DNA of 64,000 nt from Paenibacillus woosongensis (GTDB lineage: Bacteria; Bacillota; Bacilli; Paenibacillales; Paenibacillaceae): the NCBI RefSeq assembly GCF_009725165.1, contig NZ_WNZW01000002.1:682001-746000 (forward strand). Reading direction: 5' to 3'. This document shows, one piece after another, positions 1 through 64,000 of this stretch. How positions within the stretch are numbered: the first letter of the stretch is position 1; each line of letters starts with the position of its first letter. The notes under the pieces are model-generated. The model was not told the origin of the DNA, did no database searches, and saw nothing but the letters and a program-made list of their open reading frames with translations. Both the position numbers and the translations under genes were made by a program.

Positions 1-1
1 C

Positions 2-1420
2 GGGGAGAACGGCGCCGGCAAATCCACGCTGATGAAGGTGCTGAGCGGCGTCTATCCGCATGGCTCGTATGAGGGCGATATTTTGTTCCGAGGTAAGGTA
101 TGCGAATTCAAGGATATTAAGCAGAGCGAGAGCCTGGGCATCGTCATCATTCACCAGGAGCTGGCTTTGATCCCCTATCTATCCATCGCGGAAAATATTT
201 TTCTCGGCAACGAGCAAACCAAGCGGGGCGTCATCAACTGGAACGAAACCACCGTCAAAACAAAGGAGCTGCTGGCCACGGTGGGGCTTGAAGAATCCCC
301 CAACACCCATGTGGTCCAGATCGGAGTCGGCAAGCAGCAGCTTGTGGAAATTGCCAAGGCGCTCTCCAAGAAGGTGAAGCTGCTCATTCTGGATGAGCCG
401 ACGGCCGCTCTCAACGAGGATGACAGCGAAAATCTGCTGAACCTGATCCTGGAGCTCAAAAAGCAGGGCATTTCCTCGATCATCATTTCCCACAAGCTGA
501 ATGAAATCGAGAAGGTCGCGGATTCGATTACGATTCTGCGGGACGGCAAGACCATTCAGACGCTGGACATGCGCAAGGATCAGGTGACGGAGGATGTCAT
601 CATCAAAGGAATGGTCGGCCGGGATCTCACAAACCGTTATCCGGAGCGTGTACCGAACATCGGGGAAAAACTGTTTGAAGTGCAGAACTGGCAGGTCGAT
701 CATCCTCAGCAGGAAGGCCGCAAAATGCTGGACGACATCAACATCCATATCCGGCGCGGCGAAATTGTCGGCGTGGCCGGACTGATGGGGGCAGGAAGAA
801 CGGAGCTCGCAATGAGTATTTTCGGCAAGTCCTATGGGAAGAACATCCAGGGCAAGCTGCTGCTGCACGGGAAGGAGATCCGGCTGAACGATATCAGCAC
901 CGCGATCCAGCATGGCATCGCCTACGTGACGGAAGATCGCAAGGACTACGGTCTCGTGTTGATCGACGATATCAAGCGGAATATTTCTCTCGCCAATTTG
1001 AGCAAGCTGTCCCGCCGCGGTGTGATTAATGAGAGCGAAGAAGTGCTGGTCGCCGAGGAGTATCGGCAGAAATTAAAGATCAAGACGCCAAGCATTCTGC
1101 AGAAAACGGTCAATTTAAGCGGAGGCAACCAACAGAAGGTCGTCCTCAGCAAATGGATCTACGCGCAGCCGGAAATTCTCATTTTGGACGAACCCACCCG
1201 CGGCATTGACGTCGGCGCCAAATACGAAATCTATTCCATCGTCAATCAGCTGGCGGATGAAGGCAAAGGCATTCTGTTCATATCCTCGGAGCTTCCCGAA
1301 CTGCTCGGCATGTGCGACCGTATCTATGTCATGAGCGAAGGACGCATTACCGGTGAAGTCCAGCGCGAGGACGCCACCCAGGAAGTACTGATGAAATCCA
1401 TGACTCGAGGCAGGGGGTAA
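2..1420 (+). CDS. mmsA: Multiple-monosaccharide ABC transporter ATP-binding protein, 5' end outside window
   Basis: Tandem ATPase of a ribose/xylose-type sugar importer. It powers uptake of a monosaccharide through the permease encoded next to it. The frame is open to base 2 and begins inside the first Walker A motif (GENGAGKST), so the N-terminus lies outside the window. First cassette: Walker [12 protein letters not shown]. Second cassette: a degenerate P-loop [10 protein letters not shown], then the signature [14 protein letters not shown] and Walker [13 protein letters not shown]. This two-cassette layout with a degenerate second P-loop is normal for MglA/XylG/GguA proteins. The permease starts 4 bases after the stop, so they form an operon; a ChvE-like binding protein would be expected upstream. 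The substrate is not readable from the sequence. Arabinose or xylose is plausible given the ara locus nearby, but that is inference. Confidence 0.93.
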
Positions 1421-1424
1421 GGAG

Positions 1425-2588
1425 ATGCAAATGATTAGCGAGCTTTTCAAAAAAAATATCCGCCAGTACGGCATGATTATCGCTCTTGTATTCATCACGG
1501 TCTTATTTCAAATTCTAACCGACGGCATTCTGCTGAAGCCGCTTAACGTAACCAACCTGATATTGCAAAACAGTTACATTCTCGTGCTGGCCATCGGGAT
1601 GGTGCTGGTCATCATTACGGGACATATCGACCTGTCGGTCGGCTCCATCGCGGCGTTTATCGGGGCGCTGGCGGCCATCATGATGGTCGACATGCAGCTG
1701 CCTCCCTTTCTCGCCGTTATTATATCGCTGGGCGTCGGGGCGCTAATCGGCGCGTGGCAGGGCTTCTGGATTGCTTATGTAAGGATTCCCGCTTTTATCG
1801 TCACCTTGGCCGGGATGCTGCTGTTCCGCGGTCTAACCATGATTATTCTGAACGGCCAATCGATCTCGCCGTTTCCGAAGTCGTTCCAGAAGATCAGCTC
1901 CGGATTTCTGCCGGACTGGTTCGGAGGCGAGAGCATTCACATCCTGACGATCGTCCTTGGCGCCATCCTCTCCCTGCTCGTCATTTGGCAGGAATGGAAG
2001 GAGCGCCAGACACAGATCAAATACAATTTCGAGACCGCACCGCTGTGGATTTTCCTAGCCAAAGTGATCTCCCTTGTCGCGATCGTCAACGTCTTTACCT
2101 ATGTGCTCGCTACCTATAACGGGATTCCGAACATTCTCGTCATCCTGTTCGTACTCATCGTCATCTACTCCTTCGTCATGAACCGGATGATCGCCGGACG
2201 CCATATTTACGCGCTGGGCGGCAATGAGAAAGCCGCCAAGCTGTCCGGGGTCAAGACGAAGAAAGTGACCTTCTGGGTTTTCGTCAATATGGGCGCGATG
2301 GCGGCGTTATCCGGACTCATCTTCGCCGCACGCCTCAACTCGGCAACGCCTAAAGCGGGCACGAACTTCGAGCTGGATGCGATCGCAGCCTGCTTCATCG
2401 GCGGCGCTTCTGCTTCCGGCGGCATCGGCACCGTCATCGGTGCAATTATCGGCGGCCTGGTAATGGGCGTCATGAACAACGGCATGTCCCTGATCGGCCT
2501 TGGGGTGGATTGGCAGCAAGGCATCAAAGGGCTTGTCCTGCTCCTGGCCGTGGCCTTTGACATCTATAACAAATCGAAAACGAATTAA
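1425..2588 (+). CDS. mmsB: Multiple-monosaccharide ABC transporter permease
   Basis: Integral membrane subunit of the importer whose ATPase is encoded just upstream. The 387-residue product has about ten hydrophobic segments and the BPD_transp_2 hallmark GHIDLSVGSIAAF near residue 65. A glycine- and alanine-rich segment (AACFIGGASASGGIGTV) lies near the C-terminus, as in XylH/GguB/MmsB. Its length matches the longer GguB/MmsB branch, which carries an extra central hydrophilic stretch (around residues 185-200, rich in charged residues), rather than the 320-residue RbsC type. The start follows a GGAG ribosome site that overlaps the end of mmsA. A clear terminator follows, so it ends the operon. 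Confidence 0.93.
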   Translation: MQMISELFKKNIRQYGMIIALVFITVLFQILTDGILLKPLNVTNLILQNSYILVLAIGMVLVIITGHIDLSVGSIAAFIGALAAIMMVDMQLPPFLAVIISLGVGALIGAWQGFWIAYVRIPAFIVTLAGMLLFRGLTMIILNGQSISPFPKSFQKISSGFLPDWFGGESIHILTIVLGAILSLLVIWQEWKERQTQIKYNFETAPLWIFLAKVISLVAIVNVFTYVLATYNGIPNILVILFVLIVIYSFVMNRMIAGRHIYALGGNEKAAKLSGVKTKKVTFWVFVNMGAMAALSGLIFAARLNSATPKAGTNFELDAIAACFIGGASASGGIGTVIGAIIGGLVMGVMNNGMSLIGLGVDWQQGIKGLVLLLAVAFDIYNKSKTN

Positions 2589-2632
2589 GTGCGATTTGCA
2601 GCCTGCAGGTGTGCAGTCCTCTGAAAAAGCTT

Positions 2633-2664
2633 CACTCTTTGTTAAAGAGTGGGGCCTTTTTTTT
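2633..2664 (+). terminator. Rho-independent terminator after mmsB
   Basis: CACTCTTT and AAAGAGTG form an 8-bp perfect stem with a 3-base loop, followed by GGGCC and a run of eight T. It lies 45 bases after the mmsB stop on the same strand. Confidence 0.9.
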
Positions 2665-2716
2665 ATGCTACAATTGGGTATATATGGATAACTATTAGGG
2701 ATAGCGGGGGATTCTT

Positions 2717-3283
2717 TTGTCGAACTCGACCATTACGAAGGGAGCCTTGGCCCATGCTTTGAAGCAAACCATGCAGGAGCTTCCCTTAAACAAGATCACT
2801 GTAAAGCAGCTCGTAAGCCGCTGCGGGGTGAATCGGCAAACGTTTTACTACCATTTTCAAGATATCTACGATTTGCTCGGTTGGATTTATGAGACGGAGG
2901 CCGTGGGCAACCTCGCCGAATATCGCAGTTACGATACGTGGACGCACGGGTTATATACGATTTTCACCTATATTGAGAGCAATAAATCCTTCTGCCTGAA
3001 CACCCTTCATTCCCTGGCTCGAAGTCAACTGGACTCCTACTTGTATGCTGTCACCTATGACCTGATGATGGGCGTCGTGGAGGAGGTAAGCCGCGGCATG
3101 CATGTTGCCGAAGAGAATAAGAAATTTCTCGCCAACTTCTATACGCTGGCCTTTACCGGGCTTGTCACTCAATGGATGCAGCAGGGAATGAAGGAAGAGC
3201 CGGCTTTGATCGTGGAACAGTTAAGTGAACTGATGCAGGGTAATTTTGAACGGGCCTTGCAGCGTTATAGGCAGAAAATCTAG
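2717..3283 (+). CDS. TetR/AcrR-family transcriptional regulator (DhaS-like C-terminal domain)
   Basis: DNA-binding regulator of 188 residues. An N-terminal TetR helix-turn-helix spans about residues 8-55 (KITVKQLVSRCGVNRQTFYYHF). It is followed by a helical ligand domain that begins DLLGWIYE, typical of the DhaS-like branch. The start is TTG at 2717, with a purine-rich GCGGGGG ribosome site 7 bases before it. The oleate hydratase gene follows on the same strand after about 145 bases. TetR-type regulators often sit beside oleate hydratases and respond to fatty acids, so control of that neighbour is a fair guess but is not shown here. Kinship to the dihydroxyacetone kinase activator DhaS is by domain type only; no dha genes are nearby. 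Confidence 0.85.
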   Translation: MSNSTITKGALAHALKQTMQELPLNKITVKQLVSRCGVNRQTFYYHFQDIYDLLGWIYETEAVGNLAEYRSYDTWTHGLYTIFTYIESNKSFCLNTLHSLARSQLDSYLYAVTYDLMMGVVEEVSRGMHVAEENKKFLANFYTLAFTGLVTQWMQQGMKEEPALIVEQLSELMQGNFERALQRYRQKI

Positions 3284-3427
3284 ACATTACCATGCACATG
3301 TTCAAAAATGATACAGCACCCGCCAATTGTCAATTTTCTATAAAAAGGAAATCCTGTACATTTAAATTGTCTTACTCTAGATGTGCTGAGGTTGTTATCA
3401 AAATCTACGAGGGCGGGGATGAATAGT

Positions 3428-5005
3428 ATGGGCACTTCCAGTAACCAGGTGTATTTTGTCGGAGGAGGAATCGCGTCATTAGCTGGGGCGGCATTTCTGA
3501 TCAGGGATTGCGGTTTTCCAGGACGGCAGATTCATATTATCGAAGAGCATAAGGTACTCGGAGGAAGCAACGACGGCGCCGGGGACCATGAGCATGGCTA
3601 TGTCATCCGGGGCGGCAGAATGCTGAACGATGAGACATATGAGAATTTATGGGACTTGCTGAGCTCGATCCCCTCTCTCGATGATCCGAGCCAATCAGTA
3701 AGGGATGAGATTATGGCCTTTGATATGGCGCATCCTACGCATTCCCGGGCCAGGCTTGTGAACAAAGATGGTGAAGTGGAGGATGCGGCCTTTATGGGAT
3801 TTGACATGGGAGATCGTATAGCCATGGCCAAGCTCATCATCACACCGGAGAAGCAGCTAGGCCGGCTGCGGATTAACGAATGGTTTGGGGCTCATTTTTT
3901 CCAGACGAATTTCTGGTATATGTGGGCGACAACCTTCGCCTTTCAGCCCTGGCACAGCGCAGTCGAGCTCAAAAGGTACATGATCCGCTTCATGCACGAA
4001 TTTCCGAGGATTCATACGCTTGAAGGCGTCACGCGTACGCCTTATAACCAGTACGACTCGATCATTCTTCCGCTGCAACGGTATTTGCAGGAGCATGGTG
4101 TTGATTTTGAAATGAATTGCACGGTGACGGATTTGGATTTCCAAGCGGGGGATGGCATTACGGTGACACGCATGCACTATGTAAAGGATGGAGCGGAGCG
4201 TGCGCTCGATTTGACGGAGGAGGATTTGGTCATTGTCACGAACGGCTCGATGACGGAAAGTTCCAGTCTTGGGTCGATGACAGCCCCTCCACAGCTAAAC
4301 GGCAAGGGCAGCTCATGGCAGCTATGGGATCGGATCGCGGCGAAGAAGCCAGGGCTGCTCGGTAATCCCGCTTCCTTTGATGATCACATCGATGAATCCA
4401 AATGGGAATCGTTTACCGTTACCTGCCAGAGCTCCCGCTTCTTCGATCGGATGGAGAAGTTTTCGCGGAATAAAGCCGGAAGCGGAGCTTTGGTGACCTT
4501 TAAAGATTCCAGCTGGCTCATGTCCATCGTGCTGGCTCATCAACCGCACTTCCGCAACCAGCCTAAGGATGTAAAAGTGTTCTGGGGTTATGGCTTGTAC
4601 CCGGATCAAGTGGGGGACTATGTGAAAAAAAGAATGTGTGACTGCACCGGAGAAGAAATTTTCACGGAGCTGCTGCATCATTTGAAATTCGAAAATGAGT
4701 TGGATGAGCTTATCCGCTCCGCAAACTGTATTCCCTGCATGATGCCGTATATTACCGCGCAATTCATGCCCAGAACGCCCGGCGACCGCCCTCAGGTCGT
4801 TCCTCAAGGCTCAACGAACCTGGCTTTGATCGGTCAATTCTGTGAAATTCCCGATGACGTTGTTTTTACAGAGGAGTACTCCGTCAGGACAGCTAGAATC
4901 GCTATCTATCAACTGCTGGGAGTGGACAAACCAATCCAGCCGATCAACCGGTATCAATATGATATACGGACTCTACTTCAGAGCGCCGCAGCCTCTTTCC
5001 GTTAG
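3428..5005 (+). CDS. ohyA: Oleate hydratase (myosin-cross-reactive antigen family)
   Basis: FAD-dependent hydratase that adds water to the cis-9 double bond of oleic and related unsaturated fatty acids to give 10-hydroxy fatty acids; in pathogens and commensals this detoxifies host fatty acids. The N-terminus carries the dinucleotide fold YFVGGGIASLAGAAFLI. The family-typical stretch GGSNDGAGDHEHGYVIRGGR follows at about residues 45-64, and QPWHSAVELKRYM and PYNQYDS lie further on. I chose ATG 3428, ten bases after GAGGGCGGG; upstream in-frame GTG (3383) and ATG (3419) have poor spacing. The protein of about 525 residues is the shorter bacterial form (many are near 590). It is followed by a terminator. 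Confidence 0.93.
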   Translation: MGTSSNQVYFVGGGIASLAGAAFLIRDCGFPGRQIHIIEEHKVLGGSNDGAGDHEHGYVIRGGRMLNDETYENLWDLLSSIPSLDDPSQSVRDEIMAFDMAHPTHSRARLVNKDGEVEDAAFMGFDMGDRIAMAKLIITPEKQLGRLRINEWFGAHFFQTNFWYMWATTFAFQPWHSAVELKRYMIRFMHEFPRIHTLEGVTRTPYNQYDSIILPLQRYLQEHGVDFEMNCTVTDLDFQAGDGITVTRMHYVKDGAERALDLTEEDLVIVTNGSMTESSSLGSMTAPPQLNGKGSSWQLWDRIAAKKPGLLGNPASFDDHIDESKWESFTVTCQSSRFFDRMEKFSRNKAGSGALVTFKDSSWLMSIVLAHQPHFRNQPKDVKVFWGYGLYPDQVGDYVKKRMCDCTGEEIFTELLHHLKFENELDELIRSANCIPCMMPYITAQFMPRTPGDRPQVVPQGSTNLALIGQFCEIPDDVVFTEEYSVRTARIAIYQLLGVDKPIQPINRYQYDIRTLLQSAAASFR

Positions 5006-5037
5006 ATTTCACAGGAAGGCTGAGACAAATCTCAAGA

Positions 5038-5067
5038 AGCCGATTGCTTCAGGCAATCGGCTCTTTT
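5038..5067 (+). terminator. Terminator after oleate hydratase, shared with the convergent Spo0E-like gene
   Basis: GCCGATTGC and GCAATCGGC form a 9-bp perfect stem, followed by TCTTTTC. The stem overlaps the last codons of the minus-strand gene ending at 5049, so it probably serves both directions. Confidence 0.82.
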
Positions 5068-5240
5068 CTCCGCAAATAATCATACATGACTTCGTTATAG
5101 CGATTGATCAGCCGGTCAAGTTCCATAGACTGCCTCAGCACCCGCGTATCCCGCAGGCCGTATTGCTCCGCAAGCTGCCCAAGCTGACGCCGTTCTTCTT
5201 CAATTCTATGTTTAATATAATTGGATTTTAATTTCTGCAC
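5049..5240 (-). CDS. Spo0E-like aspartyl-phosphate phosphatase (small)
   Basis: A 63-residue helical-hairpin protein of the Spo0E/YnzD/YisI family, which dephosphorylates Spo0A~P and so delays sporulation. The family signature is seen as RQSMELDRLINRYNE (compare SxxLDxxI), preceded by a first helix IKHRIEEERRQLGQLAEQYG. The start is set at GTG 5240 because AGGTGG lies 8 bases upstream; two earlier in-frame GTG codons would overlap that ribosome site. Its presence supports a spore-forming host. It stands alone, convergent with the oleate hydratase gene. Confidence 0.8.
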   Translation of the reverse strand: MQKLKSNYIKHRIEEERRQLGQLAEQYGLRDTRVLRQSMELDRLINRYNEVMYDYLRRKEPIA

Positions 5241-5321
5241 AAAAAACACCACCTAATGAATATATTAGTATAGGTTGACAAATATACCCATTATACGTTT
5301 TTCGATAACTTTTATTTGATG

Positions 5322-5362
5322 TATAAAGAGCCCGAAGCCTGCAAGGCCCCGGACTCTCTTTA
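5322..5362 (-). terminator. Terminator after the DUF805 gene
   Basis: Read on the minus strand, an AAAGAG...CTCTTT imperfect stem with a GC-rich core (CCGGGGCC/GGCTTCGGG) encloses TTGCA and ends in CTCTTTAT. It lies about 45 bases after the stop at 5404. Confidence 0.7.
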
Positions 5363-5403
5363 TGTTCCATTTTCAAACCATATGTATAGACAACTTAATT
5401 TTA

Positions 5404-5754
5404 TTAACTTTGAAGCTTAGGATTGGAACCATATTTATTGTCGCCTGGCTCGCTATCTTGGCACATGAACACAATTAGAACAATCGCACCAATTAGAGGA
5501 ATAAAGCTTAGCAGAATCATCCAGCCGCTTCTTCCCGTATCATGCAATCTCCGCATAGCAACCGCGAGACTTGGCAATAGAACAGCCAGTGAATAAACGT
5601 AGGACAGAATTGTATCCAAGCCTATTAACCCACCGATAAAGCCAAGAACTAACGAAGCAATCATGTTGAATAGAATAAACATCCAGTATTCTTTACGGCG
5701 CGCGCTCCCTTCAAATCCGACATAGTTTTTGAGAACCTTTAAATACCACTCCAC
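5404..5754 (-). CDS. DUF805 family membrane protein
   Basis: A small integral membrane protein of 116 residues. The family N-terminus WYLKVLKNYVGFEGSARRKE is followed by YWMFILFN and three to four hydrophobic segments, with the conserved RRLHDTGRSGWM near residue 77. The function of DUF805 proteins is unknown. The start is placed at GTG 5754, six bases after GAGGTG; an upstream ATG at 5799 would add 15 residues without family character. It is monocistronic, with a hairpin terminator after it. Confidence 0.85.
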   Translation of the reverse strand: MEWYLKVLKNYVGFEGSARRKEYWMFILFNMIASLVLGFIGGLIGLDTILSYVYSLAVLLPSLAVAMRRLHDTGRSGWMILLSFIPLIGAIVLIVFMCQDSEPGDNKYGSNPKLQS

Positions 5755-5875
5755 TAACGTCACCTCATAAAAATAGTTTTGTTGCGACAATTCGCACAAG
5801 GATATATCGGTTTAATAGATTCATTTCTTTATAGAAAACATACTGTTTTTTGCAAAATCAATAAAAAAATCATGA

Positions 5876-5909
5876 AAGGATTGCCTGGGTTAAATCCCAA
5901 GCAATCCTT
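5876..5909 (-). terminator. Terminator of the araDBM transcript
   Basis: AAGGATTGC...GCAATCCTT with CTGGG/CCCAA next to the loop forms a 13-14 bp stem. On the minus strand it is followed by TCATGATTTTTTTATTG. It lies 32 bases after the araM stop. Confidence 0.85.
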
Positions 5910-5940
5910 CGCCACCACCTATGATAAAGAATAAGCTAAA

Positions 5941-7071
5941 TCATGCCTCATTCAACGCTCGCAGCAAGGTGTGCCGGTTATAGCGAACCAGATGCGCCTC
6001 GCGAAGACTCTCCGTAAATAAATCTTCATCGACGCCAAGCTCCTCCAGCGTAGAAGGACCCCCAGCAAGAACGAGCAATTCCCGGATCCTCGATGCGGGC
6101 GGCACCTCGGCCAGCCATTCCCGAATCTGGTCACCGTGCTCAAGCAGCGCCTTCGGCTGCCGTCCCGGGAATTTGCCTTCGTCCACGGCCGCGTGATACA
6201 AGCGGGAAATTTCGGCACACGCGACGCCAACCTTAGCCCCGTGAAGCAGTGCCCGATTTCCGCGGCGCAAATAGGCCATCTCCCAATGATGAGATAAATG
6301 GTGCTCTGCACCGGAAGCCGGATGAGACTGCCCGAACAGCAGCATCGCAATGCCTGATTCGATCAAGGCCGTCATCAGGATGCGAATCCCTTCCTCTGTC
6401 CGCTCTCCGATCTCCGCAGCATGCTGGATGCAGGAATTAAGCGCCTGCTCTGTAATGACTGCAGCCTGTTCGCTGTAAGGCTCTCCCCCCGTAAGGCGGG
6501 ATACCTTCCAATCAAACAGAGAGGTATATTTGCCCAGCATATCCCCGAAACCAGCCGCTACCAGCGGCTGCGGCGCCTTCATAAGAACGTGCACATCGGC
6601 AAATATGGCTATCGGCGGAACAGCCGCCACTGTTTTCTTCATCCCGCGAATAATCAGCGGCGCGCCCGCTGAGGTAAAGCCGTCCACGGACGGAGCCGTC
6701 GGAATTGATACAAACGGAATTCCCGTCTTATGACTCGCGAAACGTACGATATCATGGATCGTTCCGGCACCGACCGCAATAAGCCCATCCGTGGTGCCAG
6801 GATCTACTTCAAGCAGCAGCTGCACAACAGCTTGCTCGTCGGCGACGACATCGCCGGCCGCATTCGGCTCCAGAAGACATAGCTTTGTCTTCAAGCCCTG
6901 GGATTGGAGACTCTCTTCCAAGGCTTTCCCTGCCGCATCATAAGTATTCTGGTCGGCTACGATCACTAAGCGGTGCAGAATACGATCTCTTAGAAAAGGA
7001 ACTGCCTTATAGATCGCGCCGGTCTCCAGAACGATTTTCTCCAAATGGTCTATTTCCCGGGAATTATCCAT
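5941..7071 (-). CDS. araM: sn-glycerol-1-phosphate dehydrogenase (AraM/EgsA)
   Basis: NAD(P)H-dependent dehydrogenase that reduces dihydroxyacetone phosphate to sn-glycerol-1-phosphate. In B. subtilis it is encoded in the arabinose operon and feeds heptaprenylglyceryl phosphate synthesis. The 376 residues show the nucleotide-binding region DGLIAVGAGTIHDIVRF, the substrate region PFVSIPTAPSVDGFTSAGAP and the metal-binding stretch GAEHHLSHHWEM. The start ATG has CTGGAGG upstream. It is the last gene of araD-araB-araM, starting 27 bases after the araB stop, and is followed by a strong terminator. Confidence 0.93.
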   Translation of the reverse strand: MDNSREIDHLEKIVLETGAIYKAVPFLRDRILHRLVIVADQNTYDAAGKALEESLQSQGLKTKLCLLEPNAAGDVVADEQAVVQLLLEVDPGTTDGLIAVGAGTIHDIVRFASHKTGIPFVSIPTAPSVDGFTSAGAPLIIRGMKKTVAAVPPIAIFADVHVLMKAPQPLVAAGFGDMLGKYTSLFDWKVSRLTGGEPYSEQAAVITEQALNSCIQHAAEIGERTEEGIRILMTALIESGIAMLLFGQSHPASGAEHHLSHHWEMAYLRRGNRALLHGAKVGVACAEISRLYHAAVDEGKFPGRQPKALLEHGDQIREWLAEVPPASRIRELLVLAGGPSTLEELGVDEDLFTESLREAHLVRYNRHTLLRALNEA

Positions 7072-7098
7072 GCCGAATTTACCTCCAGTCTGACGGCA

Positions 7099-8769
7099 TT
7101 ACTCCGTAGATTTCTTGATGCTCTTGAGCCGCTTCATTACGTCGTTCTCGCCGCGGCCGAAATAATCGTGCAGCTTGCTGTATTCCTGGTATAGACGGTC
7201 ATAGATTTCCACGTTCTCTGGAATCGGCTTGAACGTCTCTTCCTTCACCCGGGCCATACGCTCTGCCGCATCAAGAATCGTGTCATAACCGCCAGCCTCT
7301 TTCCCGGCAGCTACCGCCGCAAACATCGCTGCGCCAAGTGCCGGCGTTTGCTTGGAATCGGCAACGAAAATTTCGCGATTCGTAACATCCGCGTAAATCT
7401 GCATCAGCAGACGGTTCTTCTGCGGCAATCCGCCGCAAGCGTACAAGGCATCAACCGCAACTCCATTGTTATGGAAAGCGTCGACGATTTTACGGGTACC
7501 GAAGGCCGTAGCTTCGAGCAGGGTACGGTAAATTTCCTGCGGCTTGGTAAGCAGCGTCATCCCCAGAATCAGGCCGGTCAAATCTGTATCGACGAGAACA
7601 GACCGGTTGCCGTTCCACCAATCCAGAGCCAGTAATCCGGTTTGTCCCGGCTTATAGGCTGCAGCTTCCTTCTCAAGCCATTGATGGACGCCGATGCCTT
7701 CCTTAGCCGCCGCTTCTTTGACATAACCCGGAACCGCCTCTTCTACGTACCATTCAAAAATATCGCCTACGGCCGACTGTCCCGCCTCATATCCATACAG
7801 CCCGGGGATGATGCCATCCTCAACGACGCCGCACATGCCTTCGACCTGCTTCTCTTCCGTGCCTAGCAGCATATGGCAAATCGAGGTGCCCATCGCCATC
7901 ACAAGCTTGCCCGGTGTTACAACGCCAACAGCCGGTACGGCGGCATGAGCGTCTACGTTCCCGACGGCAACTGCAATGCCCGGCTTGAGGCCCATTATTT
8001 GCGCCATATGCTCAGTCAACCCGCCCGCATTTGTGCCGAGCGGAATGACTTCACCGCGAAGCTTTGTCTCTGTAAGGTTTTCCAGCCTTGGATCCAGCGC
8101 TTTGAAATATTCCTTGCTTGGGTAGCCGTCCTGCTTATGCCAGATCGCTTTGTAACCGGCCGTACAGCTGTTGCGGACAATAGTGCCCGTCATTTGCGAG
8201 ATGACCCAATCTGTCGCCTCCAGAAACATATCTGTGCGCTCATAGATTTCAGGGGCTTCATCAAGGATTTGCCATACTTTGGCGATCATCCATTCGGATG
8301 AAATTTTGCCGCCGTAACGCGGGAGAAACGCTTCTCCGCGCTCCGCTGCGATCTCGTTGATCTTATCCGCTTCCGGCTGAGCGGCGTGATGCTTCCATAG
8401 CTTCACCCAGCTGTGCGGATTATCGATGTATTGCGTATCGAAGCAGAGCGGCTGGCCCTGCCCGTCGATCGGCAGCATCGTGCATGCCGTGAAATCGATC
8501 CCGATTCCGATTACATCAGCCGGATCGATGCCAGACTCCCGGATAACCGCTGGCACGGATTTCCGCAGCACCTCCAGATAATCGTCAGGATGCTGCAGCG
8601 CCCAGTCATGCTCAAGTTTGATACCGGAGCCCGGCAGTTGTTCGTCGATAACGTGATGCGGATAAGCGGTCACGTGATCCGCCACTTCACGTCCGTTCGC
8701 TAAGTCGACCAGTACCGCGCGGCCCGATTGCGTACCGTAATCTACCCCGATGGTATACTTGTTAGCCAT
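7099..8769 (-). CDS. araB: Ribulokinase
   Basis: Phosphorylates L-ribulose to L-ribulose-5-phosphate, the second step of L-arabinose breakdown. It is an FGGY-family kinase of 556 residues. The N-terminal phosphate-binding motif is [15 protein letters not shown], and the acidic [15 protein letters not shown] follows near residue 90. The second-domain signature region reads [15 protein letters not shown]...[15 protein letters not shown]. The length and the TACTM/DYGTQS wording are typical of AraB rather than xylulokinase. The start ATG sits behind GGGAGG, 27 bases after the araD stop, and araM follows directly. Confidence 0.96.
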
Positions 8770-8796
8770 ATGAAAAACCTCCCGTTCAATAGCGCA

Positions 8797-9486
8797 TTAT
8801 TTTTGTCCGTAATATGCCTTGGCTCCATGCTTGCGCAGGAAATGACGGTCCAGCAGCGTCTGATCCATTGGTGCAGCCTCCGGATTAAGCATCAGCATGC
8901 GTGCCGCAATCTTCGCTACTTCCTCAAGAACAACCGCGTTATGAACCGCATTATGGGCATCTTTTCCCCATACGAAAGGTGCATGGGCATGCACCAATAC
9001 ACCTGGCACCTGGGTCGGGTCGATGTCCGCAAACCGCTCGACAATCACGTTCCCCGTCTCCAGTTCATAAGCCCCTTCGATTTCTTCCCGGGTCATCGGC
9101 CGGGTCACAGGAATTTCTCCGTAGAAATAATCGGCATGTGTCGTGCCATAAGCTGGCAGCGCCTTTCCGGCCTGCGCCCAGCTTGTTCCCCAAGGAGAGT
9201 GAGTGTGCACAACCCCGCCGATATCCGGAAAAGACCGGTACAGCACCATATGGGTCGGAGTATCGGAGGATGGACGCAGTTTGCCCTCGACCACATTGCC
9301 CTCCAGATCCACGACGACCATATCTTCCGCTTTCAATTCCTCGTACGGCACACCGCTTGGCTTAATGACGAACAGTCCGCTTTCACGATCAATCCCGCTG
9401 ACATTTCCCCATGTAAATGTAACCAGTCCGTGCTTCGGCAGCTCCAAATTAGCCTCCAGAACCTGCTGTTTAAGCGCCTCCAACAT
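8797..9486 (-). CDS. araD: L-ribulose-5-phosphate 4-epimerase
   Basis: Class II aldolase-fold epimerase converting L-ribulose-5-phosphate to D-xylulose-5-phosphate, the last step of arabinose breakdown before the pentose phosphate pathway. Seen are [20 protein letters not shown], the zinc ligands in [13 protein letters not shown] and the downstream HAHAPFVWG. The start is set at ATG 9486, eight bases after AAAGGAG; this gives 229 residues, near the usual 231. The longer frame from 9510 would place that ribosome site inside the gene. It is the first gene of araDBM. About 580 bases separate it from the nearest AraR palindrome. Confidence 0.95.
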
Positions 9487-10109
9487 ATGCGGCCACTCCT
9501 TTCCTCTCATCGTAATTCTTTACGTTGCATATCTATTACAGATACCCTGTCCTGATTAGAAGGCAGATGCAGATCTACAACTAGATCTATAAACAAGACA
9601 AGTATCCAATCCGATCAAACTGCAAACATCTAGTGTTAGATCAAACTACAAGATCAGTCAAATCAAGTTGTAAATATAGATCTAAGATGAATTCGACTGA
9701 AAATTTGGGATGCAGTCAAGGAAACACATCCCATGAACCTGTATCATCCAAGGAATTTAGGAGGTACAGCTTCGTAGGAACAGTTTACGTACTTACTCAC
9801 AACATTTTTATCATTCAACTTAATAATAAATGGATTTATAGCCGTTAGTTTCTACGGTAAGAAAGGGAACATAAATTTAAATGGATTTCATGTAGTTATA
9901 AGAAGGAACATCGCCAATGATCGGACTAGATCCTTGATCTTAGTGTATAAATCCATCTAATTCCCTAAAACAATGGTTTAGAGCCTAATTAGATACCTTC
10001 ATTCCATTTAATACAGCACAGTTTGGTTGGTATATGCATATAAACATACAAGCTAAATCAAAACGTATTGTACGTACAAGTTATAGGCTAGAGCCCTGGG
10101 AAACGGACC
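9487..10109. other. Long AT-rich intergenic/leader region before araD
   Basis: These 620 bases hold no convincing gene. Visible structure: a 20-22 bp imperfect direct repeat starting GATCAAACT (9613-9634 and 9639-9658); several scattered AGATCT/GATCTA motifs (9567-9690); an 11-bp inverted repeat ATGGATTTATA at 9830-9840 with TATAAATCCAT at 9946-9956; and the AraR palindrome at 10067-10080. If araDBM is transcribed from the AraR-controlled promoter next to araR, the mRNA has a leader of about 550 nt. I recognise no known riboswitch class here. Confidence 0.5.
10067..10080. promoter_or_regulatory. AraR operator between araR and araD
   Basis: ATTGTACGTACAAG contains the perfect 12-bp palindrome TTGTACGTACAA, matching the core of B. 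subtilis AraR operators. It lies 30 bases after the araR stop and upstream of araDBM, so it probably controls that operon. Confidence 0.82.
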
Positions 10110-11231
10110 CTAGCTTTGCAATTCCACTTCTTGATTCGCCTGTTCTCTGTTATGCACGGATTCCCGCTCTACGATCTCCGGTTTAAAGACCGTGTCTTCA
10201 ACCACCAGTCCCTGCTCAATCATCCCGATGAGCTGCCGGGCTGCCAGCTCGCCCATCTCCGTTTTCGGATGCGTCAGCGTCGTCAGCTTCGTCCCGGAAG
10301 CGAGCGCAAGAGATGAATCGTCAAAACCGACGACCGAAACGTCCTCCGGAACACGCAGGCTGCACTGTTGAATAGCCTCCATCAGAACGACCGCCAATTG
10401 ATCGTTGTAGCACACAAAGGCGGTCGGCCGGCCTTCCTCATCCTGCTGTAGCAGCTGCACCGCTTGAGTGTACGGGACTCCGTCCTTCTCCTCCGTCGTG
10501 TAAGTTACTACTCGTTGGGGAGATACACTGATCCCGAACTCCCGATGCGCCGCGAGAAAACCTTTAAGGCGATTAACCCCTTGCAGGTCATCCCGTTTAA
10601 AGAACCCGACGATAGAGGTGTGTCCCTTCTCCAGCAGATGTCGTGCAGCCAAATAGCCGCCAAGCTCGTCATCCACCTTCAGGCAAGGACATTCCAGCTC
10701 GCGATACTTCTCATTGATCATCAGGTACGGAATGCCCTTCTCCTGCAGCGACAGAAAGTAGCTTAAGTTCGGATTGCCTTCCGCGCTCTTGGTGGGCTCG
10801 ATGATGAGCCCGCTCAGCGGCTGGCTGGTCATCAGCTGCAGGCTTTCCATTTCCTTCTCTTTATTGTTATCCGTGCTCGATAGAAGAAGCCGGTATCCTT
10901 TGCTTCGCAGCTCCGCCTCGGCGCCGCGGACGATATGCGGAAAGATATAGTCCGAAATGTATGTCGTGATGATCCCAATCGTCTTGACCTGCTCACCCTC
11001 TCGGCGCAATGGGTTTCTCGCGAAGGTGCCTTTGCCTTGAATCCGCTCCAGCCACCCTTCCTTCTCCAATTCACCGAACGTCTGGCGCACCGTTTGCCGG
11101 CTAATGCCGAACTGTTCAGAAATCTCGTTCTCCGATGGGACCTGTTGTCCGGGCTGCAGCTTTCCCGTTTCAAACCATGACAACAGTTCATTTTTGAGCT
11201 GCATATATTTAGGAATCCGCCGATTACTCAT
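10110..11231 (-). CDS. araR: Arabinose operon repressor AraR (GntR-type head, LacI-type sensor)
   Basis: Repressor of arabinose genes that is released by L-arabinose. Residues about 5-70 form a GntR winged helix (LQPGQQVPSENEISEQFGISRQTVRQTF...GTFARNP). The remaining 300 residues are a LacI/periplasmic-binding-like sensor (KTIGIITTYISDYIFPHIVRG; VSVVGFDDSSLALASG). This GntR plus LacI fusion is diagnostic of AraR. The start is set at the second ATG (11231), which has the better distance from GAGGTGA. It sits between araA and araD on the same strand. A weak sigma-A-like CTGTTT-17-TATGAT lies in the 90-base gap after araA, so it may have its own promoter. TTGTACGTACAA palindromes upstream of araA and araD are its likely targets. 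Confidence 0.95.
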   Translation of the reverse strand: MSNRRIPKYMQLKNELLSWFETGKLQPGQQVPSENEISEQFGISRQTVRQTFGELEKEGWLERIQGKGTFARNPLRREGEQVKTIGIITTYISDYIFPHIVRGAEAELRSKGYRLLLSSTDNNKEKEMESLQLMTSQPLSGLIIEPTKSAEGNPNLSYFLSLQEKGIPYLMINEKYRELECPCLKVDDELGGYLAARHLLEKGHTSIVGFFKRDDLQGVNRLKGFLAAHREFGISVSPQRVVTYTTEEKDGVPYTQAVQLLQQDEEGRPTAFVCYNDQLAVVLMEAIQQCSLRVPEDVSVVGFDDSSLALASGTKLTTLTHPKTEMGELAARQLIGMIEQGLVVEDTVFKPEIVERESVHNREQANQEVELQS

Positions 11232-11321
11232 CATTCACCTCAGCCAAATGCTCTTATTCTACCCGCTATTGTATCATAGGCCGGGGAACGCGCGGAAACA
11301 GGATCTCTCAGGCTCAGACCA

Positions 11322-12809
11322 TTAGCGCAAGCGGTATGCCATGTCGCTCCAGCGAAGCTCGTTCTTGAACCGGCGCAGCGACGTATCCTTGTCAATGATA
11401 ACAGCCTCGATACCAGCCATTTCCGCCCAATCCGACAGATTCTCGGCCGTAATGTTATAGGACAGCACCGTATGGTGAGCCCCGCCTGCCAAAATCCATG
11501 CTTCTGCAGCTTCTCTCAGCGACGGCTGCGGCTTCCAGAGTACGCGGGCAACCGGCAGCTTCGGCATCGGCTTCTCTACCTTTACCCCGTCAACAACGTT
11601 AACGATCAGGCGGAAACGGTTGCCCAAGTCTACGAGGGAAGCGTTGACCGCCGGGCCGTCTTGACCATCGAAGACGATGCGCGCCGGATCTTCCTTGCCC
11701 CCGATGCCTAGCGGGTGAACCTCGATCGACGGCTTCGTCGCAGCTATCGTCGGGCAAACCTCAAGCATATGTGCGCCAAGGATCATATGGTTGCCCGGCT
11801 CGAAATGATACGTGTAGTCCTCCATGAAGGAAGTATTCTTGTTGTCGGCAAGCACTTTGAGCACACGGGTCAATGCGGCGGTCTTCCAGTCGCCTTCGCC
11901 GCCGAAGCCGTAGCCCGCTTCCATCAGACGCTGTACAGCCAGACCCGGGAGCTGCTTCAGACCATGCAAGTCTTCAAATGTCGTAGTGAACGCACCAAAA
12001 TTACCAGCTTCAAGGAACTGTTTCATCGCGATTTCGAGACGCGCCTGATAAGCGATCGAATCGCGAACCGAACCAGGACTCAGACCTTCTTTGGTAATCG
12101 TGTATTTCTCAGCATATTCATCGAGAAGATGCTTCACTTCTGCATCGCTTACTTCGTTTACCAGCTGTACGAGATCGCCGATACCATACCCGTTCACCGA
12201 CCAGCCAAGCTGGATTTGCGCTTCAACTTTATCGCCCTCAGTTACCGCTACCTCGCGCATGTTATCCCCAAAGCGCGCTACCTTTAGGCTGCGGCTCTCT
12301 GCATACGAAACGGCTGTCCGCATCCACCCGGCGATATCCTGGCGAACCTCGGCGTCCTCCCAATGACCGACAACGATTTTACGGGCAATGCCAAGACGGG
12401 CCCCGATATGGCCGTATTCCCGGTCGCCATGCGCAGACTGGTTCAGGTTCATAAAGTCCATATCGATCGTTTCCCAAGGAATGTCGCGGTTAAATTGCGT
12501 ATGGAAATGAAGCAGCGGTTTCTGCAATTGGGACAAGCCGCGAATCCACATTTTGGCCGGCGAGAACGTGTGCATCCATGTAATGATCCCGGCGCAGGAT
12601 GAATCACTGTTCGCTTCGACAATTAATTTATAAATTTCATCTGGTGTGGTTACAATTGGCTTAAATACGATGGATTGTGCAAACGCAGGATCTTTGTCCA
12701 GCTGCTCGGCAATGATGCGGGAATGCCCAGCTACCTCTTCCAACGTCTCAGGCCCGTACAAATGCTGACTTCCTGTTACAAACCAAAATGAATACGGTTT
12801 CAAATTCAT
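11322..12809 (-). CDS. araA: L-arabinose isomerase
   Basis: Converts L-arabinose to L-ribulose with Mn2+; first step of the pathway. 495 residues, close to the B. subtilis enzyme. The N-terminus [19 protein letters not shown] is family-typical. Metal- and substrate-binding residues are in [13 protein letters not shown] (Glu), [27 protein letters not shown] (Glu, His) and [11 protein letters not shown] (His). The start ATG follows GGGAGGCGTTAACGCA. Two AraR palindromes lie 60-115 bases upstream. araR follows after 90 bases. Confidence 0.97.
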
Positions 12810-12867
12810 TGCGTTAACGCCTCCCAGAGTGATTGATTTCTAAAGTAAAAATGCAATAGTTCTGCCA

Positions 12868-12883
12868 ACTTGTATATACAATA
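12868..12883. promoter_or_regulatory. Second AraR-like operator before araA
   Basis: TTGTATATACAA is a perfect 12-bp palindrome differing from the AraR core only in the central four bases. Its centre is 41 bp from that of the exact AraR palindrome at 12911-12922, close to four helical turns. Confidence 0.55.
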
Positions 12884-12908
12884 TTGTTATATTTAAACCC
12901 CTTATGTT

Positions 12909-12925
12909 AATTGTACGTACAAGTT
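12909..12925. promoter_or_regulatory. AraR operator before araA
   Basis: AATTGTACGTACAAGTT contains the palindrome TTGTACGTACAA, identical in core to the site at 10067-10080. It lies about 100 bases upstream of the araA start. Confidence 0.85.
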
Positions 12926-13004
12926 CTTACCTAGATTCTATAGCTGCTCCTCTGAAAAGGCAAGTATTTTTTTATCCCCATCGGTTCAAATTCCTATGTA
13001 ATCT

Positions 13005-13289
13005 TCAGTCATTCGTCCAATAATCGATATCGCTTCGCAATCCCCGCCGCGGCCTAGCCTTAGCTTGTTCCTCCGTCCCTGCAACATTTAACAGCCTTAG
13101 GGTGGCTAGATTAGATTTGTCCGGCCAATTCAGATATCCGTCTCTCTCCATCCGTCCCAGAGCTGCCAGGATATCCCGCTCCATTCTGCCAGTTGTACGT
13201 TCAAGTTCCTTCATGCTCGGAATACGGCGGCGCTGAGACCAAAAATTATAAATAATCCGCAACAGCTTGCGTTCCAAATCAGGAAGCAT
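13005..13289 (-). CDS. Small LexA-like winged-helix protein
   Basis: A 94-residue protein whose first 60 residues follow the LexA DNA-binding pattern: LERKLLRIIYNFWSQRRR, then IPSMKELERTTG, then a recognition-helix-like MERDILAALGRMERDGYLNW. No LexA protease domain follows; the C-terminus is short and basic. The start ATG overlaps the end of the upstream WYL gene by 11 bases. Its AAAGGAGG ribosome site lies within that gene, so translation is coupled. The function is not known. A DNA-binding partner of the WYL protein is plausible, and the SOS-box-like promoter before the pair suggests damage control. Confidence 0.7.
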   Translation of the reverse strand: MLPDLERKLLRIIYNFWSQRRRIPSMKELERTTGRMERDILAALGRMERDGYLNWPDKSNLATLRLLNVAGTEEQAKARPRRGLRSDIDYWTND

Positions 13290-13614
13290 AGTAGCTGCCT
13301 CCTTTCGTAATTTGCTGCTTAAGTGGTTGTGCGGTTGGTTGTACAGTTGGTTTTGCAGGTTGTTTCATAAATGGCTTCACGGGTTGTTTTATGGATGGCA
13401 TTATGGATTGTTTTGTAGATTGTTTTGCAGATTGCTTCACGGGATGAAGTGCGAGAATTTGCTCAGCTCTAAAGGCTCTTGGTGCTCCCGTTTGCAGACA
13501 TGTTGCCCGAACCAGCCCATTGCGAATGGCATGAATGTGAATGGACCGTTGTGTAATTCTGCCGCTGCGATCCATGTATATGATCTCGACCACCTGGTTA
13601 ATGTATTTTTTCAC
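13279..13614 (-). CDS. Short WYL-like protein with KQ-rich repetitive tail
   Basis: About 111 residues. The first 60 resemble a WYL-type ligand/nucleic-acid-sensing fold (VVEIIYMDRSGRITQRSIHIHAIR...GAPRAFRAEQILAL). The remaining 45 are a low-complexity tail of KQSxKQ/KQPxKP units. WYL domains in other bacteria sense single-stranded DNA after damage (PafBC, DriD); here there is no attached DNA-binding domain, but one is encoded by the overlapping next gene. The start is set at GTG 13614, nine bases after GGAG; TTG 13617 or ATG 13623 are alternatives. The promoter and two SOS-like boxes lie just upstream. Confidence 0.68.
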   Translation of the reverse strand: MKKYINQVVEIIYMDRSGRITQRSIHIHAIRNGLVRATCLQTGAPRAFRAEQILALHPVKQSAKQSTKQSIMPSIKQPVKPFMKQPAKPTVQPTAQPLKQQITKGGSYYAS

Positions 13615-13631
13615 CAATATCATCTCCGATA

Positions 13632-13675
13632 AGAACATTTGTTTGTATTATATACGAACTTATGTTCTTTAACAA
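13632..13675 (-). promoter_or_regulatory. Sigma-A promoter with two SOS (LexA/DinR) box-like sites
   Basis: On the minus strand TTGTTA (13675-13670), 17 bases, then TATAAT (13652-13647) forms a near-consensus promoter. CGAACTTATGTTCT (13655-13668) lies in the spacer. AGAACATTTGTTTG (13632-13645) covers the start-site region. Each matches 12 of 14 positions of the B. subtilis CGAACRNRYGTTYG consensus. Centres are 23 bp apart. Confidence 0.72.
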
Positions 13676-13826
13676 GTAGCAAATGGCGCCTGGCTGCCCA
13701 CATTTTTCCTTAAGATGACTCGTTTAGATTTTGTCAGGCAATGTTAAGGAAGAGTAAGAGGGTGGGAGGAGAAGCATCGGGTATTAAAGGAAATTTCGAT
13801 CATGTGAAATGAAAGGAGACTGCATT

Positions 13827-13949
13827 ATGTGGAAGCTTGGTGAAAGATATCGAGGCAAAGGGAAGGGGATTCTGTGGATTATTGCGTTTTGCATACTGAT
13901 GGGGTGTGCGTATGTGGCATACATTCTGTTTAGCGTGTACTGGTCATAA
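13827..13949 (+). CDS. 40-residue single-pass membrane peptide
   Basis: Small open frame starting ATG with GAAAGGAGA seven bases upstream. The product has a basic N-terminus (WKLGERYRGKGKG) followed by one hydrophobic segment of about 22 residues (ILWIIAFCILMGCAYVAYIL) and ends FSVYWS. This positive-inside plus single helix arrangement is typical of small membrane proteins. It is not similar to any family I can name. It could be a regulator of a membrane complex, a toxin-like peptide or a phage-decay remnant. It stands alone, divergent from the WYL/LexA-like pair. Confidence 0.55.
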   Translation: MWKLGERYRGKGKGILWIIAFCILMGCAYVAYILFSVYWS

Positions 13950-14071
13950 AGAAACTTGCAGGGAGTCTGCATCTTGAGACCAAATGGGGTTGTTAATCCC
14001 CTTGTTCCTTTAGATTCAGGCTTAACCATCGGTAATAACCATTGCGACTCGCCTGCAAGCTGGTTGTCTAG

Positions 14072-14192
14072 TATGGAGGGCGTCCGCTAGATGTATTTTC
14101 TACATTTACTTTAGGCGAATAAGGGTAAGTTTTGCGAAGTAAATGTAATTCCTACATCTAGTTTACGGCATTTTACCTGACTAGCCTCCATA
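14072..14192. repeat. Nested inverted repeat, about 120 bases
   Basis: Outer arms TATGGAGG (14072-14079) and CCTCCATA (14185-14192) flank an inner hairpin at 14087-14161. Inner arms are CTAGATGTA/TACATCTAG and TACATTTACTT/AAGTAAATGTA, separated by matched 5-base internal loops. Read as RNA it folds into a long, nearly complete stem. There is no T-run, so it is not a simple terminator. It may be a dispersed extragenic element or a structured RNA. Confidence 0.6.
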
Positions 14193-14317
14193 TCTCTTTT
14201 CTAACTGTAAGAAATGCAGCTAGTTTGTGTTGTCATCGATAAACGGCAGTTTTTAAATGTAACAAATGCAGTTAGCTCGAGCTAACTAGCTAAATACGAG
14301 TGGCTGATAGCGATTGT

Positions 14318-14352
14318 AGATTAAGAGATTAGAGATTAAAGATTAAAGATTA
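14318..14352. repeat. Short tandem heptamer repeat
   Basis: About five imperfect copies of AGATTAA (AGATTAA, GAGATTA, GAGATTAA, AGATTAA, AGATTAA) in a row. Simple-sequence repeat with no visible coding role. Confidence 0.6.
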
Positions 14353-14506
14353 ACGAATAATGGACAGCAAATAGCGGAAGGTGATTGGTGAACTTAACAA
14401 TTAGATAGCATAAAGCGGGACAACTAGTAGACAGGCATCGAGGAAACAAGTAGACAAGTATCAACTGCAAAATAACAAGTCTTAAAATATAGCAGCAAAT
14501 ACGCAG

Positions 14507-14537
14507 AGTAAACTCCCAGGCGCCATGGGAATTTACT
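14507..14537 (-). terminator. Hairpin at the end of the lysis cassette
   Basis: On the minus strand AGTAAATTCCCA and TGGGAGTTTACT form a 12-bp stem around a GC-rich loop. It overlaps the amidase stop codon. The T-tract is weak (CTCTGCG), so termination may be partial. Confidence 0.55.
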
Positions 14538-15249
14538 TCTGCAATCTGCTGAGAATCGTGCCAAGCGTTCCAATATCGATTGGATCGGTTGCCTTCCAGT
14601 CCGGACTGATCCCCGCGTTCGCAATGAGCCATTCGCGGCCGCTTTCTTTCCAATTCTGTGTTTTTTCAGGTTCAACCGTCTCTGACTGTTTGCCTCCTTT
14701 ATGCTTCAAGCTCAAAAATTGGGCAATACCGTTCACATGCCCTTTGGCAATGGCTTCAATTATCTTCTGCTGCTTCAGTTTGTTCGCATCGCCAGTTACA
14801 TCAATGAACAAATTCTCTGTCAGCACCGCGGGCATTTTGCTTTCCCTAAGCATATGAAGATTTTTGGCCTTCTTGCCCCTGTCAGTGACGTTATAAGGCT
14901 TGAGCTCCGCCATAATTGCGTTATGCAGCATATCTTGTAGAGATTTAGAAGCCGCCGATGCCGAGGTATATCGGTAAGACTCGAATCCTCCGGCACCGCC
15001 CCCGGCGTTGCAATGAACGGAGATAAGAATATCAGCGCCCGCTTGATTGGCTTTGCTGGTACGCTCTTTTAAGGTGATATCAGCATCTGTCGTGCGTGAG
15101 AGCACTACCTTTACATCCGCATACTGAGCTTCAAGTTGTTGCTTCATGGCAAGTGAAATACGGAGGGTAATGTCTTTCTCCTTCAATCCATTTCCGGTTG
15201 CTCCCGGATCTTTCCCTCCATGTCCCGCGTCGATCCATACCGTTTTCAT
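14533..15249 (-). CDS. N-acetylmuramoyl-L-alanine amidase (tailocin/prophage endolysin)
   Basis: Zinc amidase of the Amidase_3 (CwlC/LytC) family that cleaves the lactyl-peptide bond in peptidoglycan and lyses the producing cell. Catalytic and zinc residues: IDAGHGGKDPGA (His) and the Glu in KERTSKANQAGA near residues 58-70; then ISVHCNAGG (His) and VLTENLFID (Glu) near residue 145. The C-terminal 60 residues include a Lys/Glu-rich linker and a small domain ending GTLGTILSRLQK. It starts inside the stop of the holin gene (ATGA overlap). It is the last gene of the tail/lysis operon; in PBSX the equivalent position is held by xlyA. Confidence 0.9.
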   Translation of the reverse strand: MKTVWIDAGHGGKDPGATGNGLKEKDITLRISLAMKQQLEAQYADVKVVLSRTTDADITLKERTSKANQAGADILISVHCNAGGGAGGFESYRYTSASAASKSLQDMLHNAIMAELKPYNVTDRGKKAKNLHMLRESKMPAVLTENLFIDVTGDANKLKQQKIIEAIAKGHVNGIAQFLSLKHKGGKQSETVEPEKTQNWKESGREWLIANAGISPDWKATDPIDIGTLGTILSRLQK

Positions 15250-15515
15250 TGATCATCCGCCCCTTTCAATGCTTGCTTCACGAACTGATTGCCGTATACC
15301 GCAAACGCTCCGGTAAGAATGCCCTGAATCAGCGAATCCGGCCCCCATCCAAGCAGCCAAATGGTTAGCAGAACTGCAGCGACGGTAACGATATATATAA
15401 TGCTCCAATCGGGAATCTTGGGCGTTTTTTTGAGAATATAGCCGATCACCCAGCATACTGCCACAACTCCGATTAAATACGGATGTATGAGTTCAAAAAT
15501 AACGTTCCAGTCCAT
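15246..15515 (-). CDS. Phage-type holin
   Basis: An 89-residue membrane protein with three hydrophobic stretches (YLIGVVAVCWVIGYIL; IIYIVTVAAVLLTIWLLG; IQGILTGAFAVYGNQF) and a charged C-terminus (KQALKGADDQ). This is a class I holin layout. Wording such as GILTGAFAVYGNQ is like the Hol44-type holins of Firmicute prophages. It forms pores that let the endolysin reach the wall. The start is set at ATG 15515, with AAGGAAG 7 bases upstream; an earlier in-frame ATG at 15533 overlaps that site. The stop overlaps the amidase start by 4 bases. Confidence 0.82.
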   Translation of the reverse strand: MDWNVIFELIHPYLIGVVAVCWVIGYILKKTPKIPDWSIIYIVTVAAVLLTIWLLGWGPDSLIQGILTGAFAVYGNQFVKQALKGADDQ

Positions 15516-15546
15516 CACTATCTTCCTTTCCAACTTTTAATATAGT

Positions 15547-15825
15547 TTATTCCTCCAGGCGGTCCAGCCGCTTGTGCGCTTGCTTAGTCGATTCTTCCAC
15601 CCGCGTTACACGTTCGGATATTCCATCCAAGCGCTGGCTTTGAATACGCACGTCCACCCTGATATCATCGACGCCGCGTTTGATATATTCCACGTCTGTC
15701 TGCAGGGTCGCTCCGGCCTCCGCATCTTTCGCTGCATCCTGGCGTATGGTCCGTGTGCGTCCCAACCAGCCTAGCAAAATTCCACTAACGGCCGTCGCAA
15801 TGGAGATGAGTATCGTAATTTCCAT
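15547..15825 (-). CDS. xhlA: XhlA-like hemolysin/holin partner
   Basis: A 92-residue protein with an N-terminal hydrophobic segment (ITILISIATAVSGILLGWLG). It is followed by about 60 residues of heptad-patterned coiled coil (VEYIKRGVDDIRVDVRIQSQRLDGISERVTRVEESTKQAHKRLDRLEE). This segment plus coiled-coil arrangement resembles PBSX XhlA, although XhlA proper has its hydrophobic segment at the C-terminus, so the topology here is reversed. It lies just before the holin and amidase genes, as in PBSX, and probably aids membrane permeabilisation. A hairpin separates it from the tail genes. Confidence 0.65.
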   Translation of the reverse strand: MEITILISIATAVSGILLGWLGRTRTIRQDAAKDAEAGATLQTDVEYIKRGVDDIRVDVRIQSQRLDGISERVTRVEESTKQAHKRLDRLEE

Positions 15826-15852
15826 CCTGCTCCCTCCGTTTCAAAAAGAATA

Positions 15853-15870
15853 GCCCCCGGGATCGGGGGC
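15853..15870 (-). terminator. Hairpin between tail genes and lysis genes
   Basis: GCCCCCG and GGGGGC form a 6-7 bp GC stem with a short loop. On the minus strand TATTCTTTTTG follows. It is probably a partial terminator separating structural from lysis genes. Confidence 0.7.
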
Positions 15871-15884
15871 AAAAATTAAAACCT

Positions 15885-15989
15885 TTATTTGGCGTCCAGC
15901 ATTTGCTGGACTTGATCTTTCCACCGAATTGGTACATCGTCCAGCGTCTTAAGGCTAGCCTTGATCAGATCGAAATAGATTTTAGCCAA
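15885..15989 (-). CDS. xkdX: XkdX-family small tail protein
   Basis: A 34-residue protein: TTG start, GGAGGTGA five bases upstream. Residues YFDLIKASLKTLDDVPIRWKD... show the XkdX-family pattern of two short helices with an acidic turn (DDVP) and a basic tryptophan helix. Proteins of this size and kind always follow the fibre genes in PBSX-like modules. Their role is unknown. It overlaps the out-of-frame extension of the preceding gene by a few bases. Confidence 0.72.
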   Translation of the reverse strand: MAKIYFDLIKASLKTLDDVPIRWKDQVQQMLDAK

Positions 15990-16144
15990 CGATCTCACCT
16001 CCGGTTACGATTTCAGCAAGCTCAGCAAGAGCTAACTGCATCTTGATCTTATCGTTCTCCTGAACCTCAGCCAACTCAGCAAGAGCTATCTTTAACCCGT
16101 TGTTTTCCGCTCGGAGATGTTCGAGCTCGCTTGGCTCTTGTGTT
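15982..16144 (-). other. Out-of-frame (-1) continuation of the XkdW-like gene
   Basis: Directly after the A5 run at 16146-16142 (minus strand) the -1 frame stays open for 53 codons to a TAA at 15984-15982. It encodes a convincing coiled coil (SELEHLRAENNGLKIALAEL, then a second copy of QLALAELAE). The 0 frame meanwhile yields 16 low-complexity residues and stops at 16092. This reads as the natural C-terminus displaced by a one-base deletion, or reached by frameshifting. Confidence 0.65.
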
Positions 16145-16550
16145 TTTGCAGACTAGTGAGTTCGTCGACCTCTTCCAATGTCAACCCCTCGCCCCACATG
16201 TTGGGTTGTTCCAGAACGGTATAAACCGGTGGCTCCCCTCGTTCTTCTTCAGGTAGAGCGACCCATTCGGAGTAGACTCTTTGATATTCATCTTCTGTCG
16301 CCGTTACTTCGTCTTGGTACGCTTCCCACGCTGCCAAATCAAAACGCGGCCAAAACAATCCAGGGGACACCGGCACACCCACGATGTAACCGACCGGCTG
16401 CGGTTTCTTTTCGGAGAATTCGCCGTCCAGTTCCACTGGCTCCGTCTTAGGCGGTACAGCATAAAAAGGAACGACACCAGTAAAGGTATCGTCTACAAGT
16501 TCGTCTTCGATATAAAGGCCGTCAAGCCCAACTTTAGGTACTGCTTTCAA
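16092..16550 (-). CDS. XkdW-like fibre-adjacent protein, apparently frameshifted near its end
   Basis: 152 residues as read. The bulk is acidic and aromatic (VGYIVGVPVSPGLFWPRFDLAAWEAYQ; YQRVYSEWVALPEEERGEPPVYTVLEQPN) and resembles proteins encoded just after tail fibres in PBSX-type modules (xkdW position), possibly fibre-associated or assembly factors. The reading frame degrades after LTSLQK. The -1 frame continues with a coiled coil rich in LALAELAE to 15982, which would give a protein of about 189 residues. It starts 12 bases after the fibre stop. Exact function unknown. Confidence 0.65.
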   Translation of the reverse strand: MKAVPKVGLDGLYIEDELVDDTFTGVVPFYAVPPKTEPVELDGEFSEKKPQPVGYIVGVPVSPGLFWPRFDLAAWEAYQDEVTATEDEYQRVYSEWVALPEEERGEPPVYTVLEQPNMWGEGLTLEEVDELTSLQKHKSQASSNISERKTTG

Positions 16551-16562
16551 GTAGACCCCTCC

Positions 16563-19139
16563 TTATTGCTCTGCCTCGATAATTATCCCATCGAGAAATA
16601 CTGTTCCATTTGGGCCAACGTCAACCGTAAACTCTCCTGAAGGATAAATTGTTATTCTTCCCTGTGCGTAAACTTGGCTAGTATTACGTGATAATACTCC
16701 AATACTTCTATTTGCTTTCGGCCGATAGCCCTGAGGGAGTATGAAGGCAGAAAGAGCACCTACTGATCCTCCCTCTATAGTTCCTTTAAATAATAAGAGG
16801 CTACCTATTTTTTTGTACCCCATACCATGATTGCTAGTCCACCCGTTCAACAGCGTTGGCGTGATCCATTGCAGGCTTGGAGCATCCTTCTCCGTCTTCT
16901 TCTGTTCAATGACGCTTACCCGATGCAGCGCTTCGGCCACACCTGTTGTCAAGTTGTTAATCTGCGCCTTTTCGTTTGCAGCTAGGCTGCCGCTAATCGG
17001 CTGAATCGGAAACGTGTCCAGTTTGGTATAGGTGACGGAATAGGCTGCGGATTGATCATAATTCGCGCTAAAAATGTAAGCTTGCTCCGTTCCCCAAGCG
17101 CCAGTTACCGATTCTTTAATCCATTTATGATCACGACCAGAATCCCGATATATCGCTATTATTTCTGCTGCCTTGCTGGACAAAGACGTCCCAACCCCAG
17201 TATTGTTAATTATCCAATTGGTGTTGGTATGCTGCTTCGGCTTTACACTTTCCCGCAACACTATCCCTGTACCTACATCAACCAAATTATCGCCTTCTGC
17301 CAGCGTTAGGCAACCTTCCACCGTGACTGGTTCGACGATTTCTTTTGCAAGACGGTATAGGAGCTGATAAGATGTCCTGTTAGGAGCTTGGGTTGTTGGC
17401 AAGGTAGATGTATCCGCTACGCCAGGTTTATTTATGGTTTTCCAATATTTTGTGCCCGTCCCCACATAAGGTACTGAGCCGTTTTGGTTACACATTGTCC
17501 AACCCCAAAAATACGCTTTTATCTCGTCGACCGAAGGAGTGTAGCTGCTTCCCCACCCGCTTTCTTCGATAGATATAGTCAAACTAAATAAGTTCTCAGA
17601 TAGTAATTGCATATCTGCCTTATCCCATATACCACCTGCCGCCATACGTCTCTCCAAAAGCACTCCATTGAATTTAGTAACGCTAGCAGAGTCTTTAAGT
17701 TGACCCGATATTGGTAGGTTAACGGATTTATACTGACCATTCGAATAGTTATTCCCAAATGTCCAATCCATCGACCCATTTAGTACAATCTTTTTCCACT
17801 TCATCAGCTTAAAATACTGACCATCCCACTCAAAAAGTACGTCTGGATCGCTTAAGTCCGTTGGGTTAGCATGTAGCTCCGTTTGAAAGGCGAGAATTGA
17901 TCTGCGTTGAGACTCAAACAGTTTGGCTTCGCTAAACGTAAGCATTGGATTCTTTAACTTAATAGTGCCTCCGCCAGGCTCATACCAAGCTACCGTAATT
18001 TTCGAGGTATTTTGCGGCGTAATAAATGTCCCTTTATTGGGTATATTGGCCGCAGTAATCTGCACTCCACTGCGATCTATAAAACCCACCCAAAGTGTCC
18101 CTCTATCGTTTACATCCCATGAAAGTGCATATTCCTGCTCAGGAATTGCCGATACTATGGATTGGAATGCAGTTCCTGCTGACGAAGCTCTAAACGTCGC
18201 CTCAACCTCATAGGGTTCCTTTATGTTTAAACTGGTTATCCCTGCGCCTGCCGTCCACTCATAAAACGGTGGCAGCAAATTACCAGACGTTGCAATCGCA
18301 TAGGGATTTTCCACGCCTACAATACCTGAAGAAACGAACGGGTATTTATCAGCAATTTCCTCACTGGTCATCCCATCGAGTGCCGCGTACTCGGCCTCTG
18401 AAAGCTTATAGATGCTCACTTCGTCGATATTACAACCTTCGGCTCCGGTTCCTGTAAAGTTTTCATTTCCATTTTGATCAACAAGAGCAATTCTCGGAAC
18501 TACATAACGAGCGCCAGGAGGAACTTTTGCCTTAACATACCCATATGTAAACTTCGTAGGGTTATCATAAATAACGCTTCCTCCAATTATTCCACTTACA
18601 TTCTCGGTACCTGTCTCGTTCCAAAAAAATAAGGTCATGTGTGCACCAGCAGATTGTGGCTTTATCCATGCTCCAAAAAGAATATATTCTCCTTCTGAAA
18701 CCCTGTAGCAGTCTTCTACTACACTTCCTGCGAATCTATAATAATGAGTAGTATCAGTTGAAGTATCCGCTACAACCTTTAAAGAAGCACTTCCAGACTT
18801 TTTGATAGTTGTGTCTATACTAGCATTTACTCTATTGTAAAAATATCGAGGGTTTAGACTTTCACATCCTCCCCAGCTACCGAGTATATTAATAAGCGTT
18901 CGTCCCCGTACTTCGCCAAGCTTAAAGCGTGCGTCGCGCTTAGCGTTGATCGTTTGTAATCCTGGCTGCAGTGTAATAAACTCGGTGCTGGATCTATTTA
19001 GACGATTTTGGACATTACCAACGGCCTCGTCAATCTTATCCCAGTTCTCATTCAGCATCGTCTCAATATTAAAATACTCATTCCCATCGGCTACCGGATC
19101 CTTCTTCAACAAGTTCAAGTGTTCTGTGTTACTTGCCAA
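16563..19139 (-). CDS. Tail fibre / receptor-binding protein
   Basis: Large structural protein (858 residues) encoded after baseplate gene xkdU, where PBSX-type elements carry the fibre (xkdV). The N-terminus (NTEHLNLLKKDPVADGNEYFNIETMLNENWDKIDEAV) is the typical baseplate-attachment segment of Firmicute fibres. The middle contains jelly-roll/carbohydrate-binding-like stretches (KSGSASLKVVADTSTDTTHYY). The C-terminal 100 residues (YKKIGSLLLFKGTIEGG...ITIYPSGEFTVDVGPNGT) form a beta-rich tip that probably sets target specificity. The start is set at TTG 19139, six bases after AGGAGGTG; it overlaps the xkdU stop by 11 bases. A longer frame from 19190 lies inside xkdU. Confidence 0.85.
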   Translation of the reverse strand: MASNTEHLNLLKKDPVADGNEYFNIETMLNENWDKIDEAVGNVQNRLNRSSTEFITLQPGLQTINAKRDARFKLGEVRGRTLINILGSWGGCESLNPRYFYNRVNASIDTTIKKSGSASLKVVADTSTDTTHYYRFAGSVVEDCYRVSEGEYILFGAWIKPQSAGAHMTLFFWNETGTENVSGIIGGSVIYDNPTKFTYGYVKAKVPPGARYVVPRIALVDQNGNENFTGTGAEGCNIDEVSIYKLSEAEYAALDGMTSEEIADKYPFVSSGIVGVENPYAIATSGNLLPPFYEWTAGAGITSLNIKEPYEVEATFRASSAGTAFQSIVSAIPEQEYALSWDVNDRGTLWVGFIDRSGVQITAANIPNKGTFITPQNTSKITVAWYEPGGGTIKLKNPMLTFSEAKLFESQRRSILAFQTELHANPTDLSDPDVLFEWDGQYFKLMKWKKIVLNGSMDWTFGNNYSNGQYKSVNLPISGQLKDSASVTKFNGVLLERRMAAGGIWDKADMQLLSENLFSLTISIEESGWGSSYTPSVDEIKAYFWGWTMCNQNGSVPYVGTGTKYWKTINKPGVADTSTLPTTQAPNRTSYQLLYRLAKEIVEPVTVEGCLTLAEGDNLVDVGTGIVLRESVKPKQHTNTNWIINNTGVGTSLSSKAAEIIAIYRDSGRDHKWIKESVTGAWGTEQAYIFSANYDQSAAYSVTYTKLDTFPIQPISGSLAANEKAQINNLTTGVAEALHRVSVIEQKKTEKDAPSLQWITPTLLNGWTSNHGMGYKKIGSLLLFKGTIEGGSVGALSAFILPQGYRPKANRSIGVLSRNTSQVYAQGRITIYPSGEFTVDVGPNGTVFLDGIIIEAEQ

Positions 19140-19707
19140 CTGAACCACCTCCTGCAAATTTTGATAGCGGCACCTGCTCCAATTCGCCAAGCGTCATGAC
19201 GGCATGGATGTCTTGAATCAGCAAATAGCTGAATTCGTACTCGACCGCCAAGTGCGCCGGTTTAAGCTCCTCAATGACAGCTTTCAGATCATCCAAATTC
19301 GGTGGAACGCCAATTGTATCAATAAACTTCACCGTGAAGCTCCATTCATCCGGCTGAAAAGATACATCGACCGTACCGCCGTCGTATGCTTCGGCTACAT
19401 TTTTGACCAATCGGCCGGTAAATTGCCCGGCACCCCTCAGCTTTGACTCCACAACGGCGCGCCGCTGTTCCAGTGGCTTGGCCAGGTCTGTTTCAATCCC
19501 CAGTTCCTGCTCCCAGCGGTTCAGCCCCCAGGTAGCCGTCTTTACGAAAAATTGCTCCAATGTATCATCGAGCGCCTGGTACAGCAGATCCAGTTCTGCA
19601 CCTTTAGCATTCATATCCCCTCGCATCACGCGAGAAGTTTCATAATAACCCGGCAGATATGAAAAAAGCTCGCGCCCTCTCGGGCTTGTCATCATTTGAA
19701 CACTCAT
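19129..19707 (-). CDS. xkdU: Baseplate protein XkdU-like (YmfQ/DUF2313)
   Basis: A 192-residue baseplate wedge component of contractile tails. It shows the family layout: GRELFSYLPGYYETSRVMRGDM, then QALDDTLEQFFVKTATWGLNRWEQELGIETD, then ERRAVVESKLRGAG-type wording (here EQRRAVVESKLRGAGQFT). The final third ends in VEYEFSYLLIQDIHAV. These are typical of XkdU/YmfQ, which link baseplate J (XkdT) to the fibre. The fibre start overlaps its end. The 117-base gap before it (19708-19824) is unusual in this tightly packed operon and holds only a possible 19-codon peptide frame. Confidence 0.87.
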   Translation of the reverse strand: MSVQMMTSPRGRELFSYLPGYYETSRVMRGDMNAKGAELDLLYQALDDTLEQFFVKTATWGLNRWEQELGIETDLAKPLEQRRAVVESKLRGAGQFTGRLVKNVAEAYDGGTVDVSFQPDEWSFTVKFIDTIGVPPNLDDLKAVIEELKPAHLAVEYEFSYLLIQDIHAVMTLGELEQVPLSKFAGGGSVGK

Positions 19708-19824
19708 AGACGACCACCATTTCCAGCACTCATTATCGCTTTATAATTCATGATCTCAGGCATCATCCTCAACAACAATCGCCGACTCGTGCTTGCACCA
19801 GCCCACGAACACTCCATCACCACA

Positions 19825-20943
19825 TTACGCATTCACTACCACCGTCCCCAACACGGCGACCTGACCGGGCTGAATCTGAATGTTCGTATCCGCGTTACCA
19901 TTCACCGTTAGATCGGAGTAATCGATAATCGGTGGAATATCCAGCAGAACTGAAGCAATACGCGTTACCCGCACGAGCGGATCGGCAAAAGCCAGCTGCT
20001 TCAAATATGCCTGCACTCCCTTTTCGATCAGCGCCTTCACTTCGGCCAAGGTAGCGCCATCCGCCAAGGTCAGCTTAACGCTGATATGAATCGGCACTTC
20101 CTCAGCCGCCATCACGGTCACGACCGGCCCCGCCGGAGCCATGCCCTCTCCTTGCCCGTCCTGCGTCGGGTCGATATATTGCTGGGCTGCCGCAACGATA
20201 TCCTCGTTGGCCGCGCGTTTGTCCGCATCAAGCAAATAAATGCCGACCGTTCCCGCTCCGTTCCATAACGGATGAACCTGTACGCCGCCAACGCCCGGCA
20301 CCTCTCCGGCCCATTTCATATACTGGGCTTTGTTTCCGCTTGTCCCTTGGCTCCGCACCTGATTTAGAAAACGTTCCAACAACGATTCATCCGACTCTAC
20401 ATCCGTGCCGCCCCGCGTCTCCTCCAGGTTCGTCACAGACACAATCCCGTTCACCGAAGCAGACATCACCGTAATCACTCCTGCAGACACCGTGCCATTG
20501 CGGCCTGATTCTACGGCTCGAACGCCTACTAATGCCACACCTGTGTCATCCAGCGTCACAGCTGCCGTCGTCGCGTATTCAATAGAAGCTTCCCCCGTAA
20601 TTTCATCGGCCGGAGTAGCTACCAGTGTGCCCGCAGGCACCGCTGTGCCTGGCGTTCCGGTAAACTGAACCTGTCCGGTTGCCGCCGTCGCCGCACGCCG
20701 CGCAACGCCATGCTCTGCCGCCCGCATATCCAGGTATGGCCCATAGGACGAGCTGGCAAAACCCCATTCCAGCACCTGCCTGGCCCAAAGCGCGGCCTCC
20801 GACAGCATAAAAGCCACAGGAGCCTGCGCATCCCAAATAAACGAGCCCTCTGATTTGTCGATATCATCAGGCACCCGGCTTAGCATTCGCTGCATAATCT
20901 GTTCTTCCGTCTGTTCTTGCAAATATACTGGCAATCCTGCCAT
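19825..20943 (-). CDS. xkdT: Baseplate J-like protein XkdT
   Basis: A 372-residue baseplate wedge protein (Baseplate_J family, T4 gp6-like). The N-terminus LPVYLQEQTEEQIMQRMLSRVPDDIDKSEGSFIWDAQAPVA is nearly the family consensus. TRGGTDVESDESLLERFLNQVRSQGTSGN-type wording follows near residue 180 (ETRGGTDVESDESLLERFL), then the VGGVQVHPLWNGAGTVGIYLLD region. It forms the ring that holds fibres and triggers sheath contraction. Its start shares a base with the xkdS stop (TAATG). Confidence 0.92.
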   Translation of the reverse strand: MAGLPVYLQEQTEEQIMQRMLSRVPDDIDKSEGSFIWDAQAPVAFMLSEAALWARQVLEWGFASSSYGPYLDMRAAEHGVARRAATAATGQVQFTGTPGTAVPAGTLVATPADEITGEASIEYATTAAVTLDDTGVALVGVRAVESGRNGTVSAGVITVMSASVNGIVSVTNLEETRGGTDVESDESLLERFLNQVRSQGTSGNKAQYMKWAGEVPGVGGVQVHPLWNGAGTVGIYLLDADKRAANEDIVAAAQQYIDPTQDGQGEGMAPAGPVVTVMAAEEVPIHISVKLTLADGATLAEVKALIEKGVQAYLKQLAFADPLVRVTRIASVLLDIPPIIDYSDLTVNGNADTNIQIQPGQVAVLGTVVVNA

Positions 20944-21428
20944 TACACGGTCACACTCCCTTCCAAAACTGCAGTCTCATCTCTTACATTCATCACGCGG
21001 CAGGAGAACAAGCAGGCATCCCCAGACCAGCGAAAAGAAAACTGATCCACCCGCGCCGTACGCGGATCTATCATCAATGCCTCCGTCGTCATGCGCTGAA
21101 TTTCCGATTCCAGCGCCCCGCGGCTCATCCCCCGGCCAATCAGGCCTTCGTATTCCTGCCCGTAATCGCGGGAATAAATCAAGTGATGATACCTTGCCGT
21201 TCGCACGGCTTTTTCACACCACATCATCCAGGCTGCGGTCTCGTCGGCGGACGCTATTTTTCGCGTAGGGGTCATCCGGAACTCGCCTGCCTCAAAATCA
21301 AACAGCCAGCTCCGCCCAAACATTCCTCCAGTTGCCGCACTCTGCTCCCCCAGTACGTTCAGCTCATCCGACCCAGCCGCGCCCGAACCAGCGCCCCATT
21401 CCTGCTCCTCAGGAAATAAATTAGCCAC
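20943..21428 (-). CDS. xkdS: Baseplate protein XkdS-like (DUF2634)
   Basis: A 161-residue protein related to T4 gp25-type wedge components (DUF2634). It includes RSWLFDFEAGEFRMTPTRKIAS, WMMWCEKAVRTARYHHLIYSRDYGQEYEGLIG and the C-terminal DQFSFRWSGDACLFSCRVMNVRD. This RY-x-IYSxDYG pattern is the hallmark of XkdS/YqbS. GTG start, overlapping the end of xkdR by 8 bases. Role: baseplate assembly around the tube tip. Confidence 0.9.
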   Translation of the reverse strand: MANLFPEEQEWGAGSGAAGSDELNVLGEQSAATGGMFGRSWLFDFEAGEFRMTPTRKIASADETAAWMMWCEKAVRTARYHHLIYSRDYGQEYEGLIGRGMSRGALESEIQRMTTEALMIDPRTARVDQFSFRWSGDACLFSCRVMNVRDETAVLEGSVTV

Positions 21429-21834
21429 CTTGGCTCACCACCCTGCATAGGACGACCACCTCATGGCCGCCATTCAAATTAGCGGCAACGACGCGATCCC
21501 CCGGCTGAAGACCGTCGGCCAGATTAACGCGAACGTCCTTGATCTCGGCCGCCTCAAATTCAAAACGCGTTCGCGGACCCGGTACTCCAAGCGGGTATCC
21601 CTCCTGATCGACGGGCGACATCATCGTTCCTATCATATGAAAAGCCGGAATTTCCAAAGTGACCGGAAAATCCGCAACCCAATAATTTTTAATTTCGTGT
21701 TTGAAATGATCCAGCTTCAGCCCCGATGCAGTTATCGTTCCGAGCTCCGTGGACATGCCGGACAGCATATCTTTGGCATACCCCGCCATCTGCTCCCGGA
21801 AAACGGCCGCCAATGATTTATAAGGATCAGCCAT
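21421..21834 (-). CDS. xkdR: XkdR-like baseplate/hub protein (DUF2577)
   Basis: A 137-residue protein of the DUF2577 family found between XkdQ and XkdS in all PBSX-type modules. A helical N-terminus of about 35 residues is followed by an OB-like beta domain (FPVTLEIPAFHMIG...FEAAEIKDVRVNLADGLQPGDRVVAANLNGGHEVVVLCRV). It is likely part of the hub or central spike. It overlaps xkdQ upstream and xkdS downstream by 8 bases each, which implies coupled translation. Confidence 0.85.
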   Translation of the reverse strand: MADPYKSLAAVFREQMAGYAKDMLSGMSTELGTITASGLKLDHFKHEIKNYWVADFPVTLEIPAFHMIGTMMSPVDQEGYPLGVPGPRTRFEFEAAEIKDVRVNLADGLQPGDRVVAANLNGGHEVVVLCRVVSQGG

Positions 21835-22843
21835 GGTTGAGATAATACCTCCTTTTCACATAGTCGTATGACCCCAGCTCCAGCGACATCCGTCCCGGAT
21901 CGCCCAGCTCATGCGATATTGACATGACGATCAGTTCCAGGCCGTTTAGCTCCACCTTATCACCAGCCCGCAGCGTGTTAATGTCGAGCCCGTTGACGGT
22001 GAAGGTCTCCTGAAGGCTAGTCAGCATGCTTTTGGCCAATTTTTTGGCATCCGCCGGCGTCTTCACATCCTCGTCCTGAACAATCCGCTGCAAAGTCCCG
22101 AATGTACTGACTTCTCCCGTCTCTACCGCCAAAAATTGCGATGGGGGATCGGCTTTGTTCTTATCGCTGCCGGTTCTCGGACTCGCTGGTTTGCTGCTAT
22201 CGGTGCTGCCAATCACTTTGACCTTAGTGATCGTTCCCTCCAAGGTCCGATGCTGGTCGATGCCCTCCAGAGCTTCAAGCTTCCATACGGTTTTGTTGCT
22301 GCCGATTTTGAACAGCTCGAGACCCGCAGGCGTCATCCGCGGCATGTACGCATCCCCGCCGAGCTTCACGGTCTCCCTTAAGTCCGTTACGATCATGTTA
22401 TAGATCGCTTGAGAGCGGTAAGTCGCCTTACTTAGGGCCTTTTCCGTGTCCGGAATGGAGGCCAGATTGATTTGCCAATCCTGCGCGTATTTCTTGAGCC
22501 GCTGGCTTGCTGTTCCTCCCGAAGAGAACAAGTACTCATCCTCCGATTTCGCGAGGTAAATGGTCCGGTCGTACACCACAAGGCTGAGGCTCTTGCTGCC
22601 GCGATTGCTGCTGATACATTCCCACACCACGCCGGGATTCAGCAGATAGACCATTTCCTTGCCTCCAAAGGGTACTCCGCTTACGCGAATCGTCTGCCCC
22701 GGAGCAATGGCCAGTCCAGATTCAGGCACCCGCAGATTGATGCGGGCCTCATACGAAATTTGATCCAGCGAATCGGTTAAGGAGACACTCTCGATCAATT
22801 CCCGCAAATAATGCTTATCCTCCAGAACCACCTCATAACTCAT
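21827..22843 (-). CDS. xkdQ: Tail hub protein XkdQ-like
   Basis: A 338-residue hub protein resembling T4 gp27/gpD-type late control proteins. Seen are YEARINLRVPESGLAIAPGQTIRVSG, WECISSNRGSKSLSLVVYDRTIYLAKSEDEYLFSSGGTASQRLK, and the C-terminal LTSLQETFTVNGLDINTLRAGDKVELNGLELIVMSISHE. The AGDKVxxNG ending is typical. It connects the tube to the spike and baseplate. It starts inside the xkdP stop (4-base overlap). Confidence 0.9.
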   Translation of the reverse strand: MSYEVVLEDKHYLRELIESVSLTDSLDQISYEARINLRVPESGLAIAPGQTIRVSGVPFGGKEMVYLLNPGVVWECISSNRGSKSLSLVVYDRTIYLAKSEDEYLFSSGGTASQRLKKYAQDWQINLASIPDTEKALSKATYRSQAIYNMIVTDLRETVKLGGDAYMPRMTPAGLELFKIGSNKTVWKLEALEGIDQHRTLEGTITKVKVIGSTDSSKPASPRTGSDKNKADPPSQFLAVETGEVSTFGTLQRIVQDEDVKTPADAKKLAKSMLTSLQETFTVNGLDINTLRAGDKVELNGLELIVMSISHELGDPGRMSLELGSYDYVKRRYYLNHG

Positions 22844-23475
22844 GACGGCATCACCAGCTTCTGCCCTGGTTTGATCAAATTGGGATTAGGGCCGATCGTT
22901 TTTTTGTTCAAATTGTAAATAGCCGACCATTTGGAGCTGTCGCCGAGCTCCAGCTTGGCAATTTTGGAGAGGCTGTCGCCGGACTTGACGGTGTAGGCTT
23001 TTGGCTTTTTTTTCAAATCAGGACGATTCGATCCACCACCGCTATTCCCGCTGCCTGCAGCACTCCCCGCCTTCGTATGAACCTTTGGCTGCCTCCACAT
23101 CCGGGCCGTCAGATCGAAGTAAATGTCGTCGGGCTCCCCGCCCTTAAACGTAGTGTCATGTACCGTGATAAAAACGAGCAGGTTCACCAAATTCTCAATA
23201 ATCAGTCGAACGGGGCGCTTGCTGTTCATCATCTCCGTCAGCAGGTGCATGGCTTCCTTTGGCGCAGGCTGCATCTCGTGGTCTCCCCACCATGCGGGAA
23301 AAAAAGAAGAGAAGGTGATCTCCCTCACCCTCTCTGCCGTTGCCATATCAAATTCCCCGTAAGATAGCATATTCAAGGTCTCGTAGCCTTTGCCCCGAGT
23401 GATTCTCACCTCTTCCGGATTGACGGGGAACACGAAATCGGTGCCTGCCGCTTCATCTATTAACCTGATTTCCAC
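22840..23475 (-). CDS. xkdP: LysM-containing tail protein XkdP
   Basis: A 211-residue protein. The N-terminal 130 residues are a tail/baseplate domain (DFVFPVNPEEVRITRGKGYETLNMLSYGEFDMATAERVREITFSSFFPAWW). A Gly/Ser linker (SAAGSGNSGGGSNRP) follows, then a C-terminal LysM of about 50 residues (YTVKSGDSLSKIAKLELGDSSKWSAIYNLN...PGQKLVMPS). This matches XkdP of PBSX, thought to hold the tape measure and touch peptidoglycan. Start GTG 23475 behind GGGGGGAG. Confidence 0.92.
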   Translation of the reverse strand: MEIRLIDEAAGTDFVFPVNPEEVRITRGKGYETLNMLSYGEFDMATAERVREITFSSFFPAWWGDHEMQPAPKEAMHLLTEMMNSKRPVRLIIENLVNLLVFITVHDTTFKGGEPDDIYFDLTARMWRQPKVHTKAGSAAGSGNSGGGSNRPDLKKKPKAYTVKSGDSLSKIAKLELGDSSKWSAIYNLNKKTIGPNPNLIKPGQKLVMPS

Positions 23476-23489
23476 TCTTTGCTCCCCCC

Positions 23490-25082
23490 TTATTTGGTCA
23501 TATTTATAAGTACTCTGCTTATATTATGAGTCACATGCCATCCAACCTGCTTGGAAATACTATCAATATCGATTTCCTGTTGCTGCTGATGAATTTGGAC
23601 CATCCCCGGAGGCATATTTACTATAATCTCAGGGGCTGGCTGAGGTGCAGCCGCCTGGGGAACAGGGGGATTTGGAGCAGGGAGCGGTCCATTTAATGAT
23701 TTGAAATACTCAGCTGCACTCAAAATCTCTTCATCCGTTAACGGGGTCCCAGAAGGCTTATTGCCAGTACCGAAAATAATCTCGTGCTTGAGTTGTTCTA
23801 TATCGGTAGTTGGGTGCGATTTCCTTCCGCCGCCACTTAAGTAGGCATCAGCTATAGTCGTTCCCGGAGGGTAAGGTGGGTCATGGAATGTGCGTTTTCC
23901 TTTTTCACTAAATAAGTCATATATGCCTACCCCGATTTTTTCACCAATCATATCACTTACTGTATTTCCAACTACTGTTGCTATATAGTTTTTAGTAAAG
24001 AAGCCAGTTACTGCCGTTCCAATCAAGCCGCCCACAAAGCCCCCTATTTTCCCTGCTCTCTCCCTATCAGTCTTGGCAGTAAATATCTCATGGGCTGATT
24101 GGATTTGTGAAATACCCGGTATTTTTATTATCTTTTTACCCTTGCCTATAAACTCCGTTACCTTCTTCACCCAAGGTTTATCCATAAAGCCCTTTATTTT
24201 ACTGTTATTCCATAAGTCTTTGGCCTTGGGAATCCACTCGTTCTTTACCTTGCTGTTGTCCCACGCTTGTTTTACTTTGCTATTCTGCCAGGAATCCTTG
24301 ATCTTCGGAAGCCATTTATTACTCCACTGATCTTTAAGCTCCTTTTGCGCTCCGTCGACTATATCAGATTTTATTGACTCTATTAATTTATTTCCGAATT
24401 CCTTCAAAGCGTTCCCGGCATCGGAAATCATCGTATCCCACGGAATATTCGAGAACTTCTCAACAATACGTTGAGGATCAATGAGCTCCAGGAATGCCTC
24501 AAAGAATATCTGACCGAGCGTCTTACCCGCTGCTTTGCATAGCGGCTCGCTTTCTGGAGGGTTGCATCCTGAGGATTCTCCGCATTTGCACTCTCCTGCC
24601 GCCTCAGCCGGACAATCAACAACTTCCAGCGCGTCAAAAATACACTCTAAAGCTTCCTGGAAAGTCACCGAGATCCGCTGTAATAAACTTTCTCCTTCAG
24701 CACAGATCTGTTCAGCTACAGAGCCGCCAATCGCAGCTCCAAAGCCTCCCATTTCCACCTCGACCCGCCACCGGGTACGGCTCAACTCCTGCAGCGCGCC
24801 CCTGATCTCGGCGATCTTCGGCGTCGCCAGGTCGATCAGTTCGGCCACCGGACGGGCCGCGGCCTGATTAAGCCGCTTCATCGTTGCGCTAAGCCGGATG
24901 GCCGTTTCCGTGAAACGGTCCTCTAACGTAATGCTCGGCCGCATTCTCGTGTTACCTAGTGCGAGGGCGCGCCGCCGGGTTTGCAGCAGCATGTGGTCCA
25001 GGCCTCGCAGCTTCCTCTCCGCGGCATCGAGATCCCGGGAATCGATAATGATGTCCATTGAACGCAGTTCTTGATTCGCCAC
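23490..25082 (-). CDS. Tape measure protein (XkdO position), short, with Cys cluster
   Basis: Identified mainly by position after the tail-chaperone frameshift pair and before xkdP, and by helical content. 530 residues, well below the roughly 1300 of PBSX XkdO, so a short tail is expected. Residues 1-110 are charged and helical. Residues 157-182 hold five cysteines (C157, C165, C167, C173, C182). Residues 257-297 hold tandem Trp/Asn-Ser-Lys repeats (WLPKIKDSWQNSKVK and WIPKAKDLWNNSKIK). A glycine-rich hydrophobic segment (GKIGGFVGGLIGTAVTGFF) lies near residue 345 and is a candidate membrane-entering part. The C-terminus has an Ala/Pro-rich linker. Start GTG 25082 behind AAAGGAGG. Confidence 0.75.
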   Translation of the reverse strand: MANQELRSMDIIIDSRDLDAAERKLRGLDHMLLQTRRRALALGNTRMRPSITLEDRFTETAIRLSATMKRLNQAAARPVAELIDLATPKIAEIRGALQELSRTRWRVEVEMGGFGAAIGGSVAEQICAEGESLLQRISVTFQEALECIFDALEVVDCPAEAAGECKCGESSGCNPPESEPLCKAAGKTLGQIFFEAFLELIDPQRIVEKFSNIPWDTMISDAGNALKEFGNKLIESIKSDIVDGAQKELKDQWSNKWLPKIKDSWQNSKVKQAWDNSKVKNEWIPKAKDLWNNSKIKGFMDKPWVKKVTEFIGKGKKIIKIPGISQIQSAHEIFTAKTDRERAGKIGGFVGGLIGTAVTGFFTKNYIATVVGNTVSDMIGEKIGVGIYDLFSEKGKRTFHDPPYPPGTTIADAYLSGGGRKSHPTTDIEQLKHEIIFGTGNKPSGTPLTDEEILSAAEYFKSLNGPLPAPNPPVPQAAAPQPAPEIIVNMPPGMVQIHQQQQEIDIDSISKQVGWHVTHNISRVLINMTK

Positions 25083-25121
25083 GTTTTACCTCCTTTCTGC
25101 CGTAAATCAGCCATCGCGGAC

Positions 25122-25316
25122 TCATCCAGACGGCTTCCGCCCGAAGCCGGACGGCGAGGCTGAAGATGACATCATCTCCAGCTCCATCTCCGTAAAAGCC
25201 CGCAGCAGCATGCGCTCTCCCTTCGGGAGAGACCAGAACTCTCCGGGGCGCAGACTATGCCTGCTCCACATATGGAACAAGAGCGTCGTCATGCCGCCGG
25301 AGTTCGCTAGTTTTTT
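25122..25316 (-). CDS. Tail assembly chaperone C-terminal part, expressed by -1 frameshift
   Basis: The last sense codons of the xkdN-like gene read CTA AAA AAC TAG. This contains the heptamer A AAA AAC in the correct phase for a -1 slip, with the stop immediately after. In the -1 frame translation continues 63 codons to TGA at 25124-25122, giving a polypeptide with FWSLPKGERMLLRAFTEMEL, of the kind seen in G-T type chaperone extensions. No ribosome site suits independent expression. The gpG/gpGT arrangement is known to be conserved in tailed phages; for this sequence the frameshift is inferred. Confidence 0.75.
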   Translation of the reverse strand, partial: KKLANSGGMTTLLFHMWSRHSLRPGEFWSLPKGERMLLRAFTEMELEMMSSSASPSGFGRKPSG

Positions 25317-25768
25317 AGGTCGGCAATGTCCACCCCGAAGCCGGACAGCTCCAGCACCTTATCGCCTACAGCATCAAGCTCCCCGGCGAGAAGCATACGG
25401 CGCACTGCTTCATCTCCGCCCGACAGCCGGAGCCGGCTCGTAATGCGCTCGTCGCCCCAGCCGCTCAGCTTCACGCTTTGCTCCTGGCCGTCGCCCTGCT
25501 TGCGCACGACCTCCAGAGCAGAGGTCGCCTCCTTAATCAGCGTCGCATTAAACAGCTCGCTGTCGATCTTTTCCGAGACGTGGCCTTTCGTCGTTTTGCG
25601 GACCGTGCAGCGCTCGCGGATTGAATCGACCTTGCTGGAGGTCAGGCCGCGCAGCGTTACGCGCAGGCTTAGCCGGGAAATAAAAACGGTCTCTTCCGGC
25701 AGATTCGCTGCCGTCTCGAAGAGACCGTCGAGAATATCCTGTTCGTTCCACTCTTTTACATCGCTCAT
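25307..25768 (-). CDS. xkdN: Tail assembly chaperone XkdN-like
   Basis: A 153-residue protein between the tail tube and tape-measure genes. Family wording: LPEETVFISRLSLRVTLRGLTSSKVDSIRERC, then FNATLIKEATSALEVV and RRMLLAGELDAVGDKVLELSGFG. It corresponds to gpG-like chaperones that coat the tape measure during assembly and are absent from the finished tail. The gene ends ADLKN-stop on a slippery A AAA AAC, so a fraction of ribosomes should make a longer product ending at 25122. Start ATG behind AAGGAG. Confidence 0.9.
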   Translation of the reverse strand: MSDVKEWNEQDILDGLFETAANLPEETVFISRLSLRVTLRGLTSSKVDSIRERCTVRKTTKGHVSEKIDSELFNATLIKEATSALEVVRKQGDGQEQSVKLSGWGDERITSRLRLSGGDEAVRRMLLAGELDAVGDKVLELSGFGVDIADLKN

Positions 25769-25799
25769 GTTCGTTTTCTCCTTTCAATTTCGGGAAAGT

Positions 25800-26216
25800 T
25801 TAAGGTCCTGTGATCGGATCAAGCAGATCATAGCCCTCGAAGGTGAACGGCGTTTCTTCAACAACCTCTTCCCCCGCCGTCCAATTAGCCAGCTGGATTC
25901 TATCGACCATACAGTTCTTCAGCTCAATGCGTTCAAAGCCGTACGCCTCTGGGTCATCCAGCTTCTGAATAATATTGAACTTCTGAAAGCCCCTCTGGAT
26001 CATGTCGGAGGTCACTTTGTAGCCGCTCATCGTACCGGTGCCTTTTTTGCGGCCCAGCTTGAAGACGGTGTATTCCGTGCCCACCAGATTGAGTTCTCTT
26101 TTATCCGCCTCTACGTTGGCCTCCAAGTGATTCAAGTTCGACTGCCATACGCCATCGATAAAAATCTGCCCGAACGTCCCCATAATGACGCGGCTTGGAT
26201 CGAGATATTGTGCCAT
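25800..26216 (-). CDS. xkdM: Tail tube protein XkdM
   Basis: A 138-residue inner-tube protein of the contractile tail. The beta-barrel pattern VIMGTFGQIFIDGVWQSNLNHLEANVEADKRELNLVGTEYTVFKLGRKKGTGTMSGYKVTSDMI is close to PBSX XkdM (DUF2001). Many copies stack into the tube that the sheath surrounds. It lies 21 bases after the sheath gene, as in all such modules. Confidence 0.94.
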   Translation of the reverse strand: MAQYLDPSRVIMGTFGQIFIDGVWQSNLNHLEANVEADKRELNLVGTEYTVFKLGRKKGTGTMSGYKVTSDMIQRGFQKFNIIQKLDDPEAYGFERIELKNCMVDRIQLANWTAGEEVVEETPFTFEGYDLLDPITGP

Positions 26217-26237
26217 CTTATCAATTCCCCCTCAAAA

Positions 26238-27701
26238 TTATTGCACGTAGAACGTGCCGAAAATTTGTTCCATCACATCAGTGTCGTCCGCCTGCCAGGT
26301 CAGGAATACCTGATCATCCTCTGGCCGCATGACTGCGCCGTCCCCGTAAAATCTCGGATCCAGCGTCACGTCGTAGCCCGTAGCTTCGATGACACCCTCC
26401 GAAGCCAAAGACTGCAAATAATGCTTGCCAGCGCTAATCAGCGCCTGACGGCCTTCCTCTGTATTATTGACCTTGCCGATGTAATGATCCTCCGCCTGAC
26501 GCTGCAAATCAGCATTAATCTGGTCAATAACGCGGATTTTGCGGATTTTCTTCCAGCCCTTGTTCTGGCCCTGCTGCAAGGTAATCAAGCTGTTCACCCC
26601 GCGCAGCACCTTGACCCGGCGGCCGTCATGCACTAGCAGGAATACGCCGTTGTGCGCCGCCTGCTCCTGTTCCGAGCGCGTCCAGCGGCGGGTCACGTCC
26701 TCAAACGGCGACGCGGCATACGTCGTGGACTCTTTCAATGCCTGTCCAGCAATCAATCCGGCGACCCAAGAAGCGACCTGTGCGGAGGAATACGATTTTC
26801 CGTTCAATACAGCCCCCGTCCCTACGTTGATGACTCCTTCAAAATCCGCTGCGACACTGCGAGCAATTGCTTTATTCACGGCATCTGCGCCCGTATCCTC
26901 TGCGAATGTTCCGCCGAGTGCGGCCATAATGCCTTTGCCCTCGCTGCGCACCCGTTTGATCCAGGCGACAAGGCTCGTACGCAGCGCCGCGTCCGTAACC
27001 CCGTCGAGCGTTAACACATGAAAATCCTGCGTCTCAAAAGCTTCCGTAGCCGCGATATAATCCGCGTTCGTAATCCCTGAAATTCCGCTGGCCCCCCCTT
27101 CAAAAGTCACGCCGGACACATTGGCGAGGTCGCTGCTAAACAGCTTCTCCGCCACGATCCACTTATTTCCCGCATCCTCATTGATTGCGGCAACAGCAGT
27201 ATCCACATCGCCAGTACCCAGCGTGATCGTGCGGAGCAGCGCGTTGCCTTCATAGAGCTTGAGCTCCTTCACGTCCGGCACGGCCAGGCTCGATTGAATT
27301 GTCACCTTAAAAGCATTGCCGCGTTCGCCGCTGTATTTGGCGCTTAGCTTCAATACATCCTCAGGACTCGCTTCACTGTTCTTCAGTACAAGCTCGGCCG
27401 GCGCAGCAGAGCTGTCCGCAATCCGGTAGGCCAGCAGCTTCTTTGCGCCGCCAAGCAGGGAGAAGTACAGCGTCGTATAAGCCGTTGCCCCGCCGGATTC
27501 GTCGGTTGAAAACAGCTCTTTGATGGCATTTTCGCTCGTTACCTCCACAAATTGGCCGATCGGCCCCCAATGCGCCTTGACCGGAGCGACCACCACGCCC
27601 CGCGCGCCCGGCGCGATCGCTGATCCCGCCGCACTTACAAAGTTCATGAACAGCCCCGGCAATACCGGCTGACTCGTCAAATTCCAATTTCCTGCTGCCA
27701 T
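26238..27701 (-). CDS. xkdK: Contractile tail sheath protein XkdK
   Basis: A 487-residue sheath protein. The N-terminus LPGLFMNFVSAAGSAIAPGARGVVVAPVKAHWGPIGQFVEVTS and the C-terminal half are the family signature: KGIMAALGG; RSVAADFEGVINVG; PFEDVTRRWTRSEQEQAAHNGVFLLVHDGRRVKVLRGVNSL. The C-terminus ends FLTWQADDTDVMEQIFGTFYV, typical of phage_sheath_1 proteins that form contractile subunits. Its presence shows the particle is myovirus-like (R-type), not a flexible-tailed particle. Start ATG with AAGGTGA upstream. Confidence 0.95.
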   Translation of the reverse strand: MAAGNWNLTSQPVLPGLFMNFVSAAGSAIAPGARGVVVAPVKAHWGPIGQFVEVTSENAIKELFSTDESGGATAYTTLYFSLLGGAKKLLAYRIADSSAAPAELVLKNSEASPEDVLKLSAKYSGERGNAFKVTIQSSLAVPDVKELKLYEGNALLRTITLGTGDVDTAVAAINEDAGNKWIVAEKLFSSDLANVSGVTFEGGASGISGITNADYIAATEAFETQDFHVLTLDGVTDAALRTSLVAWIKRVRSEGKGIMAALGGTFAEDTGADAVNKAIARSVAADFEGVINVGTGAVLNGKSYSSAQVASWVAGLIAGQALKESTTYAASPFEDVTRRWTRSEQEQAAHNGVFLLVHDGRRVKVLRGVNSLITLQQGQNKGWKKIRKIRVIDQINADLQRQAEDHYIGKVNNTEEGRQALISAGKHYLQSLASEGVIEATGYDVTLDPRFYGDGAVMRPEDDQVFLTWQADDTDVMEQIFGTFYVQ

Positions 27702-27703
27702 AT

Positions 27704-28000
27704 TTACTTCACCTTCCTATTCAAAAATAGTTGTACCTGCTTCTTTGCTTCCTGAACTGTCAAGCTGCCGCCAGGCAGCGAATGATATGCGCCCGCCAAT
27801 ACCTCTGGCTTCACACCCATCAACGCTTCCGACTGCTGCATAATTTCATCAAGCGGATACATTGGCTCGGCAGCCTCAGATGCATTGACAGCTTTCGCTG
27901 CTTTGTTTGCTTTACTCGCATTACCTGCCTCGGCTTGAACCGCTTGAGTGGCTTTAATTGCTTCAGCTGCCGTTTGAGCTGCTTTCTTTTTTTGTGCCAT
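27704..28000 (-). CDS. Small tail-operon protein with Ala/Lys-rich N-terminus
   Basis: A 98-residue protein. The first 45 residues are low complexity (Ala, Lys, Gln: KKKAAQTAAEAIKATQAVQAEAG). The C-terminal 50 form a small domain: YPLDEIMQQSEALMGVKPEVLAGAYHSLPGGSLTVQEAKKQVQLFLNRKV. The C-terminal part resembles short proteins encoded just before the sheath in PBSX-like elements (a YqbJ/XkdJ-like position); the name is not certain. Start ATG behind TGAGGTGA. It is stacked 2 bases before the sheath gene. Confidence 0.7.
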   Translation of the reverse strand: MAQKKKAAQTAAEAIKATQAVQAEAGNASKANKAAKAVNASEAAEPMYPLDEIMQQSEALMGVKPEVLAGAYHSLPGGSLTVQEAKKQVQLFLNRKVK

Positions 28001-28011
28001 TGCTTTTCACC

Positions 28012-28851
28012 TCAAATTGATGTTCGTTTGTGTTGAATAAACTGCATCCGTGCCCCCTCGTCCACAGCGCTCGTGATGCGCCGGCTGAACGTCACCGACA
28101 GCAGTCCCTCCGTTACTCCGTTTGCATTCCAATTTACCTTAGGCTCTAGGACGGTCAAATACGTCTTAGTGCCAGGTTGCAGCGGAATCTTCACTGCTTT
28201 TCCCAGGCCTTCAATCAGGGCAAGAACCGCCAGATGCTCTTGATCTGCATCCGTCCCGGCGATAAAGGCGGTGAACTTTTTCCGCAGCTCCCAAGAAGTT
28301 TTTCCATGCGGTGTCGATTCCATGTCGACAATCCGCCACATGACTGCGGGCGGTTCATAACCTAACGGCCAGCTGCCGTTATATACTTGCCAATCCGGGC
28401 CCAGCACACGCTGCGTCCATGTCTGGGTCGCATTAAGCCATGGGTCACTGCTGATTTGTACCGTTCGGCTTAGTGGTTGCGGCACCATCAAGGCGAACCG
28501 CAGGCCTCGTTTCACGGCATCCCTGGCTTCATCCGGCGTATCCGGCCCGATGTTTCCCTCGAAAACACAAAGGAATCTCTCCCCTGTCCCAGCCCTCAGC
28601 AGCTGCTTGTCCAGCGCTTTAACCGTTTCCTCACTCAACCCATCCAATCCGGCCGGACTTAAGCGGGGCACGTAAAGCCACAGCTCGATGATTTGCCTCA
28701 ACCCGGACCAGGCGCCGTTTGCTTCCACCTCTCCCTGCAAATACAACGCGCAAGGCAGTAAAGCTTCTTCCCCAAACCCGCTAGAAGAGTTATAGACCGC
28801 ATTCAGTCCGGGCACCGCATCCAGCAGCTTGGCTGTCACCGCACTTCTCAT
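28012..28851 (-). CDS. Tail terminator-like protein, apparently two-domain
   Basis: About 279 residues, upstream of the sheath where PBSX has xkdH-xkdJ (head-tail joining and tail terminator). The first half (KLLDAVPGLNAVYNSSSGFGEEALLPCALYLQGEVEANGAWSGLRQIIELWLYVP) looks like a tail-terminator fold. The second half (DPWLNATQTWTQRVLGPDWQVYNGSWPLGYEPPAVMWRIVDMES...LTVLEPKVNWNANGVTEGLLSVTFSRRI) repeats a similar beta-rich plan. It may cap tail length without a head. The start is set at ATG 28851, which overlaps the stop of a 17-codon leader frame; ATG 28863 lies further upstream. It is the first large gene of the structural operon. Confidence 0.65.
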   Translation of the reverse strand: MRSAVTAKLLDAVPGLNAVYNSSSGFGEEALLPCALYLQGEVEANGAWSGLRQIIELWLYVPRLSPAGLDGLSEETVKALDKQLLRAGTGERFLCVFEGNIGPDTPDEARDAVKRGLRFALMVPQPLSRTVQISSDPWLNATQTWTQRVLGPDWQVYNGSWPLGYEPPAVMWRIVDMESTPHGKTSWELRKKFTAFIAGTDADQEHLAVLALIEGLGKAVKIPLQPGTKTYLTVLEPKVNWNANGVTEGLLSVTFSRRITSAVDEGARMQFIQHKRTSI

Positions 28852-28901
28852 AAAGCACACCATTCCTGCATCACTAATTTATCTGCTCCGACATTGCACA
28901 A
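28848..28901 (-). CDS. Possible 17-residue leader peptide of the tail operon
   Basis: TTG start five bases after the strong site GGGGAGGTGA; product MCNVGADKLVMQEWCAL. Its TGA overlaps the next ATG (ATGA), the pattern of translational coupling. Only the ribosome site and overlap support it; there is no similarity evidence. Confidence 0.3.
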   Translation of the reverse strand: MCNVGADKLVMQEWCAL

Positions 28902-29222
28902 TGGTATCACCTCCCCTTAGGGCTGCCGCCTCGCTTTCGTGGACTCTCCCAAAGAACGGCAAAAACCGCTGATTCGTCAGCGGCTTTCGTCCCTCTCTAT
29001 TCATTTCCACAATACAAATTTAACACGTTTAAAGTACAGCGAACGGACATCCCCTGGTCATAAACCGGACATCGGGCGGACAGACTTTAATAACTCAACA
29101 TTTATCGATAAACGAAAAAAGCCTGCCTCGTCCATCCCAGAACAAGACAAGCCATCTATAAATGTCTTCTCCCCATAACATTCCCCCCATCGGCAGCACA
29201 TCGCACATTAGACTGTTTAGTG
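28902..29222. other. Intergenic region between the orphan BtrH-like gene and tail operon
   Basis: About 320 bases. It contains a terminator-like hairpin (28961-28986). No gene is seen. The tail operon promoter should lie here or upstream of the ArpU gene, but I found no convincing -35/-10 pair. Confidence 0.4.
28961..28986 (-). terminator. Hairpin between the orphan BtrH-like gene and tail operon
   Basis: On the minus strand GCCGCTGA-CGAA-TCAGCGG is followed directly by TTTTTG. The 7-bp stem with a tetraloop and T5 makes a compact Rho-independent terminator. Confidence 0.75.
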
Positions 29223-30248
29223 CTAACTTCCCGTAAGGGATTTAGCTAATTTCTCCAAATAGCTATACTCTATTGATTCAAGATCCATAATCATTGATTT
29301 TACCTTGGATGTGTCTGAGCTGTCCCCTTTAATTATTTGCTTAATCATGTAATTTCGAATAACTATGGCCTTTTCTTCAACTTCTTTAAACAACTTAATG
29401 TATAACTCATCATCTATTAAGTTCAGTCCTCCAAGAAACTCAATCCTTCTTGTCATTAATCGCTTATGTTCAAATAAAAGATGAAGGGCTCTTAAAAATT
29501 TAAAATTAGCCCCGGCCATATTACACAGCTCGTTATAGATTTTAATGCCGAAGGTAGGTTTCAAACTCCCATGCAGCTCTGGCCTTTCTTTTGGGACGCC
29601 TTCCAAAAAGCTATATTTATGTGAAGTATTCGTTGAATTTAAATAATCATAAAGGGTTTGAATAAAATATTCTAAATTAAAATCATATTTTTTCCATTGA
29701 TTGATTCCTATTAGTTGGATACCAAAAATATTATCCCATGAATCTGTACTATAATCATTTTTCAAGTCAACTGCTTTTTCTATTTCTTCAAAACTTGCCG
29801 TACTAAGCATATGAAAATTTTGAAAGTAATCTGCAACATAAAAAATATTCCTCTGTTTATTGTAACCGTAAACAAACAAATCATGAGGTGAACTTTTTCT
29901 AGTCTTGTAAGCTGAAATATGCTGTTTATCAATAAGAGTATATATGTAGTTATTGGAATCCAAGATTTGCATAAAAAAATCACAAATATTTATATTCAAA
30001 TTTGACAGCATAAGCTTACTTATGCTGTGAATGTTCAAAAGGGGATGATACTCCCTCATAAGGGGCTGATAAAATTCAAGAAAATAGTCCGTTTCAAATT
30101 CGTTATTATAAATATCGAACCTTAACTGCATATGATTGGTAAAAATCCAATTATTATAAGATGGATGCTGTACCAATATTGAGGAAATATTCGCATGAAT
30201 TGGATAACCTGTTATCAATGGTTGTCCCATAAATAATTTTTTTTCCAA
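29223..30248 (-). CDS. Orphan BtrH-like-fold protein inside the tailocin island
   Basis: A 341-residue protein of the same divergent family as 54708-55715, 58072-59001 and 60816-61850. Shared marks: PIHANISSIL at residues 16-25, HDLFVYGYNKQRNIFYVADYF at 122-142, and a helical C-terminal part (FLRALHLLFEHKRLMTRRIEFLGGLNLID). The plan resembles BtrH N-terminal-type proteins (cysteine-protease-like fold, aminoacyl transfer in butirosin). The position of the catalytic Cys is Pro16 here; His122 is kept. TTG start seven bases after AGGGGG. It is much more AT-rich than the tail genes around it and has its own terminator, so it looks like inserted cargo. Closest relative in the window by eye: 54708-55715. 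Confidence 0.6.
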   Translation of the reverse strand: MEKKLFMGQPLITGYPIHANISSILVQHPSYNNWIFTNHMQLRFDIYNNEFETDYFLEFYQPLMREYHPLLNIHSISKLMLSNLNINICDFFMQILDSNNYIYTLIDKQHISAYKTRKSSPHDLFVYGYNKQRNIFYVADYFQNFHMLSTASFEEIEKAVDLKNDYSTDSWDNIFGIQLIGINQWKKYDFNLEYFIQTLYDYLNSTNTSHKYSFLEGVPKERPELHGSLKPTFGIKIYNELCNMAGANFKFLRALHLLFEHKRLMTRRIEFLGGLNLIDDELYIKLFKEVEEKAIVIRNYMIKQIIKGDSSDTSKVKSMIMDLESIEYSYLEKLAKSLTGS

Positions 30249-30435
30249 AAGTTAACCCCCTACAGAACGAATTAATTTTCAATAGTCATACCATTTTTTC
30301 ACTGCCTTTAAACTACTTTAAACCTTTTTACATAATACTAAATTAAACGATTTAACTTTTCAACCATTTATTAACTTAATAAGGTAAAGATTTATATAAA
30401 ACCTAATAAATTTAGCGTAATCTCGATTTCATTAT

Positions 30436-30462
30436 TAAAAAAAAGCCGGCTTCAGCCGACTC
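30436..30462 (-). terminator. Terminator after the ArpU-type gene
   Basis: On the minus strand AGTCGGCTGAAGCCGGCT forms a 7-bp stem followed by a run of eight T. It overlaps the stop codon at 30461. Confidence 0.9.
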
Positions 30463-30949
30463 AATGCACAGATAAGGTTGCTCTCCTCTCCCCTGGTTCC
30501 ACAAATACTTCAAGCTTCATAGCTATGGCGAGCAGCTTGAGCGCGCTGGCTTTGATGCGCCGGTATGTCCGGTCGCTAATGCCCATTTCCCCGCAGCTGA
30601 TGAAGTCGTATTCGCGCTCGCCCGCCAAATAACTGCGTTCAATAACTTCGCGCTGCATAACGGTAAGCCCGCCCATGGCCTGATCCAGCAGCTCCGATTT
30701 TCTCCGCAGCTCAGCCTCCCGGTCGATATTGCGCAGCGCAACCTGCTCGGTCGGCTTGTGAACGGCATGTGTAGCCCCGTGATATCTCTGTGAATAGCTG
30801 TGCGTCACACTCGCCAGTTCGCGGATGTAGCCAATCTGCCGATACTGCCGCACCTCTTCAAGAAACCCAATAACCGCTGCTCGGGTTGCGGACTCATCCA
30901 CCGGCAAACTATGAAAAATCGTAAATGAATTCAATTGTCGCTTGCTCAT
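30461..30949 (-). CDS. ArpU-family phage transcriptional regulator
   Basis: A 162-residue protein. The sigma-region-4-like C-terminal helix-turn-helix (AMGGLTVMQREVIERSYLAGEREYDFISCGEMGISDRTYRRIKASALKLLAIAM) is characteristic of ArpU/RinA-type late-gene activators of Firmicute phages. The PBSX counterpart of similar position is the sigma-like Xpf. The N-terminal half is helical (TRAAVIGFLEEVRQYRQ). It probably switches on the tail operon. The start is set at ATG 30949 behind GGAGGG; a longer frame from 31084 has no ribosome site. It is divergent from the immR-like repressor across three operator-like palindromes. Confidence 0.83.
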   Translation of the reverse strand: MSKRQLNSFTIFHSLPVDESATRAAVIGFLEEVRQYRQIGYIRELASVTHSYSQRYHGATHAVHKPTEQVALRNIDREAELRRKSELLDQAMGGLTVMQREVIERSYLAGEREYDFISCGEMGISDRTYRRIKASALKLLAIAMKLEVFVEPGERRATLSVH

Positions 30950-31127
30950 TGTAAATCCCTCCATGAAATTCATTATTCTGCGTTTCCATTGCCAATACGG
31001 CAATAAAAACACTGTACACTTACAAAGCAACAGCCTTTGTTTTCTTAAACAAATTACGTTTAAAGTGTTGATTTGCCCCTTCATTCAAGGTAAAATACAT
31101 ATATAACGTTTTAATCCATTCACTAAA

Positions 31128-31142
31128 TTACCAATTCGGTAA
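31128..31142. promoter_or_regulatory. Repressor operator O1
   Basis: TTACCAATTCGGTAA is a palindrome with arms TTACC/GGTAA around a 5-base centre; one of three in the divergent region. Confidence 0.7.
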
Positions 31143-31160
31143 CGATAATCCGATTATATA

Positions 31161-31175
31161 TTACCATTATGGTAA
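31161..31175. promoter_or_regulatory. Repressor operator O2
   Basis: TTACCATTATGGTAA has the same arms as O1, with centres 33 bp apart. Confidence 0.72.
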
Positions 31176-31215
31176 TGTCAACATCTTACATCGTTAATTT
31201 CATTCAAATATTTCT

Positions 31216-31230
31216 ATGCCATTATGGTAA
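31216..31230. promoter_or_regulatory. Repressor operator O3
   Basis: ATGCCATTATGGTAA shares the CCATTATGGTAA core with O2, 55 bp away. It lies just before TATAGT, a likely -10 of the repressor gene (31243-31248), so it fits autoregulation. Confidence 0.68.
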
Positions 31231-31272
31231 TGGCGAGTTATTAGTATAGTTCAAACAAAAGAGGGAGTGTCT

Positions 31273-31626
31273 ATGCATACACTGGGCGATCGGATCAAAC
31301 ATCTTCGAGAACTGAGAAACTTAACCCAAAAAGACCTCGCATCTAGAGCAGGCTTAACGACTGTTCAGTTGTCGAGATATGAGACGAACGACCGGAAGCC
31401 AGACCCCGAATCGTTAAGAAGGATTGTCGATGCGCTGGATACCAACGGGGATTATTTGCTGGGGCGGACTTCCGATCCTTCGCCAACGGAGGAAATACAG
31501 GCGAGCATGTCCTTTTACGGCGGACCGGAGGCTTACACGGCGGATGAAATCGCTATGATGGAGGCCGCATTGAAGGCTTACCGCGAGCAGAAGAAAAAGC
31601 TTCTGGACAACCAATCCAATAATTAA
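31273..31626 (+). CDS. ImmR-like XRE repressor
   Basis: 117 residues. The N-terminal helix-turn-helix at about residues 5-60 (LGDRIKHLRELRNLTQKDLASRAGLTTVQLSRYETNDRKPDPESLRRIVDALDTNGDYLLG) is classic XRE/HTH_3. A 45-residue acidic/helical tail follows (DEIAMMEAALKAYREQKKKLLD). The start is set at ATG 31273, five bases after GAGGGAG; GTG 31267 overlaps that site. The metalloprotease gene downstream and three palindromic sites upstream match the ImmR/ImmA switch of ICEBs1 and phi105. It probably represses the tailocin. Confidence 0.88.
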   Translation: MHTLGDRIKHLRELRNLTQKDLASRAGLTTVQLSRYETNDRKPDPESLRRIVDALDTNGDYLLGRTSDPSPTEEIQASMSFYGGPEAYTADEIAMMEAALKAYREQKKKLLDNQSNN

Positions 31627-31737
31627 CTATAATGAAGGCATTACCCTGCAATCTCATTTATTCTCATTCGGGTCCTTAACCAGGACCTTTATTTGCACCT
31701 TTATACCGAACATACATTCCCATAAGGGGTGATCTCC

Positions 31738-32331
31738 ATGTTATTTTGTTATTATCAAGAGACCCATCTGGAGCAGTGGATTAATGCAAAATACCGAAGC
31801 AGCGGCCTGCTTGATGCCGAGCAGCATGATATCGAGCGGATTGCGGAAGCTTTTGACATAGAACTCATATATGCAGACTGCCCGTCTTTTTCAGATAACG
31901 AGGAACGGGTCATATTCCTGAATAAACATACCCACGATGTGATGGCCCGGGTCATTTTCTTCCATGAATTATGCCATGTCCTGAGGCATGCAGGTGATCA
32001 GCGCGTCATGCCCAGCCTGTTCAAGGATGCCCAGGAAGCGGAGGCGGATCAATTTGTCCTGTATGCAGCCGTCCCTTTCTACATGTTCGAGAAATTGCCC
32101 ATTCCGGATCAGCGGAGCGAAGCCATCCCTTTCATCTCTGAAGTATTCCATATTCCGCTTGAACTGGCCGAGCAGCGGCTCGATCAAATTCAGCGGCGCG
32201 TCCTGCACGGCAGTCTGATGGCAGCGGCCCAGGAGGCTGAAAGAAGACAGAAGGAGACCGTGGTCAAATGGTCGCCCGAAACACAGCGGATTCTTTCCCA
32301 ACTGGAGAAGCAGCTTTGGGAGAAGGGGTGA
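31738..32331 (+). CDS. ImmA/IrrE-family metallopeptidase (anti-repressor)
   Basis: 197 residues with the zinc-protease motif HELCHVLRH near residue 78 (HExxH) and a downstream acidic QEAEADQFVLYAAVPFYMFE that supplies the third ligand. Known ImmA proteins cleave their partner ImmR-type repressor after DNA damage or cell signals. Here it follows the repressor by 110 bases on the same strand. The start is set at ATG 31738 behind AAGGGGTGA. The C-terminal 60 residues are helical and charged. Likely function: induction of the tail particle genes. Confidence 0.88.
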   Translation: MLFCYYQETHLEQWINAKYRSSGLLDAEQHDIERIAEAFDIELIYADCPSFSDNEERVIFLNKHTHDVMARVIFFHELCHVLRHAGDQRVMPSLFKDAQEAEADQFVLYAAVPFYMFEKLPIPDQRSEAIPFISEVFHIPLELAEQRLDQIQRRVLHGSLMAAAQEAERRQKETVVKWSPETQRILSQLEKQLWEKG

Positions 32332-32335
32332 ATAT

Positions 32336-32662
32336 ATGCGGATAAGAGCATTTTGCGATTTCTATAACGAAGCCTATAGGCCTTTGCAGCTTGTGATCAA
32401 ATGTGAGCCGGGCGAGCTGGACTGGTCACAGACATTATACATATCCCTGCCTTCTCCCCTCGAGCCGCTGGAGGCCGAGGATTACGGCGATGAACGAGGC
32501 GTGTCCGTGTTAATGGACGATCTGGTGAGCCAGGCAGATGACGACAGCCTCCTTGGTATTTTGCTCCCGCAAATCTACGGGCGCCACGGAGAGACTTTTG
32601 AACTGCTCCTTGTCCAAATGGATGACGTCGAGGAAATCCTTCAATTGGACAGGTATTACTGA
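32336..32662 (+). CDS. Uncharacterised small acidic protein in the immR-immA operon
   Basis: A 108-residue acidic protein (RIRAFCDFYNEAYRPLQLVIKCEPGELDWSQTLYISLP; ending VQMDDVEEILQLDRYY). I do not recognise a family. It starts 4 bases after the immA stop, so it belongs to the same operon. No membrane segment, signal or known motif is visible. A modulator of the switch is one possibility. Convergent with the rhamnosidase gene across a shared terminator. Confidence 0.65.
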   Translation: MRIRAFCDFYNEAYRPLQLVIKCEPGELDWSQTLYISLPSPLEPLEAEDYGDERGVSVLMDDLVSQADDDSLLGILLPQIYGRHGETFELLLVQMDDVEEILQLDRYY

Positions 32663-32683
32663 ACAGAGTTTTATGACAAAGCT

Positions 32684-32718
32684 GCTAAAAGAGCTCCGGT
32701 TCACCGGAGCTCCTTAGC
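32684..32718. terminator. Bidirectional terminator
   Basis: GAGCTCCGGT-TC-ACCGGAGCTC is a near-perfect 10-bp stem, extended by GCTAA/TTAGC. T-rich flanks allow use by both the immA operon and the convergent rhamnosidase gene. Confidence 0.82.
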
Positions 32719-32753
32719 AATACATTCTAGAAGGGTTAATAATCGCCCTTTTC

Positions 32754-35447
32754 TTATTTAACCTGCTCCATTTCAAACCTATATGACCCGGAGCCCACGG
32801 TAACCCAAATTCCCTGCTTTGCTGCTTCGATCTTCTCGATGCCTCCCGTTTCGCCCAGCGGTTTTCCGTTTTCCGTAACCTGGGTCTTGCTGGACGCTGC
32901 AGGCAGAAGAATTTCGGCCGTAGTGTTGACCGGCACTGTAACATCAAAGCGAAGTTTGCCGTCATCCAGCTTATGCCATGCGCTGCGGATCATGCCGTAC
33001 ATGCTCTCCAAGCGGCCGTCCGCCCAATGCAGGCCCTCACCCGGCTGCGGCTTAATTACAATCCGCTTGTAGGCCGGAACCGTCTCATCCAGGTCGATGC
33101 CCGCTACGACCCGGTACAGCCAATCGCCGATCGCCCCGTAAGCATAATGATTGAAGGAGTTCATATCATCGCTCCAGAAGGTACCATCCTCTTTGATGCC
33201 GTCCCAGTGCTCCCAGATTGTCGTAGCGCCCTTCGTAATCTGGTATAGCCAGGATGGATAGTCCTGCTGGAACAACAGCTTATATGCGATATCATTATAG
33301 CCGTTGTCGCTTAGTACGAAGTTCAAATACGGCGTGCCGACAAAGCCGGTCGTCAAATGATAGTCGCTCTCCTTCAGCAGTTCTATCAGCTTCCGGATAG
33401 TACGTTCCTTCGCCGGGCCCTCTACAAGCCCGAACATTAGAGCCAGTACCTGCGCGGTCTGCGTACCTATAGCCAGCCTTCCCGACGGGGTAACGAATTC
33501 ATCCTGGAACGCCTTCCGCACATTGCAATACAACTCCGCATATTTCACAGCGTCGTCCGCCTTGTTCAACACTTCTGCCGCCTTCAATACTAAGGATACC
33601 GAGTACGCATAGAAGGCCGTAGCGATATAATCGCGGTCGGTGGCGCCGACATAACTGTTTTCCTTCGCATCCAGCGCCAGCCAATCCCCGAAATGGAAGC
33701 CGGTATTCCACAGAAATTCGTTCTCTCCCTGGCTGCGGATATACTCCACCCAGGCTTTCATGCTGTCGTACTGCTCGGCCAAGAGACGTTTGTCTCCATA
33801 AACTAAATAGATCGTCCATGGGTTAATGACCGCTGCATCTCCCCAAGCCGCCGAGCTGTGCTGGTCTTTGAACTCCTCGCCGCCTTTCTTGCCGAGCACG
33901 TTCGGAATGACAAATGGGACGCCGCCGTTATCAAGCTGATCCGCAGCTAGGTCGCGGAGCCATTTTGTAAAAAAGTCAGCGGTACCGTGCAAATATGCCG
34001 CCGTTCGGATGAACATTTGCGCATCCCCCGTCCAGCCGAGCCGTTCATCGCGCTGCGGACAATCGGTTGGGACATCCAGGAAATTGCCTTTGAGACCCCA
34101 CTCGATATTATGCTGCAGCTGATTTATGAGCGGGTCCGAACACTCGAAGTAACCCGTCCGCTCCATGTCCGAATGCAATACCATTCCCTTGAATTGCTCA
34201 AGCCGTACCTTGCTTTCGTCAAAACCGGTCAGCTTCACATAACGGAAGCCCTGGAATGTAAAATGGGGTTCGTAGGCTTCAAGGCCATTTCCCTTCATGA
34301 TATAACGTACCGTTTGCTTCGCTTTACGCAAATTGCCAATGTAGAAATTGCCCTCGCGGTCGAGCACCTCGGCATGCTCCAGCATCACTTCATTCCCGGC
34401 TTCGCCCTCTACCTCGAAGCGCACCCAGCCGACCATGTTCTGCCCCATATCGATGACAAGTTCGCCTTTAGGCGTCTTTATAAGTTCCACAGGCTTAAGC
34501 TCATTAACGATGCGTACAGGATCGCTCTCCTGAGCAACGAGAATGTCCTTGGAGTGAGCTAGAATCTTCACCTGATGCCATCTATCCTGATCATGGAAGC
34601 CTGCTTCCATCCAGCCCGACTGCTCCAGCCTGGCATCATAGGTTTCTCCATGATAGATTTCCGACATTAGGATCGGACTGCCCGCTGCCTTCCACTCGCC
34701 GTCGGACACGATCGTCAGCTGCTCTCCATTTTCCAGCTCAACATGCATTTGCAGCAGCAAAGCCAACTGGTCACCGTAAATGGAATGCAGTCCTTCCCAT
34801 GCGAGATGGCCTTTGTACCATCCTGTTCCTAAAAATGCCCCAATGACGTTCTCTCCGGTTTGCAGCAGGTTCGTAACGTCATAGGTTTGATATTGCAGCC
34901 GCTCATGATAACTCGTCCAGCCCGGATTAAAGTAGCTGTCGCCCACTTTCCGGCCATTCAGCTTCAATTCATACAGTCCCAGCGCCGTCGCATAAATCCG
35001 CGCCGATTTCACCTTGCCCTCAATCCGGAAGCTTCTGCGCAGCATAGGGCATTGCTCGGCACCAACCCCTGCAATGCCTCCTGGAGCTTGAATCCACTCC
35101 CCCTCCCACTCCTGCGGAGATAACAGCCCCATTTCCCAATAAGCTGTTTCCGACCAATCGGTGCACTCCTCCTGCTCATTCCAGGCCCGGACACGGTAAT
35201 AATAACGCTTGCCGGACTCACATGCTATACTGTTCAGCTCGATCTGGATTGATGCGTCCGACATGATTTTGCCGGAATCCCAGAGCACCTCGTTCCCCGG
35301 CTCATCTGCCGATACGACGATTTGATAAGCCAGCTGCCTTACTCCCCGCTGATCCGATTCCAGCTTCCAGCTAATCCGCGGATGCGGTATACCCAGACCG
35401 ATCGGATTGACCTTATATTCACACCTGACGTCCGTGATCTTAAACAT
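32754..35447 (-). CDS. Alpha-L-rhamnosidase (GH78)
   Basis: An 897-residue cytosolic glycosidase that removes terminal alpha-L-rhamnose, e.g. from rhamnogalacturonan or plant glycosides. The N-terminal Fn3-like domain FKITDVRCEYKVNPIGLGIPHPRISWKLES is a GH78 hallmark, and the (alpha/alpha)6 catalytic domain carries DVPTDCPQRDERLGWTGDAQMF with its acidic residues. A second acidic region lies in GATTIWEHWDGI and a beta-sandwich C-terminus follows. There is no signal peptide, so it acts on imported oligosaccharides. The start is set at ATG 35447, six bases after GAGGAGG. It is the last gene of the operon, 68 bases after the permease genes. Confidence 0.95.
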   Translation of the reverse strand: MFKITDVRCEYKVNPIGLGIPHPRISWKLESDQRGVRQLAYQIVVSADEPGNEVLWDSGKIMSDASIQIELNSIACESGKRYYYRVRAWNEQEECTDWSETAYWEMGLLSPQEWEGEWIQAPGGIAGVGAEQCPMLRRSFRIEGKVKSARIYATALGLYELKLNGRKVGDSYFNPGWTSYHERLQYQTYDVTNLLQTGENVIGAFLGTGWYKGHLAWEGLHSIYGDQLALLLQMHVELENGEQLTIVSDGEWKAAGSPILMSEIYHGETYDARLEQSGWMEAGFHDQDRWHQVKILAHSKDILVAQESDPVRIVNELKPVELIKTPKGELVIDMGQNMVGWVRFEVEGEAGNEVMLEHAEVLDREGNFYIGNLRKAKQTVRYIMKGNGLEAYEPHFTFQGFRYVKLTGFDESKVRLEQFKGMVLHSDMERTGYFECSDPLINQLQHNIEWGLKGNFLDVPTDCPQRDERLGWTGDAQMFIRTAAYLHGTADFFTKWLRDLAADQLDNGGVPFVIPNVLGKKGGEEFKDQHSSAAWGDAAVINPWTIYLVYGDKRLLAEQYDSMKAWVEYIRSQGENEFLWNTGFHFGDWLALDAKENSYVGATDRDYIATAFYAYSVSLVLKAAEVLNKADDAVKYAELYCNVRKAFQDEFVTPSGRLAIGTQTAQVLALMFGLVEGPAKERTIRKLIELLKESDYHLTTGFVGTPYLNFVLSDNGYNDIAYKLLFQQDYPSWLYQITKGATTIWEHWDGIKEDGTFWSDDMNSFNHYAYGAIGDWLYRVVAGIDLDETVPAYKRIVIKPQPGEGLHWADGRLESMYGMIRSAWHKLDDGKLRFDVTVPVNTTAEILLPAASSKTQVTENGKPLGETGGIEKIEAAKQGIWVTVGSGSYRFEMEQVK

Positions 35448-35514
35448 AGCCATCCTCCTCATGGATAAGTTTTATCGCATTTATGTTGGGGGATTCCCCC
35501 TATTTATAACTTGA

Positions 35515-36342
35515 TTACCCTTTAACCGCGCCAGCCGTCATTCCCGCTACGATCCGTTTATTAAAAATGAGAAACAAGATCAGGGGCGGGACGGTCAACA
35601 GAACGACGTCGGCAAACAGGAGATTGTATGACGTGTTGTACAGGCTCATGAAGTTGTACAGAGTCAGCTGTGCCGTTGCGTTCTCCGCACCCGGCAGGAA
35701 ATACAGCGGATTGACAAAATCATTGAAGACGTTAACCGAAGTCAGCACAATAATCGTGGACGTGACCGGTTTAAGCAGCGGCATAATCATACGGAAGAAA
35801 AAATTGAGGCTTCCTGCGCCGTCAACGAGTGCCGCTTCATCGATTTCCCGTGGAATGGTAGCCACAAAGCCGGAATACAATATGATCGCAAACGGGATAT
35901 TGATCGCAACCTCAATCAGGATGAGCCCGGCCATCGTTTTGAACATGCCGATCCCGTTCAAGACCCAAATCGTTGGCACAACTGCCGGCGGAATCATGAG
36001 TCCGGCCAGGAATAGAAAATGAACGATGGTCAGCGGCTTGCTCTTCCTGCGCTGCATAATAAATCCCGCCATCGCGCAGACGAAAACTAGAATGATGATC
36101 GAAGCGACCGTAATGAATGCGCTGTTGAAAAAAGCGCGAACCAACATATAATCCTGGGCCTGAATCACTTCGCGGTAATTGTCAAGGATTTGGAATGCGT
36201 TCGGCCATTGCAGATTCATCTTGGAAGCTTCCCTGCTGTTCTTGAAGGAATTGATCAGAATGAAATAAAACGGAATAATGAACAAGATCACTGTTAGCAA
36301 AATAGCGAAAAGCTCCGCTATGATTTTTCCGGATTTGCGCAT
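35515..36342 (-). CDS. Sugar ABC transporter permease, MalG type
   Basis: A 275-residue permease with six hydrophobic segments and the EAA loop EAALVDGAGSLNFFFRMIMPLLKP that docks to the ATPase. Its ending (NKRIVAGMTAGAVKG) is typical of YtcP/LplC-type permeases of polysaccharide-fragment importers. It starts in the last base of the partner permease gene. No ATP-binding gene lies in the locus, so the shared MsmX-type ATPase is probably used. Substrate is likely a rhamnose-containing oligosaccharide, judged from the GH78 neighbour. Confidence 0.92.
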   Translation of the reverse strand: MRKSGKIIAELFAILLTVILFIIPFYFILINSFKNSREASKMNLQWPNAFQILDNYREVIQAQDYMLVRAFFNSAFITVASIIILVFVCAMAGFIMQRRKSKPLTIVHFLFLAGLMIPPAVVPTIWVLNGIGMFKTMAGLILIEVAINIPFAIILYSGFVATIPREIDEAALVDGAGSLNFFFRMIMPLLKPVTSTIIVLTSVNVFNDFVNPLYFLPGAENATAQLTLYNFMSLYNTSYNLLFADVVLLTVPPLILFLIFNKRIVAGMTAGAVKG

Positions 36343-37205
36343 TACAGATCGACCTCCCTTTTCGTGAGAAATCTGTAGAGCGGGAAGGCCAGCACAGCGA
36401 CGATCACGAATAGAATGACGTTGCCTGCCGTGGATAATCCGTAAAATCCGCCTTGATATTGCTTGTATATGATCGATGCGATCAGGTCAGAACTGAAGCC
36501 GGGTCCCCCCTTGGTCATGGTCCAGACCAAATCGAATGTCCGCAGTCCGCCGATAAACGATAAGATAATAACGGAATTCATCGCCGGCCGGATTAGCGGC
36601 AGCGTAATATGCCAAAATTTACGAAAGGCATTCCCGCCGTCGATATCGACCGCCTCGTAATAATCGGCCGGAATGGACATCATGCCCGCAATATAGATGA
36701 CGGTAGCAAAACCGACGCCTTTCCAAATATCCACGAGTCCGACCGAATAAATCGCGAGCGCCGGGTCGCCAAGCCAGTTCGGCCCCTGAATGCCGAGCGC
36801 CGCCAATGCCGTATTAATCAAGCCGCGGGACGGATGCATCAAGTAGCTAAATGTAATCCCGACTGCAATCGTACTGATCAAAGTTGGAAAAAAAACGACC
36901 GATCTCAGAAAATCCTTCGATCTGATGCCAGAGGTCAGCAGCACCGCCAGCAGCAGGCCGAGCACTACCTTCGTTCCGCTAGTCATCACGGCGTAAATGA
37001 ACGTATTGCGAAATCCGATGTTCAGCGAAGACTCCTTGAAGAACATGATAAAATTATCAAGGCCGATGAATTCCCAGTCCGTGAGCGTCCAGCGCGTCAT
37101 ACTGAAGAAGAAGGACACGATCGTCGGCAGCAGAAAAAAAATAAAGAAGATGATGCCCGCGGGAAGCAAAAATCCATAGCTGTACAAAGATTTCGTTGAT
37201 TTCAT
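36342..37205 (-). CDS. Sugar ABC transporter permease, MalF/UgpA type
   Basis: A 287-residue permease with six hydrophobic segments and EAA loop EAVDIDGGNAFRKFWHITLPLIRP. The N-terminus LLPAGIIFFIFFLLPTIVSFFFSMT is family-typical. It lies between the binding-protein gene (37280) and the MalG-type partner, overlapping the latter by a base. Together they form the membrane channel of the GH78-linked importer. Confidence 0.92.
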   Translation of the reverse strand: MKSTKSLYSYGFLLPAGIIFFIFFLLPTIVSFFFSMTRWTLTDWEFIGLDNFIMFFKESSLNIGFRNTFIYAVMTSGTKVVLGLLLAVLLTSGIRSKDFLRSVVFFPTLISTIAVGITFSYLMHPSRGLINTALAALGIQGPNWLGDPALAIYSVGLVDIWKGVGFATVIYIAGMMSIPADYYEAVDIDGGNAFRKFWHITLPLIRPAMNSVIILSFIGGLRTFDLVWTMTKGGPGFSSDLIASIIYKQYQGGFYGLSTAGNVILFVIVAVLAFPLYRFLTKREVDL

Positions 37206-37279
37206 TCAGGCTTCACTCCTTCCTCGGAATTGCCGGCCCCGCAGCCGCTGCCGCAGGGCCAATTGTTACCAAATAGCCG

Positions 37280-38614
37280 TTACCAGCCCTCAAGACCGAG
37301 TTGGAGCGCCTGCTTCTCGACATCACTGTCATATTTGGCCGCGCCTTCCGCCGCGGAGGATATTCCCGTTGCTACTTCAACGGTAATCTGCTCCAGGGAA
37401 GGGCCTTTGATTGGAGAATAGAATTCCAGCGCCGGAGCCGTTTTGCCGGATTCGAAATAAGGCAGCATCTCTTTTACGGCAGCGTAAGTATCATCAGGCA
37501 GCTCCACGCCCTTGATCGGCATCGGCCCTTCCGGTTTCATAGCCGTCAAGTATGCTTTAACGCCTTCTGGAGAGACGAAGAACTCCATCCACTTTTTGGC
37601 AGCGTCTATTTTAGAGCCCTCTTTATTTGCATAAATACCGCCCGGCATCCAAATCGTCAAGCCGTTGACATCGGCCGTATCACTCGGCTGGGCGAACGCG
37701 CCGATATCATCCATCATTTCAGGGTAATTCGCATTAATATTCGTCAAAACTAAAGTCAGAATTGGATAATGGGCCGCTTTCCCCTCGGCCAGCATGGCCA
37801 GCGCATCCTCCAGCTTCGTTGCCGTAGCGTCATCATTGAAATGCTTCTTGTCGCGTAGCGATTGCAGCTTCTCGAAGCTGCGCAGCGCTTCTGGCGTCGT
37901 GGCGTATTTTGCTTTGTTATAGGTATAATCCTCCGCAAAATTCGGAGCCAGGGAATGCACGTTATAATAATCAGCCAGTACGACAAGCTGGGAGGTCCAG
38001 GAATCGCTAAAGGAACCGATGACCGGGGTATATCCGGCTTCTTTAATTTTATCGTTGTTCGCCAACAGTTCATCCCACGTCTTTGGCACCGACAGCCCCA
38101 GCTCGCTATAAATTTTCTTGTTGTACAGCCAGGCTCCGCCCACTGTTGATCCGCCTGGAATGCCATATACCTTGCCATCTACCGAGACCGTATCTTTAAA
38201 GGAATCCAGCACATTGTCCATAAACGGTTCGTTCGTCAGATCCACGAAATACTCCTGCGGATTCAAGGCTTTGAACAGGGAACCCGAGTTGTAGAACATT
38301 AAATCCGCCATATCGCTTGTCGCCAGGCGCGTCTTTACGACGTTATCTCCCTCTGTACCGCCAGGGCGGAGTTCGATCTTGGTCTCAATGTTCAGTTCCC
38401 GCTTGATTTCATCTGCTACCGCCTGAATGCCGTCAATCGCGGTCTGGTTGTCGATAAGCAGCGTGAGCGTCGTTTTCTCGGTATCCGCAGCCTCCTTCGC
38501 AGATTCATTGCCGGAAGTTCCGGCAATGTTCCCGCCTTTGCCGCAAGCGGACAATACAATCAGCAGTAAAGCCAGTGTCAGACTTAACCAGGTTGCTCTT
38601 CTTCTGAACGTCAT
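37280..38614 (-). CDS. Sugar-binding lipoprotein of the GH78-linked importer
   Basis: A 444-residue extracellular solute-binding protein (family 1). The signal peptide MTFRRRATWLSLTLALLLIVLSAC has lipobox LSAC, with Cys24 the lipidated residue. The mature part shows ASDMADLMFYNSGSLFKALNP, KVYGIPGGSTVGGAWLYNKKIY and KKWMEFFVSPEGV, all of the sugar-binding class. The start is set at ATG 38614 behind AGGAGG; a longer frame to 38647 adds residues before the signal peptide. A cre-like site lies about 90 bases upstream, which suggests glucose repression. Confidence 0.93.
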   Translation of the reverse strand: MTFRRRATWLSLTLALLLIVLSACGKGGNIAGTSGNESAKEAADTEKTTLTLLIDNQTAIDGIQAVADEIKRELNIETKIELRPGGTEGDNVVKTRLATSDMADLMFYNSGSLFKALNPQEYFVDLTNEPFMDNVLDSFKDTVSVDGKVYGIPGGSTVGGAWLYNKKIYSELGLSVPKTWDELLANNDKIKEAGYTPVIGSFSDSWTSQLVVLADYYNVHSLAPNFAEDYTYNKAKYATTPEALRSFEKLQSLRDKKHFNDDATATKLEDALAMLAEGKAAHYPILTLVLTNINANYPEMMDDIGAFAQPSDTADVNGLTIWMPGGIYANKEGSKIDAAKKWMEFFVSPEGVKAYLTAMKPEGPMPIKGVELPDDTYAAVKEMLPYFESGKTAPALEFYSPIKGPSLEQITVEVATGISSAAEGAAKYDSDVEKQALQLGLEGW

Positions 38615-38703
38615 AAATGAATCCTCCTTTTGGACATGTGCCCCCATCTTATTTGCATTCCATTACCGCCAAAAGGGCCCGGGTTCCCTTAAGCGAAGCG
38701 TCC

Positions 38704-38717
38704 GTTAAACGCTTACA
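38704..38717 (-). promoter_or_regulatory. CcpA cre-like site before the first binding-protein gene
   Basis: On the minus strand TGTAAGCGTTTAAC matches 12 of 14 positions of TGWAANCGNTNWCA. It lies just after an AT-rich CTATATATG that could be a -10 region. Confidence 0.5.
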
Positions 38718-38796
38718 TATATAGTTTAATTTTAAAATGAACGGAACACAGCGGGGGATTTTTCGTATTTAGGGGGAGAGATTTTCCTTTAAGCCA

Positions 38797-38824
38797 AAAG
38801 CCAGGCAAACAGATGCCCGGCTTT
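38797..38824 (-). terminator. Terminator after the YesN-like gene
   Basis: On the minus strand AAGCCGGGCA...TGCCTGGCTT is a 10-bp stem with one G-T pair, followed by TTGG. It overlaps the stop codon at 38823 and separates the two-component pair from the transporter genes. Confidence 0.78.
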
Positions 38825-40310
38825 ATTGAGCTTGCAGCTTCTTCTGATATTCTGTCGGCGTAATGCCCACAATTCGTTTAAACAGATGGCTGAAATATTT
38901 GACGTCCTCGTAACCGACCATCTGGCAGACATCCTGAATCCGCTCAATTCCGCCAGCCAAAAATTCCTTCGCTTTCTCCATCCGGTAGCTTGCCAAATAT
39001 TCCGAGAAAGACTGCCCGGTCTGGGTTTTGAACAGCCGCGACAGATATCCCAGACTGACATGATGTTCGCTAGCGAACTGCTGCAAAAAAATGTTCTGGT
39101 GATAATTCTGATGGATCCATTTCAGGAGCACGGGGATCAACTCTTTAGGCAGCGTATCCGACGAGACCGTCTGGGCACAGATGCTTAATGCGAAATGCTC
39201 CAAATGACGCCCGAGCTCCTCGTATGTCGCTACTCCCTCGAAATTCCCTTGCACTTCGGAATCCGTCTGCCGCCAATCCACCGCCCCCTGCTGCAATTTA
39301 TATCGAAGCGAGTAGGCCATGTCATTCAAGAAAATCATCAGCTGGTGCCGGGCCACCCGCTTGTTGGCAATCTTGGCGACCACCGTAGCGACGGTTTCTT
39401 TAATTTTGGTCATCTGGCCTTTCTTGATGAAGGCTTCCAGCACCCTGATATCGTCCCATAGATCGCTGAGATTCACCTCGGAGACCGCTTCATTCCGGCC
39501 AATCCAAGTAGATTGGGCAAATCTCCGGTTCGTTTCCACTCTTTCGTCCAATCCTCTGTAGACGGCATGTAGAGAGGCCTTCGCCTGCTTCAGGTCCCAG
39601 CCGACATGTATTGGCCCATCCTGCTTCGCTTCCAGGAACCATTCGTGCAAGTCATTTTCGTATCGTTTGATCTGCCCCTGGTCGTTGAAAGGGAGAAGCA
39701 ATATCTTTCGCTGCGCGTCCAGCTCCACCATGTAGCTGCCGCCGGCCGCATGATTTACAAATTCACGAAACCCTTCTTCTGCAGCAGACGGCATATGGGC
39801 CAAACCTTGCTCTGCCATAGCCAGAACTATGAAATAGGGCTGCTCGTAGATCTCATCAAAAAGCGGAGAATCGACAGGCTCCGAATGAAGCAGCATTTGC
39901 GACAGAAGCCATTTATTCTTGGCGCTCCTTAACTTCATATCGCTTTGAATGCGCTCGATGGCATGATCGATCGTGTCGTAAAGTGCCTCTTTTTTGACGG
40001 GCTTCAGCAAATAATCGATAACGCCAAGCTTCAAGCCTTGTTGGGCATAAGAGAACTGATCGTGCACGCTCAAAATGACCGCCCTGATTGTTGAATCCAA
40101 TTCAGCAAGCCTTTCGACTAATTCCAAACCGCTAATGCCCGGCATTGTGATATCCGTGACGACCAGCTCCGGCCTGATTCTCACCGCTGCTTCAAGCGCG
40201 TCATCCCCATTGTCATAGCTGTAAACCCGGTGCCGCGGTTCATATGCCTTAAACAATTCCACGAGTTCTGCAAGCGCCCAGCGCTCATCCTCCACTAAAA
40301 AGATATTCAT
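38823..40310 (-). CDS. YesN-like response regulator with AraC output domain
   Basis: 495 residues. An N-terminal receiver domain (IFLVEDERWALAELVELFKAY; VVTDITMPGISGLELVERL, with the phospho-Asp in VTDITMP; SVHDQFSYAQQGLKLGVIDYLLKPVKKEAL) is followed by a long linker. A C-terminal AraC helix-turn-helix pair follows (IHQNYHQNIFLQQFASEHHVSLGYLSRLFKTQTG; GIERIQDVCQMVGYEDVKYFSHLFKRIVGITPTEYQ). It overlaps the kinase gene by 4 bases. Probably activates the downstream importer/GH78 operon in response to sugar sensed by the kinase. Confidence 0.94.
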   Translation of the reverse strand: MNIFLVEDERWALAELVELFKAYEPRHRVYSYDNGDDALEAAVRIRPELVVTDITMPGISGLELVERLAELDSTIRAVILSVHDQFSYAQQGLKLGVIDYLLKPVKKEALYDTIDHAIERIQSDMKLRSAKNKWLLSQMLLHSEPVDSPLFDEIYEQPYFIVLAMAEQGLAHMPSAAEEGFREFVNHAAGGSYMVELDAQRKILLLPFNDQGQIKRYENDLHEWFLEAKQDGPIHVGWDLKQAKASLHAVYRGLDERVETNRRFAQSTWIGRNEAVSEVNLSDLWDDIRVLEAFIKKGQMTKIKETVATVVAKIANKRVARHQLMIFLNDMAYSLRYKLQQGAVDWRQTDSEVQGNFEGVATYEELGRHLEHFALSICAQTVSSDTLPKELIPVLLKWIHQNYHQNIFLQQFASEHHVSLGYLSRLFKTQTGQSFSEYLASYRMEKAKEFLAGGIERIQDVCQMVGYEDVKYFSHLFKRIVGITPTEYQKKLQAQ

Positions 40311-42142
40311 TGCGTCGTCTCCTCTGCCGGCATTGGTGTAAAAACCTTGTAAGGAAAAATCAACGTCACCGTTGTTCCTGCTCCCTGTGAGCCCGCTATC
40401 TTAACGCCGTACCCTTCACCGTACAGCAATTGAATGCGCTGATGGATGTTGCTGAGTCCAATCCCTTCGCCATCCTCCTGAACATCATACTTACTGCGTT
40501 TACTGTACTCGGCAAGGCGCTGCTCCAGCTTTTTGATCGCTTGCTCCTCCATACCCATTCCGTTGTCGCTGACCGAGATCAGCAGCAGCTCCCCTTCCGT
40601 GCATACTTTGATATTTATAAAAGCATCCGCTTTCTTCCGGCTGAAGCCATGGATGATTGCGTTCTCTATTAGCGGCTGTACCGTAAGCTTGAGGACGGAG
40701 GCGTTCATCAGTTGCTCAGGGACTTCCATTCTTAACTCAAAGCGGTCGCCAAAGCGATGCTTCTGAATGTTCATATAATTATCCACATGCTCCAGCTCCT
40801 GCCGAAGCGAAACGGGAAGCTGCAAATTCTTCATGGTGTATTTGAATAAGTCAGCCAGCGATTCGGACATTTCTGCCACCTCTTCAACACCCTTTAAGCG
40901 GCTGATGGACTTCATAATATTCAGCGTATTGTAAAGAAAATGCGGATTGATTTGCGCTTGCAGCGCGGATAGCCTGGCATCGTTCTCGGCCAGCTTGGAT
41001 TCGTAAACCTCCGTGATTAGGCGCGATATACTGTTGAGCATGTTGTTATACACACGGCTTAGCACCCCGAGCTCGCCCCTGTTTTTAATATCCATCCTCC
41101 CACTTAAGTCACCCCGTTCGACCCGGTTCATCTCGGTAATCAGCTCCCTTAAAGGCTTGGTCACATGGCGGGCAATCAGGTAGGCGACTATGGATGCAAG
41201 TACGGCTGCGATAAATCCGACAATGACAAGAATGATCTGTGCCTCCTGCTGTTTGGCGACCAGGAAATCGTTAGACAGCAGAATCAGAATGTTCCAGCCA
41301 GTGTAATCGGATTTCTCGGAAGTGTACAAATACTTTTTATCCATCCAAACGATTTCCCCGGAATTTTTCCTCTCGTCTGTGCTTAGCGCATGAGCGAAGG
41401 CTGCAACGCGCTGTCCCGTATAGGCATCCTCATTGTCATATATGACAGCGCCTTCATCCGTAACGATGAATACACGCATTTGCTCGCCAAGCGGGTCGGA
41501 GCCAGAGTATACGAGCAAGCGTCCCATTTCATGGGCGTTGATATCAATCTTGAGCGAGCCAATTTTATCCCTTCTGGGAATCCGGTAGATATGGCGCACA
41601 AGGGAAAGGTTTTTCTCCCTGTAGCCTTCTTCATTGGAGGAGGACGGCGGGAGCAGCAAATAACCGCTTTTGGACATCGCATCCAACTGGGTCTGCCAAA
41701 ACTCTTCCTGAAATACTTCGGCATTTACGGTTGATCCTGCCTCGTAATGATAGGAAATATGATCCGTCGTTAATAGGCGGATTCCGGCAATTTCCGGACG
41801 AGGATGGGCATAGTTGAAGAGCAAGGCAAAGAGCTCGTTCCTTACCTTCAAGCCTTCCTTAGGACCGATTTGGGCATGATTGGCCAGAATACCCTGTATG
41901 GCGGGGTCGCTGAAGATCGATAGAGAGATTTTCTCAATGTCATCCATAAAAAAATCGACGGTTTTGCTATACTGCCCGCTGAGCGTATTTAACATCGAGT
42001 AGGTATGCGTCTTCGTATCTCGCATATTCCCATAGTAGAAAATAAGGCAGGTTAAACCGATCACGACAAATAGAACGAGAATAAATGCGATCAGAATTTT
42101 CGTTTGCAGCATCAGATTGCGCCAGGTTCTCAAGGGTATCAT
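40307..42142 (-). CDS. YesM-like sensor histidine kinase
   Basis: 611 residues. A membrane helix at the N-terminus (ILIAFILVLFVVIGLTCLIFYYG) leads to an extracellular dCACHE-like sensor of about 270 residues. A second helix follows (ILVIVGFIAAVLASIVAYLIAR), then HAMP (VTKPLRELITEMNRVERGDLSG), the His_kinase H-box ALQAQINPHFLYNTLNIMKS and an ATPase domain (PLIENAIIHGF; SDNGMGMEEQ; GIGLSNIHQRI). This is the LytS/YesM class typical of carbohydrate loci. Its stop overlaps the response-regulator start. It likely senses an extracellular pectin fragment. Confidence 0.94.
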   Translation of the reverse strand: MIPLRTWRNLMLQTKILIAFILVLFVVIGLTCLIFYYGNMRDTKTHTYSMLNTLSGQYSKTVDFFMDDIEKISLSIFSDPAIQGILANHAQIGPKEGLKVRNELFALLFNYAHPRPEIAGIRLLTTDHISYHYEAGSTVNAEVFQEEFWQTQLDAMSKSGYLLLPPSSSNEEGYREKNLSLVRHIYRIPRRDKIGSLKIDINAHEMGRLLVYSGSDPLGEQMRVFIVTDEGAVIYDNEDAYTGQRVAAFAHALSTDERKNSGEIVWMDKKYLYTSEKSDYTGWNILILLSNDFLVAKQQEAQIILVIVGFIAAVLASIVAYLIARHVTKPLRELITEMNRVERGDLSGRMDIKNRGELGVLSRVYNNMLNSISRLITEVYESKLAENDARLSALQAQINPHFLYNTLNIMKSISRLKGVEEVAEMSESLADLFKYTMKNLQLPVSLRQELEHVDNYMNIQKHRFGDRFELRMEVPEQLMNASVLKLTVQPLIENAIIHGFSRKKADAFINIKVCTEGELLLISVSDNGMGMEEQAIKKLEQRLAEYSKRSKYDVQEDGEGIGLSNIHQRIQLLYGEGYGVKIAGSQGAGTTVTLIFPYKVFTPMPAEETTQ

Positions 42143-42348
42143 CTCTTTTCCTCGATGTCCGATAGATTACATGTCACTTTGCATCTAATTATAACCATGA
42201 GCACTTTTATAACAACCTAGTTTTCAAAATAGAATATATCCATATTTTTACTATATTTAACAAAATAGACACTATAGTCATTCTAAAATAATAATTTTTC
42301 CATTTATAATATATTTTGAGAATTATCTATAAATAGGGGGGCAGGCGG

Positions 42349-42642
42349 ATGTATTTCAAATTTAAGCCGGAGGTCATCTTCACGAAGCGCAGAGACGGCT
42401 CTATACTAAGCAACGTGATGACAGGCCGTAAAATCTATCTTGATGCGGAGGATACCCGCAGAGCAGAAATATTGCATGATCACTGCCAGCCGGGCCCCGT
42501 CTCGCCAGGCGCGGGGAATTTGGCGGCTTACTTGGCGGAGCAGGGTTTCGGACATTTACACAAACGGAACATTCGTGTGGAAAGCAGCAGTCACCTGATG
42601 CATGCTAGACAGATTGATATAAAAGCGAAAATAGGCCGTTAG
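42349..42642 (+). CDS. Orphan 97-residue protein of unknown function
   Basis: ATG behind GGGGGGCAGGCGG. The product MYFKFKPEVIFTKRRDG... contains SILSNVMTGRKIYLDAEDTRRAEILHDHC, vaguely like the beta-hairpin and helix start of a PqqD-type peptide-recognition domain. The rest is Gly/His-rich (GAGNLAAYLAEQGFGHLHKRN). I cannot assign a family. It is alone on the plus strand between two minus-strand sugar operons and is followed by a strong bidirectional hairpin. No radical-SAM or other RiPP enzyme is nearby, so the resemblance may be chance. Confidence 0.55.
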   Translation: MYFKFKPEVIFTKRRDGSILSNVMTGRKIYLDAEDTRRAEILHDHCQPGPVSPGAGNLAAYLAEQGFGHLHKRNIRVESSSHLMHARQIDIKAKIGR

Positions 42643-42647
42643 GCATC

Positions 42648-42686
42648 AAAAGCCTGACCCCGGTATTCTTCCGGGTTCAGGCCTTT
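42648..42686. terminator. Bidirectional terminator
   Basis: AGCCTGACCCCGG and CCGGGTTCAGGCCT form a 13-bp imperfect stem with A/T-rich sides (TCAAA, TTTAAA), placed between the plus-strand orphan gene and the convergent permease gene. Confidence 0.8.
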
Positions 42687-42702
42687 AAATTTAGCCATGC
42701 CT

Positions 42703-43530
42703 CTATCCTTTTACAGCGGAGCCCATAGTCATCGCCCTTTCAACCTGTTCACTGAAGAACAGATAGATGATCACCATCGGAAGGCTGGCAATCGTCATCA
42801 CTGCCCCCATTCCGCCCCAGTCGGTGCTATATTGACCCTGAAAGAACAGTAGTCCCAGGGGTAGTGTTTTCATCGATTCATCAGAAATAAGTATGTTCGC
42901 CAGCATGAACTCATTCCAATTGTTTAAGAATTGAAATATGACTACCGTCGCAATCGCCGGTACAACTACGGGTACTATTATTTTAGTGAACAGCCGATAG
43001 ACACTTGCTCCGTCCATGCATGCCGCTTCTTCAATCTCGGAAGGAATATCGCGCATAAACCCATAGAAAATAAGCGATGAAAATGGCAACCCAATCACGA
43101 TATAAGGAATAATGAGCGCCCCATACGTATTCGCCAAGTGAAAGTCTTTTACAAGAATAGCAAGAGGTATCATAATGACCTGCAATGGCATGAACATGCC
43201 CACCAGCATATAGAGCCGTACCGCTTCCCGAAACCTCCAGCGCAGCCGGGCGATAGCGAACGAGAACATTAACGCTAAAATGACGATAAATAACGTTGCC
43301 GCCGTAGAAACGACCACACTGTTCATAAAATACTGCGGGAGATTAAATTGAGTCCAAGCATTCATGTAGTTTTCATATCGAAATTGGGTCGGCAGCCCAA
43401 ATGGATTGGTAACGAATATTTCATTGTTGTCCTTGAGTGAATAGGAAATCATCCAGAACAGCGGATAAACAGAAATAATAAAATACAGCCATAAAGGAAC
43501 CTGGATGAGGAATGATTTAACCCGTTGCAT
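42703..43530 (-). CDS. Sugar ABC transporter permease, MalG type (second importer)
   Basis: 275 residues with six hydrophobic segments and EAA loop EAACMDGASVYRLFTKIIVPVVVP. The C-terminus FFSEQVERAMTMGSAVKG is typical of CUT1 MalG-type permeases. It follows the MalF-type permease gene by 26 bases. This importer also lacks an ATPase gene in the locus. The end is marked by a shared terminator. Confidence 0.92.
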   Translation of the reverse strand: MQRVKSFLIQVPLWLYFIISVYPLFWMISYSLKDNNEIFVTNPFGLPTQFRYENYMNAWTQFNLPQYFMNSVVVSTAATLFIVILALMFSFAIARLRWRFREAVRLYMLVGMFMPLQVIMIPLAILVKDFHLANTYGALIIPYIVIGLPFSSLIFYGFMRDIPSEIEEAACMDGASVYRLFTKIIVPVVVPAIATVVIFQFLNNWNEFMLANILISDESMKTLPLGLLFFQGQYSTDWGGMGAVMTIASLPMVIIYLFFSEQVERAMTMGSAVKG

Positions 43531-43556
43531 AACGATCTCTCCTTCTAAGATGCATG

Positions 43557-44432
43557 TTAATCATCTTTACGATCAAACACCTTGTTGATAATCATCGTCG
43601 CTACCAGTGAAATGGCGACCAATAATACAGATATGGCTGAGGCGTATCCATACTTATTCTCCAGGAAGGCATACCGGTAAATCATGAAGGTTAAAGTATA
43701 ATTGCTCGTGCCTGGCCCGCCATTCGTCATAATAAGCATTTGTACAAAAGCGCCGATTCCTGATGTGATCGCAATGATAAAGCAAAACTTAAAGGTTTCT
43801 TTCATCAAAGGGAGCGTTACTTTACGGTGAGCCATCCATTTGCTGCAGCCGTCGATGGTTGCCGCTTCATAGTATTGCTCGGGGATCGATTTCACTCCTG
43901 CATACAGGAGGCTGAATTGGTAGCCCATGAACTGCCAGGCGTTAACAAAAGCAATGGCAACAATCGATACCGTCGGCGAAGTCAGCCAGTTTTGCTGATA
44001 GGAGATTCCCATGATCTGAAAAAGCTTATTGATCAAACCATTCGTCGGATCATACATTGCAATCCAAAGCTGGCATACTACCGTCACAGACAAAATCACC
44101 GGCACAAAATAAGCCGTTTTCAGCAATTTTCTAAACTTGACTCGCGGATCGGCACAAGCCAGCGCTAGAATCGTTCCGAGGCCAATTTGAAAAACGACCA
44201 GGACAACGGAAAAAATAAAGCCATTCCGCAAGGATGTCATGAGAAGAGGATCCTGGAACATTTCCTTATAATTATCGAGACCATTAAACACAGCCGTACC
44301 TAATCCGTCCCATTCAAAAAAGCTGCGATACATGGTTTGCAGCACCGGTGAAATGAGAACGACTGTATAGGCTAGCAATGCCGGAAGCAGAAAAATCAGT
44401 ATTGCCTTCTTGTTGCTTAAATATCTATCCAT
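43557..44432 (-). CDS. Sugar ABC transporter permease, MalF/UgpA type (second importer)
   Basis: About 291 residues. The start is set at ATG 44432 because AAAGGAG precedes it and the following N-terminus (DRYLSNKKAILIFLLPALLAYTVVLISPVLQTMY) is the family beginning; a longer frame to 44489 runs over the ribosome site. EAA loop EAATIDGCSKWMAHRKVTLPLMKE. It lies between the binding-protein gene and the MalG-type gene. Confidence 0.92.
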   Translation of the reverse strand: MDRYLSNKKAILIFLLPALLAYTVVLISPVLQTMYRSFFEWDGLGTAVFNGLDNYKEMFQDPLLMTSLRNGFIFSVVLVVFQIGLGTILALACADPRVKFRKLLKTAYFVPVILSVTVVCQLWIAMYDPTNGLINKLFQIMGISYQQNWLTSPTVSIVAIAFVNAWQFMGYQFSLLYAGVKSIPEQYYEAATIDGCSKWMAHRKVTLPLMKETFKFCFIIAITSGIGAFVQMLIMTNGGPGTSNYTLTFMIYRYAFLENKYGYASAISVLLVAISLVATMIINKVFDRKDD

Positions 44433-44513
44433 GGTGTAACCCCACTCCTTTCCTGGAAGCAATCCCCCCTGATTTAACACATACATCAAGGGGGACGGCT
44501 GGGTCTCTATGTC

Positions 44514-45833
44514 TTACTTGTTCTCTTTAGCCAATACGGAATTTAGATTTTTAATGAACTGCTCCGTGGAGAAGCCGTCGATCAGCATACTTTGCGTATT
44601 GTCATCCAGCACATTCTTGATCGAAACATTGTTCAGGGCGACCGCATAATCGGTAGCATTTGGAAGTATTTCATCTGCAATGCGCTGCATCATCGGCGGG
44701 ATTTCCGCCGTAATTTCTTTATCCACTTTTACGGATACGATCGGACTGCCAAGCTGAGCGTATTTATACTCGGCAGCCTTTTGAGCTAGGAAGCTGGCTA
44801 CCTTCACCGTCAGCTCCGGATCTTTTGTCGATTGAGATACAGCAAAACCGCCAGGGGATGGAGAACCGTTAACTGCATATTTAGTTTTTTCATAGGTTTC
44901 TTCATCTTTTGCCGGCCAGTACATCCAATCCACTTTATCGCCAAGTTTTTCTTGAGAGCTGTAAATTTCCCATTGTCCGTTCACGAACATTGCAGCCTTA
45001 CCCGTGTAGAACAAGGATGAAGCCTGATCATAGTTCGTATTTGTAGCGTTTACATCAAACAGCCCTGCTTCTTGCAATGTTCTCAGTTGATGAGCTGCAG
45101 TGATGAAGGACTCGGGCAGTTCAGTGACACCGGCTTCATCCAGCTTTCCGTAGCCCATGGCTTCCTCGCGCGTAACAAAGCCTTGATAAAGCGCTGTAGG
45201 AATCCACTTCTCTTTAGCGAAAATGGAAAGCGGAACATACCCTTTTTCCTTCAGCTTTTTCGCAGCCTCTGCTAACTGATCTACGGTCTTGATCGGAACT
45301 TCAATACCAGCCTCTTCAAATATTTCTTTGTTGTAATAGAGGATCTGGAATTCGATGCCGGTAAATGGAAAAGCATAAATATGACCGTCTGGTGCAATTA
45401 ACCGTCCTTCAACCCCAGGATTCAATTTATTCTTAAAAGCTGTCGTTTCTTCAAATTCATCTAATAAAAGAACGTTTTTAGATTTGGCAAACGTTTGCAA
45501 AGTTACCCAGTCTGTTTCGAATATATCCGGCATATTCCCGGTAGCGGCATAAGTTTTTAGCTTCTGGTATCCATCCTGTACCGCAGGATCCAGCACGATT
45601 TCAACATGCGGCATTTCCTTCTTCAGTTCTTCTACCGCATAGTCAAACGGTTTGGAGGTGTCGTCATCAAAATGCTGAGCATACACCTTTAGCTTAACCT
45701 TCTCTTCTCCTGAATTACCGCTTGAGCCTGTCGAACCCTGACTCGAATCCCCCCCTGAACAAGCAGCTAGCAACAAAGATAACATGGCGATGGTGACTAG
45801 AGCTGTTAAAGACTTAAACCAAACTTTTTTCAT
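44514..45833 (-). CDS. Sugar-binding lipoprotein of the second importer
   Basis: A 439-residue solute-binding protein, family 1. Signal peptide MKKVWFKSLTALVTIAMLSLLLAAC with lipobox LAAC (Cys25), then a Ser/Gly-rich linker. The mature domain has NMPDIFETDWVTLQTFAKSKNVLLLDEF, IYAFPFTGIEFQILYYNKEIFEEAGIE and GKAAMFVNGQWEIY. The start is set at ATG 45833 behind GGGGTAAC; a frame to 45872 lies before the signal peptide. A good cre-like site lies 46-60 bases upstream. Substrate unknown; a plant-wall oligosaccharide is likely from context. Confidence 0.93.
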   Translation of the reverse strand: MKKVWFKSLTALVTIAMLSLLLAACSGGDSSQGSTGSSGNSGEEKVKLKVYAQHFDDDTSKPFDYAVEELKKEMPHVEIVLDPAVQDGYQKLKTYAATGNMPDIFETDWVTLQTFAKSKNVLLLDEFEETTAFKNKLNPGVEGRLIAPDGHIYAFPFTGIEFQILYYNKEIFEEAGIEVPIKTVDQLAEAAKKLKEKGYVPLSIFAKEKWIPTALYQGFVTREEAMGYGKLDEAGVTELPESFITAAHQLRTLQEAGLFDVNATNTNYDQASSLFYTGKAAMFVNGQWEIYSSQEKLGDKVDWMYWPAKDEETYEKTKYAVNGSPSPGGFAVSQSTKDPELTVKVASFLAQKAAEYKYAQLGSPIVSVKVDKEITAEIPPMMQRIADEILPNATDYAVALNNVSIKNVLDDNTQSMLIDGFSTEQFIKNLNSVLAKENK

Positions 45834-45879
45834 GCTGTTACCCCTCTTTTCTGGATTTAACGTGCTGTTCACCTTCTTC

Positions 45880-45893
45880 TGGCAACGCTTTCA
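45880..45893 (-). promoter_or_regulatory. CcpA cre-like site before the second binding-protein gene
   Basis: On the minus strand TGAAAGCGTTGCCA matches 13 of 14 positions of TGWAANCGNTNWCA. It lies 46-60 bases before the gene start. Confidence 0.62.
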
Positions 45894-45982
45894 AGGTGTA
45901 TGTTTATTATAAAATTGTTCATCGTTTTGATTAATGTAATAATCGAGCATCATAAGGAATAAACAGGACAAAAAAGACGAAT

Positions 45983-47092
45983 CTACTCAGGATTCGCCTT
46001 ATTTGCATGGAGCTGCTCGAATTCGGAAGGGGTTAGACCAAATCTTTTTTTAAAGCATTTGGAGAAATAATTCGGGTCATTATACCCTACCTTTTCTGCC
46101 ACAGCCGACAGCTTCATTGGTCTGGTTAGCAGGATGTCCTTCGCTTCCTTCATGCGAATGTAGGTGATATAATCTACGACTGAAACGCTAGCTTCCTTCC
46201 TAAACACTTTGCGCAAATAACTGGCATCGACATATAGGGCTTGTGCCACACCTTCGACAGTCAATTCTGAATCTGAATAGTTTTGTTGGATATATGCTTT
46301 GGCAGCCGTAAATAATTGATACGATTTCGAAGGCCTAAAAGATTCCCTATAGTTAACCGCTCTGCTGAACAGCTCGGCGATCCATCCCAGGGCCTCTTCC
46401 CAGGAGGGCAGCGCTTGTCGCTGCTGCTCTAGCGCGCTGCCCGTTCCCCACACTTCCTCCGGGTTCAGTTCGGACTCCATGATATAAGCACGACAAAGGT
46501 TGATTAAGGCCTCCAGATAGCTCTGTCCCCTAGCGCTCGAAATGGAAATATCCATCTTGTGAATAACCTGCCAAATTCGGCTCATCTCTTCGTGGACGGC
46601 ATCCATCTCCCTCATCCTGAGCGTCAAAATCAGCGTCTCCTGCACATCAAATGGGAGAACTCCAAGGTTTGCCGCTTTCTGAGGGGGGATTTGCTCCTGA
46701 AAAGAAGGCCGGGAGCGTTCATCTAAGGCACGTTTTACCCGCTGAAGCGTTGTCGCAAATTCAACTTTATTGAACGGTTTAAGCAAATAATCCTGTGCCC
46801 CCAGCCGAACCGCCTGCCTCGCATAATCAAATTCACTGTGACCTGTCACAAATACGACGGAGATATCAGGCTGTGTCTGCTTTAGCAATTTCGTCAATTC
46901 CAGCCCGTCGATAAACGGCATGGATATATCAATGAATGCGAGATCCGGTCGATTCTCCTTGGCTTCCTCCAGCGCTTCTCTTCCATTAGCCGCCTCGCAG
47001 CAAATATGAAATCCGTGGCTAGCCCAGTCTAGTTTGCTTCGCATATAGTCTCTGAATAATGGTTCATCATCAACAATCATAACTTTATACAT
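45983..47092 (-). CDS. YesN-like response regulator with AraC output domain (second pair)
   Basis: 369 residues. Receiver domain: YKVMIVDDEPLFRDYMRSKL; phospho-Asp in LAFIDISMPFIDGLEL; YLLKPFNKVEFATTLQRVK. C-terminal AraC domain: YIQQNYSDSELTVEGVAQALYVDASYLRKVFRKEASVSVVDYITYIRMKEAKDILL and KLSAVAEKVGYNDPNYFSKCFKKRFGLTPSEFEQ. Shorter linker than in 38823-40310. The start is set at ATG 47092, overlapping the kinase stop by 8 bases with AAAGGTGA in front; a longer frame begins in the kinase gene. It probably controls the importer at 42703-45833. Confidence 0.94.
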   Translation of the reverse strand: MYKVMIVDDEPLFRDYMRSKLDWASHGFHICCEAANGREALEEAKENRPDLAFIDISMPFIDGLELTKLLKQTQPDISVVFVTGHSEFDYARQAVRLGAQDYLLKPFNKVEFATTLQRVKRALDERSRPSFQEQIPPQKAANLGVLPFDVQETLILTLRMREMDAVHEEMSRIWQVIHKMDISISSARGQSYLEALINLCRAYIMESELNPEEVWGTGSALEQQRQALPSWEEALGWIAELFSRAVNYRESFRPSKSYQLFTAAKAYIQQNYSDSELTVEGVAQALYVDASYLRKVFRKEASVSVVDYITYIRMKEAKDILLTRPMKLSAVAEKVGYNDPNYFSKCFKKRFGLTPSEFEQLHANKANPE

Positions 47093-48899
47093 TCTGTTCA
47101 CCTTTGCTGTAGTTATTGGGAAGAACCAGTTTAACCGTTGTTCCTTGGCCCTCTCTGCTCTCAATATGAATACCATAGATGTCACCGAAATACAGCTTCA
47201 GTCTTTCATGCACGCTAAATATGCCAATCGATGTTCTCTTAGCCGAATCCTCTTTGAAATCAGCAATACGGGATATAAGCTGAGGGGACATTCCTACGCC
47301 GTTATCCTCCACTTTAATGATTACATGCTCGCTGTCTGCATGCGCACAAATCCGAATAAAGCCGCTGCTGTCCTTCGTCTTCAGTCCATGATAAATCGCA
47401 TTTTCGGCCAGGGGCTGCAGCGACAGCTTGGGAATATGGATTCCCTTGAGTTCGTCAGGAATAGCAATATCATATTGTAAAATATGAGGATAACGAACCT
47501 GCATAATCGTTAAATAGTCATTAACGATTTTCACCTCTTCTTCCAGCGTAATAATTTCATAGCCTTTGCTCAGAATGACACGATAGAAATCCGCAAGAGC
47601 TTTGGTTGTATCTCTGGCCTCTTCCGTTCTCTCCATGTCAGCAAGTACATAAATCGTATCTAAGGTATTGTAGAGGAAATGCGGCTTTATCTGAGCATGC
47701 ATCAGCGCCAGCTCATATTCCCGCTTACGGAGCTGCTCATTCTCTACGGTGGCGATAAGCTGCTTTATGCGGTCGATCATGAGATTGAATACGGTAGCCA
47801 GCAGTCCGGTCTCATCCTGCGCGCGAATAGCCGCTGTAACGTTCAAATCGCCTTCCTTGACTCTGCGCATCGATTTAGCAAGCTGAAGCAGGGGATTTAC
47901 TAGGATCTTGGATAATAGAGCTATGCCTAGGAATGCAAGCAATAAACAAACCATCCCGATCACAACGGTCATCCAGACATTGTGACTGATCATGCTTTTT
48001 AGCGCAGTCATCGGGTTCATATTCACCAGGCTCCAGTTCATCCTGTTGTAAGGATATACGCTGATGAATTCCTGCCCTTGGTCACGATCGACAATTTCTG
48101 AATAGGGTTCATTAAGAAACGTCAAGGGCCGCTTCATCTTTAAGTGATCGAACGGCTCTAGAACATATTCCGGATTCGAACTGGAAATAATCCTCTGAGC
48201 CGTATCCACCAGCAAATAAGTCTTGGAAATGCCCTGATTATTCTCAGTGCCGAGAAATGAAGAGAATGTCGTCTCCTTCACATTGATAAATAAGGTGCCT
48301 AATTTATTGCCGCTATCTACATCGATTACGACCTTGCCGAGAGTAAGAACGGGAACCGCCGGGTCACTGACCAGAAAATTACGCTGCTCCATCGAAAACC
48401 AGCGATTGCTTCCATAGCTTCCCATCCGAGTCATCTGTTCGATCATTCCGCTATCAATTACCTGATGTTCATCCTCGTTTATGCGAGAGTATGAAGTATG
48501 AATGTGGTTGCTCCTATCGATAAAAATGGCAGAATCAACATCGGGAAACAGAATAAGATCCGTGGATAGTTTGCTTTGGATCTGCCGTCTGAACTTCAGC
48601 TCTTGTACCGAATTACGCTGCTCAGGGGAGCTGGCAATGATGCGATTAATATCAGTAGCAATAAAATTAGCGCTGTTCTCTGCATTGCTAATAATAGAAT
48701 CGATTTGAGATACTATTAATTTTGACTCATCCAGGGCACTTTGCTCCATATTTTGGATGGTAGATTGGCTGAAATTGTAGCTAGAGAGATAGCCCGAAAT
48801 AAAGAGCGGAATAAAAATCAATGGAAGGAATATAAGAATAATCTTGTGCATGATTTGTAATCGTCCAAACCATTGGAACATGGTCCTCCATCTACTCAC
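47085..48899 (-). CDS. YesM-like sensor histidine kinase (second pair)
   Basis: 604 residues. It contains an N-terminal membrane helix (IILIFLPLIFIPLFISGYLSS), an extracellular sensor of about 270 residues, a second helix (VWMTVVIGMVCLLLAFLGIALLS) and HAMP (LVNPLLQLAKSMRRVKEGDLNV). The H-box is MHAQIKPHFLYNTLDTIYVLADM; the ATPase motifs are PLAENAIYHGL, VEDNGVGMSPQ and IGIFSVHERLKLYFG. The start GTG 48899 has GGAGGT eight bases upstream. Stop overlaps the response-regulator start. Confidence 0.94.
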   Translation of the reverse strand: MSRWRTMFQWFGRLQIMHKIILIFLPLIFIPLFISGYLSSYNFSQSTIQNMEQSALDESKLIVSQIDSIISNAENSANFIATDINRIIASSPEQRNSVQELKFRRQIQSKLSTDLILFPDVDSAIFIDRSNHIHTSYSRINEDEHQVIDSGMIEQMTRMGSYGSNRWFSMEQRNFLVSDPAVPVLTLGKVVIDVDSGNKLGTLFINVKETTFSSFLGTENNQGISKTYLLVDTAQRIISSSNPEYVLEPFDHLKMKRPLTFLNEPYSEIVDRDQGQEFISVYPYNRMNWSLVNMNPMTALKSMISHNVWMTVVIGMVCLLLAFLGIALLSKILVNPLLQLAKSMRRVKEGDLNVTAAIRAQDETGLLATVFNLMIDRIKQLIATVENEQLRKREYELALMHAQIKPHFLYNTLDTIYVLADMERTEEARDTTKALADFYRVILSKGYEIITLEEEVKIVNDYLTIMQVRYPHILQYDIAIPDELKGIHIPKLSLQPLAENAIYHGLKTKDSSGFIRICAHADSEHVIIKVEDNGVGMSPQLISRIADFKEDSAKRTSIGIFSVHERLKLYFGDIYGIHIESREGQGTTVKLVLPNNYSKGEQNV

Positions 48900-49171
48900 A
48901 ACATGACCTCCAGTGATTTCATAGCTGCTATTATTTATCCATTCTAAAATTCAAATCCTAATTTGTATAGGATGTTTCAAAAACATCTGTCTTTACAAAA
49001 GAAAACGGGGTTGTTATCTATTTTCGCTAATTATGGATATTTTGGATCAGATTGATATATTGTGATTCCAATCACCTAGTCGCCTTTCCTCCTGCGTTAT
49101 GCTTCTGATGGATAGATGATGTAAATGATGCTCAGATCGTTTTCACAAATAAAAATGAGGAGGTCGCATAG
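48900..49171. other. Divergent region between the second YesM-like gene and hcp
   Basis: About 270 bases holding the promoters of both genes. The FNR-like palindrome is at 49061-49076. A possible hcp -10 lies downstream, but I could not fix a pair with confidence. Confidence 0.4.
49061..49076. promoter_or_regulatory. FNR/CRP-type site before hcp
   Basis: TGTGATTCCAATCACC is TGTGA-N6-TCACC, one mismatch from the B. subtilis Fnr box TGTGA-N6-TCACA. It lies about 95 bases before the hcp start, fitting anaerobic activation of Hcp. Confidence 0.65.
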
Positions 49172-50857
49172 ATGAATCAAGCTGCGTTAAATCATCATGA
49201 TGAGCGGATGCCGATGTTTTGTTTTCAGTGTCAAGAGGCATCTAAAGGTGTCGGCTGCACCATCGTAGGCGTATGCGGGAAGACGCCTGAGGTCGCCAAC
49301 CTGCAGGATTTGCTCATATTTATTTTGAAAGGCATTTCCTTTTTCAGCGTGGATACGGAGCTGCCAGAATCGCTGCAACGCCGGACATCCGTCTTTATGA
49401 TGGACTCATTGTTCGCTACAATCACAAATGCCAATTTTGACCGGGACGTGTTCGTCGTTAAAATTCGGGAGGCGCTCGCTCTTCGTGATGAAGTACGTAA
49501 GCATTGGGAGCATCAGCATCCAGCCAGCCAGACGTTATTGCCGGATGCTGCGGCTTGGCATGGCTACGATGAGGAGGCATTGGATGCCAAAGCCAAGGAA
49601 GTTGGCGTACTTGCCACCGAAGATGCGGATATCCGCTCCCTGCGGGAGCTGCTTACCTATGGGCTTAAAGGAATGGCGGCATATCAGTATCATGCCTATC
49701 AACTAAATTATACGAACTGCGAAGTGGAGCAGTTTATGCAGCGAGCGCTTGCCGCTACTTTAGATGATACATTAACCGTGGATCAAATGGTCGCACTCGT
49801 GATGGAGACGGGCAAATTCGGCGTGGACGCCATGGCCTTGCTGGACCAGGCCAATACCGGCGTTTATGGTCATCCCGAGGTGACGAAAGTCAACATCGGA
49901 GTGCGTAATCGCCCGGGCATCTTAGTCAGCGGCCATGACCTGAAGGATCTGGAAGAGCTGCTGCAGCAAACTGAGGGAACTGGCGTGGATGTGTACACCC
50001 ATAGCGAAATGCTGCCAGCCCACTACTATCCGACCTTTAAGAAATACGAGCATTTTGTCGGGAATTACGGCAATGCCTGGTGGAAGCAAGCCAGTGAATT
50101 CGAAGACTTTAACGGCCCGATCCTAATGACGACCAACTGCATCGTTCCGCCAAAGCCTAGCTATGTGAAACGCATCTTTACGACGGGAAACACCGGCTAT
50201 CCTGGCTTGCGGCATATTCCGGAGGGTGTAGACGGTCAGCCTAAAGATTTTTCCGAGTTGATTGCCCTAGCCAAGCAGTGCCCGCCCCCTACCGAGCTGG
50301 AGACCGGGGAAATCGTCGGCGGCTTTGCCCATAACACCGTGACGAGCATTGCCGACCAAGTAGTCGATGCCGTGAAAACTGGAGATATTCGGCGTTTCTT
50401 TGTCATGGCCGGATGCGATGGCCGGATGAAATCGCGCAATTACTACACCGAGTTTGCCCAGCAGCTTCCACGCGATACAGTCATTCTCACCGCGGGCTGT
50501 GCGAAATACAAATACAACAAGCTAGATCTCGGCGAGATCGGAGGCATCCCGCGCGTCCTGGATGCGGGGCAATGCAACGACTCCTACTCGCTCGCCATGA
50601 TTGCGCTGAAGCTGAAAGAGATATTGGGACTTGATGACATCAACGAGCTGCCGATTTCATATAATATCGCCTGGTATGAGCAAAAAGCAGTCATCGTGCT
50701 GCTGGCCCTGCTCTATCTTGGGGTCAAAAACATCCATCTCGGGCCGACGCTGCCTGCCTTCCTCTCTCCGAACGTGGCCAATGTACTGGTGGAGCAGTTC
50801 GGCATCGGCGGGATTACAAATGTTGAGGATGACATGAAGATGTTCCTTGGGGCTTAG
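49172..50857 (+). CDS. hcp: Hybrid cluster protein / hydroxylamine reductase
   Basis: A 561-residue iron-sulfur protein that reduces NO (and hydroxylamine in vitro) and is made under anoxic or nitrosative stress. N-terminal cluster cysteines C-x2-C-x8-C-x5-C in [21 protein letters not shown] (the Firmicute/archaeal type). Hybrid-cluster ligands are seen later: the His/Glu region [14 protein letters not shown]...[45 protein letters not shown], and [12 protein letters not shown]. All expected ligands are present. Start ATG with GAGGAGGTCG upstream. Monocistronic, with an FNR-like site before it and a hairpin after. It is not related to the sugar genes around it. Confidence 0.96.
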
Positions 50858-50919
50858 TTTTTATTGCGATAGGGGGAAGCGGAGTTCCCGGTGTCTATAC
50901 TTTCTTATATCTTATGAAA

Positions 50920-50961
50920 ATAGGCTGCGCCCTTCCTTGGTTAGAAGTAAGCGCAGCCTAT
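50920..50961 (+). terminator. Hairpin after hcp
   Basis: ATAGGCTGCGC and GCGCAGCCTAT form an 11-bp perfect stem with a 20-base loop, followed by only CATTATGG. It is a strong stem with a poor T-tract, probably usable in both directions. Confidence 0.6.
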
Positions 50962-51012
50962 CATTATGGAAAATTATTTGTTATGGCGGTATTGACGTGA
51001 CGGAACAAGCTG

Positions 51013-52470
51013 CTATTTCAACACCAATGACTTGAAATCCAGCTTTCCCGATCCCTCAAAGGTAAAATAGAGCGCCTGCTTCCCATTTTCGATGTTAATT
51101 TTCGCCCCATAATAAGTAAAATCACTGCTTGGCGAGATTGATATCCTTGCGATCGGCTTTGCATGTGAACCATTCGCAACCAGCATGAACCCCGTAGCAC
51201 GACCCCGAACACATACAGCGATTTCCGACACATCCTGCATCAGAAAATATTTGAAGCCCGCCACGGCTCCATTTCTCATATTTGCAATATATTGATAAGG
51301 ATTATTCTCCCTGTCTTTCCCGCTTTGCGTGAAATATGGATGCTTTCGGAAGGTTATATTACCGAAATAAACCCCATACCGGCCTGCGCCTTCCGCTGAC
51401 ATCAAATGACAAGCTATACGCGCCTCATACTCTCCTCTGCCGTTTAAGGGACCGTTATTTAGTCCACAACTCGTCAGCTCTACCTGCTGAATCGTCCCAT
51501 CTTCCTTGATCTCGATCGGCTCGGCTAGTCCCTGTCTGGAATAATGATGCCGGTTCGTGTGCCTGTGATGGAACACATACCATTGATCTCTAACCTGAAC
51601 GATCCCGCCATGATTGTTGCCAATATAGTTATAGGCCTTTTGATCCGAGTCGTGCCCGTTCATATAAAGGTCGCCATTGCTTATGATCGTTCCGCCGAAT
51701 TTAAAGCCGCCTGTCGGGCTTTTGCTTGTGGCATAGCATAGTTCATGGCCGTTGATCGACGAGTAGATCAAGTAATAGGTATCTTTTATTTTACGGATCG
51801 AGCTTGCCTCAAAAAATTCATGCCCCTCGAATCCAGTGCCGTCTGCCTCCCCCGCTTTGGGAAGGATAAGCCTCGGTTCACCGGTCACCGTTTTCATATC
51901 CGGCTGTAACTGAATTACGTATCCGCCTTTACAAGTTCGTTTCTTCCATCCTGTCACAAAAAAAGGAACATCTTTTATTGGTGCAAAGCCTGAATACAGA
52001 TAAACGCATCCATCATCATCAACTAGAACGCCGGGATCGAATAAAATAGGATCTCCGCTGTGATCCCACAGCCTATCTCCGTTCGGATGGCTTACATAAC
52101 CGTAAAACTCATACTCGCCTGCCGGTGAATCACATACAGCTACGGCCATAACGCTGCGAAAGGCCAATGTATAGTACAGGTAATATCGCCCGTCTGGCCC
52201 TTTTGCCACATCGGGTGCATACATCTGATACAAGCCTAATTTGTTCATAGGATCTTGCGTTTTCCTATAGATGACCCCTTCGTATCTCCAATCACTTAGA
52301 TCATCAATGGGGGCAGACCAGCAAACATAATCATTCATACAAAAAAGCTTACCGTTAAATCTGTCATGCGAACCAAATACATATAATCTATCTCCGAATA
52401 CATAGGGTTCACCATCGGGGATGTATTCGTAGCTAGGCAAGTATGGGTTCAAAGCCTGGCTTGGCATCAT
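51013..52470 (-). CDS. Glycoside hydrolase family 43 protein
   Basis: 485 residues, no signal peptide, so probably intracellular. A five-bladed propeller start ALNPYLPSYEYIPDGEPYVFGDRLYVFGSHD carries the catalytic-base Asp (PDGEP). MYAPDVAKGPDGRYYLYYT gives the second Asp and GFEGHEFFEASSIRKIKDTYYLIYSS the general-acid Glu. The C-terminal 150 residues look like a beta-sandwich carbohydrate-binding module (CBM6-like). Family members are arabinofuranosidases, xylosidases or galactosidases; I cannot say which. The start is set at ATG 52470, nine bases after GGGAG; a longer frame to 52533 lacks a site. Likely removes side chains of pectin or arabinoxylan. Confidence 0.9.
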   Translation of the reverse strand: MMPSQALNPYLPSYEYIPDGEPYVFGDRLYVFGSHDRFNGKLFCMNDYVCWSAPIDDLSDWRYEGVIYRKTQDPMNKLGLYQMYAPDVAKGPDGRYYLYYTLAFRSVMAVAVCDSPAGEYEFYGYVSHPNGDRLWDHSGDPILFDPGVLVDDDGCVYLYSGFAPIKDVPFFVTGWKKRTCKGGYVIQLQPDMKTVTGEPRLILPKAGEADGTGFEGHEFFEASSIRKIKDTYYLIYSSINGHELCYATSKSPTGGFKFGGTIISNGDLYMNGHDSDQKAYNYIGNNHGGIVQVRDQWYVFHHRHTNRHHYSRQGLAEPIEIKEDGTIQQVELTSCGLNNGPLNGRGEYEARIACHLMSAEGAGRYGVYFGNITFRKHPYFTQSGKDRENNPYQYIANMRNGAVAGFKYFLMQDVSEIAVCVRGRATGFMLVANGSHAKPIARISISPSSDFTYYGAKINIENGKQALYFTFEGSGKLDFKSLVLK

Positions 52471-52566
52471 CGCGTTCATCTCCCTTTGCTGCTTTACAAC
52501 AGTGTAAAGGATTAAATGATTCCAGCATATCAACCAAAAGTTGCCGGAGAAAACTCATGGGTGCAA

Positions 52567-53400
52567 CTAAATATTCCTTCTATAATATAACGGCACATTG
52601 CCCGTAACCTCCTTGAACACCCGGCCGAAATGCGTTACACTTCCAAAACCTACCCTTCTGGCGACTAAGTGCACCTTCATAGAAGAGTGCTCCAGCAGCT
52701 TCTTGGCTTCCTTAATCCGCACGCTGTTCACGTACTCTACATATGTGAAACCCGTCGCTTTTTTAAAGTACCGGCTTAAATAATAGGGGCTGATATAGAA
52801 CTTATCCGCCAGCAAATGCAGCGATAAATCCTCTGTGTAATGTTCATTAATATAGCGGACGATCTCCGATATTCTTTCATGCATGGGACTTGGCGAGGCT
52901 AGCGCCTCCATGGCGTTCTGCTTGAAGTGCCTGCAGCAAATGATAAGCAGTTGCACGGCGAGCGTCCGCGCATATAATTCGAAGCCGCTCTCCTGTTCCT
53001 TCATTTCCTCTATAATAGCCCGGGACAGCGGCTCGATCGACAGTTGGCTGCGCAAGGAACCGTTCACGATCAAATAATCCCGTTCCAGCAAAGGCCGAAG
53101 CGCTTCCTTATGGGAACCATCCGGCGCAAAATACTGCTCGTGTATATTAATGATAAGCCGTTCATGCTTCGGCTGGGCCGCATTGATCGTACGATGCAGA
53201 ATATTCGGCGCAATAATGACCACATCGCCCTCGTTGACCGCTATCGTTCGGTCCTGAATAAAGATATTCCGCTGGCCGGACATCAAATAGTAGATTTCGT
53301 ACGTGCTGTGAAAATGGCTGACCGGCATATGGTGGCTTAACGCTTTCCGGTGGGACACCAGGAAATTCCCTGTGCGATTCTCAAAATAAAGATCTCCCAA
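52567..53400 (-). CDS. AraC-family transcriptional regulator with cupin sensor
   Basis: 277 residues. An N-terminal cupin-like arm (HHMPVSHFHSTYEIYYLMSGQRNIFIQDRTIAVNEGDVVIIAPNILHRTI) precedes a C-terminal AraC domain (YINEHYTEDLSLHLLADKFYISPYYLSRYFKKATGFTYVEYVNSVRIKEAKKLLEHSSMKVHLVARRVGFGSVTHFGRVFKEVTGNVPLYYRR). One-component regulator. It lies between the GH43 gene (same strand, downstream) and the divergent GH105 gene, so control of one or both is likely. Confidence 0.93.
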   Translation of the reverse strand: MGDLYFENRTGNFLVSHRKALSHHMPVSHFHSTYEIYYLMSGQRNIFIQDRTIAVNEGDVVIIAPNILHRTINAAQPKHERLIINIHEQYFAPDGSHKEALRPLLERDYLIVNGSLRSQLSIEPLSRAIIEEMKEQESGFELYARTLAVQLLIICCRHFKQNAMEALASPSPMHERISEIVRYINEHYTEDLSLHLLADKFYISPYYLSRYFKKATGFTYVEYVNSVRIKEAKKLLEHSSMKVHLVARRVGFGSVTHFGRVFKEVTGNVPLYYRRNI

Positions 53401-53555
53401 ACTGTTTCGCTCTCCTTCTCAAGCCGTTGTTGACGATATAGTTCTTAGTATTTCATTATATCGCAAGAAATAAGAAGAAAGAGAATAAATATGCAAAACA
53501 TGTACATTTTACGATGCTAGAATAGCAGTATAAACAAGAAGGAGGAAGGATATCA

Positions 53556-54653
53556 ATGCCATCATCCACATCCCTTAAGAACCCAATTCAATGGGCGCAA
53601 ACCGCCTGCGAAGCAATTATGGCCAAATTCGAGCCGGAGGATCTTCCGCCGGACCGGTTCCACTACCATCAGGGGGTCTTTCTGTCCGGCATGGAGAAAT
53701 GCTGGCAGCAGACCGGAGAGCAGAAGCTGTACGATTATATGAAACGGTGGGTGGACAGCCAAGTACTTGAGGACGGCAGCATCAAGAAGTTTAAGTCTGA
53801 CGAGCTTGACGACATTCAGCCCGGCGTGCTTCTCTTCACTCTCTATGAACAGACAGGAGACGAGCGATACAAAAAAGCGCTGCATACGCTAGTGCCTCTG
53901 CTGAAGTCATGGCAGACGAATCCGTCGGGCGGATTCTGGCACAAGGGGCATTATCCGAATCAAATGTGGCTGGACGGCTTGTATATGGCCGGCCCGATTG
54001 CTGTACAATTTGCCAAGACTTTCGGCGACAGCGAATATTTCTCCATGATGACCTTCCAGGCTCTCCTCATGGCGAAGCATACGAAGGATCCGGCCACCGG
54101 GCTGTTGTACCACGGCTGGGACGAGACTAAAGAGGCTAAATGGGCCGACCCCGTTACAGGTGTCGCGCCGGAATTCTGGGGCCGCGCTATTGGCTGGTAT
54201 CCCGTTGCTTTACTGGAAATGTTCGAATACTTGCCGGAGGATCACCCGGATAAAGCCAAGCTCGTGACCATTCTGCAGGATCTGCTTATCGCTCTGACGA
54301 ACTATCAGGATCCCGCCACTGGACTGTGGTATCAAGTCATCGACAAAGGAGACAGCCCGGATAATTGGCTGGAAAATTCCTGTTCAGCGCTATTTGTTCA
54401 TGCCATTGCCAAGGCGGTCCGGTTCGGCTATTTGGACCCCAAATACATGGACTATGCCTGGAAAGGCTATCAAGGCGTAATCGATACGCTAAAGTTCGAC
54501 GAGAACGGCAACGTCGTGATCGGCAACATTTGCATCGGCACCGGAATCGGCGATTACGCCCACTACATTGCCCGCCCAACCAGTGAAAACGATCTGCACG
54601 GCGCTGGCGCCTTCATTCTCATGTGCGTAGAGATGAATCTGGCGGAAACATAA
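53556..54653 (+). CDS. Unsaturated rhamnogalacturonyl hydrolase (GH105, YteR/YesR-like)
   Basis: A 365-residue cytosolic enzyme that releases 4-deoxy-L-threo-hex-4-enopyranuronate from the non-reducing end of rhamnogalacturonan fragments. The (alpha/alpha)6 barrel is visible in GVFLSGMEKCWQQTGEQKLYDYMKRWVDSQV, FWHKGHYPNQMWLDGLYMAGP (catalytic Asp in WLDGLYM), APEFWGRAIGWYPVALLEMF and ENSCSALFVHAIAKAVRFGYL. The wording is close to B. subtilis YteR. Start ATG behind AAGGAGG. Divergent from the AraC gene. With GH78 and two importers this indicates use of rhamnogalacturonan I. Confidence 0.94.
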   Translation: MPSSTSLKNPIQWAQTACEAIMAKFEPEDLPPDRFHYHQGVFLSGMEKCWQQTGEQKLYDYMKRWVDSQVLEDGSIKKFKSDELDDIQPGVLLFTLYEQTGDERYKKALHTLVPLLKSWQTNPSGGFWHKGHYPNQMWLDGLYMAGPIAVQFAKTFGDSEYFSMMTFQALLMAKHTKDPATGLLYHGWDETKEAKWADPVTGVAPEFWGRAIGWYPVALLEMFEYLPEDHPDKAKLVTILQDLLIALTNYQDPATGLWYQVIDKGDSPDNWLENSCSALFVHAIAKAVRFGYLDPKYMDYAWKGYQGVIDTLKFDENGNVVIGNICIGTGIGDYAHYIARPTSENDLHGAGAFILMCVEMNLAET

Positions 54654-54673
54654 TGCGGAAATCTGCAAATAAC

Positions 54674-54704
54674 AATAGAGAGCCGGCATCGCCGGCTCTC
54701 TATT
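54674..54704. terminator. Bidirectional terminator between GH105 and the AT-rich cluster
   Basis: ATAGAGAGCCGGC-ATC-GCCGGCTCTCTAT is a 13-bp perfect stem; T/A-rich flanks occur on both sides. It marks the boundary to the AT-rich gene cluster. Confidence 0.85.
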
Positions 54705-54707
54705 GTG

Positions 54708-55715
54708 CTAAAACCTTTTATATGTAAGAAGAAGTTTATTTAAAAAATTTACTTCCATTAAATATACTTTTTCAAGAGTATTCAGTATTTTTATTATATT
54801 TTTTTTGTCTTTTGTTAAGTTAAATTTGATATTTAAATTCATTGCGATCTGTAAATCTCTTAGAATTACATTGATACATTCTAATAATTCTGTATTTTTA
54901 ATACCCATTTTTTTAAAAGTAAATTCTGTACGATCTTTCATTAGTTTTTTATGTTCGATTAAAATATAAAAATTCTTTGTTAATAAATTGATTTTTTCGT
55001 CATATAAAGCTAATCTATAGTGCTTAATTAACACTTTATATATTGATATGCCAAAAAAAGTATTACAATTTGTGTAGTAATCTTTAGCATAATTTTTAAT
55101 GGTGTTCGCCGAATGCTTATACTCAGTAATTAAACAAACTAACAAATCTTTATTTAAATTACTTTCTACAAATTTAGGCTTCAACATAAATATTTTTTTT
55201 AGATAGTCATCGTTATTTATTTTGAAATATTCAGGTAATTTTTCATATGATTTCCTTAATTCAGAGTAGCCTACCAAGTTAAACGAAAATTTATTATTAA
55301 TATCATAACCCACTACATTAAAAGTCTTGTTCTCTTCATTATAACCATATATCATTATCCCATGCCCTAAATTATAATTTCTATAAGCCCTAGAAAATGG
55401 CAGGAAATACTCATCAACATGTAAAAAAATATAGTATTCTTTTTCAATATGCTCTACTAAAAATTTAATAATATCAACATCAATTTCTCTTCTAGTTAGT
55501 AAATAACTGTCATCTTTAAACTGTGAATAAGATAAAAAGTCATCTTCACAATAATCAAGCACTGCGACTTCATTTTTATATTCATCTACTTTAAACTGTA
55601 TGTATTTATCAAATATTAGGTGATCAATTTGATGATTAACCTCTAATATTGACATAATGTATGAATGTTGAGGTAGCGAATCTATTGTTGGATATACAAG
55701 AGGAAGAACCTTCAT
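54708..55715 (-). CDS. BtrH-like-fold protein A (Cys position replaced by Pro)
   Basis: 335 residues, AT-rich gene, last of the cluster. Same family as 29223-30248: PQHSYIMSIL at residues 15-24, HGIMIYGYNEENKTFNVVGYD at 118-138, and the helical ending ILIEHKKLMKDRTEFTFKKMG near residue 270. If the fold is BtrH/papain-like, Pro15 stands where the catalytic Cys would be, while His118 remains, so it may bind but not acylate. Start ATG with GGAGG. Function unknown; family assignment is by motif spacing seen by eye. Confidence 0.6.
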   Translation of the reverse strand: MKVLPLVYPTIDSLPQHSYIMSILEVNHQIDHLIFDKYIQFKVDEYKNEVAVLDYCEDDFLSYSQFKDDSYLLTRREIDVDIIKFLVEHIEKEYYIFLHVDEYFLPFSRAYRNYNLGHGIMIYGYNEENKTFNVVGYDINNKFSFNLVGYSELRKSYEKLPEYFKINNDDYLKKIFMLKPKFVESNLNKDLLVCLITEYKHSANTIKNYAKDYYTNCNTFFGISIYKVLIKHYRLALYDEKINLLTKNFYILIEHKKLMKDRTEFTFKKMGIKNTELLECINVILRDLQIAMNLNIKFNLTKDKKNIIKILNTLEKVYLMEVNFLNKLLLTYKRF

Positions 55716-55992
55716 ATAAAAACCTCCGTAAATCTAATTTAAGCCCCTACACCGATGTAATTTATAACCTCCTTTTCTTGTATAAATATCTATTTATCTG
55801 CTTTATTCAAAAATCTCTAAGTATCATCATCTTTTTCTTCGCTATAGTTCTCAAAGGATCTGTTGATTTCGTTGACTTGCTTTTTCATCCCCCCCCATTT
55901 CATATAAGAATTGTTCTTATCAATAGGGATATTTTTCTTTTAAAGCTAAAATAGCTTTCTTCACATGTGCGCCTTTAGGAATTGTTTCAATA
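55716..55992. other. Spacer between BtrH-like protein A and the APS kinase gene
   Basis: About 280 AT-rich bases. On the minus strand a G8 run precedes a 23-codon Lys/Asp/Glu-rich frame; there is no convincing gene. Spacing suggests a separate promoter for 54708-55715, but none was clear. Confidence 0.35.
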
Positions 55993-56601
55993 TCACCTTA
56001 TTAGAAGTCTTTTGGTTTTCAGATAATTTATAATTTTAGCTACAGAATCTTCAAGGTCCTGATGGTCAGTTTCAATAATAAGCTCGGGACAAATCGGCTC
56101 TTCATACGGGTCGGTTATGCCAGTAAAATTCTTAATTTCACCCTTTCTTGCCTTTTCATAAAAGCCCTTTGGATCCCTTCGCGCACATTCTTCCAGGGAG
56201 CACTTTACATATATCTCAATAAAGCTGTCCCCAGTAAATAATGCTCGAACCGCTTCCCTGTCTTCTCGATACGGCGAAATAAAAGCAGCTAATACAATTA
56301 ATCCTGAATCAACAAATAATTTTGCTACCTCTCCTATGCGACGTATATTCTCTTTTCGATCTTCAGGAGAGAACCCCAAATCTTTATTAAGACCTTGTCG
56401 AATATTATCTCCATCTAGAATATATGACCTAATATTAGAATGATACAGTGCTTCTTCGACAGCTACAGATAGTGTTGACTTGCCTGCTCCCGATAATCCA
56501 GTAAACCACAGTACACAACTTTTATGTTGATTTAAAAGATAACGATCTTCTCTAGTTATTAAAGCTTGATTCCAACCGATATTTTTCTGGCTCTGTAGCA
56601 C
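55993..56601 (-). CDS. cysC: Adenylylsulfate kinase (CysC-type)
   Basis: 202 residues. Phosphorylates adenosine-5'-phosphosulfate to PAPS, the donor used by sulfotransferases. P-loop GLSGAGKST at residues 35-43; DGDNIRQGLNKDLGFSPEDRKENIRRIGEVAKLF and LVLAAFISPYREDR-type wording (IVLAAFISPYREDREAVR); KCSLEECARRDPKGFYEKARKGEIKNFTGI. All are CysC hallmarks. GTG start after AGAGGTGA. No assimilation genes (sulfurylase, PAPS reductase) accompany it. A sulfotransferase gene is next, so it likely supplies PAPS for the product of this cluster. Confidence 0.93.
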   Translation of the reverse strand: MLQSQKNIGWNQALITREDRYLLNQHKSCVLWFTGLSGAGKSTLSVAVEEALYHSNIRSYILDGDNIRQGLNKDLGFSPEDRKENIRRIGEVAKLFVDSGLIVLAAFISPYREDREAVRALFTGDSFIEIYVKCSLEECARRDPKGFYEKARKGEIKNFTGITDPYEEPICPELIIETDHQDLEDSVAKIINYLKTKRLLIR

Positions 56602-56798
56602 TATTTTTCACCTCTATTGCTAGTACATTTCAATCTGCTATCCAACTATGAAACCTAATCTTGACATTAGCCCCGACTCAACTGTTAATATCATCTAGAA
56701 ATTACGAGAAGATGTAAAATACCTATATCGTCAGCACATTAAACAGAATTCACTTCTTATCTTCAGTTTATCAATGCCCTCTCAAGCCCTACACTCAA

Positions 56799-57611
56799 CT
56801 AATATTCATTCTGATAACCGTGTGGCAAAATGTAATTGTTTGAACATAGATCTCTTAGTTTTATGTGAGTATCTAATACAATAGGCAGGATCTGATCATA
56901 AATATCCCCAGTCCAAGATTCTGCATTATAACTCGGTATACTTTGAAGATATATGGAACCATCCTCTGTCCTATTGCCAATTGTTATTTTCTTTCCAGAG
57001 GCATTATTAACTGCAAGATAATTGTAGTTAAGTTCTAATTGATCCAATCCTTTTTGTATTAAATCATTCTTAAATCTTTCTAGTGTCACAACAGGATTAG
57101 AGCACAATTCATCATAACTTAAGATGACTCTATTTTTCTGCGGTATAAATTTTGCATTAGAATAAAATTTACTCCACAAATTAGCTCTTTCTATCCAATT
57201 AGCCCCTGCCCATTTATAACCGATGTGATACGATTTTTCCAAACTCTGGATTACACCCGAAAAATGTCGTATAACTAATATGATTATTGCATTGGGATAT
57301 TTATATAAAAGATCATTAATAATTAACATGTTCCACGGAGTTGAGTCACAGAAAAATTGTTTATTTTTTTTTAGTGTTATACTAGTAGCAAATACAGAAG
57401 AGAATTCCTGTAATTCCCTTATATATTTTTTTTTGTATGGAGAAGGAACCCCATAAAACTCTCTTGGGGCAATATAATAACTAAAGAAAAAGCCTGAAAA
57501 CTCCTCCATATTACAAACAGAATTAGTATTGCCAATAACATTCCCTATAAGAGTCGTCCCAGAGCGAGGAGAACCTACCACAAAAATTGGAACCACTTTT
57601 TTGTCATTCAA
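56799..57611 (-). CDS. PAPS-dependent sulfotransferase
   Basis: 270 residues of the Sulfotransfer family. The 5'-phosphosulfate loop is PIFVVGSPRSGTTLIGNVI (residues 8-26). The 3'-phosphate site lies near residue 105-122 (NAIIILVIRHFSGVIQSLEK). VILSYDELCSNPVVTLERFKNDL is the typical later region. The wording is like bacterial carbohydrate/lipid sulfotransferases. TTG start behind GAAGGAAAAA. It stands between the APS kinase gene and an acyl-carrier gene, which points to sulfation of the cluster's product. The acceptor is not known. Confidence 0.87.
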   Translation of the reverse strand: MNDKKVVPIFVVGSPRSGTTLIGNVIGNTNSVCNMEEFSGFFFSYYIAPREFYGVPSPYKKKYIRELQEFSSVFATSITLKKNKQFFCDSTPWNMLIINDLLYKYPNAIIILVIRHFSGVIQSLEKSYHIGYKWAGANWIERANLWSKFYSNAKFIPQKNRVILSYDELCSNPVVTLERFKNDLIQKGLDQLELNYNYLAVNNASGKKITIGNRTEDGSIYLQSIPSYNAESWTGDIYDQILPIVLDTHIKLRDLCSNNYILPHGYQNEY

Positions 57612-57808
57612 TATCTTTTTCCTTCTTTCTATTTAGCGAAATTAATATGCAACTAGAATAAAAGTGGACACCTCATAAGTGAAGCCAATAATATGATGAA
57701 AGAAGAGTTGTCCGAGATCAAATGTGCAACGGTCACACTGAAAAAATAAAATCAAGTCATAAGGTATACTGCTAACAACCAAATGAAGATTTACTACCGT
57801 TCGGGCAT
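57612..57808. other. Spacer, possible insertion-sequence scar
   Basis: About 200 bases between the sulfotransferase gene and the acyl-carrier gene. On the minus strand TGTCCACTTTTATTC recalls the ends of some IS3-type elements, and no matching second end or transposase frame is present. The TGTCCAC resemblance is weak evidence. Confidence 0.25.
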
Positions 57809-58045
57809 TTACTTCACCAGGTTTTTATCAATTAATGAAATGATTTTTTCAATTCTATCGAAATTTTCCATTAACAAATCATCATCAGCAATCGTTATGC
57901 CGATTTTTTCTTCGAGTTGAACGATAAATTGAATTGTCTTGATTGAATCTAATCCTTGGTCAACCAGATTTTCGTCAGGATTAAGAGAATTTTGACTTTC
58001 TAAAACTTTTTCTATCAATTCGAGCACAATCCGTCTCATATCCAA
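57809..58045 (-). CDS. Acyl carrier protein (second)
   Basis: 78 residues, acidic and four-helical. The phosphopantetheine site is DQGLDSIKTIQFIVQLEEKIGITIADDDL, with Ser34 in LDSI. The DSI motif and following helix are classic ACP. TTG start behind AAGGAGTG (ATG at the third codon is also possible). It lies 26 bases after a BtrH-like gene (58072-59001). It would carry a thioester-bound acyl or aminoacyl group, presumably loaded by the AMP-forming ligase of the cluster. Confidence 0.85.
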   Translation of the reverse strand: MDMRRIVLELIEKVLESQNSLNPDENLVDQGLDSIKTIQFIVQLEEKIGITIADDDLLMENFDRIEKIISLIDKNLVK

Positions 58046-58071
58046 TCTAGGTCACTCCTTTTGATAATAAT

Positions 58072-59001
58072 TTATTTTAAAGATTGTATTTTACAGTAAA
58101 CTTTCTCTTCCTGATTTATGATATCATTTAGTTTATTCATTATCCTGGTTAGAATCTCAGTCTTATTTTTGCTGTATCTCCCTTTTATTAACATCCCCCT
58201 TAGTATCCTCCATTCCCTTCCTAAATTAGAAATACTCTTAGCTGGGCTTAAAAGCGAAGTCCAGCCCGAATGATCAGCAAGGTAGTTCAATGAAATGGCG
58301 TACTTGATATGGCCCAATCCAACTGAAACAAATTTGTCAAGTATTTGATCTGCAGCTTCAATGTAATTATTACTTATAATCCCCTCAAATATCTGTCCTT
58401 CTTCAAGTTCAGTTTGCAATTTTTTCATCATTAGAGTATTGACATTTAATATTGATTCCGTTAGCAACTGCCTAGGATCTATCCGTAAATTAGGAACAGA
58501 ATTAAATTGAAAGGTATTACAAATATTACAACCATCAAAGAATTCATCGAAGGGAATCTCTTGCCATTGAATATCACTTGCAAAGTGAGTAATCTTATAT
58601 CCATAAAAAACTTTTTCCTCAACACTAAAACCAAATAATAGTAGGACATAGTCATCTGATTTTGTAGAATAGCTTTCTTTGCCTACAGTTAATGGTCGTC
58701 CAGCACTCAATTCTCCCCTAGCAAGTTCGAGAATTGTACCTTTTGACAGGTTCGAGTGATACGTTGTTTTTATACCGTGATATTTCTCCAGTAAATGGAA
58801 TTTATCATCATCAGGCAATTCAATTCGTTGGCTAATATCCCATACGTTGGGAAGACCAACCCCTTCATACGAAAATCTCCAAGATTTTAAGTACATGTAT
58901 TCATAATCCATTTTTCTCCAAGTGGCTATTGTCGCAACTGCATTTTCCATACAATCAAAAGCTTCATATATAAAGGGCTTAATGGTATTTAAGTTGGGCA
59001 A
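58072..59001 (-). CDS. BtrH-like-fold protein B (Cys kept, His replaced)
   Basis: 309 residues from TTG 59001, six bases after GAGGTG; GTG 59010 is an alternative. The N-terminus has FDCMENAVATIATWRKMDYEYMYLKSWRFSYEG, close to BtrH_N-type starts, with Cys17 at the nucleophile position. The later beta strand DYVLLLFGFSVEEKVFYGYKI aligns with HxxxxxYGYN... of its relatives, but Tyr stands at the His position. Helical C-terminus. It lies between the ligase and the second ACP genes. Possible role: acyl transfer from ACP, or a non-catalytic partner. Confidence in the family is moderate. Confidence 0.6.
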   Translation of the reverse strand: MPNLNTIKPFIYEAFDCMENAVATIATWRKMDYEYMYLKSWRFSYEGVGLPNVWDISQRIELPDDDKFHLLEKYHGIKTTYHSNLSKGTILELARGELSAGRPLTVGKESYSTKSDDYVLLLFGFSVEEKVFYGYKITHFASDIQWQEIPFDEFFDGCNICNTFQFNSVPNLRIDPRQLLTESILNVNTLMMKKLQTELEEGQIFEGIISNNYIEAADQILDKFVSVGLGHIKYAISLNYLADHSGWTSLLSPAKSISNLGREWRILRGMLIKGRYSKNKTEILTRIMNKLNDIINQEEKVYCKIQSLK

Positions 59002-59113
59002 TAAAAACACCTCATATAAAATAAATAAATTTAGAATACGGTACTCCTGCCGCTTTGCTGTATAAGTATCAAATGGTATAATGCATGTAATTTATAATGT
59101 AGGAGAATCATTT

Positions 59114-60454
59114 CTACCTTCTAACATTTTTAAATCTGTAGTTAAATAGTTCATCATTCGTGACTTCTACCTTAACGGGAATTTTATAAGGCTCTAATTT
59201 TTCTGCACAAAATCTCCTAATCCGATCTTTAACCGACATAGCGCTTTCTGAATTAATAACGTTTACTTTCGCTGTTACTACTTCCCCAAGAAGAGGATTG
59301 GGGGCACCTATAACTACGACATTTTTAATATTTGGGACTTGCATAATGATGTTTTCAATCTCGACGGGATAAACTTTTTCCCCGCCGACATTAATAATTT
59401 CAGATTTTCTGCCAAGTATTTTTACATATTCCCCCTTTACAAGCACTTGATCTTGCGTGTTAAACCATCCCTCTTCGTCAAAAGGATTGGGGGCGTTAAG
59501 ATAGCCCAGAATGGCAGATTCGGCTTTAATGTATAAGATTCCATCTACCACCTTAGTTTGATATCCCTCCCCCCCTATTTTTACCCATAGCGAATCGGAG
59601 CTTTCAGACCTTGTTCTCAGAATTCCTACCTCAGAGAGCCCATATGTTTGTTTAAATTTAACGTTGGGCAGAAGTTCGACAAGCCTTTTAAGTGTTGTCT
59701 CAGGCATCACTTCTGTCCCGTAGGTAATAATTTTCAATGAAGAAAGATCATAATGTCTGAAGCTTTCGGAAACAAGCAGTAAATTCAAAAAAGTAGGTGA
59801 GGTCGGCAAAATCTCTACTTTATGTTCCTGAATGATTTGGCACACATCCTCAGGTCGTCTGCTTTTGCAAGTTATTACAGTGCCACAAGAAGCTAATGTA
59901 TGAAGTATAGTGTTTATCCCACCTACATGATCCAAATGTAAAAACGCAAGAATTCGATTTGGGCCTTTTGTCGTTTTATATTTTTGTAATAGTTTAGTAA
60001 GGTCGTGTACACCTCCCTTCTGTTTACCAGTGGAACCTGAGGTAAACAAGACAAGCCCAGGCTTCCCCTCCTCAATAAGTTTTTCTAAAAGTATATTTGT
60101 GACAACATAATTGTGATTCTCTAACGTAAGAGATTCGTTTTTAACGATCAGTCTTTTAGAACAACCGGCAAGTTGCATGAGCTCTTCCTTCTGTCCCTCT
60201 GATGACTTACTGCTAAGCAGAACAATAATGTTACGGTTTGCTATTAATGCAAAAATAGCCGCGCAAATGATTGGTGAATAATCGCAATCTATCGCCACCG
60301 CTTCACCTGGCCGGAGATCCGCTTTCTTAAAATAGTCCAAACTGTATTCGTACATATTTAAAATTTCAGAGTAGTTATACACTCGATCTTCAAATATGAT
60401 CGCTTCTGTATCAGGCCGGTTGCGAAAATTATTAATCAACCAATTGATTATCAA
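59114..60454 (-). CDS. AMP-forming acyl/aminoacyl-ACP ligase (ANL superfamily)
   Basis: About 446 residues. Core motifs: FTSGSTGKQKGGVHDL (A3), YGLSEVGILRTRS (A5), GWFNTQDQV and ILGRKSEIINVGGEKVYPVEIENII (A7/A8), and near the C-terminus FKNVRR in the place of GK-LR, with the catalytic Lys kept. It activates a carboxylic acid as adenylate and passes it to a pantetheine thiol. The start is set at TTG 60454 behind GGGAGGAA; a frame from ATG 60493 overlaps the previous ACP gene. Flanked by ACP genes on both sides. It is short, single-domain and lacks condensation domains, so it is a stand-alone loader. Confidence 0.88.
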   Translation of the reverse strand: MIINWLINNFRNRPDTEAIIFEDRVYNYSEILNMYEYSLDYFKKADLRPGEAVAIDCDYSPIICAAIFALIANRNIIVLLSSKSSEGQKEELMQLAGCSKRLIVKNESLTLENHNYVVTNILLEKLIEEGKPGLVLFTSGSTGKQKGGVHDLTKLLQKYKTTKGPNRILAFLHLDHVGGINTILHTLASCGTVITCKSRRPEDVCQIIQEHKVEILPTSPTFLNLLLVSESFRHYDLSSLKIITYGTEVMPETTLKRLVELLPNVKFKQTYGLSEVGILRTRSESSDSLWVKIGGEGYQTKVVDGILYIKAESAILGYLNAPNPFDEEGWFNTQDQVLVKGEYVKILGRKSEIINVGGEKVYPVEIENIIMQVPNIKNVVVIGAPNPLLGEVVTAKVNVINSESAMSVKDRIRRFCAEKLEPYKIPVKVEVTNDELFNYRFKNVRR

Positions 60455-60486
60455 TACGTATTCCTCCCATTTGCAAATAATATCAC

Positions 60487-60798
60487 TTAACATTCAGTCT
60501 CTATTAAATAAAGTTTATAGATATAATCAGCCAACGTACTCACGGTCATAAATGGGCTGTTTGGGGCTGAAAAAACCTTTTCATCCAATAGAGTATGCGG
60601 AATACTTCCAAATTGATCGATAATTCGTTCCTCTACACATAAAATGAAACTAACAAATCCAATAGAATCCAATACGGTTCCTTTTCCCGACAAAGGGGTC
60701 CGTTCACTTTTTACCAGATAATATCCATCTTGTTGATAGTGGTTCGCCTCATCCATTGCGTCATATATTAAATTTAATGCAGTTTCGTAAAGAATCAT
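60487..60798 (-). CDS. Acyl carrier protein-like protein (first)
   Basis: 103 residues. The carrier motif is TVLDSIGFVSFILCVEERIIDQFG with Ser45 in LDSIGFV, and the four-helix ACP pattern extends around it. It has an N-terminal extension of about 20 residues compared with typical ACPs (YETALNLIYDAMDEANHY). Directly precedes the ligase gene, whose upstream-most possible start overlaps it. Start ATG behind AAGGTGG. Likely receives the acyl group from that ligase. Confidence 0.8.
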   Translation of the reverse strand: MILYETALNLIYDAMDEANHYQQDGYYLVKSERTPLSGKGTVLDSIGFVSFILCVEERIIDQFGSIPHTLLDEKVFSAPNSPFMTVSTLADYIYKLYLIETEC

Positions 60799-60815
60799 TG
60801 GCTTTACTCACCACC

Positions 60816-61850
60816 TTATTTGGCCTTTAGTCTTAAACGGTTTTCTATTTCCTCAAATAAGAGCTCATGGTACTTTACTTCATATTCGTAAATCGGGGTT
60901 AATTTGTTAATGGATGCGATTAGAGCTTTTTTGTTATAAATTGAAGTATGTTTATATCGTCCTAACACTGCCCTTATATAGATATAGCGATTAATAATGG
61001 ACTCTAGTAAGGTAATTTCTTCACTATCTTGGTTTAAGAGTTTTAACATTCGGTATTTGTCAGTCAATTTATCAAACATAATATCGTGGATAGTGTCATA
61101 TAATTCTTCTATATTTTCCGAAAGTAACCCCTCATCGGATACAATTCGGCTATAGTCCAGTATAAACGCTTTCAAATACTCTAACCCTTTTACGATAAAC
61201 TCTTTTTCCTGAATCATTTTTATCATAAAGTTATGAATATAATGATCCGCGGTTCCGGAAAAACGCTCAATTAGGATGTCCTTCTCATCTTCTATAGCAA
61301 AATACTCAAAATAAGTCTCTTTACCCAGTTCACTATAATTCTCAACATACCCGTTATAAGTATCCATCAAACCTACATATGATATCGTTTTTCTTTCATA
61401 ACCGTTCGGATAAGGATTTTCAACAACATCCAATATTTCAAATGTATGCTCCGTATCGTTGAATCCATATACCAAAAAACAGTGAATTATATGGCGTAAT
61501 TGATATTTTGCATTTCCTGGCATATAATAAGGATCTGCATACACAATTACGTATCGATCTTCCATAATTGCTCTTTTAATATCATCAATTATGTTAGCAC
61601 TTCTTCCCTTTTTGTATACTTGAACGGAAAGATCCTTCATTAATTGACTTAACTCTCTAATTTGATTGATTTCCACATACAGTTTTATGTTCTCTTTAAA
61701 CTCGCTTAACCCATATTTGAAGGTATAGTTAAAAAGAAAGGGCTCAATTGGCCGTTGATATTGATTCATTATGCTGAAAATTCCATGAAGTAAACAACTT
61801 TTTAAATTTGCTTCCCCAAAAGGTTCGATTCTGAGTACTTTTTGTTTCAT
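60816..61850 (-). CDS. BtrH-like-fold protein C (Cys and His kept)
   Basis: 344 residues. The putative triad is complete: Cys19 in LKSCLLHGIFSIM, His123 in IHCFLVYGFNDTEHTFEILD and Asp141 at the end of that strand pair. This is the pattern of BtrH_N-type and other papain-fold transferases, which take an acyl group from an ACP. The C-terminal half is helical (YIYIRAVLGRYKHTSIYNKKALIASINKL), shared with the other copies. Start ATG behind GGGAGGAA. It sits next to the ACP and ligase genes, so it is the likely active acyltransferase of the set; inference. Confidence 0.65.
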   Translation of the reverse strand: MKQKVLRIEPFGEANLKSCLLHGIFSIMNQYQRPIEPFLFNYTFKYGLSEFKENIKLYVEINQIRELSQLMKDLSVQVYKKGRSANIIDDIKRAIMEDRYVIVYADPYYMPGNAKYQLRHIIHCFLVYGFNDTEHTFEILDVVENPYPNGYERKTISYVGLMDTYNGYVENYSELGKETYFEYFAIEDEKDILIERFSGTADHYIHNFMIKMIQEKEFIVKGLEYLKAFILDYSRIVSDEGLLSENIEELYDTIHDIMFDKLTDKYRMLKLLNQDSEEITLLESIINRYIYIRAVLGRYKHTSIYNKKALIASINKLTPIYEYEVKYHELLFEEIENRLRLKAK

Positions 61851-61890
61851 AGTTCCAATTCCTCCCTAATCCAAATTTATTAGAAAAATT

Positions 61891-62538
61891 TTACTTGTAA
61901 GAAATATAAGCTTCGGCATACGGGTAATCAATTTCATTGCCGCGATCCTTCATTGTTTGTTTAATATGAGAGCGGTAATCAAATAACTTAAGCTGGGAGG
62001 CATAAAAGCCTACTGTTTCCAGCTTTGAAGTGAATTCTTCTTCAGTTAAGGGGACGTAAAGAGTAGGGCTTTCAATTTTCGACCAAATTTCATACCCTAA
62101 GTAGAAGGCGTCGCGGTACTTGGACTGGACTGTAAGGATGATATCAGAGACAACCTTATGATCAGGATGATCATCCAAATGATGTGGAAATAGGACAAGT
62201 TCAGACTCATAAACCAAAATTCTATCTTCAATCTCTTTTTGAATCTGTAACCGGTGTTCACTTAACTCTCCGTCTGGAAAATCTAAAAAATCTAAATCTG
62301 TAATACCGAGTGTTTGAAGGGCGGAAGCAGCTTCTCTTTTCCTGATTAATGCAAGTTCAGGGTCTGGCTCAGCTCCCGGTACACCTTTCTCTCCGTTAGA
62401 GATAAAAACTATCTTTATTTGTTTATCCAGTTGTTTTGTTAACTTATAAATCAATCCCCAAGAACCAAAGATTTCATCATCTTGGTGCGGTGCGAATACG
62501 GTCACTCTTTTTAATCTCAAGATGCTTTCAAGTTTCAT
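61891..62538 (-). CDS. PIG-L-family deacetylase
   Basis: 215 residues. Zinc-binding motif FAPHQDDEIFGSWGL at residues 15-29 and the second site LFPHHLDDHPDHKVVSDII near residue 115. The family includes GlcNAc-inositol, bacillithiol-type (BshB) and 2'-N-acetylparomamine (BtrD) deacetylases. It removes N-acetyl groups from amino sugars. In this context it would free an amine on a sugar, perhaps the one later acylated. Start ATG behind AAGGAG. BshB itself is less likely given the surrounding ACP/ligase genes. Confidence 0.88.
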   Translation of the reverse strand: MKLESILRLKRVTVFAPHQDDEIFGSWGLIYKLTKQLDKQIKIVFISNGEKGVPGAEPDPELALIRKREAASALQTLGITDLDFLDFPDGELSEHRLQIQKEIEDRILVYESELVLFPHHLDDHPDHKVVSDIILTVQSKYRDAFYLGYEIWSKIESPTLYVPLTEEEFTSKLETVGFYASQLKLFDYRSHIKQTMKDRGNEIDYPYAEAYISYK

Positions 62539-62556
62539 ATAACAACTTACTCCTTT

Positions 62557-63342
62557 CTAACTGCTTGCTGAAGAATAATGTTTAATCGCAAAAAGCCATG
62601 CGACCCTAGATAAGAATATAAATATTCCTCCTAATATGACCGCTAAAACAAAATCTTTCCATTCCATTTTTCCTAGTAAGAATCCTGCTGGGATATAAGA
62701 AACAAATGCTAGAGGAAGTACATACGTAAAAACTATCCTGATATATTTGGGGTAAATAGATATTGGATATCGAGTAATGCTTAAAGATGTATCAACCGCT
62801 ACAATAGCATTATCTATAACAATCGCTTTAAAAACTATCAATAAAATGGTAAACCATACACTATAGAAAATAGCAGAACCTATTATTAAATATAGTAAGC
62901 AAAGAAGCGCATTCGTTAGGGTAATCGTAACCCCAGAAAACGCAATAATGATTATTCCTTGAATAAATTGAGTAATTGAAAAAAAATTATAAGTCGCAAA
63001 AGAGACCATAAATTGGGAATCGACAGGTTTGGTTAGAACAAAATCCAACTCGCCTTTTCGAATCAGCCCGGTCATATAAGACAAATTAGGAGTTATAAAC
63101 AATCGAACAATAGAGATTGATATTGTGGAGAGTCCAAATAACAATAAAATTTCTTGCATCGACCAACCTTTAATAGATGTTACATTTCCAAAAATACTTT
63201 GAATAAACAAAACATACAGTATAATTTCTAGACCAGACGCAATAAATGCAGAGATGAACTGTGCCCTGTATTGTAAACTATGCAAAAATGAAGTTTTAAT
63301 TAAAATTCCCAAAATCTTAATCATCTTATGAAATGAATACAA
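62557..63342 (-). CDS. ABC-2-type transporter permease
   Basis: 261 residues, six hydrophobic segments, in the ABC-2 permease class used for exporters (here LQYRAQFISAFIASGLEIILYVLFIQSIFGNVTSIKGWSMQEILLLFGL; FVLTKPVDSQFMVSF). TTG start behind GGGGGGTGA. It begins 6 bases after the stop of the other permease gene. The ATPase partner should lie beyond the right edge. It probably exports the cluster's product or gives self-resistance. Confidence 0.85.
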   Translation of the reverse strand: MYSFHKMIKILGILIKTSFLHSLQYRAQFISAFIASGLEIILYVLFIQSIFGNVTSIKGWSMQEILLLFGLSTISISIVRLFITPNLSYMTGLIRKGELDFVLTKPVDSQFMVSFATYNFFSITQFIQGIIIIAFSGVTITLTNALLCLLYLIIGSAIFYSVWFTILLIVFKAIVIDNAIVAVDTSLSITRYPISIYPKYIRIVFTYVLPLAFVSYIPAGFLLGKMEWKDFVLAVILGGIFIFLSRVAWLFAIKHYSSASS

Positions 63343-63348
63343 AAAAAG

Positions 63349-64000
63349 TCACCCCCCAACAGCCTCGTACCTGCGTAGCCCTAAAGACCAAAACAATCGT
63401 GCTGCAACCAATAGCCCGACCATCCACAAAATTTCAATCATTAAGTTGAAGTAACACTCTTCAACTGATAGTATCCCAAGCAACATATATACCGGAAAAG
63501 TAATTAACATTTTAAAAGGTAAGTAGTTAGCAATTAACTGAAAGTTCTCAGGTAATAATACAAGCGGAATTAAAGAACCTGCCAGGATCTGTGCAATAAG
63601 TTTGTAGGCTGAGAAGATCCCCCAACTATCAACCAACCAAAACGCCAATGTACCCAGGATCATTTTTAATCCACAATTCATAAAATATGTAACAACTAGT
63701 GTAAATAAAAATAGCGGTATTCTCTCAACAATAATATTTCCGTCTGAAATATAAGGATGAAAGTATATCAATGCGATACCTAAAATAGGAAGATAAATTA
63801 ATACTGTGATGATATTAGAAGCTGCGGTTCCCCAAACAGCCCTCCAAAAAAAATCAATAGGTCTGGTCAAGTGAAAAGAAAGTTGCCCACTTTTAATCAT
63901 ATTTAAAATCGGCCACTCCATATTTGGAGTTGTTGCGACCATTACGAAATTTGCAACTAGATAGTAAGTCACCATACTACCCGCTGAGAATGTTTGTACC
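63349..64000 (-). CDS. ABC-2-type transporter permease, 5' end outside window
   Basis: Open frame to the window edge; the readable part is about 217 residues with at least five hydrophobic segments. LVANFVMVATTPNMEWPILNMIKSGQLSFHLTRPIDFFWR matches the N-terminal region of DUF990/ABC-2-type permeases. A partner of the next permease, with similar wording (SGQLSFHLTRPIDF vs KGELDFVLTKPVDSQ), so the pair is a heterodimer or a duplicated gene. ATG 63975 is not necessarily the true start. Confidence 0.82.
   Translation of the reverse strand, partial: VQTFSAGSMVTYYLVANFVMVATTPNMEWPILNMIKSGQLSFHLTRPIDFFWRAVWGTAASNIITVLIYLPILGIALIYFHPYISDGNIIVERIPLFLFTLVVTYFMNCGLKMILGTLAFWLVDSWGIFSAYKLIAQILAGSLIPLVLLPENFQLIANYLPFKMLITFPVYMLLGILSVEECYFNLMIEILWMVGLLVAARLFWSLGLRRYEAVGG

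Follow-up and report, generated by a model that had tools for sequence, protein, structure and literature searches.

The reverse-strand gene at 29223–30248 of the analysed stretch of Paenibacillus woosongensis DNA (64,000 nt; hereafter the window) encodes a solitary protein, predicted to adopt the BtrH/CcbD fold, that lacks the cysteine nucleophile of this fold and is inserted between the activator and the tail operon of a tailocin island. We read it as a working, horizontally gained passenger that acts in trans on carrier-bound metabolites or together with cysteine-bearing BtrH paralogues, and we give this reading a probability of about one half. In the best reading of the data, it is neither a known phage gene nor a decayed gene, and it is not a component of the tailocin.

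An intact, AT-rich gene inside a tailocin island

Among the island genes read, matches to sheath, tail, XkdN-like, baseplate, fibre, holin and endolysin proteins were found, and the 18 other island proteins scanned (the ORFs at 16092–16550 and 32336–32662 were left out) returned no capsid, portal or terminase match. As tail and lysis matches are present and head and packaging matches absent in the proteins scanned, a combination that agrees with the definition of a tailocin, in which genes for sheath, baseplate, fibre and lysis occur without any for head or packaging, the sequence points to a headless contractile-tail island, for which "tailocin" is a fair name. The activator matched a PHROG transcriptional activator (E 3.5e-24); its name, ArpU, is the label of the first-pass annotation and is assumed here, and the phrog_365 tail protein is presumably the tube (Table 1). 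Between the tail operon and the variable junction with the activator (the slot) lies a 94-bp element. Of 32 inspected loci, 21, the window among them, have all or part of it in front of the tail gene. It is probably late-operon control DNA and possibly responds to the activator. The tailocin of genome G001 carries the element twice (L079 6380–6460 and 18512–18603), with one copy near the lysis end.

The gene runs for 341 codons without a break from a TTG start to a TAG stop, with a ribosome-site-like stretch (GTAGGGGG) 7 bases 5′ of the start; both start and frame are those of its orthologues. No damage was seen in this copy, its frame being open and the orthologue-invariant residues retained. 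Terminator-like hairpins with T-runs flank it on either side, both reading in the direction of the gene. A hairpin scan of 28800–31300 yielded five sites (two overlapping), compared with 1.7 in shuffles. Relative to shuffled sequence, the hairpin 3′ of the gene (29153–29120) folded at z −5.4 and that of the activator side (30462–30443) at a moderate z −2.1, with 8 of 200 shuffles equally good. The former probably belongs to the island rather than to the passenger, since it resembles sequence in slots that hold other genes. A promoter-like site upstream of the gene (30363–30335) reached chance level only in the scan of 28800–31300. The description given in the first-pass annotation, of a gene placed between an ArpU-type activator and the tail operon, with its own TTG start and ribosome site and a separate terminator, is borne out by the sequence, in which a ribosome-site-like stretch and a terminator-like hairpin occur at these places.

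Base composition sets the gene apart, in agreement with the AT-richness noted at first pass. Its GC content is 0.307, compared with 0.517 in the flanking 20 kb and 0.51–0.57 in five island genes measured, and its GC3 is 0.305 vs. 0.60–0.66 in five island genes. Part of this bias is shared by the family, of which 52 of 55 genes have a lower GC content than the DNA around them (mean difference −0.074), with the present gene at the extreme (−0.21). For this reason, composition alone was discarded as proof of recent transfer. Identity as a phage gene was also rejected, as tblastn of the protein against 50,697 phage records gave no match at E ≤ 0.01, a PHROG search gave none, and its structural model had no viral fold match at E ≤ 0.001.

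Table 1. Features of the window around the gene and in the biosynthetic cluster.
Feature	Position	Strand	Basis or remark
Tail protein, phrog_365	25800..26216	-	
Tail sheath	26238..27701	-	
First gene of the tail operon, phrog_2146	28012..28863	-	
94-bp element between slot and tail operon	28990..29083	.	Sequence comparison of tail-gene loci
Stretch differing from the slot of G022/G062	29084..30436	.	Homology resumes on both sides
Terminator-like hairpin 3′ of the gene	29120..29153	-	Similar sequence in the G001 and G011 slots (other genes there)
The gene: solitary cysteine-less protein of 341 aa, BtrH/CcbD fold (predicted), TTG start	29223..30248	-	ORF, Pfam, fold match, alignment
Terminator-like hairpin 3′ of the activator gene	30443..30462	-	Present also in G022 and G062
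ArpU-type activator	30461..30958	-	PHROG transcriptional activator
HTH repressor-type regulator	31267..31626	+	
IrrE/M78-type metallopeptidase	31729..32331	+	
Paralogue of the gene, beside the biosynthetic cluster	54708..55715	-	25% identity
Acyl carrier protein of the cluster; candidate in-trans partner	57809..58045	-	
Cysteine-bearing BtrH-type protein	58072..59010	-	Profile alignment; no Pfam match of its own
Cysteine-bearing BtrH-type protein	60816..61850	-	

A predicted transferase fold without a conserved cysteine

With the AlphaFold model of the protein (pLDDT 86.8, pTM 0.83; 10 sequences), Foldseek returned 19 PDB hits at E ≤ 0.001, all of them CcbD, CtaG or AziU2/U3-complex chains matched over the full length with TM scores of 0.47–0.60. 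VIA scored CcbD at Z 17.4 (294 residues, 4.3 Å, 10% identity), CtaG at Z 16.2 (272 residues) and an AziU2/U3 chain at Z 15.7, with rmsd values of 4.3–5.6 Å over the three; the next family, phytochelatin synthase, followed at Z 10.4 and matched the papain-like half only. The full-length fold that marks CcbD/CtaG/BtrH transferases is present in the model, by which the protein is a two-domain representative with a papain-like half and a helical bundle. The Pfam family BtrH_N (PF14399) matched the protein below threshold (E 0.087; 13.5 bits vs. a cut-off of 29.7) and was found at E ≤ 0.1 in 8 of 14 family members (best 5e-5). Profile comparison with cysteine-bearing BtrH-like neighbours gave a match at 96% probability (E 4e-9). 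Nothing useful came from querying PDB sequences with either the family profile or the window protein at 60816. Kinship to CcbD and CtaG, as modelled, shows by fold only, and the earlier label "BtrH-like" holds by fold while being weak by sequence.

The catalytic cysteine that CcbD/CtaG/BtrH transferases bear at the start of the first long helix was not found. Across family positions 14–20 no cysteine is conserved: 31 of 37 members have none at all and the other six have one, at three different columns, and none occurs at these positions in the present protein or the six near relatives aligned with it. His122, equivalent to the active-site histidine by profile alignment, is found in 36 of the 37 members, as is Arg298 of the helical bundle, with a second basic residue there, Lys/Arg303, in 35; Lys262 and Tyr238 occur in all 37. 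Asp140 is invariant in the seven near-subfamily rows, and the position is Asp in 11 of the 37 members and Gly in 13. A non-enzymatic role is conceivable for a protein whose branch does not conserve the cysteine and keeps Asp140 in no more than 11 of 37 members. Naming the exact residue that replaces the cysteine was abandoned: MAFFT placed Tyr15 there (against the window protein at 60816) and forced-global hhalign a gap between 17 and 18, with no conserved cysteine at the matching place in either alignment. The cysteines of five BtrH-type proteins from the same clusters align, which is no independent finding because these proteins were chosen partly for a visible cysteine. Cysteine-bearing and cysteine-less proteins stand side by side in the window cluster and at two other loci (L118 and L037); the PKS-like protein of L133, and likewise that of L134, has a cysteine-bearing domain at its end.

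The literature searched under the family names, as far as its text was available, held no description of a cysteine-less CcbD/BtrH-fold branch. A little-annotated multicopy branch is now linked to solved carrier-protein enzymes and, with loss of the nucleophile both natural and widespread, the function of the fold without its nucleophile can be asked.

Family members beside carrier proteins and on their own

At E ≤ 1e-3, the family was detected in 23 of 59 genomes searched (own genome, G000, included), with 61 matches in total and eight divergent members in G000; by this search, the branch is multicopy in Paenibacillaceae and their kin. Neighbourhoods and GC differences were counted for 55 genes of 300–480 aa whose best label was this family, leaving out ORF-picker misses (L041, L124, L127, L129, L131, L150), a 627-aa ORF (L146) and a stub (L158). 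Carrier-protein, NRPS, PKS (ketosynthase) or AMP-ligase genes lay within 9.5 kb of 31 of these 55 genes, which are not independent, as several loci come from near relatives; the remaining 24, the present gene among them, had no such neighbours, although some may be missed where contig ends cut the locus (L121, L138, L156, L160). The 9.5 kb on either side of 29223–30248 contain no gene for a carrier protein, a ligase or a synthetase. Neighbour labels were assigned by phmmer with hand-picked seeds and include borderline cases, e.g. a 202-aa NRPS fragment in L155. Of six ACP seeds, those from L045 and L047 lacked a Pfam carrier match (E ≤ 0.001); a recount with the four Pfam-confirmed seeds again gave 31. 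Biosynthetic genes of these kinds were found in none of 11 tailocin loci without a family gene, which are shorter stretches (5.8–19.9 kb) and a non-random set.

Within the window, genes for an APS kinase, a sulfotransferase, an ACP, an AMP ligase, a PIG-L deacetylase and two cysteine-bearing BtrH-type proteins form one cluster (55993–62538) which, taken with the AziU-type fold, is to our mind reminiscent of sulfate-leaving-group chemistry. A cluster recurring in L047 (G016) and L045 (G020) unites S8-peptidase-like/DUF1611, ACP-like (the two seeds without a Pfam match), PqqD, radical SAM and two ABC transporter genes with a family member. In L134, L136, L137, L142 and L153, from families f6 and f9 of the order, genes for a PKS-like ketosynthase, an ACP, a radical SAM protein and a family member follow each other in fixed order. 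Solitary copies occupy shared housekeeping places across genomes (L042, L145, L157; L135, L148; L159, L160), next to NIF3, thiamin genes (by eye) or Spo0A. Orthology of the NIF3-side genes of G000 and G046/G038 is not supported, the genes being 21–22% identical and their flanking genes 46–55%; so little likeness between copies of two families points to fast divergence or repeated insertion.

Selection was gauged by dN/dS on relatives; the copy at 29223–30248 has no close orthologue. Among 24 pairs of related loci with a value, 21 fell at 0.06–0.29 and three at 0.47–0.63; a thiamin-side pair and one cross-family pair had no usable dS. Five pairs of cluster copies ranged from 0.06 to 0.23 and four solitary pairs from 0.08 to 0.20, namely 0.12 beside AhpC/F-like genes (G000/G022), 0.20 for G255/G080, and 0.09 beside Spo0A and 0.08 beside NIF3, the last two being from two genomes of one genus with saturated synonymous sites. 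Judged by the pairs with usable values, solitary relatives look to be under constraint. The idea of a decayed transfer, raised at first pass, is not supported for this copy, with its open frame and retained conserved residues, nor by these values for related loci, although broken relatives do exist.

Intact copies also occur where a cluster is missing. G010 and G016 share the gene at 80% identity (dN/dS 0.24), but of the S8/ACP/rSAM/ABC cluster, complete in G016, only a remnant adjoins it in G010, suggesting that the cluster was lost; the G022 orthologue of the window paralogue at 54708 (82% identity to the G000 gene, dN/dS 0.25) has no carrier gene nearby. Such copies would suit orphan self-protection, the strongest rival of a trans-acting carrier-protein partner. 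On this account, the proteins without the cysteine would bind a metabolite or sequester it, and a copy standing alone would be an orphan immunity gene, retained or exchanged as a defence against what competitors make; the eight divergent copies in one genome would agree with it, as would a gene shared by the related species G255 and G080 (L116, L117) at 89% identity over 1026 bp with unlike immediate flanks. However, a copy that persists without a cluster could also serve a different assembly line, the fold of the family and its regular position within ACP/rSAM/PKS operons are just as compatible with biosynthesis, and no toxin or product was recognised. Moreover, the places in G255 and G080 are related by a shared 4.9-kb block 2.3–2.7 kb from the gene, on opposite sides, which rules out a gene-only match in unrelated places and indicates a local move or local gain instead. 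We rank self-protection second and consider it unlikely. Transposase-like ORFs were seen by eye near the gene in L116 and L117. Degraded family members were encountered as a broken gene in P. helianthi, a 115-aa stub in G022 and a short frame in G014.

A seemingly permissive slot at the activator/tail junction

A same-species genome (G062) and a sister species (G022) are 95–96% identical to the window on both the tail side and the activator side of the slot. The slot itself measures 246 bp in G062 vs. 1341 bp in the window, with homology resuming at 30425, and 258 bp in G022 vs. 1353 bp in the window. The gene was not found in G062 at E ≤ 1e-50; it is present in one of the two genomes of the species compared and missing from the slot of the sister species, and these alignments show a gain in the lineage of this strain. 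The first-pass suspicion that a biosynthetic-type gene had been gained horizontally and inserted at the tailocin is upheld by its absence from both slots.

The distance between activator and tail gene, approximate since measured from match ends, was below 1 kb in 12 of 24 genomes, 1.2–1.7 kb in five (window included) and 3.9–35 kb in seven. This count covers 24 of the 26 tail-gene genomes, G001 (different contigs) and G050 (1.4 Mb apart) being left out; G007, G010 and G033 each gave two tail matches, of which the match close to the activator was used. Slot contents varied from UPF0261 and PEP-hydrolase-like genes (G011) to an AraC regulator plus a GH53 galactanase (G001; G004 has ORFs nearly identical to these) and a MacB-type exporter (G015). 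Slots of the group around Paenibacillus sp. PCH8 hold a small gene; that of L165 tested as DUF3139-type, and several more look similar to it by eye. By its contents, the slot looks permissive and appears to collect unrelated genes, a warning against reading tailocin neighbours as parts of a weapon. In two genomes related to PCH8, we observed a streptomycin-adenylyltransferase-like gene (G271, L179 180–1058; PF04439, E 1e-115) and an ORF similar to it by eye (G294, L182).

The near subfamily to which the gene belongs is rare, with matches at E ≤ 1e-60 in 8 of 392 genomes sampled from the order. Three of the eight are 34–37% cousins (G080, G225, G255) and one is the broken P. helianthi gene; the four intact loci are those of the window, P. 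bouchesdurhonensis (G004), P. tarimensis and PCH8. Relatives closer than the one in the window (25% identity) exist in the own genome (29%) and elsewhere (56%), so that the first-pass statement of a nearest relative 25 kb away is right for the window (54708–55715) and wrong for the genome and beyond. The near gene of P. bouchesdurhonensis has an NRPS and a second family member beside it, that of P. tarimensis closes a ketosynthase/ACP cluster, and that of PCH8 sits immediately 5′ of the tail operon in a homologous tailocin, on the strand opposite to the window case. The PCH8-type arrangement was met in IMG/VR on L093, whose gene is identical to that of PCH8 and therefore probably from the same strain, and on four further contigs. 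These five IMG/VR contigs, each with a near orthologue, end at the gene; a sixth, L095, carries a 25% relative. Among 59 genomes around PCH8, the near gene was found in PCH8 only, with a cousin in G080. The tail gene is present in 23 of 44 genomes of the PCH8 group, and of 20 loci inspected that of PCH8 alone has the gene upstream; in eight of its closest relatives, ~257–282 bp 5′ of the tail gene are 87–91% identical to PCH8 and are followed by other genes. The comparison of related genomes proposed at first pass had a mixed outcome: the same slot was occupied in PCH8 and the IMG/VR contigs, two near relatives sit at biosynthetic clusters, and G062 and G022 lack the gene.

In the gene tree, PCH8 groups with P. 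bouchesdurhonensis (99/99), apart from the window gene. With this placement and the opposite orientation, the gains look independent, and the near subfamily has apparently entered the tailocin slot at least twice, separately. Use of the same slot in a second genus is a hint of a tailocin link, short of proof, and is counted as no more than that because many genes find a place in the slot, the sample is small and the recurrence was spotted post hoc. True tailocin cargo would be co-selected with the tailocin, e.g. by protecting the producer at release or by modifying the particle or cell surface. Such a role would account for two of the four intact near loci (392 genomes) lying in the same slot of homologous tailocins from different genera, and dN/dS between two PCH8-type lineages is 0.23–0.29 (within a lineage 0.24–0.63, from 1–11 differences only). 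We nevertheless find it quite improbable, as the slot holds such a gene in only 2 of 52 tail-gene genomes (the window and one other lineage; upstream DNA was looked at to 1.5 kb in 49 of them), many unrelated genes use it, terminator-like hairpins lie between gene and operon, and the other sampled family members reside at other loci. The cargo proposal of the first-pass annotation is thus left with the same subfamily in the same slot of a second genus, while the hairpins that bracket the gene and the variability of the slot argue against a role in the tail operon. Neither of the outcomes named there as counting against its view of the locus, absence from all related tailocins together with frame damage, or equal composition across the island, was observed.

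Less probable still is a neutral recent transfer with no present role: presence in one of two genomes of the species, the extreme AT content and the existence of broken relatives would suit it, but the gene has an unbroken frame, with start, ribosome-site-like stretch and terminator-like hairpin all in place, and keeps the orthologue-invariant residues.

Proposed mode of action

A working passenger would have entered at the permissive slot, between the terminator of the activator and the upstream element of the tail operon. From that position, it would probably have its own expression and leave tailocin control undisturbed, and we predict that its expression is probably independent of the tailocin. 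In characterised members of the fold, the acyl or aminoacyl group of a carrier protein is handed on to an amine; the present branch has lost the conserved cysteine nucleophile but keeps the active-site histidine (36 of 37) as well as conserved Arg/Lys residues of the helical bundle. The protein may dock on phosphopantetheinyl carrier proteins or pair with a cysteine-bearing BtrH paralogue. Assembly lines encoded at other places in the genome would be its targets in trans, and it could serve them as a partner subunit or carry out a histidine-assisted transfer directly.

More broadly, the cysteine-less CcbD/BtrH-fold proteins of Paenibacillaceae and their kin might make up a large class, so far unannotated, whose members move as single genes, can outlive their source assembly lines and settle repeatedly in permissive intergenic docks, of which the tailocin activator/tail junction would be one. 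Such a class would form a traded pool of trans-acting or protective factors for metabolites made on carrier proteins. This generalisation is tentative, and we would sooner bet against it than for it.

Comparison with known systems

Like the "moron" genes of prophages and tailocins, the gene lies in an island of phage origin with a start, a terminator-like hairpin and a base composition of its own; unlike them, it has no match among phage records, PHROGs or viral folds. BtrH of butirosin biosynthesis is described in the available text as an ACP:aminoglycoside acyltransferase of the papain-like clan (PMC10318531). BtrH-type transacylases were noted before in peptide clusters, as stated in the accessible part of PMC2922099, and the portion available of PMC3949708 lists darE, in a pigment cluster of Azoarcus, as a "BtrH-like peptidase" gene. 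In contrast to BtrH itself, the scores inspected for the present family fall below the curated PF14399 cut-off, and what matches is positions 70–134 of the model, its His end.

AziU3/AziU2 (azinomycin), solved as a two-protein complex, has the fold in common with our protein, the matched chain being AziU2 or AziU3. CtaG, proposed as the closthioamide peptidyl transferase with carrier-to-carrier transfer in the text available (PMC6772006), likewise has the fold in common and carries the cysteine that is absent here. PDB titles name the CtaG variants C11A, H128A and D144N, and C11/H128/D144 is taken as its triad.

The amide synthases CcbD (celesticetin) and LmbD (lincomycin) differ from the present protein in that it lacks the catalytic cysteine as well as an adjoining carrier or sugar partner gene; they resemble it in the fold (CcbD, full length) and in the region of the active-site histidine. 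CcbD transfers carrier-bound proline to its own cysteine and on to the amino sugar, and docks the carrier through arginines 312, 316 and 324, according to the part of the report available (PMC12945683). The basic helical-bundle residues of our protein would correspond to this carrier contact. As the same text describes CcbD borrowing residues from its dimer partner (PMC12945683), a mixed dimer of the cysteine-less protein with a cysteine-bearing paralogue is, by analogy, a reasonable guess.
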